DNA from: a virus
DNA: 31,175 nt
Strand: one strand, 5' to 3'
Virus record (IMG/VR): IMGVR_UViG_3300035182_000195
Span: 1 to 31,175 of that record
Below, in pieces: positions 1 to 31,175 of this stretch (position 1 is its first letter; each line of letters starts with the position of its first letter). The notes below the pieces were generated by a model. That model ran no database searches, had not been told where the DNA came from, and was given only the letters and a program-made list of their open reading frames with translations. The position numbers were made by a program, and so were the translations under genes.

Positions 1-3000
1 CTTAATCGTTTAGGTGATACGATGCCTACTTCTCTCATGCGTTTACTTTCTACCGCGCATGGCACAGGAGAAGTAGCACGTAACATCTACGAGAATGCTC
101 TTAATAGCCCTGCTACACATCGTATGGTGGCAGAAGCTAGTGCTGGTAAATATGCCGACGCTCTAGCTAAGCTTGCTGCTGAACGCGGTACGACCTACGA
201 TGCTCTTAATAAGGAAATAGGGGATAAGCTGGATGCCCTTGATAAGAAGAATAATACTTATGAAGAGAATCTAGCTAATTTCAATTCTGTTGTAAGTCAA
301 TATGGCGATGCTGGTAAGGCACTGTTAGAGCTGCGTAATCAGATGGATGATATTACTTGGGATCTTATTAAAGATCGGTATGCACAAATAAAAGAACGCC
401 CACTATCTGCTGAAGAAAAGAAGTTCTACACTACAGCTATTAATAACTTAGGTCGCTACTCACACCGGCAATACGCTATTCACATTGGCGGTGCTGGTAG
501 AGAGTATTCCAGCAGACTTATGGGTATTATGGATAAGGCTAACAAGAATAAAGAACTTACTCCTGTTGAGAAAGCTAGTTATGCCCGTGTAACTAATGCT
601 ATTAAGTATCTAGTAGAGGATCAACTACGTATCCCTGAAGATAGCACTCTAGCTAATATGGGAGAAGCACGTCTTAAGAGAATGTATTCTGCATGGGGAT
701 CTGCCACAGATCCTAATGCTCTTACTCTAGATCAAATCCGTGCTGAACTTGGCGCTAAGCGGGATATTATTAATGGTGATGAGCAAAAGTTAAACAAAGC
801 TGCTGATGGAATTGTACGCGATATTCTTACCTTCAATAAAGATGGTAGTATGATCGCCAACTACTTCCGTGGCGGTAAGATAGATAAGGGAATTACTATT
901 GAACGTAGTAGTATTCCCCCTGAGATACGTGAGCTGATGGGGGAAATTAAGTCTCCAGAGCAGCGACTACTCGTAGGCGTATCAAAGGCTGCTGAGTTTA
1001 TTGCTCGTAATAAGATGCTTACAGAACTTAAGCAGAATATGATGGGCGAACACATTCAGCCTCCAGATGCTACAGGTACAGATGCTGTCAAGGGAATGAA
1101 GAAGCTCAATGGCGAAGCTTATGGCCCACTTAATAACCACTATGTAAGCGATAAAATGCATAGTCTTCTAAGCGATCAGATGGAGCGCCTTGCTACATTT
1201 GACCAAGCTTTAGCTATGGCTGCTCACGGCGATCAAGGAACTCTCTCTCGTTTAGCTGCTACTAAGGCAGTAAACACTTGGGCCGGTATTGCTTCTAAAG
1301 CTAAGGTAGCTCAGATTGTTTGGAATCCCTTTGGCTTTATTCGTAACTTTGTAGGTGGCCCAGAATCAATGGTACGTAATGGTAATTTTTCTCCATCTAC
1401 ATTTAATAAAGGATTACAAACTGCTATTGATCTAATTAAGTACTCGTACGATCCTGCTAAATCTAGTCTTGATAGCCAACGTGTTGTAGGTGCAGGTGTT
1501 ACTGACAGTGCTTTCAGTGGAGAAATCCAAGGAGAGCTTCACCACAATATCCGTAATGTTGTAAAAAACATGCAGGGTAAATCCCCTAATAAAATTTACG
1601 AATATTTGCGTAGTATTGGTTTAGCTTTCAGAGAAGCTTACGCTATGATGGATGTTATGTGGAAGGTTGCTGACTTCTTCCATCAAGCTGATTATGTACT
1701 ACCTAGTTATTATAAAGCAGCTGGTATTGAAAAGTCTCAGGCCGAGATAGATAGAATAGCTGGTGATATTGTAAATAATACTCATACTACTTATAAGCGT
1801 ACAGCACCTATTGTTAAAGCTGCTGAGCGTATGGGCCTTACTTATGTAGCTCCTTATATCTACAGCGCCTTCCGCGCTGAAATACTTAATGTTCGCCAAG
1901 GATTTAGAGAGTTAGAAATGGCTAAGAATGCACCTACATCTGAAGCTGCTGCTATTATGGCTAAGCAAGGGGCTAGTAGATTACTAGGCCATGCTGCTGT
2001 ATGGGCAATAAAGGCTTACTTAATGAACTGGTTAGGTAATCAAGTGTTTGGTGATGATCCTGAAAAAGCTAAAGCTTTACGTAAATTACTACCTGACTAT
2101 ATGCAGAATCAAGACTTTGTAAAGGTAGGCAAAGATAAGAACAATAAAGATATTCTATTTAGCGTATCACAATTTGATCCTATCGGTCCTGTTACAGATA
2201 TTTTACGTGCAGGTATAAATACAGATTTTGATCTTAATGCCTTAAAGAAATCTTTTGTAGATCTCTATATTGCTCCTCGTATTGGTAGCCGTATAGCCAA
2301 TGCTCTTATGTCTACCTTTGCTGATAAGAAAGCGGCTGATCCATTAACTAGTGATATACTTCCTGAGTCTTATGAAGAATTTTTGAAGGTAGCTCATGCT
2401 ACACTTGGATGGCAAGATAATACTACTAAAGCTTGGACTGATGTAGGTGAAGGATTCTTGCCTGGAGGCGTTGCAGCTATTCGACCTAGCAATCCAGACG
2501 TACAAGTAAATGATGTAGCTTCTGGTATGTCAATGGCTATGAAATACTTAGGCGCTACGATGTACCGTCTAGATGCTAATCCCAAAACTAACAAGCAGAT
2601 TACTTCTACAGGGTATGATTACAAAACACAGGTTAAAGAAAATAGCCAGAACATTGCTCAACTATTTGACGATCATCCAAACATGACTCAAGATTATTTG
2701 ATTGGTAGACTGGCTGAATATCGTTCTAGTGAGTATGATAAGTTTACAAAACTACAAGATACTTACAATGGCTTACTGGATGCTGGTGCTTCGCAGCATG
2801 AGATTGCTCAGAAGCTTAAGGCAATGGGTGTAAGTAAGCAAGCTATTAAAGCTTTACGCACAGGTGATTTCCACTTTAGTAGCTTATCGAATAGCAGTAT
2901 TAGAGCGTACATGCGTAACGAGTTAGAAAATAAGAGTCCAGAAGAACGTCAAGCAATTAAGCAAAAATGGAAAACGGTCCGCCACATGCTGCATATTAGT

Positions 3001-3033
3001 GCAGAGCAGTTAAATTCAGAGGATAATCAATAA
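1..3033 (+). CDS. very large internal virion protein, C-terminal part (5' end outside window)
   Basis: The frame is open to the first base of the window, so this is probably the 3' part of a longer gene; the first in-frame ATG is at 22 with a weak AGGT upstream, so a start there cannot be excluded. At least 1003 residues are visible. The N-terminal half is Lys/Glu/Ala-rich and predicted helical. A region around residues 400-680 with aromatic, membrane-like stretches (for example VWNPFGFIRNFVGG and TYVAPYIYSAFRAE) resembles the LPD38-type domains found near the C-termini of giant phage polyvalent or ejection proteins. I infer an internal or ejected virion protein from this resemblance and from the fibre-type genes that follow. 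The gene ends in TAATG, shared with the next gene. No enzymatic motif was recognised in the visible part. Confidence 0.6.
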   Translation, partial: LNRLGDTMPTSLMRLLSTAHGTGEVARNIYENALNSPATHRMVAEASAGKYADALAKLAAERGTTYDALNKEIGDKLDALDKKNNTYEENLANFNSVVSQYGDAGKALLELRNQMDDITWDLIKDRYAQIKERPLSAEEKKFYTTAINNLGRYSHRQYAIHIGGAGREYSSRLMGIMDKANKNKELTPVEKASYARVTNAIKYLVEDQLRIPEDSTLANMGEARLKRMYSAWGSATDPNALTLDQIRAELGAKRDIINGDEQKLNKAADGIVRDILTFNKDGSMIANYFRGGKIDKGITIERSSIPPEIRELMGEIKSPEQRLLVGVSKAAEFIARNKMLTELKQNMMGEHIQPPDATGTDAVKGMKKLNGEAYGPLNNHYVSDKMHSLLSDQMERLATFDQALAMAAHGDQGTLSRLAATKAVNTWAGIASKAKVAQIVWNPFGFIRNFVGGPESMVRNGNFSPSTFNKGLQTAIDLIKYSYDPAKSSLDSQRVVGAGVTDSAFSGEIQGELHHNIRNVVKNMQGKSPNKIYEYLRSIGLAFREAYAMMDVMWKVADFFHQADYVLPSYYKAAGIEKSQAEIDRIAGDIVNNTHTTYKRTAPIVKAAERMGLTYVAPYIYSAFRAEILNVRQGFRELEMAKNAPTSEAAAIMAKQGASRLLGHAAVWAIKAYLMNWLGNQVFGDDPEKAKALRKLLPDYMQNQDFVKVGKDKNNKDILFSVSQFDPIGPVTDILRAGINTDFDLNALKKSFVDLYIAPRIGSRIANALMSTFADKKAADPLTSDILPESYEEFLKVAHATLGWQDNTTKAWTDVGEGFLPGGVAAIRPSNPDVQVNDVASGMSMAMKYLGATMYRLDANPKTNKQITSTGYDYKTQVKENSQNIAQLFDDHPNMTQDYLIGRLAEYRSSEYDKFTKLQDTYNGLLDAGASQHEIAQKLKAMGVSKQAIKALRTGDFHFSSLSNSSIRAYMRNELENKSPEERQAIKQKWKTVRHMLHISAEQLNSEDNQ

Positions 3034-3596
3034 TGCTTTCCACACAAGATATTTTAAATACTATCAATAATATGCAGAGTAATGCCCAGTTAAATCTACC
3101 CACGATTCCCAACAATGGCAACCCTGCTGGTGCTAATAACATGCCTACTAACACAGGTGTAGTACCTCCTTCTATTCCTCAGAATGGGTATAATATGCCT
3201 TCATGGTTAAACCCTTCTCCTAATATGGATACTGTCCAGCAAATGCTAGCTCAGTTTCAACCGCCTAATACCCCCGCTGGGGGTAATAATACAGGTCTTA
3301 ATAATCATCCCGGATGGGACAGATTACAGGCTATGGGCTACACAGGTCCTATGCCCGGTACCCCTGAATTTCAAGCCGCACGGGCCGCAGGACAGCATCC
3401 TATACTAGACTGGCTACACTCCCAGCACCCTGAATGGGGCATCCGCCAACAGGCTCCTACGCTGCCTACGGGGGTGATGGCTACCAACCCTGCGGCTAAT
3501 CAACCCAGCCCCGTCCTACCTCAATCTGGGGGCTTTATGGGGGATACTGGGGCTAGGATTCCTGTACCTCTACCTATGAGAATGCGGCCTTACTAA
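3033..3596 (+). CDS. Pro/Asn/Gly-rich probable virion-associated protein
   Basis: The 187-residue product starts at the ATG of a TAATG overlap with the preceding virion gene and ends in TAATG shared with the next. The composition is strongly biased to Pro, Asn, Gly, Gln and Met, with many NNP and PSPN runs, so most of it is likely disordered. A short ordered-looking block near residues 90-125 contains HPGWDRLQAMGYTGPMPGTP. No known domain was recognised. Its position between the giant internal protein and the fibre genes suggests a linker or scaffold-like structural component; this is inference only. Confidence 0.75.
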   Translation: MLSTQDILNTINNMQSNAQLNLPTIPNNGNPAGANNMPTNTGVVPPSIPQNGYNMPSWLNPSPNMDTVQQMLAQFQPPNTPAGGNNTGLNNHPGWDRLQAMGYTGPMPGTPEFQAARAAGQHPILDWLHSQHPEWGIRQQAPTLPTGVMATNPAANQPSPVLPQSGGFMGDTGARIPVPLPMRMRPY

Positions 3597-3991
3597 TGGA
3601 TTGGAAAGTTGGTAATGCATTAAGTAGAGACGTAGAACGTCAGCATCTTAATAAGATATTGGCGGATATTAGAACTACTGTAGATGCTACTAATAAAACA
3701 GTAGCCACATCTACTAATACAGTAACTAATACTGTTACTACTCGTTATGCTGTAGCTAGCTTTATGCTAACTCTTGCAGGCGATGTAATAGGTAGTGCTC
3801 AAGTAGACGGGCTGGGTGATGTTACTATTACCACAACACTCTCTGGGGATGTAGGGATAGAAGAAGCTCCAATAGATAACCAATATTATTGGAGGTGGAA
3901 TGGTGAATGGCGACCAGTCCCAACAGAAATAACAGACATTATCAATGGTGATATGTCGTTTATATTAGCTTCGCAAATTTTTGGATATTAA
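3596..3991 (+). CDS. small structural protein, collar or fibre-like
   Basis: The 131-residue product starts at the ATG of a TAATG overlap. Residues about 15-50 are Thr/Asn-rich with a heptad-like pattern (DATNKTVATSTNTVTNTVTT), suggesting a trimeric coiled coil. A motif of the type LAGDVIGSAQVDGLGDVTIT follows, which is widespread in phage and prophage fibre proteins, and then a Trp-rich segment (YYWRWNGEWRPVP). This architecture of coiled coil plus beta repeat fits a short fibre, adaptor or collar protein. No enzymatic motif is present. The role is inferred from composition and from its neighbours. Confidence 0.7.
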   Translation: MDWKVGNALSRDVERQHLNKILADIRTTVDATNKTVATSTNTVTNTVTTRYAVASFMLTLAGDVIGSAQVDGLGDVTITTTLSGDVGIEEAPIDNQYYWRWNGEWRPVPTEITDIINGDMSFILASQIFGY

Positions 3992-3996
3992 TCTTT

Positions 3997-4353
3997 ATGG
4001 CAACTTACGCGCGTAATTTACTTTCTGGTAGTACTAATGGTAAACCTATTCCTGTGGCCGCTACTGCTACCCCCGGTACTACCATTCATACCGCTGTTAG
4101 CGGTACCTCATCTTTTGATGAAATCTACATGTGGGTATCAAATGTAACAGGTAGTGCTGCTACTCTTACTATCGAGTGGGGTGGCACTACTGATCCTGGT
4201 AATCACTCAGTTAAATCCCTTAGCATTCCTGCTAACTCTGTACCTATTCCTATTATGACAGGACAGGTGCTAAACAACGGCCTTGTTGTTAAAGCCTTTA
4301 GTGGTACAGGCAGTGCTCTTAACATTACTGGTTACGTAAATAGCATTACCTAA
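3997..4353 (+). CDS. small beta-sandwich virion protein, possible decoration protein
   Basis: The 118-residue product is rich in Thr, Ser, Gly and Val, lacks Cys, and alternates hydrophobic and polar residues as expected for a beta-sandwich. It begins MATYARNLLSGST and has a central EIYMWVSNVTGS strand pair and a C-terminal GSALNITGYVN strand. Small proteins of this kind beside fibre genes are often capsid decoration or head/tail fibre-tip proteins. The SD is weak (GGA about 11 bases upstream of ATG). It ends in TAATG shared with the fibre gene. The family was not recognised with certainty. Confidence 0.7.
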   Translation: MATYARNLLSGSTNGKPIPVAATATPGTTIHTAVSGTSSFDEIYMWVSNVTGSAATLTIEWGGTTDPGNHSVKSLSIPANSVPIPIMTGQVLNNGLVVKAFSGTGSALNITGYVNSIT

Positions 4354-5825
4354 TGCACGTACATCCTGAGAATTTCCTATCGCAAGATAGGGCAAATGAT
4401 TGGATACGCGATCAAGTATTCGGACGGCGAGCTACTAGTGCTACTATAACAAGTAGTACTAGTAGTACTTCTATTGCTGAAATAGAAGCAATGCTTCCAC
4501 ACCTATTTAGAATTCCTGTAGTACAGGCAGGTACTAATATAACAATCACTGAGAATGCTCTTGGTCCAGTGATTTCTGCAACAACGGCTTCTAGTACAGA
4601 TTTTATTGCTGTTCAAAGTAATCTCCCACATCAAGGATTTAGTAAAAAGATTTCTGCTGGTAGTAATATAACGATTACAGAAGATGCTGGCGGATACACT
4701 GTCGCTAGTACTGCTTCAGGAACAACTGATGTACTGCAGACTGCTATATTTGCTCCTCGTTCACAATGGGAATTACAAGGTCAGCCAATACTGCAATCTG
4801 GTGGTAATATAAGTATTACTTATAATGGACTAGGGCCTATTATTCAGCCAAGTCTTACTACGACTTCTAGAGTATTAGGACGAAAAACTGCTGGTGCTGG
4901 TGTAGCAGAAGAGTGCTCATTGTCTGATATATTGGATTTTATTGGCTCTGCAACTCGAGGTGATATGCTTGTTCGTGGTACTTCGGCATGGCAAAAAGTA
5001 AGTCCTTCTACCGCTGGATATGTACTTACTGATAATGGAGCTGGCGCAGTTCCTTCATTTCAAACAAGTTCCGCTGGTACTGCTGTAAGTCAATATGATT
5101 TACCTCAAGTGTTTACTCTCGCACTTGCTCGTGGTAATATACACTATTGGTCTATTGGCACAGCATCCGGATCACCTATAAGCCAATCGTTAGGAACAAT
5201 TACTCCAACTTCATCAACAGGTTCTTTTGCTTTTGGTACTTTAGCAGGAACTGATTTATTTTCTGGATCAACTCGTTATGTAGGAACTTCTGCTACAGGG
5301 GCCGGGTCACAAGTTTGGTATAGTTCTTCATCTTCACTTCTTTGTGTACGTGGTGGATTTTTATTTGGTATACGTGGGGCAGTTGCTGATGCAGCAACAG
5401 TAGCAAACTCTCGTATGTTTATGGGGTTTCGAGCAGCAAATGCTGCTCCTTCAAACGTAGAACCAGATACATTTACTGATTGTATAGGTATTGCTGCTAA
5501 AGCTGGCGATGCTAATCTAAGTATTTTACATAACGATTCTAGTGGTACAGCTACTATGGCTACACTTGGAGCAAATTTTCCAGCACAAACTCTTTCTACT
5601 GATGTTTATAAACTAGAAGTTTATTGCGCTCCTGGAGCATCTACAATTTATTGGAGAGTTCAAAGAGAAAACACGGGGGATATTGCTACTGGAAACTTTA
5701 ATACTGATCTTCCTACTAGCACTACTTTAATGGGGCCTCAGTGGTGGAGAAATAATGGTACTACAGCATTAGCTGTAAAAATAGCAGTAATGACTTCTTA
5801 TGCTAAATTTAACTTAGAGGCTTAA
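4353..5825 (+). CDS. tail fibre or spike-like protein
   Basis: The 490-residue product starts at the ATG of a TAATG overlap. After a short helical N-terminus (probable virion anchor) come three imperfect repeats at about residues 55-165, each built around a GTNITITENALGPVI-like core, typical of elongated fibre shafts. Around residues 175-240 is a block seen in many phage fibres: LGRKTAGAG, a helix with SLSDILDFIG, SATRGDMLVRG, then GYVLTDNGAGAVPSFQ. The remaining 250 residues are Ser/Thr/Gly-rich beta structure, likely the receptor-binding head. No endosialidase, lyase or chaperone motif was seen. It is the last gene of the + strand module, 13 bases before the shared terminator, and probably mediates host adsorption. 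Confidence 0.8.
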   Translation: MHVHPENFLSQDRANDWIRDQVFGRRATSATITSSTSSTSIAEIEAMLPHLFRIPVVQAGTNITITENALGPVISATTASSTDFIAVQSNLPHQGFSKKISAGSNITITEDAGGYTVASTASGTTDVLQTAIFAPRSQWELQGQPILQSGGNISITYNGLGPIIQPSLTTTSRVLGRKTAGAGVAEECSLSDILDFIGSATRGDMLVRGTSAWQKVSPSTAGYVLTDNGAGAVPSFQTSSAGTAVSQYDLPQVFTLALARGNIHYWSIGTASGSPISQSLGTITPTSSTGSFAFGTLAGTDLFSGSTRYVGTSATGAGSQVWYSSSSSLLCVRGGFLFGIRGAVADAATVANSRMFMGFRAANAAPSNVEPDTFTDCIGIAAKAGDANLSILHNDSSGTATMATLGANFPAQTLSTDVYKLEVYCAPGASTIYWRVQRENTGDIATGNFNTDLPTSTTLMGPQWWRNNGTTALAVKIAVMTSYAKFNLEA

Positions 5826-5838
5826 CAATAAGCAATAA

Positions 5839-5865
5839 AAAAGCCCCACTAAATGTGGGGCTTTT
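5839..5865. terminator. bidirectional rho-independent terminator between convergent modules
   Basis: AAAAGCCCCAC and GTGGGGCTTTT form a perfect 11-bp stem around a TAAAT loop. On the + strand it is followed by CTTTT. On the - strand the A-run before the stem (5837-5842) becomes a U-run. It lies 13 bases after the fibre stop codon and 10 bases beyond the stop codon of the - strand HslV-like gene, so it can end both converging transcripts. Confidence 0.93.
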
Positions 5866-5875
5866 CTTTTATCTA

Positions 5876-6337
5876 TTACTTAATCTGCTCTATTACTACA
5901 GGACCACCGCTATTACTATCGCACACAATAGCAATCTCAATAGCTCGCTGCATACTAGCTCCTGCCAGTCGCGCAGCACGCGCGGCTAACCCACCACTGC
6001 CAGTACCTACAATAACATCGGTTACATCATAAGGGGTCATTTCATCATCAATCATTGTAACCCGGTTACCATCTTTAGATATGATGATACAACTAAACCC
6101 AAATTCATCACTATCAGTAAACATTTCTCCAAACTCAGGACGTTCACTTTCTTCAAAGTGTACTTCTGCCCATCGTTTAGCTTTACTAATAGTAAGCAAA
6201 TGCCCGCTACCTAGGAAGTAACGCCCATCAGATAAGCGTTCAATTTTATCTGTAAGAAACATTTGACCGCTGCTATCTGTATTCTTACTATCTACAGCTA
6301 TAGTCTTAATAGACCGATCATAAAGCAACGTAGTGAT
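5876..6337 (-). CDS. HslV/proteasome-like Ntn hydrolase (ATC start)
   Basis: The product resembles HslV-type proteasome beta subunits, which use the N-terminal Thr exposed after Met removal as nucleophile. Read from ATC at 6337 the protein begins (M)TTLLYDRSIKTIAVDS, giving Thr1, an Asp near position 15 and Lys near 30 (LTDK), the usual Thr1/Asp17/Lys33 set. Residues near 105-120 (VGTGSGGLAARAARLAG) match the HslV GSGG-helix signature. An SD (AAAGGAGG) lies 5 bases before ATC. The next standard codon, TTG at 6328, is 14 bases from the SD and would delete both threonines. About 153 residues, slightly short for HslV. No HslU ATPase is present. It may act in virion maturation or host-protein turnover; the substrate is unknown. 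Confidence 0.85.
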   Translation of the reverse strand: MTTLLYDRSIKTIAVDSKNTDSSGQMFLTDKIERLSDGRYFLGSGHLLTISKAKRWAEVHFEESERPEFGEMFTDSDEFGFSCIIISKDGNRVTMIDDEMTPYDVTDVIVGTGSGGLAARAARLAGASMQRAIEIAIVCDSNSGGPVVIEQIK

Positions 6338-6338
6338 A

Positions 6339-6509
6339 TTAACCTCCTTTATATTTATGTAGATTTGCTATTGCTAATTGAATACGCTCTCGTTCTCGAA
6401 GTTTATTTGGTTGAGCCATACGAGGAGTAGCTGGCGGACTTGGCGGTACTGGCATCGTAGGAGTAGCTTTCTTTTTAAAGCGATGTGCTGCTTCAATTAC
6501 AATTCCCAT
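6339..6509 (-). CDS. small basic Pro-rich protein
   Basis: A 56-residue product read from ATG at 6509, which overlaps the stop of the upstream exonuclease gene as TAATG. It starts MGIVIEAAHRFKKKATP, has a proline-rich centre (VPPSPPATP) and a charged helical C-terminus (NKLRERERIQLAIANL). Its last codons (AAA GGA GGT) double as the SD of the downstream HslV-like gene, which begins one base after its stop codon. Translation of the two is therefore probably coupled. No known domain. Confidence 0.75.
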   Translation of the reverse strand: MGIVIEAAHRFKKKATPTMPVPPSPPATPRMAQPNKLRERERIQLAIANLHKYKGG

Positions 6510-7264
6510 TATCGAATACTCACTAGTTGATGTGTTCTATCTGCCTTATCTGCTAACTTGCTTCTACTCCAACTACCACAATCTTTGCACTGCCAGCGTT
6601 GGTATGATAATGTAGTAGTTATAGCCTTGCCTCGTTTCTGCAAATGATTGCCACCACAGTTGGGGCAAACATGGGCATTCTCAAGAGCAGAGTGTGAAGG
6701 ATGATTAGGTACCCATCCCTTAAGCTTAGTGTATAATGATTCTAATAGAATAACGTCTTGTATATTGTACTCTTCCATAATCTTCCAACTAGCCTCATAC
6801 TCAGCACTCTTTGGATTCATACAGTTAAGCCATAGCTCGTGGCCGGGATGCTTAGTTTTACTACCAAGTCCAAACTGAGGACCAATATATCCTAGCTTGT
6901 TAGAAGTAAATCTAAACTGACTACGTACCACTTGCAGCATATCAATGTTCTTATATGGTGAGGGTCTATCCCATCCTAGCAAGGCAAATTCTTTGTTAAG
7001 AATCTTTAAGTCAAATGACTTACCATTATAAGTTACTACAGCATCAGCTTCTTCTAGAAGTTTAAAGATTTCCTTAAGCATCTTCTTTTTAGAAGTCATA
7101 TAAATAGATGAGTAGTAAGTAGTATCATCGCCGCACCATTTAGCTGCCCAGCACAATACTTCTGAATTACCTAGAAGCTGGTTGATGCCAATGTTTTGAT
7201 TCCACAACCCCCACACGGTCGCTAGTGTGGGGCTTACTTCAATATCTAATACTAATATTTTTAT
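6509..7264 (-). CDS. DnaQ-like (DEDD) 3'-5' exonuclease with C-terminal zinc ribbon, ATA start
   Basis: Read from ATA at 7264 the product (about 251 residues) begins (M)KILVLDIEVSPTLATVWG. This contains the ExoI acidic pair D7/E9 of the DnaQ/RNase H-fold superfamily. ExoII is near residue 80-86 (YNGKSFDLKIL) and ExoIII near D170 (EYNIQDVILLE). A zinc ribbon follows at C200, C203, C226 and C229. The SD AAGGAG lies 6 bases before ATA. No ATG, GTG or TTG occurs in frame between the upstream stop codon and the ExoI motif; the first standard codon, GTG at 7216, would delete the D-I-E motif. It probably processes DNA or RNA 3' ends during replication or recombination. It overlaps the downstream small gene as TAATG. 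Confidence 0.85.
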   Translation of the reverse strand: MKILVLDIEVSPTLATVWGLWNQNIGINQLLGNSEVLCWAAKWCGDDTTYYSSIYMTSKKKMLKEIFKLLEEADAVVTYNGKSFDLKILNKEFALLGWDRPSPYKNIDMLQVVRSQFRFTSNKLGYIGPQFGLGSKTKHPGHELWLNCMNPKSAEYEASWKIMEEYNIQDVILLESLYTKLKGWVPNHPSHSALENAHVCPNCGGNHLQKRGKAITTTLSYQRWQCKDCGSWSRSKLADKADRTHQLVSIR

Positions 7265-7274
7265 AGTATTCTCC

Positions 7275-7559
7275 TTAGTTAATGCGCTTACTTGGGCTAT
7301 CAGCTAGCATCATAGGGTCTGATTCCCAGTCCATGAAAGCCTGCTCAATAGCAGGAAGCATGTACTCTTGCACAAAATCATAAGCGGCTGGAATATACCC
7401 AATCTCTGTAATACTCTTACCGTCTAGATCAGGCTCCCAACTTACCTTCACCCTGACTTCAGGAGTATCCTCATTAGAGATAATGGTAATAATTGCCTTA
7501 TGTGTGTGTACTACTTCCTCAAAGGGGGTGATTTGTTCATCCATTTTTATTTTTATCAT
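7275..7559 (-). CDS. uncharacterised acidic protein
   Basis: Up to 94 residues, acidic, beginning MIKIKMDEQITPFEE. No recognised domain; the middle looks like alternating beta strands (HKAIITIISNEDTPEVRVKVSWEPD) followed by a helix. The start is uncertain: ATG at 7559 has no SD room, while ATG at 7544 overlaps the HNH gene by only 8 bases (ATGGATGA) but its AAGGA lies 14 bases upstream. An ATA between them is 8 bases from the same AAGGA. Its stop codon TAA is part of the SD (TAAGGAG) of the downstream exonuclease. Confidence 0.7.
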   Translation of the reverse strand: MIKIKMDEQITPFEEVVHTHKAIITIISNEDTPEVRVKVSWEPDLDGKSITEIGYIPAAYDFVQEYMLPAIEQAFMDWESDPMMLADSPSKRIN

Positions 7560-7968
7560 CCTTGGTTTTTAATCGGTGACATTCAGTACATAATACTTGA
7601 AGACCGGATGTATCTACAAAAAGTCTTTCAACAAATCCAGCTAAGTCACTAAAATTATTAAGTGATCCTGCTGGTACAATATGATCAACGCTAATATCTT
7701 TTTGTTTGTAATACTTATTACAGGAGCTACATAGATACTCCCACTTCTGTTGCTTACTTTGTCCTGTGTAGGGGCGCTTAGCCTCTTTAAGTACTTCCCA
7801 CTTTGGGGGCCACTTATTGTAAGTGCTGCGTAAGCCGCTACGTATAAAGCTCCAAAACTTTGCTTCTGTCCAAGGCTCGTAGTTTTTAAATGGAGGTGTG
7901 CGTGCTCTGGATTTCTTAGGCATTACTGGTTTAGTTACTACCTTTAGTGTTGCTTTCTTTCTTGCCAT
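7537..7968 (-). CDS. HNH endonuclease
   Basis: The 143-residue product has a basic N-terminus (MARKKATLKVV, then PKKSRARTP) and an HNH nuclease domain in the C-terminal half. CSSC near residue 80 and CTEC near 128 form the structural zinc site, the catalytic segment is DHIVPAGS near 95-102, and GLQVLCTECHRLKT supplies the last His. Free-standing HNH proteins in phages are usually homing endonucleases or DNA-processing enzymes. It starts at the ATG of a TAATG overlap and fits the gene string, with no intron signal nearby, so a resident nuclease role is as likely as a mobile one. Confidence 0.88.
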   Translation of the reverse strand: MARKKATLKVVTKPVMPKKSRARTPPFKNYEPWTEAKFWSFIRSGLRSTYNKWPPKWEVLKEAKRPYTGQSKQQKWEYLCSSCNKYYKQKDISVDHIVPAGSLNNFSDLAGFVERLFVDTSGLQVLCTECHRLKTKDDKNKNG

Positions 7969-8186
7969 TACATTCCATTAAAGAATTCTATTTCGTATCT
8001 AAGGGCAAGTTGATTGGCTCTTTTATGTACCTGTTCATTAGCTCGGTATAGATCAGTGAGGTATTGATCTAAAGCATCATCCCCAGTATCTGCATCACCT
8101 AAACACCAGACAGCGTAAGCTGCCCATGTTCCGTGTTCTTCTGCTTCTCGAAAAGTCTTATCAAGTTTCGATGCTACTTCCGTCAA
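7968..8186 (-). CDS. small acidic helical protein (TTG start)
   Basis: A 72-residue product with no recognised family: MTEVASKLDKTFREAEEHGTW, then an alpha-helical AVWCLGDADTGDDALDQYL region. Read from TTG at 8186, 8 bases after GAGG within AAGAGAGG. It overlaps the end of the flap exonuclease gene by 26 bases and ends in TAATG shared with the HNH gene. Function unknown. Confidence 0.65.
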   Translation of the reverse strand: MTEVASKLDKTFREAEEHGTWAAYAVWCLGDADTGDDALDQYLTDLYRANEQVHKRANQLALRYEIEFFNGM

Positions 8187-8874
8187 ATGTAATTCCTCTC
8201 TTCCGTAATATCCAAATCAACTTGGCTGTTTCTATCATCTGTCGTTCGGCATCATTACCAAACTTCTTTCTATACTCTTGTAATACTACATCTTGTAAAT
8301 GTACCCACTCTTGTTTACAAGGCGCTACTACTTTCTCTGCTGTCTTAGGCCCCATACCAGGAATACCTAGGATGTTATCTACTCTATCGCCCGTTAACAC
8401 TTGCTTCCAGAAGGTTTCATTTGCTTCTGCTATAGGAATATAAACAGTTGTTTCCTTTACTGGATTATAATGCCAGCCTGGGATCATATCAAGGTCCTTG
8501 TCTACACCAACAATACATGTAGACTTATCCTTATTCTCGTACTGTAGAATACCTACTTCATCCTCTGCTTCCATTCCATCTATTACTTCAGCACCTTGAT
8601 ACTTAATTAAGTATTCACGAAGTTCTGTGTAGTACTTAGGTTTATTAGCAGGATCACGATTACCCTTATATGTTTGGATAGTAGCTATCTTATCGCGGAA
8701 ATTATTCTTTCCTGTAAGGAATAGCTTGCCCTCTTTACCAAACCGTTCCCAGATATTATGAACAGCTTGCTTAGCTGTAGCTAGTGCGTATTCAAGCGGC
8801 TCATCATCTTTGACAGCAAAACCTATCCGATATATTAGAAAGTCACTGTCTACGAGTGGAGTTAGCTTATTCAT
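8161..8874 (-). CDS. 5'-3' flap exonuclease (FEN/Pol I N-domain-like)
   Basis: The 237-residue product matches the FEN-like 5' nuclease family (T5 D15, T4 RNase H, Pol I N-domain), which removes RNA primers and flaps. Acidic metal ligands are visible in order: VDSDFLIYR (residues 8-16), GMEAEDEVG (near 100), VGVDKDLDMIPG (near 122-134) and TGDRVDNI (near 162). The helix-3-turn-helix DNA-binding motif GIPGMGPKTAEKV follows. The size is close to that of stand-alone phage FENs. It starts at ATG in an ATGA overlap with the upstream small gene. With the family A polymerase and SSB of this window it would complete lagging-strand maturation. Confidence 0.93.
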   Translation of the reverse strand: MNKLTPLVDSDFLIYRIGFAVKDDEPLEYALATAKQAVHNIWERFGKEGKLFLTGKNNFRDKIATIQTYKGNRDPANKPKYYTELREYLIKYQGAEVIDGMEAEDEVGILQYENKDKSTCIVGVDKDLDMIPGWHYNPVKETTVYIPIAEANETFWKQVLTGDRVDNILGIPGMGPKTAEKVVAPCKQEWVHLQDVVLQEYRKKFGNDAERQMIETAKLIWILRKRGITFDGSSIET

Positions 8875-9077
8875 TCTGGCGCTTCCATGTTAAGAATATG
8901 CCTACGTATTCGTATCATATCTAGTACTAGTCCTGCGCATTCTTGTAAGTCCATCTTAGCGGGAGCTGTACCATGCCCATTACTACGCCCTATACCGGGG
9001 TGTAAATTCATAGCCACCACCCCAGCAAAATACACATCAAATACCATATGCTCTTCTGGTTCTAAATACTTAGGCAT
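8871..9077 (-). CDS. uncharacterised small protein
   Basis: A 68-residue product: MPKYLEPEEHMVFDVYFAG, a Gly/His-rich middle (NLHPGIGRSNGHGTAPAK) and a helical C-terminus. No domain recognised. It starts with ATGCCTAA, an 8-base overlap with the preceding 54-residue gene, preceded by GGAG, and overlaps the flap exonuclease as ATGA, so it is probably translationally coupled on both sides. Confidence 0.7.
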   Translation of the reverse strand: MPKYLEPEEHMVFDVYFAGVVAMNLHPGIGRSNGHGTAPAKMDLQECAGLVLDMIRIRRHILNMEAPE

Positions 9078-9234
9078 ATATCTCCGATGATAAACGTTTA
9101 GCTAACTCTTCAATAAGACTAATAAGATCCCCGCGATCAAAGTGATGTAATCCCTTATCTATAGTATCGAATAGCTGCCAGTTCTGCATATGCTTAAAAT
9201 CAAAATCAAATGGGTACTTATCATTCATCGCCAT
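9070..9234 (-). CDS. small acidic protein
   Basis: A 54-residue product read from ATG at 9234 (alternative ATG at 9228): MAMNDKYPFDFDFKHMQ, ending LIEELAKRLSSEIYA. It is aromatic and acidic, likely helical at the C-terminus. It lies exactly between the stop of the upstream gene and the ATG of the downstream one, with an 8-base overlap. No family recognised. Confidence 0.65.
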   Translation of the reverse strand: MAMNDKYPFDFDFKHMQNWQLFDTIDKGLHHFDRGDLISLIEELAKRLSSEIYA

Positions 9235-9239
9235 ATTAT

Positions 9240-9548
9240 TTACTCTTCTGCTACTACAGCAGCATCAAATACTTCCGATAGATAGGCGGCAATATCATTA
9301 TACTTGGTACCGCTCTCTTCATAAGAAGCATACTCATTTGGGTGGCTACCCTTATTAGCTTCTAGTCGGCCCATTGAAACAGCACGGCCAATGTTGCGAT
9401 TAAACTTATCCTTATTACCACATTCAGCATAGTTATATCGGATGCCGCTAGCTGCGTCATCAAACACATACGCTACAGTGACAGGCCGTGCTACATTCTT
9501 GACGTAGACAAACCGTACCTCTTTATCACCCAACATATATTTGTTCAT
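9240..9548 (-). CDS. uncharacterised protein
   Basis: A 102-residue product beginning MNKYMLGDKEVRFVYVKN. The ATG at 9548 is preferred because AAGGA lies 6 bases upstream; the ATG two codons earlier would abut the SD. A beta-rich N-terminal half (RPVTVAYVFDD) is followed by a polar, Tyr-rich C-terminus ending in a helix. No domain recognised. It follows the zinc-finger gene within 3 bases, in one operon. Confidence 0.7.
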   Translation of the reverse strand: MNKYMLGDKEVRFVYVKNVARPVTVAYVFDDAASGIRYNYAECGNKDKFNRNIGRAVSMGRLEANKGSHPNEYASYEESGTKYNDIAAYLSEVFDAAVVAEE

Positions 9549-9550
9549 TA

Positions 9551-9739
9551 TCATTCCTTAATAAAAATAGGCTTTTCTTCTAACGTACATTCACCTTCAC
9601 ACTGCTCACAATAAGCTTGATCGAATGTAGAACGTAGTACCCAGTCCTGAATTTCTGTATCCCATTCAGCATAAGCATCAAGCATTACATCTTCACTACC
9701 ACAAACATCACAAATGTAGGTGTGCGTTTTAGTATGCAT
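9551..9739 (-). CDS. small four-cysteine zinc-binding protein
   Basis: A 62-residue product with two CxxC knuckles: C10/C13 (ICDVCGS) and C44/C47 (YCEQCEG), the spacing of a zinc ribbon, and an extra C51. The remainder is acidic. The SD AAGG lies 7 bases before ATG. It is the first gene after the RNR and the structured RNA segment. Small zinc ribbons of this kind in phages bind nucleic acid or partner proteins; the partner is unknown. Confidence 0.75.
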   Translation of the reverse strand: MHTKTHTYICDVCGSEDVMLDAYAEWDTEIQDWVLRSTFDQAYCEQCEGECTLEEKPIFIKE

Positions 9740-9749
9740 TTTTATACCT

Positions 9750-9837
9750 TTAGTAGACGGGTTACTAGGCTCCCGAAGTAACTATGTCGCTGTTACAGGT
9801 TATGCGTAAGTCAGTCCTGCAAGGGACTAGCTACCAA
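9750..9837 (-). other. tRNA-sized structured RNA segment (four-helix junction)
   Basis: The 116 bases between the RNR stop and the zinc-ribbon gene have no ORF but fold into four stems on the - strand. These are a closing TTGGTAG/CTACTAA stem (7 bp, one G-U), AGTCC/GGACT, TTACG/TGTAA with a 7-base loop, and GTTACT/AGTAAC. The order and total length of 88 bases mimic a tRNA cloverleaf. However, the anticodon-like loop lacks U33, the last arm lacks a T-loop consensus, and four bases separate it from the closing stem. A functional tRNA is therefore unlikely. A 3'-UTR stabiliser, processing site or degenerate tRNA are options. Confidence 0.45.
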
Positions 9838-9855
9838 CCGCCGCGCTTGCTTCTT

Positions 9856-10423
9856 TTATAGCTCGCAAATCCCTGAAATACAAGCTAACTGTTGCGCTGA
9901 AGTAGTGTTGTCATCTTGTTCGTAGCTTGCAAACTTGCTCCAATCTAATTCCTTAGGCATCTTAGCTAATAGTTCTTCATACTGTTCCTTAGTACAAGTT
10001 TGATATGGTGCTTGTTTATAAGTGCCTAAATCTTCTGGTAAGAAGCTAATACCCGATAGTGTGTCAAAGTTTTCATACACCCATGCTGCTGTATCTACCC
10101 ACTGTTCTTCAGGCACCGTTACGGTGACACTTACTTGATGCTCTGCCCAATGTTTATTGTAGACATTCCATAAGTCCAAATGTTCCCGAGGCCCTACCTG
10201 TTCCCGTGTCACTGCCCCATCAGGAGCTTTAACAGGGAAGTAGAACACTGTCGTATGGTCCGGCTTCATTACATCAGCCTCGAACGGTACGTGAGAATCT
10301 TTTAGGAATTGAGTGAGGGGGTCTTTGTTATCATTACGTATTGCTCTAATATAGAAAGCACTATGACGAGGATGAATACCACTAGAGGAATCAACCAATT
10401 GTGAAACAGTGCCACTAGGCTTG
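9856..10423 (-). CDS. nrdJ: adenosylcobalamin-dependent ribonucleotide reductase, exon 2 (C-terminal)
   Basis: This is the 3' exon of the RNR split by the group I intron. Joined to exon 1 it restores the conserved segment TTVKPSGTVSQL, followed by DSSSGIHPRHS, a signature of class II and class I large subunits. It ends ACISGICEL, giving the C-terminal CxxxxC pair (C639/C644 of the spliced protein) that re-reduces the active-site disulfide. Spliced length is 646 residues, shorter than the 739 of the Lactobacillus leichmannii enzyme. The first two bases of the junction codon come from exon 1 (GT) and the third (C) from here. An ATG at 10434 lies inside the intron and is probably not used. Confidence 0.9.
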
Positions 10424-11235
10424 CAATAATTCATAGCAGTTCGTTATACTGCTATCGTTTTACGAAGACGGTAGTAATGAGTCTTACTAATACCAAACCG
10501 TTTATTGGCTTCAGTAAACCCATAATCCAAAACTTCTTTTGGGTATCTACCATATTTATCCCATCTAAGTTTTCCGTATACCCCACACAGTTTCTTGGTA
10601 TCTTCTGTGTGCTTCATACCCAAAGCTGGTTTTCTTCCTTGTCTAGCTTTAGACAATTTAGTTTTCCATTCAGCCGTTTCTTTCGGCCCTTTGGTTCTAA
10701 CATCAAAACCTATATGGCCTCCTTTATGGAGGTTGTATTTATATTTACCGGAAGCTATTAGGTCTATTTCCCTAGAGCAAATATAGTTTGTGTCTTCTGA
10801 ATATTCTAATATTGCTAATTCAAAAAAATCTATACCATATTTTCTAATAGCGTCATATAAAGCAGTTTTTTTATTATTTTTAGCTGCCCATTTATGAGAA
10901 GCCCAGCGAGCCTTTATACTTTTAGTTATACCACAATACTCGCTGCCACTTACTTTATTTTTTATTACATATAAATACATTGTCTTCCTTAACTGCCCTA
11001 AGTTTCCCTAGGGATTGGACTATATCATCACCCATTTCTGGGGCTACGTGCTTCCACTAAACTTTTAGTGTACTCCCTCTACAGGGATAGTCTCTGAACT
11101 TTCCTTTAGACCACGGGAAAAAATAGTTCCCAAAGGTTTAGAGGCTAAGCTGCTGATTACCATGTCTTTCGATTTAGGCTTCCAGCAATTCTCGTAGTGA
11201 TTCAAAACTAATTGCTTAGTTAGGCTGCCAATTTG
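10424..11235 (-). ncRNA. self-splicing group I intron in nrdJ
   Basis: The 812-nt intron interrupts the RNR between V and K of TTVKPSGT. Exon 1 ends ACTGT (U before the 5' site) and the intron ends in G, as group I introns do. P1: exon CTGT pairs with intron GCAG, including the U-G wobble at the splice site. P10: exon 2 CAA pairs with TTG just 5' of the guide. P7: GACTA within CAGAGACTAT (11087-11096) pairs with TAGTC within ATATAGTCC (11017-11025). Between them are strong P8-type hairpins (CCCT/AGGG and CACTAAA/TTTAGTG). The upstream AATCAGCAGC is a typical P4-P6 element. The GIY-YIG ORF sits 3' of P7. Splicing restores the frame exactly. Confidence 0.93.
10444..10980 (-). CDS. intron-encoded GIY-YIG homing endonuclease
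   Basis: The 178-residue product starts with the GIY-YIG core in the variant form YLYVI followed by YCGIT, then the conserved Arg in KARWASHKW. A NUMOD3-like DNA-binding block follows (SKARQGRKPALGMKHT, near residues 110-128), and then a C-terminal helix-turn-helix-like segment (FGISKTHYYRLRKT). This is the I-TevI type of modular layout: nuclease, linker, DNA-binding modules. It lies wholly inside the group I intron, 3' of P7, and would promote homing of the intron into intronless nrdJ alleles. AAGGAAG lies just upstream of ATG. Base composition is more AT-rich than the RNR exons. Confidence 0.93.
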   Translation of the reverse strand: MYLYVIKNKVSGSEYCGITKSIKARWASHKWAAKNNKKTALYDAIRKYGIDFFELAILEYSEDTNYICSREIDLIASGKYKYNLHKGGHIGFDVRTKGPKETAEWKTKLSKARQGRKPALGMKHTEDTKKLCGVYGKLRWDKYGRYPKEVLDYGFTEANKRFGISKTHYYRLRKTIAV

Positions 11236-12608
11236 ACAGTAGTGATTGCGGTAGATGGATTGATTCCCAACTTATCGGCATATTCTTTATTAACTTCGAC
11301 ACACCACTCCTTTAGTTCTTCCAGTGTATCTTCCAAAGTTCTGTTAGTTTCTGTTTGCTTTCCTGAAAGCATTTCATTATCGTAGATTCCTGTGAGAGAG
11401 ACTCCAAGTAGTCGCTCTTCTTCTGCGTTTCGTTTCCAGATGCTACGCACATATCGGAAGTCAGTGTAGGTAGATTGGACAGTTCCGAGAATAGTAGCGA
11501 TCCTAGCTTTTCGCTTAAGGTCCTCAATAGTGTCTGAGGATCGGACCACAATTTCTGTAAGATTACAGAGTCCTGCGGACCTAAGAGCAATCTCACCGCA
11601 AGGGTTTGTACCGACAATGAGTGAGCTATCTCTCCTTCCAATTTTGTCAGTCTTAGTTCTAATACCCTTTCGGAAATAGATTCCTCTTTCACCGGACTTG
11701 GACTCGTACAAGCTAGTCCACTCATGCAGAAATTCTCCGATACTTGGTTTCTCCTCATATACTGCTGAGTTATTAGCTAGAGCAAACTCTGGAAAACGTT
11801 CCCACCAATTACCACTTTTGGATGTACGCATCCTGCCGCTATGTAAATCTGATAGACTGATAAGAGCAGAGCGGCGTACACCGCCTACTACTACTACCTC
11901 ACCTATCTTACACACAATACCATGTACTTCTATGTCAGTGAGTTTACGGCCAACAGCGCCACGAAACAACTTAATGCAGTAATCAAACAAATCTACCAAG
12001 GGTTCCGGCCCACTAGCTCTACCACCAAAGACACGTAAGCGTGCGCCCTTTGCCCGAACTTTGCTAATATCAAACTTAGGAACCTTACCAGAGTATAATA
12101 AAGAAACCAACTCCCTAAAGCTACTAGCCCAGCCGATGCGACTATCCCCAACAACAATAGTAGTGTCAGTTTCATACATGCTCTCCGCTACTTCTGGTAG
12201 CTTGTTAATGTGCTGCTGTTCACAACTAAAGCCAATACCTGTTCCACAAGTAAGGATGTATAGTATCTCATCAAAGGCTCGTGGATGATCCACAGCTACG
12301 AAAGAACAGTTATACAGAGCCATATTATCTCGTTCTAACGCCTGTCCTGCGGACATAAGACCCCGCATAGATGGCATTACTTCTAATGTCAGGATAGCTG
12401 TAGCTATCTCTTCGTACAGCTTTAGATTATCTGGTAGGTCTACAATCTTAGGAACTACTACGTTGTCCATATAACGTCGTACTGTTTCTTCCCAAGTTTC
12501 CCGTCTACCTAAATCATCCCGCCAACGAGAATAGCGAGACTTAGCTATCACTTGCTGAAAGAGTGTTGGTAAATATGTGTCACCTTTTCTCTTAAAATTA
12601 TCTGTCAA
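11236..12608 (-). CDS. nrdJ: adenosylcobalamin-dependent ribonucleotide reductase, exon 1 (N-terminal)
   Basis: This is the 5' exon of a class II (B12-dependent, monomeric RTPR-like) RNR that converts ribonucleotides to deoxyribonucleotides. Visible catalytic residues are C101 (LYNCSF), C337 and E339 in NPCGEI (thiyl radical Cys and Glu) and C348 (LCNL), which with C101 forms the redox disulfide pair. CGTGIGFSCE and GVRRSA are further family signatures. The start is TTG at 12608, with AAGGA 6 bases upstream. Without splicing, translation reads 5 codons into the intron and stops at 11220, giving an inactive fragment. No partner small subunit or activase occurs in the window, as expected for class II. 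No cobalamin riboswitch was seen upstream. Confidence 0.9.
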
Positions 12609-12622
12609 TATAATTCCTTTTA

Positions 12623-12748
12623 TTATTCTAAATTAGACCACTGCGCCGCCATTGCTTTGGCAAATCCAGGAAACGTAATACTTCTTTTAGCTGCTCTGTC
12701 TGGGCTAGGTGGTAGATTATACCATGTAGGTAGAGACTTGCCACCCTT
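12623..12748 (-). pseudogene. frameshifted C-terminal end of the DNA methylase
   Basis: Immediately after the methylase stop codon the +1 frame is open for 41 codons: KGGKSLPTWYNLPP, then AAKRSITFPGFAKAMAAQW. This is the expected C-terminus of the phage DNA cytosine methylase family, whose members end in an R-S-x-T-x-x-G-x-A-x-A-M-A-x-Q-W pattern. Skipping one T in AAC TAA GGG joins the two parts. A point indel, a sequencing error or a recoding event could explain it. It has no start codon or SD of its own. Confidence 0.75.
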
Positions 12749-13211
12749 AGTTATATGCCTCAGTTCCCATACTCACTATCTTTGTGGGTACAAGTGGAGG
12801 CAGATTCTTAAGCCATAAGCATGTAGTTTTAGTAGCTTCATCACCAAACCACCATGGTTGTACTATCTGATCAGGTTTACGGATACGTGTAGAAAGAATA
12901 CCTACAGGATTTTCAATAGCTATCTTAGAGATAGGAGCGTCCATTAGCATCTGCACAAAGTCAATAGCTTCTTGTTCTTCTTTCTCTTTACCTTTGCGCC
13001 AGCGATTACCTGAAGTAGCAAGACGGGTGCAGGGAGGATGCGCTATCATTAAATCCCAGTCCCAATTAATAATATCTCGCACATCCCCGTGATAATGATA
13101 ATCTTGATTATCTTCAGCAGGTAGTAAGTCACAACTTAAAGCATAGTGTCCACGTTTTCTAAATGCCCCGGCTACTACACCAGAAAATTCACAAGCAACT
13201 AATACTTTCAT
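12747..13211 (-). CDS. DNA cytosine methylase-like protein, truncated by a frameshift
   Basis: The 154-residue reading frame begins MKVLVACEFSGVVAGAFRKRGH, a SAM-binding motif I of the Dcm-like methyltransferase fold. It continues with SCDLLPAED (motif II acid), GDVRDII and IAHPPCTRLATSG, where PPC is motif IV with the catalytic Cys, then IAIENPVGIL, the ENV-like motif VI. It ends at a premature TAA; the family C-terminus lies in the +1 frame directly downstream (12623-12748). The active-site half is intact, so the truncated protein might fold, but loss of the last 41 residues probably weakens it. ATG at 13211 overlaps the upstream DUF1599 gene by 23 bases. It may modify phage DNA against host restriction. 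Confidence 0.85.
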   Translation of the reverse strand: MKVLVACEFSGVVAGAFRKRGHYALSCDLLPAEDNQDYHYHGDVRDIINWDWDLMIAHPPCTRLATSGNRWRKGKEKEEQEAIDFVQMLMDAPISKIAIENPVGILSTRIRKPDQIVQPWWFGDEATKTTCLWLKNLPPLVPTKIVSMGTEAYN

Positions 13212-13563
13212 TGTTTTGCATCATAATAATTTGCCCTGGTTTTACTGTGGAATTGCCCTTCTGAAGTTCTTGTATCATACCATACTGTAATACTAAGTAA
13301 TTAATCTGATCTAGGATAGCATCTTTAACACTCTCTCCGCTTACCTTCAACTTACCCTTCTCAACGAAAGTACGGATACGCATCATCTTATCTTGCTGTC
13401 GAAGCTGAATGCCAGTAACAGGATGCAGGCCGAGATAAGTAGCGCCACGAAAATTTGCAAACGGATCGCCGCTACCGGAGGTATAATCATGGTTCTTAGC
13501 CTCCATTATTCCACGAGCTTCATTACAAAGTTGCTGGTGTAATTCGATTAAATTTATAGTCAT
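13189..13563 (-). CDS. DUF1599 (Nmad1-like) protein
   Basis: The 124-residue product beginning MTINLIELHQQLCNEARGI is chosen from ATG at 13563, which forms an ATGA overlap with the upstream gene; the longer TTG reading has no support. KNHDYTSGSGDPFANFRGA, LRQQDKMMRIRTF and ESVKDAILDQINYLVL match the DUF1599 family, described as a nucleotide-modification-associated domain in phages. The Asp/Lys-rich helices resemble a MazG-type all-alpha fold. Its neighbours, a DNA methylase and a MazG-like gene, support a role in nucleotide pool control or base modification. The biochemical activity of the family is not established. Confidence 0.8.
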   Translation of the reverse strand: MTINLIELHQQLCNEARGIMEAKNHDYTSGSGDPFANFRGATYLGLHPVTGIQLRQQDKMMRIRTFVEKGKLKVSGESVKDAILDQINYLVLQYGMIQELQKGNSTVKPGQIIMMQNNESISCL

Positions 13564-14114
13564 ACTGTCTCTGCTCCTACGTACTCTCTCCAAGGCACTT
13601 TCCTGCCATTAACTAAGAAACCCCACACACCCTGATACTTCCAAGTAATGAACAGGGTCCATACCCCGCCATCACTTACTCGTGTAATGTTATGAAACTC
13701 TCTATACTTAAGGGGTGCTGTGTTTCCTTTATAGCGCCAAGCATCGTGCACAAAAAAGTATTCAGGAAAATGATCTATCTCTACATCATGAAGCTCTTGT
13801 ACTATACGCTCTTCATCGTACCAACCTTTAAGAATAATAGTACGGGCATCCCACGGATGGTCATGAGGGTCTCGTGCTTCATCTGCACGAAGGATATGAT
13901 GGATTCTAATAGAAGGTAGCCAAGGATACTTAGCATCGTGACGTGGCGCGTCTGGTGTTTCTATATCATTACCATAAGGATTGAACACCCACCATCTTTT
14001 CATGTAGCCTGGAAGATCGAAGTAAGGGGTACGCTGCGCTCGCTTAATTAAATAGTTAGCAATTGGCTCACGGCTTACTACCCAAGCAATGCCTTGCCAC
14101 AGTAGTTCTTTCAT
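13560..14114 (-). CDS. cupin-like phage protein
   Basis: The 184-residue product has a histidine-containing cupin-type core: RIHHILRADEARDPHDHPWDA (near 70-90) gives an H-x-H metal site and ARTIILKGWYDE continues the beta barrel. A second half contains KYREFHNITRV and GGVWTLFITWKYQGVWGFLVNG. This pattern is common in uncharacterised phage proteins; some cupins are dioxygenases or isomerases, but no substrate can be assigned here. It starts at the ATG of a TAATG overlap with the MazG-like gene and overlaps the DUF1599 gene as ATGA. Confidence 0.72.
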   Translation of the reverse strand: MKELLWQGIAWVVSREPIANYLIKRAQRTPYFDLPGYMKRWWVFNPYGNDIETPDAPRHDAKYPWLPSIRIHHILRADEARDPHDHPWDARTIILKGWYDEERIVQELHDVEIDHFPEYFFVHDAWRYKGNTAPLKYREFHNITRVSDGGVWTLFITWKYQGVWGFLVNGRKVPWREYVGAETV

Positions 14115-14446
14115 TACCGATTATCTCCAGACCCCTGTAGTACGCCACGCTCTTTACGACTGGTAAGCTTATCTACATTAGCATCTACTACATCCTGTAG
14201 TGTATATCCCAAGTCTGCTGCAATAGCAGTAATATACCAGAGAGGATCACCCAGTTCTTTTAGAATAGCTTCACGCCTATCTTCTGTAATTACTTCTCCA
14301 CCACCATCACGAATCCACTTCTTTACTTTCTCTGCAATCTCTCCTGCCTCGCCAGTAAGTCCTAGTGTTGGGTAAATCACATTATATTTGTTAGGATATA
14401 CTTTCATGTTAGCAACAAAGTTGCCGTACTCAATAAATGTTTTCAT
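14114..14446 (-). CDS. MazG-like nucleotide pyrophosphohydrolase
   Basis: The 110-residue product from ATG at 14446 begins MKTFIEYGNFVANMKVYP; the longer GTG reading extends into the upstream gene and is not preferred. GLTGEAGEIAEKVKKWIRD (residues about 27-45) carries the EAGE metal-binding motif, and ELGDPLWYITAIAADLG carries the second ExxD motif, the classic MazG/all-alpha NTP pyrophosphatase pattern. Such phage enzymes hydrolyse (d)NTPs or ppGpp-related nucleotides. The start overlaps the upstream small gene as ATGA and the end overlaps the cupin-like gene as TAATG. Confidence 0.9.
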   Translation of the reverse strand: MKTFIEYGNFVANMKVYPNKYNVIYPTLGLTGEAGEIAEKVKKWIRDGGGEVITEDRREAILKELGDPLWYITAIAADLGYTLQDVVDANVDKLTSRKERGVLQGSGDNR

Positions 14447-14613
14447 CGTAAATTCCAAGCGCAATACCACTGATAGGCTGTTTCTGCTTCTTTGTAAGTA
14501 TCAAAAGGACCTTCACCTAAAAGACCAGCTTCATCCCAATAATACCATTTACCTACTACTAATTCAGGGTAATCTTCTATTTGTTTATCTGCTTTAAATA
14601 TATGCTTAACCAT
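14443..14613 (-). CDS. small phage protein with Trp/Tyr-rich core
   Basis: A 56-residue product from ATG at 14613: MVKHIFKADKQIEDYPE, then GKWYYWDEAGLLGEGPFD and a helix EAETAYQWYCAW. The YYWDE...GP(F/Y)DTYKEAE pattern recurs in short phage proteins of unknown function, where a beta hairpin is followed by a helix. It ends in ATGA shared with the MazG-like gene and overlaps the 29-residue membrane peptide gene by 8 bases. Confidence 0.75.
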   Translation of the reverse strand: MVKHIFKADKQIEDYPELVVGKWYYWDEAGLLGEGPFDTYKEAETAYQWYCAWNLR

Positions 14614-14695
14614 TAGGCTTCCTAGGAAAAGACTTATACACTATGTATGCTATGAATCCTGTAGCTACTAGGAGGAGCAAAGCTCCTCCGTTCAC
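14606..14695 (-). CDS. 29-residue single-pass membrane peptide
   Basis: Read from GTG at 14695 (AGG six bases upstream): MNGGALLLLVATGFIAYIVYK plus a basic tail, with one hydrophobic helix of about 18 residues. A TTG start five codons further in, behind GGAGGAGC, would give a 24-residue version. That internal GGAGGAGC is also one arm of a hairpin. It lies 14 bases after the SSB gene and overlaps the next gene by 8 bases. Function unknown. Confidence 0.55.
   Translation of the reverse strand: MNGGALLLLVATGFIAYIVYKSFPRKPNG
14671..14689 (-). promoter_or_regulatory. hairpin sequestering a strong SD
   Basis: GGAGGAGC-TTT-GCTCCTCC forms an 8-bp GC-rich stem with a 3-base loop at the start of the 29-residue peptide gene. 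The left arm is a near-perfect Shine-Dalgarno sequence. It is not followed by a T-run on either strand, so it is not a terminator. It may control translation of this peptide and, by coupling, the genes behind it. Confidence 0.45.
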
Positions 14696-14709
14696 TAACA
14701 ACCTATAGC

Positions 14710-15264
14710 TTAGGTCCACGCACTATCAGTAGGAGCGGCCTCTACTTCTGGTTCCGCAGGCTCCGCTGCATCTTTAGTCTCGGGACTAATATCCTTCCAC
14801 TTCACTCCCGTATTCCGTTCATAGAACTTACGTTCGTAGTAGTGTAGCATTTCTTCGAGAGCGTCTTGGCGCTTACCCTTAGCAGATGCGGCAGGCAGGC
14901 CGAGAGCGTCGTTGGCTGCCAGTAGTTGTAGAAAACTAATAGCCGTATTGCTTGCAGCTTGGCGTGAGATACTATCTTGTCGAGAGTCAAAAGAACTTCC
15001 TACATTTTTAGCGGCAGTAGCCACACTAGCTGCAATAGCTTCTGCTGGCGGCTTGTTATTACTTACTTGTAGAGTCTTGGTAGCTACGTTCTTGTAACCA
15101 CGGGATTCATCAAGTTCAAACTTGACATAATCCCCCACCTTACACTTAGGAGCGTAGAGGCCAGCACCGTAAGCTTGCCCGCCTACTACTACATTGTAGG
15201 CAGTCTTACCGCCAGCTACTGAACGAGTTTGAATCTCTTGGACTACGCCTGTAATATCTGTCAT
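14710..15264 (-). CDS. single-stranded DNA-binding-like protein
   Basis: The 184-residue product begins with an OB-fold-like beta domain: VVQEIQTRSVAGGKTAYNVVVGG, then VGDYVKFELDESRGYKNV. A disordered Ala/Ser linker, a helical segment and an acidic C-terminal tail (DAAEPAEPEVEAAPTDSAWT) ending in an aromatic residue follow. Acidic tails of this kind recruit replication partners in SSBs such as T7 gp2.5. It sits directly between the HTH gene and the nucleotide-metabolism cluster, downstream of the polymerase. The ATG overlaps the HTH stop codon as TAATG. Confidence 0.75.
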   Translation of the reverse strand: MTDITGVVQEIQTRSVAGGKTAYNVVVGGQAYGAGLYAPKCKVGDYVKFELDESRGYKNVATKTLQVSNNKPPAEAIAASVATAAKNVGSSFDSRQDSISRQAASNTAISFLQLLAANDALGLPAASAKGKRQDALEEMLHYYERKFYERNTGVKWKDISPETKDAAEPAEPEVEAAPTDSAWT

Positions 15265-15413
15265 TATAGAATTTTTCCTGTCTTAACGTTACTAACTAAT
15301 GCTTGCGATACATTGAATTGCGCCGCGATTTCCTTCTGCTTATACTTTGGGTCTGTGCTGGCAAGCATATGCTTGATTCCAGCTAGTGTCTCTGGCAGTA
15401 GTTTACGAATCAT
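15264..15413 (-). CDS. 49-residue helix-turn-helix protein
   Basis: Read from ATG at 15413: MIRKLLPETLAGIKHML, then QKEIAAQFNVSQALVSNVKT, a clear helix-turn-helix with the usual A-x-x-F-N-V-S turn and a recognition helix. Most of the protein is this motif, so it is probably a small DNA-binding regulator; similar HTH units also occur as tails of HNH homing endonucleases. The stop codon overlaps the SSB start as TAATG. A GGGAAAG lies 4 bases before ATG. Confidence 0.8.
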   Translation of the reverse strand: MIRKLLPETLAGIKHMLASTDPKYKQKEIAAQFNVSQALVSNVKTGKIL

Positions 15414-15414
15414 A

Positions 15415-15663
15415 TTACTTTCCCTTAAGCGTAACTGTAGTTTTCTTTATTACTGATGGTACTTCCACCACCTGTACTTGAAACTCTATTGTTTCTACTT
15501 TCTGATATAGGCTTACTTTAATAGTCTCTGCATGGTCATAATTGTATGTTACGCCTTCTTTTGCCGCTTCTAAAGCAGCTTCTCTAGAAGGATAGAAAGA
15601 ATAAATCTCATCAAGTCCATTAATAGTATAGCCCCAATTTAAACTATTTTTATTTCGTGCCAT
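15415..15663 (-). CDS. uncharacterised small protein
   Basis: An 82-residue product beginning MARNKNSLNWGYTING; ATG at 15663 is chosen because AAGGA lies 8 bases upstream. The upstream in-frame ATGs lie deep in the neighbouring gene. It shows a short beta hairpin, a helix (SREAALEAAKEG) and several beta strands (IEFQVQVVEVPS). No family recognised. It overlaps the preceding gene by 14 bases. Confidence 0.7.
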   Translation of the reverse strand: MARNKNSLNWGYTINGLDEIYSFYPSREAALEAAKEGVTYNYDHAETIKVSLYQKVETIEFQVQVVEVPSVIKKTTVTLKGK

Positions 15664-15883
15664 TATTAAATTCCTTTTGGAAACAAGATAGAATATCATA
15701 TAATCCATCTGTAGTTTTATCAATCTCAATATTAGGACTAAACCCGTTATAAGTAAAAAAGTGTGTGTCCTTTACAGGAGCAAAACAATCTATTTCTATA
15801 GTTGACTCACCCATAATATGTTCATGTTGCTTATCTCGTTCAAGTTTATCTTGTAATAACTTAATAAGATCTTTTGTTAACAT
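15650..15883 (-). CDS. uncharacterised small protein after the polymerase
   Basis: A 77-residue product: MLTKDLIKLLQDKLERDKQHEH is an amphipathic helix, followed by a beta-rich part (STIEIDCFAPV, THFFTYNGF) and a short helix. No domain recognised. ATG at 15883 overlaps the polymerase stop codon as TAATG, so it is probably co-translated with the polymerase. Confidence 0.72.
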   Translation of the reverse strand: MLTKDLIKLLQDKLERDKQHEHIMGESTIEIDCFAPVKDTHFFTYNGFSPNIEIDKTTDGLYDILSCFQKEFNNGTK

Positions 15884-17769
15884 TAACGTATTACCTCTGT
15901 TCCGTCTGGGAATACATCTAGCTTATACTCTTCTCCCTCACCCCAATGTAATGCGGCTTTGATACCAAGTCCTAATGGTGTGTGGAAATCATAACAATAT
16001 ACACGCTTAAGGAACTCATATACATCAAGGGTGAGGCACTGCTTGGCAATTAGCTTAGCTTCTTCAACATCATCTTTATGTACTCTGCATGCAATACTAT
16101 CATGGATAGTACTGAAGATATTTAGGCGCAGATGTTTAGTCCTATGCCAGAAGTAAACTAATGCTATGGGAATTATCTCGCCTGTTGCAAATCCCTGCAC
16201 AGGATAATTGTAGATAGAGGTAGTGTTGTTAATATATCCAGACCTATTCATTTTAGTATCTGGAAAGAAGAACGTCATACCATAAGGAGTAGTGAACTGC
16301 TTCTTATCTACACAACGTAATGCCCATGTTCTTTGTGTTGCTGATATCCCTGTATATTTCTCCTTGAAATATTCACAGTAAGCTACTAAAGCAGGGGAGC
16401 CAGAGCCACCACCATACAGAGGACGGAACGTATGTTTCTTGGATTGTTGCCGTCGTTCTTTGGCAGAGCTAAGGACACAGATTTCAGGATCACCCTCTTT
16501 GTATAATACGTTTGCTGTGAACGTGTGAATGTCTGTGCCATTAACAATTTCTTCGTACCCTATCTTATCGTTTCCTAAATCTACTGCTACTCTAAACTCA
16601 AGCTGGCTACCATCTACTTCCATTACTACCCAATCTGGATCACCAGACCAGAACAGACTTTTATACTCACGAGGAATATTCTGCATCTGCACTGACTTGG
16701 TTTTCTTCAATCCTTGGAATAGGATTGGAATACCACTACTGGCTAGCCGATGTGTCTGAACAATGTTCTGCTCAAACTTACCGTAGAACTTACAATCACG
16801 CTGCTCGCATGTGAGTTTAAAATAATCTAGATTCTTTTCTAGAAGACTTACTTGTTTGTTATAAGTCTTAAATAGGCTTAGGAATTCTTTCTGCTCTTCT
16901 GTTTCTGGGACGAGAAGGGCTATGACATTAGCATTGACAGTTGGTTCCCCGGAGGGTGTGGTAATTACATTACCTTTGTAGTCTGTTGCTTGCTCCATGC
17001 CTAGCTTGTTATAAACAAAGTCAGCTAATTGTTTGGGTGAATTGAGATTAATCCCTCCTGTAATAGTAGCTAGCTTATTACCTAATTCTTCCTTGAGGGT
17101 AATAGCTCGTAGGTATTCTTCCTTGACACGATCTGGGTCTAGATATAAACCTGCAAACTCAATATCTGCTAGACAGCTACACGTTAGATTGCGTACATGT
17201 GCTAAGTGCCATTGATTAGCCGCTGTTAAAGCTTGCTGCTGCTTGATAAATATTTGGCGGGTAGCTTCAACGTCTGCCTGACAATACTCCAACAGCATAC
17301 GTGGAGATATATCAGGAGTGTCTACCCCTGAAGCTATTAAGTTAGCCACTAAGTCTATCTTGCCTGGAACGCCATAGCGAGCTGCTAGGGCTGACAAGTT
17401 ACGAGGGGTACGCTGATTACCGTCTAGTACCCATTGAGCTAGCATAGTGTCGTAGCCTAAGAAGGAACGTAGGTCTAGCCCGCATCTACGAAGCCAGCCT
17501 AATTCAAATTTCAGGTTCTGACATACTATGAATTTAACAGAATCTATATCCTCTACTAGTTCTTGCTGCTCGTACAAGCTACCAAACTTATACTTGCCTA
17601 ACACCTGATCGCCACGTACTACTTGCCAACAAGCAAGTACAATGTCATTGTCTTCTGCTAGCGGGCTACCATGTTCTTTGGTTGTAGTCTCGAAGTCGAG
17701 TACTAAGTAATCAGAGGTAGTGTACAGTTCTTGTGGGTTATCATGTAATAGGAACCAAGGTAGTTTCAT
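15883..17769 (-). CDS. family A (Pol I/T7-like) DNA polymerase with 3'-5' exonuclease
   Basis: The 628-residue product replicates phage DNA. The exonuclease domain has ExoI DFET (25-28), ExoII near 85-90 (NLKFEL) and ExoIII YCQADVEAT (162-170). Polymerase motif A is VDGSQLEFR with D386. Motif B is R440-x3-K444-x7-Y452-G453, and motif C is H556-D557-S558. The position equivalent to T7 Tyr526/E. coli Phe762 is F448, the Pol I-like state. No FEN domain is fused; that activity is the separate gene at 8161-8874. It is about 75 residues shorter than T7 gp5. ATG at 17769 lacks a close SD; an AGGAG 21 bases upstream, after an 11-codon leader ATG...TAA, may act through re-initiation. Confidence 0.96.
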   Translation of the reverse strand: MKLPWFLLHDNPQELYTTSDYLVLDFETTTKEHGSPLAEDNDIVLACWQVVRGDQVLGKYKFGSLYEQQELVEDIDSVKFIVCQNLKFELGWLRRCGLDLRSFLGYDTMLAQWVLDGNQRTPRNLSALAARYGVPGKIDLVANLIASGVDTPDISPRMLLEYCQADVEATRQIFIKQQQALTAANQWHLAHVRNLTCSCLADIEFAGLYLDPDRVKEEYLRAITLKEELGNKLATITGGINLNSPKQLADFVYNKLGMEQATDYKGNVITTPSGEPTVNANVIALLVPETEEQKEFLSLFKTYNKQVSLLEKNLDYFKLTCEQRDCKFYGKFEQNIVQTHRLASSGIPILFQGLKKTKSVQMQNIPREYKSLFWSGDPDWVVMEVDGSQLEFRVAVDLGNDKIGYEEIVNGTDIHTFTANVLYKEGDPEICVLSSAKERRQQSKKHTFRPLYGGGSGSPALVAYCEYFKEKYTGISATQRTWALRCVDKKQFTTPYGMTFFFPDTKMNRSGYINNTTSIYNYPVQGFATGEIIPIALVYFWHRTKHLRLNIFSTIHDSIACRVHKDDVEEAKLIAKQCLTLDVYEFLKRVYCYDFHTPLGLGIKAALHWGEGEEYKLDVFPDGTEVIR

Positions 17770-17819
17770 TCTATCTATTATAGCTTATTACTCCTGTACT
17801 GTAGCTGAACTACTAGTAA

Positions 17820-18047
17820 TCATAAACTAGTTTTATCCTTCATAAAGTTATTCTCAAATTGGCTACGTGTAAACTTAGTAGTATGCCGGCCATGAGAAGT
17901 AAACCATAGGCTGTCTTCATAATCATCTAAGGCTACTTGCCATTCAGTGCCGTGCTTATCCTTACCAAAATAGCTATGCCCCCACTCTCCAGGAACAAAG
18001 CCTGCCGCACGAAGTAGGGGGATATCACGATAGGTTAGTAAAGACAT
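17820..18047 (-). CDS. uncharacterised small protein
   Basis: A 75-residue product from ATG at 18047, preceded by GGAGG 7 bases upstream; the longer reading is the neighbouring gene's territory. Sequence: MSLLTYRDIPLLRAAGFVPG, then EWGHSYFGKDKHGTEWQVALDD and a helical C-terminus. The compact Trp/Tyr/Gly-rich beta centre resembles small phage proteins of unknown function. The stop codon overlaps an 11-codon ATG...TAA leader that runs up to the polymerase gene. Confidence 0.72.
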   Translation of the reverse strand: MSLLTYRDIPLLRAAGFVPGEWGHSYFGKDKHGTEWQVALDDYEDSLWFTSHGRHTTKFTRSQFENNFMKDKTSL

Positions 18048-18142
18048 TATACTCCCTCCACTAATACCTCTTGACTTTGCTTGAAAGCACCAGGCCGTAG
18101 GGCCTTTAACCACTTTGTCTTAAGTTTTTGTTGCATCTTCAT
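18047..18142 (-). CDS. 31-residue basic phage protein
   Basis: Read from ATG at 18142: MKMQQKLKTKWLKALRPGAF, then KQSQEVLVEGV. The K-W-x-x-A-L-R-x-G-x-(F/Y)-K-Q pattern occurs in many short phage proteins of unknown function. The stop codon overlaps the downstream ATG as TAATG, and its last codons contain the SD (GGAGG) of that gene. Confidence 0.72.
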   Translation of the reverse strand: MKMQQKLKTKWLKALRPGAFKQSQEVLVEGV

Positions 18143-18418
18143 TATTCTAACACCTCTCGTATAAGTTCATTTACTTGCTTATAGTGTGTATCACTTGTAA
18201 ATGCAAATGTAGTAACGCTGCTTCTCCTTTATTCGTACTGTTTCCATCCTAGTCACAGTACTCACTTTGTAATTACTTCGTCGGATATTATACATTATCC
18301 ATATCCTCCTCAGTAGTTTCTTACGAAACCACTAAGAGTAGTATTGCTTATTATATATGTACACAATATGAACAGCATCTAATACATATATAAATCAACT
18401 ACTTATGTATATGATATA
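18143..18418 (-). promoter_or_regulatory. AT-rich non-coding segment with hairpin and possible promoter or origin
   Basis: This stretch between replication genes is the most AT-rich of the window, above all 18340-18425. On the - strand it has a TATAAT at 18350-18355 without a clear -35 box, and a hairpin at 18312-18333 (AGTGGTTTC, GTAA loop, GAAACTACT, one mismatch). GAGGAGGA follows the hairpin as the SD of a 34-codon ORF. It could hold a promoter for the polymerase/SSB genes or a replication start region. Apart from one 34-codon ORF (18191-18295) nothing else in it looks coding with confidence. Confidence 0.4.
18191..18295 (-). CDS. possible 34-residue basic peptide
   Basis: Read from ATG at 18295 with GGAGGA 8 bases upstream: MYNIRRSNYKVSTVTRMETV, then a Lys/Arg/Tyr-rich end (EKQRYYICIYK). 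It lies just after the hairpin in the AT-rich segment. There is no family match; the SD is its main support. Confidence 0.45.
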   Translation of the reverse strand: MYNIRRSNYKVSTVTRMETVRIKEKQRYYICIYK

Positions 18419-18520
18419 TTATATAATTGGCTGAATTTCCGATGAATGCCTAATCACTATTCCCATAATAATTACCGCCAACCACAAAGGGTCTATTTTA
18501 TTAGGGGTATGTACAGTCAT
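18419..18520 (-). CDS. 33-residue membrane peptide
   Basis: Read from ATG at 18520, overlapping the helicase stop codon as ATGA: MTVHTPNKIDPLWLAVIIMG, then IVIRHSSEIQPII. One hydrophobic segment (PLWLAVIIMGIVI) is enough for a single membrane pass. Coupling to the helicase supports translation. Function unknown. Confidence 0.5.
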   Translation of the reverse strand: MTVHTPNKIDPLWLAVIIMGIVIRHSSEIQPII

Positions 18521-19737
18521 ACACTAGTTATCCTTGATAGTTGTGGGTTAATTCTTACTAAGAAATTCTCGTGCTTACCAGAGATTTTATTCTTTGGTAA
18601 ATTCAAACTACGTAGTCCTTCTGCTTCTATCTTGGCATCCATGCCAATACCTACCATCACATCAGCCTGCGCTGGGATACCTACGTTAGAGAAGTCAACA
18701 TCACCAGTCTCTAAAATAAGTTTTCCTGTTGCACTATCACCAGCCTGAGTAACGCTTATCATTAATGTATTAGTCTTCTTACCAATGTTACGCACAGCAG
18801 TAGCGGCTGCTTCTAATTGATTGACACGACTCTCAGCTTTTACTTTCAAGTTACGAAGCTGATCTACAATCACCCAGTCTGGATCATATTTACTAATGTA
18901 ATCTTCCAATTGCTGTGGGGTGCCCGGCGAAGCTGACACTACCATTACATTCTGAAAGCCTGCATCATTAGCTAATCGTTGTGCTCGCTTAGGGTCTGCA
19001 TGAATCTGAGTCTTGGTAAGACCACTAAGGTTAGCTACATGTCGCATGATAATATCTTGTGGCCGATCTTCATTGATGAAGTAGATGCCCTTCTTACCTT
19101 GTCGTGCAGCGCCGCTACTAACGGTAATAGATAGAGCAGTCTTACCTACTTCAACAGGGCCAAATAAAGTTAGGTGATGTGCTCGCTTAAGGCCACCATC
19201 TAATCTCTCATTAAGGCTATTAGGATATATCTTGATTAGATCATCAGGATTAAACTCCTGATGTATCATATCCTCAAGTTCTATATCATGGAATAGCTCA
19301 AGCCCCTCTTCTGCTAGCTCCTCTAGATTAGTCATAGATCGTAGGTGCTGAAGCTCTTGTATGAGGGTGTCTATCTTATCACTGCTACTATCCATAGCTA
19401 GGGCTTGTGCAAGCTTATCCCCGGCCTCCTGTTGCTTAGCTAGTAGTATGACCGCCCTCACATTAATATCGCTTCCTGTGCTCTCTACGGCCTCATTTAC
19501 TAGGTCTGTGAATCTAGCCACATGCTTCTCATTCCTAATAGATTCTGCAATCTGCGCTAATAGAATGCCAGCATCTACACTATTACAGTCATTGTCTCGC
19601 TTGTAATAATCCCCCACCTTACCCATGATAATTTGGAAGGGTTTAGAATAACTACCAGACTTAGTACTTATATAGGTTTGTATTAAATCAAAATCTTGTC
19701 GGCTTCGTAAAGAGGCAGCTAACAGGGGTTTTTCCAT
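18517..19737 (-). CDS. DnaB-like replicative helicase (separate from primase)
   Basis: The 406-residue product has an N-terminal helical domain (about 1-160) and a RecA-type ATPase domain. Walker A is GPVEVGKT (193-200), with catalytic Glu near 223 (FINEDRP). Walker B is WVIVDQ with D292. Further elements are the ISVTQAGDS segment (H3/H4 region) and KNKISGKHENF near the C-terminus. This is the DnaB/T7 gp4 helicase fold without the primase, which is encoded separately two genes upstream. It unwinds DNA 5'-3' ahead of the polymerase. ATG overlaps the metallophosphoesterase stop codon as TAATG. Confidence 0.92.
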   Translation of the reverse strand: MEKPLLAASLRSRQDFDLIQTYISTKSGSYSKPFQIIMGKVGDYYKRDNDCNSVDAGILLAQIAESIRNEKHVARFTDLVNEAVESTGSDINVRAVILLAKQQEAGDKLAQALAMDSSSDKIDTLIQELQHLRSMTNLEELAEEGLELFHDIELEDMIHQEFNPDDLIKIYPNSLNERLDGGLKRAHHLTLFGPVEVGKTALSITVSSGAARQGKKGIYFINEDRPQDIIMRHVANLSGLTKTQIHADPKRAQRLANDAGFQNVMVVSASPGTPQQLEDYISKYDPDWVIVDQLRNLKVKAESRVNQLEAAATAVRNIGKKTNTLMISVTQAGDSATGKLILETGDVDFSNVGIPAQADVMVGIGMDAKIEAEGLRSLNLPKNKISGKHENFLVRINPQLSRITSV

Positions 19738-20249
19738 TATTCAATTCCTCTTTTCTTATATCTCTTCAATACTTCCTCAAATAGAATAGGCCTGTAATTT
19801 GTTTGCTCTACACAGACATTCATATATCTAGGATCTTTCATCTCATATGAGTGTAGATGCCCATGAATGTTTCCCTTCCATCTACAAAACTGATCCGGGT
19901 GGACAGGAATATGACTAAGAAGAAAGTTATTCATTACGTGGTATGCTCTAATGTCTTTGAAATACGGAGCATATTCTTCGATCCTGAAAGCATCATGGTT
20001 GCCTTTGATAAGCACCTTCTCTCCATGTAACCTGTCGAGGAGAGGTAGATAGCGCCTATTAATAACCACATCGCCTAGGTGAATTACTTTATCATCTGGT
20101 TTAACCGTTTGGTTCCACCATAAGACCATCTCCTCGTTCATTTTCTGAACATCATCCCACGGTCTCACCTTACTACCATCAGGCTTGGTGAATCTTACCA
20201 TTCCTTGATGCCCAAAGTGAGTATCCGCTACAAGGAAGACACTAGACAT
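19737..20249 (-). CDS. calcineurin-like metallophosphoesterase
   Basis: The 170-residue product carries all metal-site motifs of the calcineurin-like phosphoesterase fold in order: VADTHFGHQ (8-16), HLGDVV (near 57-62), IKGNHDAF (near 81-88), LSHIPVH (near 110) and GHLHS (near 131). Small proteins of this type hydrolyse phosphodiesters or phosphomonoesters. Phage homologues are often found near replication genes and may act on nucleotides, RNA ends or DNA ends. The SD is GAGGAG, 5 bases before ATG. It overlaps the primase by 22 bases and the helicase as TAATG, placing it inside the primase-helicase unit. Confidence 0.93.
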   Translation of the reverse strand: MSSVFLVADTHFGHQGMVRFTKPDGSKVRPWDDVQKMNEEMVLWWNQTVKPDDKVIHLGDVVINRRYLPLLDRLHGEKVLIKGNHDAFRIEEYAPYFKDIRAYHVMNNFLLSHIPVHPDQFCRWKGNIHGHLHSYEMKDPRYMNVCVEQTNYRPILFEEVLKRYKKRGIE

Positions 20250-21022
20250 GTTAACTCCTCATCAGTCATATCCTTTATATCTTTCTCTAGTTGCACTGGA
20301 ATCATTCTGAGTTGCGAACGATAGGTACTGACGTACTTGATTGTTTTTCCCCATGCATCAGCATCAAGAGCCAGATACACCGGAGATAAACCGCTTGCTT
20401 TAATTTCTTGAATACGTTCATCGTTTAAATGCGTACCCAGTAAGGCAGCGGAAGACATAAAGTCCGAAGCCCGGATAGCTGAAAACTGATCCTCGACTAT
20501 AATGAGGCTTGTTGTATGTGGGTTGATAAACCATGATATAGCTCCTTGTTCTGTGTGCGTAAGTGTTTTTGGTTGCTGGCCTGAGAGGGATCGAAGGACT
20601 ACCCCAAGCCGTTCGCCCCGAAAGTCTTCAACGGGTATTGCGAGTCTATCTGTCTGCGTATCCCAGCCAATTCCGTATTTGGTGATATGTACTGGAGCGA
20701 GGTTATACTTAGATTTAAGTAGTTCTGTAGTACATTCTTCCAGTGCAACACTTTCTTTGAGGGCGGCCCTACCGACCATACCTCTAACGTCAGGTATTTT
20801 TGTCGTACACTTCTCTCTCGTAGTACCGCTAATTTGAGTAGCTCCTGCAAAAGAGCATGAAGCACGGTGGCATTTCCAGAGCAATGTTCCCTGTCTATTT
20901 GACACAGACAAAGTGTGTTCTTTAGTTGCTCCACCTCCGCACGCAGGGCAGAGTTCTCCCGCTCTAGATTCGCCATTCTGCAAAGCACAGTAAGTAAGCA
21001 AGATTGAGTCCCTGGCATTCAT
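20228..21022 (-). CDS. DNA primase (zinc-binding plus TOPRIM)
   Basis: The 264-residue product has an N-terminal zinc-binding domain with C25/C28 (CPACGG) and C51/C56 (CHRASC). The TOPRIM catalytic core has Glu177 (LIIVEDQFSA) and Asp220/Asp222 (YLALDADAWG). This matches the primase half of T7 gp4 and small DnaG-type phage primases; the helicase half is encoded separately. It synthesises RNA primers for lagging-strand replication. AAGGAG lies 4-5 bases before ATG. It begins only 9 bases after the GATase gene, so the amidoligase cassette and the replication genes are probably one transcript. Confidence 0.92.
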   Translation of the reverse strand: MNARDSILLTYCALQNGESRAGELCPACGGGATKEHTLSVSNRQGTLLWKCHRASCSFAGATQISGTTREKCTTKIPDVRGMVGRAALKESVALEECTTELLKSKYNLAPVHITKYGIGWDTQTDRLAIPVEDFRGERLGVVLRSLSGQQPKTLTHTEQGAISWFINPHTTSLIIVEDQFSAIRASDFMSSAALLGTHLNDERIQEIKASGLSPVYLALDADAWGKTIKYVSTYRSQLRMIPVQLEKDIKDMTDEELTCLVSSL

Positions 21023-21030
21023 AATTCTCC

Positions 21031-22254
21031 TTAATGGATTGTGGAAGTTTTATCTGCTGGTTCAAATTCTTCATAGCTCTTTGGATGGGTGCATACTACC
21101 ACAATCCCACTACCATCATCAATGACGCCTATAATACTAACGTTAGCTAGTACATCATCCATTGCAGTTACTACTTTGAGAGTACCGGCATTACGAATCA
21201 TGCCATCATATTCATAAGTCTTGCCATCTTTCTCTTCGCCGTAGACTAGACCATAAACAATATCTTCTTCTTTGTTATATTCTTGCCCCATAAATACAGC
21301 CTTACGGCCAATTACATTGCGTTCTTTAGCCAAGGCTAACTCATCCTGTGTGACCAAGGGCGGCTTATCTTTTGGTGGCGGTAGTACTTTATATGTAGTA
21401 TCAATAGGTTTGGGTTTTTCTTCCTCTTTTACCTTGCCGAAGATAGCTTCTAGCTTTTCCATCGTACTCATATACTTATGGGAGTAAGACACAACAGTTG
21501 AAGCTTGTGCAGTATATTTAGGCAGTTCTTCCTTTGTATAAGCTTTGATATTATTTACGTCAAATTTATACCAATGATCTGCTTTAAGTTTGATAATACT
21601 ACCATCTAACTTAAGATTATTACGCTCCATAAGCCAATTTAACATACCAGCTTCAGAAGCATAGTACATACCCTTACCACTATCAAAGCCTACATACATA
21701 TTGCGTTCTTTGTTAAGAGCAAAGTTTAGAATAGTAGGAGTATCGCTATCCCACCATACAAAACAATAAGCCCCAAAGAATTCCTTGAAAGCTTCTACTC
21801 CCTTGTTATAAATCATATGTAACGCCCATTCACTATCTACGGCAAATTTAGCGCTATTAAGCTTGCCTGCCCAACCAGTAAGAGTGCCGTTATGAACTCC
21901 TATTAATTGTCGAGAAGTCTGAATATCACTATAAGCACTATCACAATCTATGATAAATGGATGTGCTTGGTCATACCCATTACCGCCACTAGTAGTAGCA
22001 CGGTCATGCCCAATAGCAATAGTATTTTTACCACACGCTTCTCGCATAAGCTCATGAGCGTAAGCATTGTCTTTAAACACAATACCCGGTACTGGAAGTT
22101 TTTGCATAGCAATTGCTAGTGTGTCTGTGTCGATTACTGCAAGTCCAGTGGCATTTTCGCCACGAAGACAGTTAGCTACAAAAGCATCTTTTAGAAAATC
22201 ACCAGCATTATTGTTACGCTCTTTACCAAGAACACTGCCATGAATACCGCACAT
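21031..22254 (-). CDS. class II glutamine amidotransferase (Ntn), large
   Basis: The 407-residue product begins MCGIHGSV, so Cys2 is the N-terminal nucleophile after Met removal. Further class II GATase landmarks are GHDRATTSGG (82-91), VHNGTLTGW (120-128; the oxyanion Asn-Gly) and DSEWAL (140-145, binding the glutamine amino group), as in GlmS and PurF-type glutaminase domains. The C-terminal 180 residues (after about 225) are not a synthetase or sugar-isomerase domain and look like a separate lineage-specific part. It releases ammonia from glutamine, presumably for the adjacent amidoligase, whose stop codon lies one base before its ATG. Confidence 0.92.
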   Translation of the reverse strand: MCGIHGSVLGKERNNNAGDFLKDAFVANCLRGENATGLAVIDTDTLAIAMQKLPVPGIVFKDNAYAHELMREACGKNTIAIGHDRATTSGGNGYDQAHPFIIDCDSAYSDIQTSRQLIGVHNGTLTGWAGKLNSAKFAVDSEWALHMIYNKGVEAFKEFFGAYCFVWWDSDTPTILNFALNKERNMYVGFDSGKGMYYASEAGMLNWLMERNNLKLDGSIIKLKADHWYKFDVNNIKAYTKEELPKYTAQASTVVSYSHKYMSTMEKLEAIFGKVKEEEKPKPIDTTYKVLPPPKDKPPLVTQDELALAKERNVIGRKAVFMGQEYNKEEDIVYGLVYGEEKDGKTYEYDGMIRNAGTLKVVTAMDDVLANVSIIGVIDDGSGIVVVCTHPKSYEEFEPADKTSTIH

Positions 22255-22255
22255 A

Positions 22256-23767
22256 TTAACGATTCCTCACATTAGGTACTACACGAGTGGTAGTTGTAAC
22301 TGGAGTTTCAAGATAAGTAGGAGTATTCCAAACAACTGGATTATCTTCCATTATAGGAATTCTAGGAGTCGGACGGCCTGTTCGTGCGGCCGGACGTGCG
22401 TCAGCAGTGTTGAGAGCAGCAGCAACGTTAATAGGAGTAGCAGTAAGCCTATATAGATTTGAGTACTGCCTCGCCCAAGTTAAAGCTTCATTATATGCCT
22501 CAGTATGTCCCGCGAATAAGTCTACTGCTCCAACAATTGCTTCTTCTAGTCGGGGGATTAATAGAACAAACTTATCCCAAGCAGCCTGAGTAATATGCCT
22601 AGGTTTTAGTATGTTTGTTACAGGAATAACCTGCTCGAAAGAAGAGACACGAGTCCAAACTTGATCTAAATTTACATAAACATCAGAGACATGTTTAAGG
22701 GCGCTATTTGTAAGATTTATTAGCATTTGTAAATCAGGAGTATTGCTTGGCGGCACCCTTTGCCCTGGTTCACTTCCCAGTACGAATACAGGTATTAGTT
22801 CATTAATTACTGGGTCTACTTTTGCCTTTGTAACCTTTAAGAATCTACTTAATGCTTTGTTTTTAGTAATAGCCTCAGGATTGAAAGCCCTATTAGGTAT
22901 TCGCTGTTTATAGCTATTGGTAATAGTTTGTGCCTTATAGAATGCATTGAGAGCTGTTATGCGGGGCACTACACGAAAGAAAGTATCTGCCCACTCAGTA
23001 AAATATTTAATAATGAACTGCATATACGTATCTTCATTACGAATAATTTGTTCAAGTTCGTCTACAGATTGAAGGGACATAGCTGCTTTCTTAAAACTTT
23101 GAATAAGTTTTACCCATCCAATAAGTTCTTCTTCGTTAGTAGCTGTAGGAAAATGACGAAACTCGATAGACCCAAAGCGAGATAAGGCTTGTAAATTTAC
23201 ACCATAATAACGATCTTGCCCTTCATCTGCTCCTTCAAAAAAGCGAAGAGCATCTACATAAGATGCTTCTGTCATAGTAAGTACTGCACTTAATGCTTGA
23301 TCTGGCAAATAAGTCATTGGGTTACAGAAGCCGCACACCTTACGTCCGCCACCAGCAATAGCAAAGATAGCTTCTTCAAAACAATATGTTACTAATACCA
23401 TCATTGGAATAGCGTTAGGTGATGTGTCATTTTCTAACATATCAATATGGATATGAGTACTACCTGTCGTAGTCTTAAAGAACTTACTTCCTTCAAAAAG
23501 CTCCTTAATAGCCGCATCTAAGTAGCTACCAGCATAGGGCTGTGCCAATACATATTCTATACCATTACGTAGTGAACCATCATTCTTGGCTTGCCAAAAT
23601 GATAATCCTCTAGTTGGAGCAAAGACAGTTAGCCGCTCAGGATCACGATCAACTTCTACTTCAATACCCATAAGCTGTTCCGGTAAGGGCCAAATAACCC
23701 TATCTGGCACTACCTTTACCCGCGCCCGCTTACCTAAAAGCTCTGCTACTGAGCGTACTTTACTCAT
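22256..23767 (-). CDS. amidoligase (GCS-like COOH-NH2 ligase)
   Basis: The 503-residue product carries the signature of the amidoligase/glutamate-cysteine ligase fold, which joins a carboxylate to an amine using ATP. GIEVEVD (34-40) supplies metal-binding Glu residues. KNDGSLRNGIEYV (61-73) contains the D-x-S-L and E residues, STHIHIDM (103-110) the His pair, and FGSIEFRHF (198-206) the late E-x-R motif. The C-terminal half (about 250-503) is helical with a Pro/Thr/Arg-rich tail. It is flanked by a GATase and an unknown protein (ATGA overlap), so ammonia or an amino compound is the likely amine donor. The substrate is unknown. Confidence 0.9.
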   Translation of the reverse strand: MSKVRSVAELLGKRARVKVVPDRVIWPLPEQLMGIEVEVDRDPERLTVFAPTRGLSFWQAKNDGSLRNGIEYVLAQPYAGSYLDAAIKELFEGSKFFKTTTGSTHIHIDMLENDTSPNAIPMMVLVTYCFEEAIFAIAGGGRKVCGFCNPMTYLPDQALSAVLTMTEASYVDALRFFEGADEGQDRYYGVNLQALSRFGSIEFRHFPTATNEEELIGWVKLIQSFKKAAMSLQSVDELEQIIRNEDTYMQFIIKYFTEWADTFFRVVPRITALNAFYKAQTITNSYKQRIPNRAFNPEAITKNKALSRFLKVTKAKVDPVINELIPVFVLGSEPGQRVPPSNTPDLQMLINLTNSALKHVSDVYVNLDQVWTRVSSFEQVIPVTNILKPRHITQAAWDKFVLLIPRLEEAIVGAVDLFAGHTEAYNEALTWARQYSNLYRLTATPINVAAALNTADARPAARTGRPTPRIPIMEDNPVVWNTPTYLETPVTTTTRVVPNVRNR

Positions 23768-24405
23768 AGTGTATTCTCCAAAGTCTTACAAACAATAGGA
23801 ATTTTACAATTGATACTTCCATCTTCTTCGACAATACCTACCTTATGTGTCTTGAAAAAGATTGCCTTAGTATTATTTACTTCCGGCATAATAGCTAGAG
23901 TAGGGGAAATGCAGAATGAAAATAAGTCTCCCTTATTCATAGCCTCTATACCATCTTTTAATGTAACAAACTCAGGCCGCATAATTATTTGAACCACATT
24001 AGAAGTACGACTGTAATATTCAGTACTAATAGATCCATGAGTATTTAAGAACTGAGTAGAGGGAGCAATATAAGTTGTAATATTATTTGGGGCAAGTCCT
24101 CTATGATTTGATCTAGTAACCTTAGAGTAGTGTGCTAAATAGCGCCCTTGTGCAGCCATTCGCCAGCCCAAAGTAGGAGTAGCAAATACTGAAAGATCAG
24201 TAAAGAAATCTCCAGGCATTTGTATACGTTCAGTCTTAGGCTTTTCTACAGTACCGCTAAGTTTAATAATAGGAACTGCGTCTGGCATAGTCCATTGACT
24301 GTTGTCCTCAGAAATGTAACAAACATTTTTGTCAGCGTCAAAAAACATACTGCCATAAAAACGTTGCTGCATATACGCACGACCAAGTTCTTTTAGCAGA
24401 TTCAT
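23764..24405 (-). CDS. uncharacterised protein of the amidoligase cassette
   Basis: The 213-residue product begins MNLLKELGRAYMQQRFYG and then becomes beta-rich: GSMFFDADKNVCYIS, VVQIIMRPEFVTL and KAIFFKTHKVGIVEED. No family was recognised and no catalytic motif is obvious. It overlaps the amidoligase as ATGA, and AAGGA lies 5 bases before its ATG. Such tight coupling suggests a partner, such as a carrier, substrate-binding or target protein for the ligase; this is inference. Confidence 0.75.
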   Translation of the reverse strand: MNLLKELGRAYMQQRFYGSMFFDADKNVCYISEDNSQWTMPDAVPIIKLSGTVEKPKTERIQMPGDFFTDLSVFATPTLGWRMAAQGRYLAHYSKVTRSNHRGLAPNNITTYIAPSTQFLNTHGSISTEYYSRTSNVVQIIMRPEFVTLKDGIEAMNKGDLFSFCISPTLAIMPEVNNTKAIFFKTHKVGIVEEDGSINCKIPIVCKTLENTL

Positions 24406-24407
24406 AT

Positions 24408-24707
24408 CTATCCTTCCCTTACTGTGTAACCTGCATATTTAAGTTCATCTACTACTAATTGTTTGTGTGGTTTTAGGTATGCCACATTTGTGTGTCTAGT
24501 AATCTTGGGAGCCTGAATTGCTACTGATTTATACTCGCACTTTTTAGCATCTACAATTTCCATCAAATCAAACTCTTCCACATGATTAGTAGATGTTATT
24601 CCTAATCTCTTTAGCATTTCTTCAACAGCTCGTGCAACTCCATTAGCTTCAAACCGAACGCGCAAAGTAACTCCTCCCTTGCGTACTATTGCTAAATAGT
24701 CTGCCAT
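24408..24707 (-). CDS. uncharacterised small protein of the amidoligase cassette
   Basis: The 99-residue product reads MADYLAIVRKGGVTLRVRFE and continues with a helix (AVEEMLKRLGI), a beta strand (FDLMEIVDAKK) and a Lys/His-rich end (HKQLVVDELKYAGYTVREG). The pattern is a small alpha/beta fold; no known domain was recognised. GAGGAA lies 5-7 bases before ATG. It sits between the ATP-grasp gene and the unknown 213-residue gene. Confidence 0.72.
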   Translation of the reverse strand: MADYLAIVRKGGVTLRVRFEANGVARAVEEMLKRLGITSTNHVEEFDLMEIVDAKKCEYKSVAIQAPKITRHTNVAYLKPHKQLVVDELKYAGYTVREG

Positions 24708-24709
24708 GC

Positions 24710-25552
24710 TTATTCCTCTACAATTAAAGCAGGATGAATAACTTTCTTGTAATTACGATAATGAGTAGGTTCTGGAAAATGATCTTTGCCATTGGTAATA
24801 ATATAATCAAAGCACTTAGCAAAACACTTCTGCCGATAAGGACTGGTTTGTGAAGGTGCTGAATTTACTTCTAACACGAAGGCTTTGCCCGCAGCATCTA
24901 CCATTACATCAACGCCACAGAAGTCTGTGCCGCTAACCTTAGCCGCAGCAATAGCTTCCTTTACTACTTGCATAGGCCAATTATCCCACCTCACATTCTC
25001 AAATTTACCGCCTTGAGCTACGTTCCAAGCTACTTGATCTGGATTACCGGGAGTCTTCTGTGCTACCCATGCCACACGATTCTGAATAACAGCAACGCGA
25101 TACTCTGCTACCTTATTAATTAATTCAGAAACATAACCACCACCCCAAGCTCGTACCTGTCTTACACACTCGTCTAAACGTCCTGTAATCAGATTGCGGC
25201 CTTGAGCATGGTGAGCTGGCCTACCCACCCACGTAGGGATATTATTAGCATTTAAAAACACTTGCACAGGGGCAGTAGTAAGAACACTAATGGTCTTAGG
25301 AACAGACACATTAGCTTCTTGCATATCTAACCTACCCTGCCGCTTATCACTACACCAATGGATAGACTTGGCAGAGTTTACCGCCTTAGCGCCTTCTGGA
25401 ATATTACTAGTGCATCCCCAGCGAAACACATATTCAATATCAGTAGGAAAAGGGGCATCATTACGTAATACAGAAAGCCCTGTAGTAGAGGCTTCTTGAA
25501 TGCCTTTACAACTACCATGCCCAAGTTTACGACGACGCAATAAAATATTCAT
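24710..25552 (-). CDS. ATP-grasp carboxylate-amine ligase
   Basis: The 280-residue product, read from ATG at 25552 in a TAATG overlap with the GATase, begins MNILLRRRKLGHGSCKGIQ. Its N-terminal part includes VFRWGCTSNIP and QEANVSVPKTISVL, typical of the ATP-grasp pre-domain. The ATP-binding core includes GRPAHHAQGRNLI. The metal-binding end is FCGVDVMVDAAGKAFVLEVN, with Asp, Glu and Asn ligands as in RimK-like enzymes. ATP-grasp ligases form an acyl-phosphate and couple it to an amine, often adding amino acids to a peptide or metabolite. It stands in the centre of the cassette between two unknown genes and a GATase. Confidence 0.9.
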   Translation of the reverse strand: MNILLRRRKLGHGSCKGIQEASTTGLSVLRNDAPFPTDIEYVFRWGCTSNIPEGAKAVNSAKSIHWCSDKRQGRLDMQEANVSVPKTISVLTTAPVQVFLNANNIPTWVGRPAHHAQGRNLITGRLDECVRQVRAWGGGYVSELINKVAEYRVAVIQNRVAWVAQKTPGNPDQVAWNVAQGGKFENVRWDNWPMQVVKEAIAAAKVSGTDFCGVDVMVDAAGKAFVLEVNSAPSQTSPYRQKCFAKCFDYIITNGKDHFPEPTHYRNYKKVIHPALIVEE

Positions 25553-26139
25553 TAGTAGCTTCTCTCCCATCCGGCCATACCGGGGTATAATTGTCGTGCG
25601 TGATTATCACTGTACGTATAATTGGAATACCAAATATCATTACGCCAGTGTCCACTTGCTTCATTCATAATCAAATATTTACCACTATCAAACAAGAAAG
25701 CTACTTTATTAAAACTAAGAGCATCTTCAATAGCTTGCTTATTTTTTAGCAATGTTTCATATTTAAACTTATCTGCAAAATGTTCTGTAAATAAAGCTGT
25801 ATCAGATTTGCCAGATAAATTCTGTGCTCTTGTACCTCCGATTGTTCCATTATGGATTAGGGCTCCGCCTGGAAATTGAAAGGGATGGGTATTGGAAATA
25901 TCTTTATCTCCTAAACTACGAATACGAAAATGAATAAGAAAGGGACTATCTTTATTGTGTTTAAAATGATTTTTGTATCCTTGTAAGAATTCATCCCAGT
26001 TTAAATATCCTTTACGGATAGCTACTTTGCCATTCTTTATGAACGCAAAGCCAGCACCGTCGGAATTTTCTGCCCAGCTATTCTTCAAATGATTTTCAGG
26101 AATCTCTAACTTAGCTGGCTTATAAATAGCAATGCACAT
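25552..26139 (-). CDS. class II glutamine amidotransferase, compact form
   Basis: The 195-residue product begins MCIAIYKP with Cys2 as nucleophile. DGAGFAFIKNG, FLIHFRIRSLGD (the conserved Arg near 73) and GGALIHNGTIGG (HNG near 97) are class II glutaminase landmarks, and SDTALFTEHFAD supplies the SD motif for glutamine binding. This is the short, glutaminase-only form often annotated in phages. It differs clearly in sequence and length from the 407-residue GATase of the same cassette, so it is not a recent duplicate. It precedes the ATP-grasp gene with a TAATG overlap, pairing a nitrogen donor with that ligase. Confidence 0.9.
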   Translation of the reverse strand: MCIAIYKPAKLEIPENHLKNSWAENSDGAGFAFIKNGKVAIRKGYLNWDEFLQGYKNHFKHNKDSPFLIHFRIRSLGDKDISNTHPFQFPGGALIHNGTIGGTRAQNLSGKSDTALFTEHFADKFKYETLLKNKQAIEDALSFNKVAFLFDSGKYLIMNEASGHWRNDIWYSNYTYSDNHARQLYPGMAGWERSY

Positions 26140-26145
26140 CAGGAA

Positions 26146-26367
26146 TTAACCTCGGCTCATAGGAACTACAAGGTCTTCGGGGTAGAGAATAGCTATATGT
26201 TCTGGGTTATCTACATTCTCAGCCCAGCTTTCTAGCTTGCGGTAGACCGTAGTATCTTTGGACTTACGAATATTACGACTAGGCTCTGCAAAAATTGTAA
26301 ACTTGGAGCCTGGAATTAGTTTGTAATAGCGAATAGGGCGTACAATCTTTTCTTGTTTGGTATTCAT
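26146..26367 (-). CDS. uncharacterised basic small protein
   Basis: A 73-residue product: MNTKQEKIVRPIRYYKLIPGSKFTIF is not assigned to a family; the centre contains EPSRNIRKSKDTTVYRKLES and the end is hydrophobic (EHIAILYPEDLVVPM). It looks like a small beta-barrel-type fold. It lies 6 bases before the compact GATase gene in the same direction. Confidence 0.7.
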   Translation of the reverse strand: MNTKQEKIVRPIRYYKLIPGSKFTIFAEPSRNIRKSKDTTVYRKLESWAENVDNPEHIAILYPEDLVVPMSRG

Positions 26368-26376
26368 AATTATTCC

Positions 26377-26676
26377 TTAGAGTTCGGTAGGATTTTCAGC
26401 ATCATCTAATTCAGGAAACACTTCGATTTCGTTAGGATGCTCCCATAGAGGTAGAGGCCAGCCAGTCTCTGCGTAAAATTTACGCCTACGTTTTGTCTCT
26501 CTCTTAGCAGAATTCTTACCTGTGTTAAAAGTAATTCCTTTACTTTCTTTCTGCTTCTCACCAATTACATTTCCTTCCTTATCTAGAATATCTTCTAGAT
26601 AATAATACTTGGCTACATGAACTAACCTAGGTACTACTTTCAAACTCTTGATATATGCCCAATGTTCCTTTTGCAT
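26377..26676 (-). CDS. uncharacterised basic protein
   Basis: A 99-residue product from ATG at 26676, with AGGAG 8 bases upstream: MQKEHWAYIKSLKVVPRLVH, then YYYLEDILDKEGNVIGEK, a Lys/Arg-rich centre (GKNSAKRETKRRRKFYAETG) and an acidic tail. The composition suggests nucleic-acid contact, but no domain is recognisable. Confidence 0.7.
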   Translation of the reverse strand: MQKEHWAYIKSLKVVPRLVHVAKYYYLEDILDKEGNVIGEKQKESKGITFNTGKNSAKRETKRRRKFYAETGWPLPLWEHPNEIEVFPELDDAENPTEL

Positions 26677-26677
26677 A

Positions 26678-27001
26678 TTAACTACTCCTACGTGTATGCT
26701 CAACGTGCTTAACCTTGAAATCGCGAATTGCTAATTGACAACTTTCACAAGGCGCAGCAAGTTGCGGTTTATGATTTTTATCAAAGCGCATTACTACAAG
26801 TTTATATACTCTAGCCCTTGCTTTAATAAGAGCATCAAGTTCTGCATGGATATAGATAGACTTTGGTTTGCCTACCATAGCTCCATACTTAGCTTGTAGT
26901 GGATGCGTACGAATGTACGAGTTCTTGCCGACGGCTAGAAGCCGCCCTCTCTTGTCATAAGCAAGGGCTGTTATTTCGTAGCGTTTAGTTTTGCTTTTCA
27001 T
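26678..27001 (-). CDS. cytidine/deoxycytidylate deaminase-fold protein
   Basis: The 107-residue product has the zinc site of the cytidine deaminase superfamily: H52-A-E54 (YIHAELDAL) and P84-C85-x2-C88 (PCESCQLAI), with the helices between them in the right order. It is shorter than free-standing dCMP deaminases and resembles the minimal phage deaminases. It could deaminate free (deoxy)cytidine nucleotides or a modified base or metabolite. It overlaps the upstream membrane-protein gene by 17 bases and is followed directly by the basic 99-residue gene. Confidence 0.85.
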   Translation of the reverse strand: MKSKTKRYEITALAYDKRGRLLAVGKNSYIRTHPLQAKYGAMVGKPKSIYIHAELDALIKARARVYKLVVMRFDKNHKPQLAAPCESCQLAIRDFKVKHVEHTRRSS

Positions 27002-27188
27002 CTACAACATCCAGCCAAGCTTTAGCCACAGACCACGGCACCATCCACACCATACCTAGAATATAAACTAGGTAAAGTAGAACGATACTAAAAGCCATAG
27101 CTGTTTCAAACAGAGGACGATTGGGAGTAAATACTTCTCGCCAGTATTGCTTTATATACTCTTGGCGCTTAAGAAATTTGGAAGGCAT
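26985..27188 (-). CDS. small membrane protein
   Basis: A 67-residue product from ATG at 27188 (AAGGA 6 bases upstream): a basic N-terminus (MPSKFLKRQEYIKQYWREVF) and one hydrophobic segment near residues 28-52 (FETAMAFSIVLLYLVYILGM), then an amphipathic end. It is a single-pass membrane protein with a cytoplasmic N-terminus by the positive-inside rule. Function unknown; it might tether cassette enzymes to the membrane. Confidence 0.75.
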   Translation of the reverse strand: MPSKFLKRQEYIKQYWREVFTPNRPLFETAMAFSIVLLYLVYILGMVWMVPWSVAKAWLDVVDEKQN

Positions 27189-27190
27189 AG

Positions 27191-27379
27191 TCAATCCTTA
27201 TATCGCTTAAATGTTGACTTAGTTTTAGGTGTAGTTGATTGTCCTATAATTTTTGCTACAAAATAATCCATAGTTGTTTCAGAAGAAACATTATTAGCTA
27301 CTTTAATAGCAGCTTCTTCCGTTTCAAAATCATCACCATACACAGCCCAATCTTCATCAAATACTACATATTTAGCCAT
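27191..27379 (-). CDS. uncharacterised small protein
   Basis: A 62-residue product from ATG at 27379 (GGAG 7 bases upstream): MAKYVVFDEDWAVYGDDFET, then EEAAIKVANNVSSETT and a basic Thr/Lys-rich tail. The beta-hairpin-then-helix layout is common among small phage proteins of unknown role. No family recognised. Confidence 0.7.
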   Translation of the reverse strand: MAKYVVFDEDWAVYGDDFETEEAAIKVANNVSSETTMDYFVAKIIGQSTTPKTKSTFKRYKD

Positions 27380-27380
27380 A

Positions 27381-27497
27381 TCAATTCTCCACTTGTAAGG
27401 CATCAGGAGGATCAAGGTCATCTGGACCCTTGAGTATAAAATACAAAAACACTGCTGCTAATACTGTTACTAGAATTTTAGAAGCAAAATGAAGCAT
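27381..27497 (-). CDS. 38-residue membrane peptide
   Basis: Read from ATG at 27497 in a TAATG overlap: MLHFASKILVTVLAAVFLYF is one hydrophobic helix, followed by an acidic Pro-rich tail (ILKGPDDLDPPDALQVEN). The stop codon is 1 base before the next gene's start. Function unknown. Confidence 0.62.
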   Translation of the reverse strand: MLHFASKILVTVLAAVFLYFILKGPDDLDPPDALQVEN

Positions 27498-27619
27498 TAG
27501 TAATTACTCCCTTGTCGGCTATAAATATGCTCTAGAATACAGCAGGCAATATAACCAATGCAGCATACAGCTAATACCACACTAGTAATTGCTATTAGCT
27601 TTAATCCTAGAGTAATCAT
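27497..27619 (-). CDS. 40-residue membrane peptide, Cys-rich
   Basis: Read from ATG at 27619 in a TAATG overlap: MITLGLKLIAITSVVLAVCC, then IGYIACCILEHIYSRQGSNY. It has one long hydrophobic helix carrying two Cys pairs. It ends in TAATG shared with the next membrane peptide. Two adjacent small membrane peptides in this order may form a unit; function unknown. Confidence 0.65.
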   Translation of the reverse strand: MITLGLKLIAITSVVLAVCCIGYIACCILEHIYSRQGSNY

Positions 27620-27804
27620 TATTTTACAATCCTTAGCACAGGTTTTGTGCGTTCTGGCTTTCGTAAACTTTCGTTATATTCTCGTCGCTTTTGCGTAGCC
27701 GCTTTAGCTTGCTCATTCAGATCATTGATCTGCCCAATAGCTAATGTTATCTGCGGATTTATAGCTCGTAGTTTTGCTAATGCTGCATACAATTGCAAAT
27801 TCAT
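27619..27804 (-). CDS. small helical protein
   Basis: A 61-residue product: MNLQLYAALAKLRAINPQITLAIG, then a charged helix (LNEQAKAATQKRREYNESL) and a basic tail. It is predicted entirely helical, possibly coiled-coil. No domain recognised. It follows amidoligase type 2 within 10 bases and is TAATG-coupled to the membrane peptide gene. Confidence 0.7.
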   Translation of the reverse strand: MNLQLYAALAKLRAINPQITLAIGQINDLNEQAKAATQKRREYNESLRKPERTKPVLRIVK

Positions 27805-27813
27805 AACTACTCC

Positions 27814-29244
27814 TTAATCAAGTTTGTTTGTCTCACCCCAAGTCTTAATTGTAGTAGCCATACATCCACGATCATTCGACGAATGTGTGAGCCAAGTACC
27901 TGAAAGACTCCAAGCAGAAGAGGGATAATCAGGGTTAGTTAAAAACTTATCTATACCTTGGTAAATCATATTACGCCAAGGGGCACGCGCAGCCTCGTAG
28001 GTGCTACTATTCCTAATATGAGGAGGAATATTAACGGCAGCGTCTGCAATTGCCGGTACACAATCAAGAAGAAGATTGAGAACATATTCATTACGCTTTA
28101 GAATATTGTGAGCTAAACTCACATCACATTCATTAATACACTTTCGTACTTCTTCTTCCGAAGCTACCCATTCATCAAATTTGTGGGAATAGTTCTTGAT
28201 AGCTTGCCCCATAATCAAACGAGCAAGTTCAAATACAAAGTGACCGATAGCTGGATGGCACAGCCATGCGTTGCTAAGTACGCGGTACTCAAGACCATGC
28301 TTAGGAGTACGATACTCGCCAGCACGCCCGTACATAATACGACGGCGAGGATCATCGTAATACTGAAACATACTGACAGCAATAACACCTAGAACACTGT
28401 CTAGTGCCTTGACAATCTCAGGAATATACTTCCTATGTTCTTCATCCAAGCTAAAGTGCATATGCCCTCCTGCTGAACGGAACGGAACAGTACGAGGATT
28501 TTCTTGTGGGAATGTTTCACCATATACGCTGAAGCTAGGCTTACACCCAAAGGCTACATATTCTTCCTTGTCATTTTGTAGTCGTTCAGGAGGAATCTCA
28601 AATGTGTTACGCAGTGTAAGATTAGCACCTGGAAATTTCTTACGAAGAGCCTTCCGTGTATTGTGTAACCCAGTACGCACACTGTCAAAGAAATACGCCA
28701 TACAATTCTCTGGAACAGTTGTATACTCCGCTTGGTAGCCATCCCAATAAGGGAAGGCAACATCACATGGTCGTTTAGTAAATACTTCAAACGCTGGTAT
28801 CAAATTACTATCAGCATCTACACAAAAAATCTCAGGATCAGCGCCAATATAGTTATGATACTTGTTATACCTAATCGTATTACGACATAATTCTTCTTTT
28901 TTCTCAGCAAAAAGTGCGCTTAGCTCCTTTGATTTGCGCTTGATTTCATACACCTTATAACCTCTATCAAAGTAGTTATACACTTCTTCTTTCTTTGTCA
29001 GATTATAGGCTTCTAATTTTGAACACGTATCACCAATCTTAGATACCCGATAAGGAATAATAATTCCCTCAGGTGGCCTAGGGTGAGTATAGTTATAGCG
29101 AGATTTACCTGCTGGTAGCTGGCCTGGAAGAAATTCAAAAAGCTTATTCTTGGTATTCATGTTTTCCAGTTCACCAAGAGTATGCGTCTTACGGGGTGAT
29201 GCACGCTTTACTACTTTTTCAACAACTGCTTCAGCAGTAGACAT
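27814..29244 (-). CDS. phiEco32-like COOH-NH2 ligase type 2 (amidoligase 2)
   Basis: The 476-residue product is taken from ATG at 29244 (MSTAEAVVEKV; GAGG 8 bases upstream), because the longer reading would overlap the GGCT gene by 119 bases. YIGADPEIFCV (about 132-142) is the defining motif of the phage phiEco32-type amidoligase family, an acid-rich metal site. Further family landmarks are WDGYQAEYT (Glu near 173), SAGGHMHFSL (257-266) and GLEYRVLSNAW. The N-terminal 100 residues are extra. It would form an amide between a carboxylate and an amine with ATP. It belongs to a different subfamily from the 503-residue ligase, so the cassette has two ligations. Confidence 0.9.
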   Translation of the reverse strand: MSTAEAVVEKVVKRASPRKTHTLGELENMNTKNKLFEFLPGQLPAGKSRYNYTHPRPPEGIIIPYRVSKIGDTCSKLEAYNLTKKEEVYNYFDRGYKVYEIKRKSKELSALFAEKKEELCRNTIRYNKYHNYIGADPEIFCVDADSNLIPAFEVFTKRPCDVAFPYWDGYQAEYTTVPENCMAYFFDSVRTGLHNTRKALRKKFPGANLTLRNTFEIPPERLQNDKEEYVAFGCKPSFSVYGETFPQENPRTVPFRSAGGHMHFSLDEEHRKYIPEIVKALDSVLGVIAVSMFQYYDDPRRRIMYGRAGEYRTPKHGLEYRVLSNAWLCHPAIGHFVFELARLIMGQAIKNYSHKFDEWVASEEEVRKCINECDVSLAHNILKRNEYVLNLLLDCVPAIADAAVNIPPHIRNSSTYEAARAPWRNMIYQGIDKFLTNPDYPSSAWSLSGTWLTHSSNDRGCMATTIKTWGETNKLD

Positions 29245-29257
29245 AGTATTGTCCTCA

Positions 29258-29653
29258 TTAGTTACGGTGTTCCCAGGCATTAGGGAGGCGATTTGCTTCA
29301 TACTCTTTCCAATCTCCTGACTCAATAATGGGGAGATTCCATACCCCAAATACGGGGTCCATAATATAACCGCCAATGTAACAAAAAGCTTTTAGTTGTT
29401 GTTTAGTAGCGATATCTTCTATTGCTACTTCTGCTTTGATAAATAAATTGGTACGAAGGTTTTCGATATAATCAAATTCTGCTTCCTTATGTTCATCTAC
29501 TTCTAGCAGATTGCCTACTACAATACTCGTATGAGTTTCATCTGCATGAAGAATAGGAAAGTTTCCATAGTCTCGCATGATAAAGCCGCGAAGCCTATGG
29601 GTAGGTTCAGCCCCATAAGGGCGTAATGTGCCATACACAAAAAAAGGTCTCAT
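29258..29653 (-). CDS. gamma-glutamyl cyclotransferase-like (GGCT/AIG2) protein
   Basis: The 131-residue product has the GGCT/AIG2-like fold signature: FFVYGTLRPYG (4-14, the substrate loop), LRGFIMRDYG, SIVVGNLLEVDE, then EFDYIENLR with the conserved Glu-containing D-x-x-E-N element. Members release gamma-glutamyl groups as 5-oxoproline or act on gamma-glutamylamines. Its place beside amidoligase 2 implies removal or trimming of the gamma-glutamyl-type bonds the ligases make. The SD GGAGG, at the end of the preceding 21-codon gene, lies 7 bases before ATG. Confidence 0.9.
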   Translation of the reverse strand: MRPFFVYGTLRPYGAEPTHRLRGFIMRDYGNFPILHADETHTSIVVGNLLEVDEHKEAEFDYIENLRTNLFIKAEVAIEDIATKQQLKAFCYIGGYIMDPVFGVWNLPIIESGDWKEYEANRLPNAWEHRN

Positions 29654-29655
29654 TT

Positions 29656-29721
29656 TTAGCCTCCTAAGGCATCATTTAATAATTCCTCTATGTCAAATTG
29701 AAATTGCTCTTCTTCTGTCAT
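29656..29721 (-). CDS. 21-residue acidic peptide
   Basis: Read from ATG at 29721 (AAGGA 7 bases upstream), with an ATGA overlap with the preceding gene: M-T-E-E-E, then FQFDIEELLNDALGG. Strongly acidic and amphipathic. Its last codons (GGA GGC TAA) are the SD of the GGCT gene, so it could serve as a leader for that gene. Confidence 0.5.
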   Translation of the reverse strand: MTEEEQFQFDIEELLNDALGG

Positions 29722-29843
29722 TTATCATTCCTTACCTGTGCCATAAGTTTCACATGGAGGCGGTTGAGTACATTTCGCCAACCGTCGTACTTTTCGAGCG
29801 CGGCCAGAATATCAGCGGTCAGTGTTGGGTCGCAGTCAGTCAT
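29718..29843 (-). CDS. 41-residue small protein
   Basis: Read from ATG at 29843 in an ATGA overlap: MTDCDPTLTADILAALEKYD, then GWRNVLNRLHVKLMAQVRNDK. Mostly helical. Codons are GC-richer (GCC GCG CTC GAA) than those of the cassette genes downstream. No family recognised. Confidence 0.65.
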   Translation of the reverse strand: MTDCDPTLTADILAALEKYDGWRNVLNRLHVKLMAQVRNDK

Positions 29844-30010
29844 TTATAGTCCTTCATTACGAAGTATGCCAACCCCGCCAGAAAGGCGCCAATCGCGGAC
29901 GGCATAAAAGCAGGTGATGTGAACAGGTGTCCGCCGGAAATCCAAAAGACAAACCACGCGTTCGTATAGATCAGTGCCGCTAAGAGCATCGCTTTGGTGT
30001 TATTGCTCAT
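29840..30010 (-). CDS. 56-residue protein with two membrane segments
   Basis: Read from ATG at 30010 in an ATGA overlap: MSNNTKAMLLAALIYTNAWF begins the first hydrophobic helix and FMPSAIGAFLAGLAYFVM is the second, ending in a short basic tail (KDYK). Size and two-helix topology would suit a holin-like or other small membrane protein, but no lysin is adjacent, so holin function is unsupported. GC-rich codon use as in its neighbours. Confidence 0.65.
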   Translation of the reverse strand: MSNNTKAMLLAALIYTNAWFVFWISGGHLFTSPAFMPSAIGAFLAGLAYFVMKDYK

Positions 30011-30294
30011 TTCATTTCTCCTGATTTGGGGTAGGTGCCGACTGGCAGATGCAAGCCATACAGCCTATACACACGCGCCCGTTCGACCCTTTCTGCTTTG
30101 CGGTCAGCGATCCGCTCCCCTAGACTGACAAGTCTCCCTACAACATAGACCGCGATGAGGTTCGGCAGAAAAATAGGCCAAAGCAGAAACCATATGGCCC
30201 AGTCCCTTGCTTCGTTGTACGAGAGTTTTATTCCACAGCCAATCGGCCAAGCAATGCAGCCGGTGATATAGACGAATAGCAGAAAGTTAATCAT
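30007..30294 (-). CDS. small two-pass membrane protein with basic C-terminus
   Basis: A 95-residue product from ATG at 30294, whose start overlaps the repeat-protein stop codon by 8 bases (ATGATTAA). Two hydrophobic stretches (MINFLLFVYITGCIAWPIG, and DWAIWFLLWPIFLPNLIAVY) are followed by a highly charged arm (RIADRKAERVERARVYRLYG). The positively charged tail is probably cytoplasmic. The role is unknown; the overlap with the repeat protein suggests a functional or membrane-anchor partnership. Confidence 0.7.
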   Translation of the reverse strand: MINFLLFVYITGCIAWPIGCGIKLSYNEARDWAIWFLLWPIFLPNLIAVYVVGRLVSLGERIADRKAERVERARVYRLYGLHLPVGTYPKSGEMK

Positions 30295-30748
30295 CGTTGT
30301 AAGCCCGCACAAAGCCACCAGTCCGATTGAAGCTAGTGATGATGACGTTGTTGTCGTAACCATGCACATAACCACCGGACTGGTTATAGCTAGCGACGTT
30401 GGCGTTCTCGTAGGCCCGCACATTGCCGTCAATCTGGCCGTGGCTAGTGATGCTAGCGTTGTCGAAGGCCCACACATCGCCGCCTGACTGGCCAAAATTG
30501 GTGATGCTGGCATCGTCGTAGACCCACACAACGCCACCGGACTGATTGGAACTGTTAATACTGGAGTTGTCATAGGCCCACAAATAGCCGCCAGTCTGAC
30601 CGGAGCTAGTAATGTTGGCGTTGTTATAGGCCCGCACATTGCCGCCAGTCTGATTGACGACATTAACGGCGCCGCTGCGGACGTTGTAGATTTCGCCATT
30701 CTTCGGGCTGATAGTCTCGCCATTGTGGACTTCAATTTCGTTACTCAT
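30287..30748 (-). CDS. beta-solenoid protein of 18-residue repeats
   Basis: A 153-residue product from ATG at 30748 (MSNEIEVHNGETISPKNGEI). It overlaps the upstream repeat gene by 8 bases (ATGAGTAA). After a 45-residue cap come about seven repeats of 18 residues, for example GGNVRAYNNANITSSGQT and GGYLWAYDNSSINSSNQS. The consensus is G-G-x-(V/L)-x-(A/V)-(Y/F)-(D/N)-N-x-S-I-x-S-x-x-Q-(S/T), as expected for one coil of a beta-helix per repeat. Repeats of this AYDN type occur in phage and surface proteins; here they could bind a surface or carbohydrate. No catalytic motif. Confidence 0.8.
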   Translation of the reverse strand: MSNEIEVHNGETISPKNGEIYNVRSGAVNVVNQTGGNVRAYNNANITSSGQTGGYLWAYDNSSINSSNQSGGVVWVYDDASITNFGQSGGDVWAFDNASITSHGQIDGNVRAYENANVASYNQSGGYVHGYDNNVIITSFNRTGGFVRAYNDD

Positions 30749-31175
30749 TTCGCTTCCCCTTGATGATGCTAGAGTTGCCGTAGGCACGTACGTTACCGCC
30801 AGATTGGCTAAGGCTAGTAATGATGGCGTTGTTGTAGCTCTCCACATAACCACCGGACTGACCAGAGCTGTTGATACTGACGTTATCGTGTGCCCACATA
30901 AGCCCACCAGCTTGGGCGGAGCTGTTAATACTGGTATTGTTGTAGCCCTTCACATAACCACCAACCTGGTCGGAGCTAATGATGCTAGCGGTATTATGAA
31001 TCTCCACGCCACCACCGAACTGATTGAGGCTAGTAATACTGGCATTGTCGTAGCCTTCCACGTAGCCGCCAATCTGTCTGGAACTGTTAATACTGGTATT
31101 GTTGTAGACCAGCACTACACCACCAGCTTGGTCGTAACTGTTAATACTGGAGTTGTCGAAGACCCACATACTGCC
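30290..31175 (-). repeat. tandem 54-bp coding repeat array across two genes
   Basis: About 14 imperfect 54-bp units run through both repeat genes; each encodes 18 residues. Because 54 is a multiple of three, long spurious frames stay open in the other registers. The DNA units are diverged, so the array is old rather than freshly amplified. The array ends at the stop codon of the second gene and extends beyond the right edge of the window. Confidence 0.8.
30741..31175 (-). CDS. second beta-solenoid repeat protein, N-terminus outside window
   Basis: The frame is open to the right edge, so the start is missing. At least 144 residues carry about seven repeats of the same 18-residue unit as the next gene (for example GGVVLVYNNTSINSSRQI and GGYVEGYDNASITSLNQF), ending in a basic tail (SSIIKGKRNE). 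It ends 8 bases into the downstream repeat gene. The two genes may be a tandem duplication, or one long solenoid later split by a stop/start. Confidence 0.75.
   Translation of the reverse strand, partial: GSMWVFDNSSINSYDQAGGVVLVYNNTSINSSRQIGGYVEGYDNASITSLNQFGGGVEIHNTASIISSDQVGGYVKGYNNTSINSSAQAGGLMWAHDNVSINSSGQSGGYVESYNNAIITSLSQSGGNVRAYGNSSIIKGKRNE

Follow-up and report, generated by a model that had tools for sequence, protein, structure and literature searches.

An amidoligase module with a predicted role in peptidoglycan modification has been described for phages phiEco32, LUZ24, PaP3, tf, PA11, RIO-1, PSA-HP1, and CW02 (work of Iyer 2009 and of Hardies 2013, cited in PMC5498523, PMC6256558, and PMC11945000). 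It has been suspected since 2009 of modifying the cell wall and has been called a 'peptidoglycan modification cassette', a predicted function. The link to superinfection exclusion and to changes of the host wall or surface is likewise the literature's prediction (PMC10580990 and PMC5498523). Lytic phages that infect Gram-negative bacteria commonly carry the module, among them therapeutic isolates for Pseudomonas and E. coli; our literature search found no product isolated from a module-bearing phage.

In the Puu pathway (PuuA/PuuD) and for butirosin (BtrJ/BtrG), a GS-fold or ATP-grasp gamma-glutamyl ligase is paired with a C26 hydrolase or a gamma-glutamyl cyclotransferase (GGCT) that removes the group. 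The cassette described here resembles these systems in combining ligase and remover, a likeness of logic, and differs from them in that no aldehyde-oxidizing or acyl-carrier parts were seen. Stem peptides of peptidoglycan are amidated in a glutaminase-dependent manner while still part of cytoplasmic precursors, and this alters hydrolase sensitivity (PMC4155827). Amidation by AsnB1 or MurT/GatD shares with the cassette the combination of a glutaminase with ATP-dependent amidation, but relies on AsnB or Mur-ligase enzymes, whereas the ligases of the cassette are of the GS-fold and ATP-grasp types.

The window analyzed here is the whole 31,175-nucleotide stretch of IMG/VR virus record IMGVR_UViG_3300035182_000195. 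Positions 21031-29653 form a single tightly packed, coupled, operon-like gene run on the minus strand, with intergenic distances of -41 to +13 bp, and all ORFs of the original prediction were found there. The run extends past the cassette into primase, phosphoesterase, and helicase genes (together 18517-21022, minus strand). Its features are as follows.

29258-29653, minus: GGCT, AIG2/BtrG-like, first gene of the run (Pfam GGACT, 2e-10)
27814-29244, minus: CNL, COOH.NH2 ligase type 2, GS/GCL superfamily (Pfam COOH-NH2_lig, 3e-13)
27619-27804, minus: 61-aa protein; ribosome-binding-site-like box, no homolog in 95 related loci
27497-27619, minus: 40-aa single-TM peptide, overlapping its neighbors by 1 bp
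27381-27497, minus: 38-aa single-TM peptide, overlapping its neighbor by 1 bp
27191-27421, minus: soluble protein of 76 aa or shorter; no homolog in 95 related loci
26985-27194, minus: 69-aa single-TM peptide
26678-27001, minus: small deoxycytidylate-deaminase-fold protein
26377-26676, minus: protein of ~100 aa, AGGAG box before ATG 26676; no homolog found in related loci
26146-26367, minus: 73-aa protein, with homologs in the nearest relatives only (StenR_269, L095, and L096)
25552-26139, minus: GAT2, compact class II glutaminase (PHROG_25883, 6e-11)
24710-25570, minus: ATP-grasp ligase, RimK-like (Pfam RimK, 9e-7)
24408-24707, minus: U99, 99-aa protein
23764-24405, minus: U213, 213 aa, from an unannotated core family (~190-220 aa) whose gene precedes AMD
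22256-23767, minus: AMD, amidoligase (Amidoligase_2), GS/GCL superfamily (Pfam, 9e-6)
21031-22254, minus: GAT1, class II glutaminase extended at its C-terminus (Pfam GATase_6, 3e-10)
20228-21022, minus: primase (Pfam; gap to GAT1 +8 bp)
19737-20249, minus: calcineurin-like phosphoesterase (Pfam; gap -22 bp)
18517-19737, minus: DnaB/KaiC-like helicase (Pfam; gap -1 bp)

Judged by its components, the locus holds the phage amidoligase module (phiEco32/LUZ24/RIO-1) in intact form and is of an already known kind: it carries PF14395, PF12224, a class II GATase with N-terminal Cys, an ATP-grasp enzyme, and a GGCT-like protein, clustered co-directionally near replication genes. The phiEco32/LUZ24-type module likewise has CNL, a U190-family gene, AMD, a class II GATase, an ATP-grasp ligase, and GGCT, all on the same strand and close to genes for primase, helicase, and polymerase. 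The original reading of a phiEco32-like amide-bond cassette that looks functional was borne out. The window differs in its second compact glutaminase, its very divergent U213, its long CNL with extensions, and its order (GGCT-CNL-...-GAT2-ATPG-U99-U213-AMD-GAT1). A nucleotide search of the cassette against phages gave no match, and no fusions between component genes were found. Both in the window and in relatives, the cassette sits in a replication gene run that includes primase, helicase, and polymerase genes, a position that would suit hypermodification of phage DNA bases. We set this reading aside as very improbable, since Pseudomonas phage Rembedalsseter carries the cassette and nanopore sequencing compared with amplified DNA gave no modification motif (PMC11780129).

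The cassette encodes six enzymes, all with their catalytic motifs preserved: GGCT, an ATP-grasp ligase of the RimK type, and two each of GS-fold ligases and class II glutaminases. Pfam and PHROG matches gave these same assignments as had been made from the sequence, and the conserved active-site residues were all present, including those of the ligases, whose degeneracy had been named as grounds for refutation. CNL scored 50.1 bits against PF14395 (cut-off 25) and retains GxDPE, R300, H305/H307, E363, and R365. Its ORF stays open up to TTG 29376, but ATG 29244 (476 aa), located 13 bp after GGCT and preceded by an AGGA-like box, is the more likely start. AMD scored 26.2 bits against PF12224 (cut-off 22; PHROG_7469, 2e-36). 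It keeps GxExE, HxH, and ExR, and residues E36, E38, H105, H107, R142, E202, and R204 are conserved among 77 homologs. The structure model of AMD (pLDDT 69.8) resembled YbdK (1r8g, best E 6.5e-5) and glutamine synthetases, its top PDB matches, at low TM-scores (0.25-0.40). From the modeled fold and its metal/ATP-site residues, AMD is probably a GS/GCL-fold carboxylate-amine ligase. PDB sequence-profile searches with AMD, CNL, and U213 gave no relatives; RanBP2, eL36, and FEN1 were dropped as chance matches. A related-locus search using the single AMD sequence returned nothing.

Both glutaminases begin with Met-Cys, the N-terminal Cys of class II glutamine amidotransferases. GAT1 has conserved Cys2, H83, R85, H121-N122-G123, and D140. 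GAT2 has no Pfam match; iterative HMMs grouped it with class II GATases, and it shows an intact Cys2 together with NTHPF, HNGT, and SDT motifs. GGCT scored 41.7 bits (cut-off 22.8) and has a conserved YG and E64, the latter present in 93% of 43 homologs; in the tree, it is the sister of the L095 GGCT. Searches with GAT2, GGCT, and the deaminase against PDB sequences gave no significant match.

Co-occurrence was surveyed among 50,697 phage records, of which 302 had CNL and 279 had AMD. Of 13 reference phages retrieved via either ligase, 12 also carried the other, and the main enzymes were found together in 12 of the 13 and in most IMG/VR loci. Among the 43 viral contigs in which CNL had 7 kb or more of flanking sequence on each side, a GATase (39/43), an ATP-grasp gene (35/43), and GGCT (22/43) lay nearby, and 135 of 136 cassette neighbors were co-directional with CNL. 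Because the main enzymes recur jointly and share direction, the set is evidently not a chance grouping, and the lack of co-occurrence that had been named as a second ground for refutation did not materialize. A chance or decaying assortment of unrelated auxiliary genes, to which the lack of conservation of the deaminase, the 69-aa membrane peptide, and some other small ORFs might point, is refuted by the intact catalytic residues and by order and strand conserved over many phage groups; we regard it as almost certainly wrong. Jumbo-phage contigs had sparse sets of two or three CNL genes and GGCT, with no other component detected within the stretch examined. The named hosts among the phage rows listed for CNL and AMD were all diderm bacteria.

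Of 95 loci, 35 had a peptidase C26 (gamma-glutamyl hydrolase family) gene beside the cassette, in every case on the same strand as the cassette; the window fragment had none. Its recurrence supports a predicted gamma-glutamyl chemistry, a theme suggested by the combination of a GS/GCL-fold ligase, GGCT, and recurrent C26, and the association narrows the possible chemistry. Such a set could make a diffusible gamma-glutamyl metabolite by a protect-modify-deprotect scheme as in PuuA/PuuD or BtrJ/BtrG: one GS-fold ligase would attach gamma-glutamate to an amine as a cap, the ATP-grasp enzyme together with the glutaminase/ligase pair would modify it, and GGCT or C26 would uncap a product serving anti-defense or host nitrogen supply. 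GGCT and C26 represent the two families with a known role in taking off gamma-glutamyl groups in such pathways, the AMD model argues for a GS-fold ligase, and a phage carrying genes of this sort is reported to enhance growth on ammonium, a correlative result (PMC10945688). The scheme is possible but rather unlikely: the window fragment lacks C26, the 22 of 43 loci with GGCT indicate that deprotection is not universal, there is no transporter or carrier, and PADLOC gave nothing useful and nothing defense-like at the locus.

We judge the chances about even that the cassette instead amidates, or ligates, a glutamate-containing acceptor that is most likely a cytoplasmic peptidoglycan precursor. 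CNL and AMD would use ATP to convert a carboxylate to an acyl-phosphate and then bond it to an amine; by analogy with their fold relatives glutamine synthetase, YbdK, and GCL, the carboxylate would most likely be the gamma-carboxyl of glutamate. The class II glutaminases would release ammonia from glutamine for primary amides, the ATP-grasp enzyme, related to RimK and D-Ala-D-Ala ligase, would append another amino acid or amide, and GGCT (with C26 in other phages) would take off or recycle gamma-glutamyl groups. U213 would be a dedicated non-enzymatic partner of AMD, the second ligase. Precursors amidated or extended during infection would alter the wall against competing phages or lysins. The enzyme families, intact active sites, operon-like packing, and conservation of the set over unrelated phages argue for such a pathway, as do the gamma-glutamyl theme and the ligase exchange described below. 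For the peptidoglycan target speak the diderm hosts and the cytoplasmic amidation of stem peptides noted above (PMC4155827).

The wall precursor is the least certain part of this proposal. Lytic infection allows little time for wall renewal, no cassette gene had a Pfam match to a peptidoglycan-binding, Mur-ligase, or export domain, and the literature search gave no isolated product. Carboxylates of other kinds are also substrates for GS-fold enzymes, and the sparse jumbo-phage sets fit targets other than the wall, as does an interpretation of the ZRK32 phage in terms of nitrogen metabolism (PMC10945688). In the proposal's favor, experimental evolution of a P. aeruginosa phage yielded two isolates with missense changes in the amidoligase and the GATase, and also in a virion peptidoglycan transglycosylase and further structural genes (PMC11450229), a pattern suggestive of selection on the cassette. 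On the other side, the FJK mutations sit among many others.

The ATP-grasp ligase scored 29.1 bits against RimK (cut-off 21; PHROG_2599, 9e-17), and K76, E156, R158, K172, D221, E234, and N236 are conserved. RimK scored above both R2K_2 (24.5 bits, cut-off 26.2) and R2K_3 (22.9 bits, cut-off 26.3), so the enzyme falls outside the CDC123-like R2K clade by these profiles. Its profile best matched solved RimK/alpha-L-glutamate ligases (1e-10), consistent with ligases that glutamylate or amidate a host or phage protein, as RimK does on ribosomal protein S6, and such a role was proposed for the R2K clade (PMC4431377). Three ligases, a glutaminase, and GGCT nevertheless exceed the needs of a protein modifier, and U213, the sole constant non-enzyme, belongs to a family with no strictly invariant Lys or Glu to mark an acceptor. 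We consider protein modification quite improbable.

The original prediction had listed two unknowns after the amidoligase. One, U213, is a core component, since its family (48 members) adjoins the amidoligase in 13 of 13 reference phages; the family is also present in 7 of 7 MAG contigs. The family, overlooked until now, should be counted in for any reconstitution; it corresponds to PHROG_11055/4877, which lack functional annotation, and has no Pfam match. The U213 model (pLDDT 86.5) shares its fold with a protein of Salinivibrio phage CW02 (E 7e-9); the best PDB fold match (E 0.15) was discarded. U213 is very divergent from the U190-family protein of the module (11-19% identity). No relatives were found in soil phages L020-L037, which have two different small gene families upstream of the second ligase. 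The other unknown, the 99-aa U99, had no sequence homolog in related loci. ORFs in L002 and L095 are placed like the U99 gene, a likeness of position alone.

In the trees, the nearest relatives of the window were Stenotrophomonas phage StenR_269 (L002) and IMG/VR contigs L095 and L096. They share the order small GATase, ATP-grasp, U213, AMD, and GATase, then primase and helicase (both genes seen downstream in StenR_269 and L095), with the GAT2 homolog directly before the ATP-grasp gene; in L002 and L095, as in the window, GGCT is found upstream too. PF14395 CNL was not found in the whole records of these three (the contigs may be fragments), and in its place they have, unlike the window, an unannotated, unrelated GS-motif protein, in two copies in StenR_269. 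CNL of the window clustered with soil and jumbo phage enzymes, apart from the other relatives of the window. These trees indicate that only CNL was exchanged and the other enzymes kept; that a different GS-type ligase can occupy the same slot implies that a two-ligase pathway is retained and predicts formation of the same bond by two ligases of unrelated families. A self-contained gamma-glutamyl phage pathway, in which unrelated families can fill two GS-type slots, a U213-family partner (a fold without solved relative) holds the substrate or couples ligase to glutaminase, and the product is new to cells, is an unlikely further reading. A match of StenR_269 6692-7699 to profile A3 was rejected, as the sequence is itself a row of A3.

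The three single-TM peptides in the run (69, 40, and 38 aa) had been taken to favor a membrane-linked target. That argument is unsupported because a search of 95 related loci gave no homolog of the 69-aa peptide; those of 38 and 40 aa fall below the ORF cut-off of the search. The deaminase-fold protein retains both HAE and PCxxC and matched PHROG_174 at 3e-10, with the Pfam dCMP deaminase match (1e-4) below its cut-off (22.4 versus 25 bits). Its gene was present in 3 of 96 loci, and it is a passenger rather than a core component.

The window (31,175 bases of an IMG/VR virus record) encodes a family A DNA polymerase, a DnaB/KaiC-like helicase, a primase, MazG, and a class II ribonucleotide reductase and is apparently a piece of a tailed phage genome. 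A nucleotide search with the cassette against 50,697 phage records returned no relative. All genes listed in the original prediction were present. Pfam and PHROGs agreed on the GATase, Amidoligase_2, RimK-like ATP-grasp, COOH.NH2 ligase type 2, and GGCT (gamma-glutamyl cyclotransferase) assignments; the compact GATase was recognized by PHROGs, and the deaminase scored under the Pfam cut-off with its zinc motifs present. Cassette genes are spaced by -41 to +13 bp, indicating one coupled run that extends into the primase, phosphoesterase, and helicase genes. An AGGA-like box precedes most genes of the run. For the COOH.NH2 ligase (CNL), ATG 29244 is the most likely start, in preference to TTG 29376. 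A promoter scan was uninformative (23 sites vs 32 in shuffles).

Catalytic residues were nearly invariant across 43 to 145 homologs, and the window keeps all of them:

GAT1, class II glutaminase, 21031-22254 (-): Cys2, H83/R85, HNG, D140
AMD, amidoligase, 22256-23767 (-): E36, E38, H105, H107, E202, R204
ATP-grasp enzyme, 24710-25570 (-): K76, K172, D221, E234, N236
CNL, 27814-29244 (-): D180/E182, R300, H305/H307, E363, R365
GGCT, 29258-29653 (-): E64

The AlphaFold model of AMD (overall pLDDT 69.8) was confident in the core only and low in the C-terminal part; its top PDB matches, at E 6.5e-5 and weaker and with low TM-scores, were YbdK and glutamine synthetases. The cassette reading, which degenerate ligase active sites or a lack of co-occurrence in related phages would have refuted, thus held on the first count, with intact residues.

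It held equally on the second. By tblastn, CNL was found in 302 phage records and AMD in 279, from phages of Pseudomonas, Escherichia, Vibrio, Aeromonas, Proteus, Salmonella, and other hosts. GATase, AMD, and ATP-grasp genes occurred in all 13 annotated phage neighborhoods of the reference set, and CNL in 12. From IMG/VR, 80 loci were retrieved via CNL and two via ATP-grasp. Where CNL was flanked by 7 kb or more on each side (43 loci), a GATase was nearby in 39 loci, ATP-grasp in 35, AMD in 26, GGCT in 22, and a further CNL-type ligase in 18, and 135 of 136 of these neighboring genes were co-directional with CNL. The second ligase of soil-type phages (L020-L037) is a divergent CNL relative in the AMD position. 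Three jumbo-phage contigs of 433-452 kb (L015, L017, and L018) hold CNL genes in tandem, two or three per contig, with a long GGCT-like gene after them; other cassette parts were not found within the stretch examined. A single-peptide-pattern scan of a bacterial and archaeal collection (84,980 species) yielded only seven MAG contigs, so the set looks essentially phage-borne. All seven carry CNL, AMD, ATP-grasp, and a gene of the U190 family described below, and six carry a GATase. In Slicky01 (L003:2982-5263) and LAh_9 (L014:13133-16271), genes for ribose-phosphate pyrophosphokinase and nicotinate phosphoribosyltransferase lie near the cassette and may form an NAD salvage set.

The 213-aa protein U213 (23764-24405, -), left as an unknown in the original prediction, proved to belong to a recurrent family. 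In all 13 reference phages an unannotated gene of ~190-220 codons lies immediately upstream of AMD, and iterated profiles join U213 to these genes at 11-19% identity. The family (U190) has 48 members among the loci examined plus seven in the MAG contigs. It matches phrog_11055 or phrog_4877, neither with an assigned function, and had no Pfam match. In BFVD, the U213 model (pLDDT 86.5) matched a Salinivibrio phage CW02 protein (E 7e-9, TM 0.6), and a further six proteins had E-values below 1e-5; the PDB gave no match (best E 0.15). No fusion of a family member to an enzyme was found. We infer that U213 is a dedicated non-enzymatic partner of AMD. The family is not universal, as soil-type cassettes hold other small genes in that slot; in L020-L037 the second ligase is preceded by a small conserved family of either PFPG-PTR type or Cys-rich WGVPLC type.

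FastTree placed the window beside the IMG/VR contig L095 for GAT1 (0.94), AMD (0.98), U213 (0.95), ATP-grasp (0.55), and GGCT (0.92). The next-nearest were contig L096 and Stenotrophomonas phage StenR_269 (L002) for GAT1, AMD, and U213, and L096 for ATP-grasp. In the CNL tree, the window instead clustered with L015-L020, enzymes of soil and jumbo phages (0.80; wider clade 0.999). Searching by sequence and with PF14395, without a positive control, recovered no CNL from L095, L096, or StenR_269, contigs that are possibly incomplete. All three carry an unannotated protein with the motifs GxExExG, HxxIS, and E(F/L)K; StenR_269 has two copies:

L095, 3741-4652: GxExExG, HxxIS, E(F/L)K motifs
L096, 8474-9298: the same motifs
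L002, 4831-5718 and 6692-7699: the same motifs

The protein takes up the ligase position of these nearest relatives, and in L095 its neighbors on either side are GGCT and the next shared gene. The family had no match in Pfam or PHROGs; judged from its motifs alone, it would be a GS-type ligase. Read most simply, the pathway was retained while a single ligase in it was replaced.

A gene for peptidase C26, the family that includes PuuD and gamma-glutamyl hydrolases, adjoins the cassette in 35 of 95 related loci, always on the same strand (e.g., L004:6766-7410 and L012:4672-5307); none was found in the window fragment. Together with GGCT and the GS-fold ligases, C26 provides means both to form and to cleave gamma-glutamyl amides.

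Other genes lie outside the core. Of 96 loci, only 3 were found to have the deaminase, counted as a cassette part in the original prediction. Two genes, the 73-aa ORF and the compact glutaminase beside ATP-grasp, belong to the StenR_269/L095/L096 group, and the 69-, 76-, 61-, 99-, and 108-aa ORFs had no homolog among related loci. The three single-TM peptides (69, 40, and 38 aa) look like genuine ORFs and give no support to the membrane-linked target that had been argued from them, the 69-aa peptide being among those lacking homologs.

The locus is a real, intact, phage-borne amide-ligation module of an already known type. Its prediction goes back to Iyer and colleagues (2009), and it has been described as a "peptidoglycan modification cassette" in RIO-1-like phages, along with phiEco32, 7-11, PA11, tf, MR299-2, LUZ24, PaP3, and CW02 (PMC5498523, citing Hardies 2013). 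The cell-wall description is repeated elsewhere (PMC6256558, PMC10580990, and PMC11945000), and our literature search found no paper demonstrating a product. In a planctomycete phage, such genes were tied to nitrogen use on correlative grounds (PMC10945688). That the cassette modifies DNA is opposed by phage Rembedalsseter, which carries CNL and AMD and in which DNA modification was not found (PMC11780129). The chemistry is very likely ATP-dependent amide formation using glutamine-derived ammonia, probably gamma-glutamyl. A peptidoglycan precursor as the target is somewhat doubtful, and we regard the combined reading of amide-forming chemistry on such a precursor as evenly poised. In the evolved Pseudomonas phage FJK, amidoligase gp22 and GATase gp23 are reported to carry missense changes (PMC11450229), which hints at selection.

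Elsewhere in the window, 30007-31169 (-) holds 54-bp tandem repeats whose 18-residue translated units are of the QSGGxVxAYDNASITS type, in two overlapping ORFs of different frames (30287-30907 and 30741-31169) with no Pfam family. A group I intron (Rfam RF00028, 10996-11246, 72.4 bits), accompanied by a GIY-YIG/NUMOD3 homing endonuclease (10444-10980), interrupts the class II ribonucleotide reductase gene (9856-12608, -).
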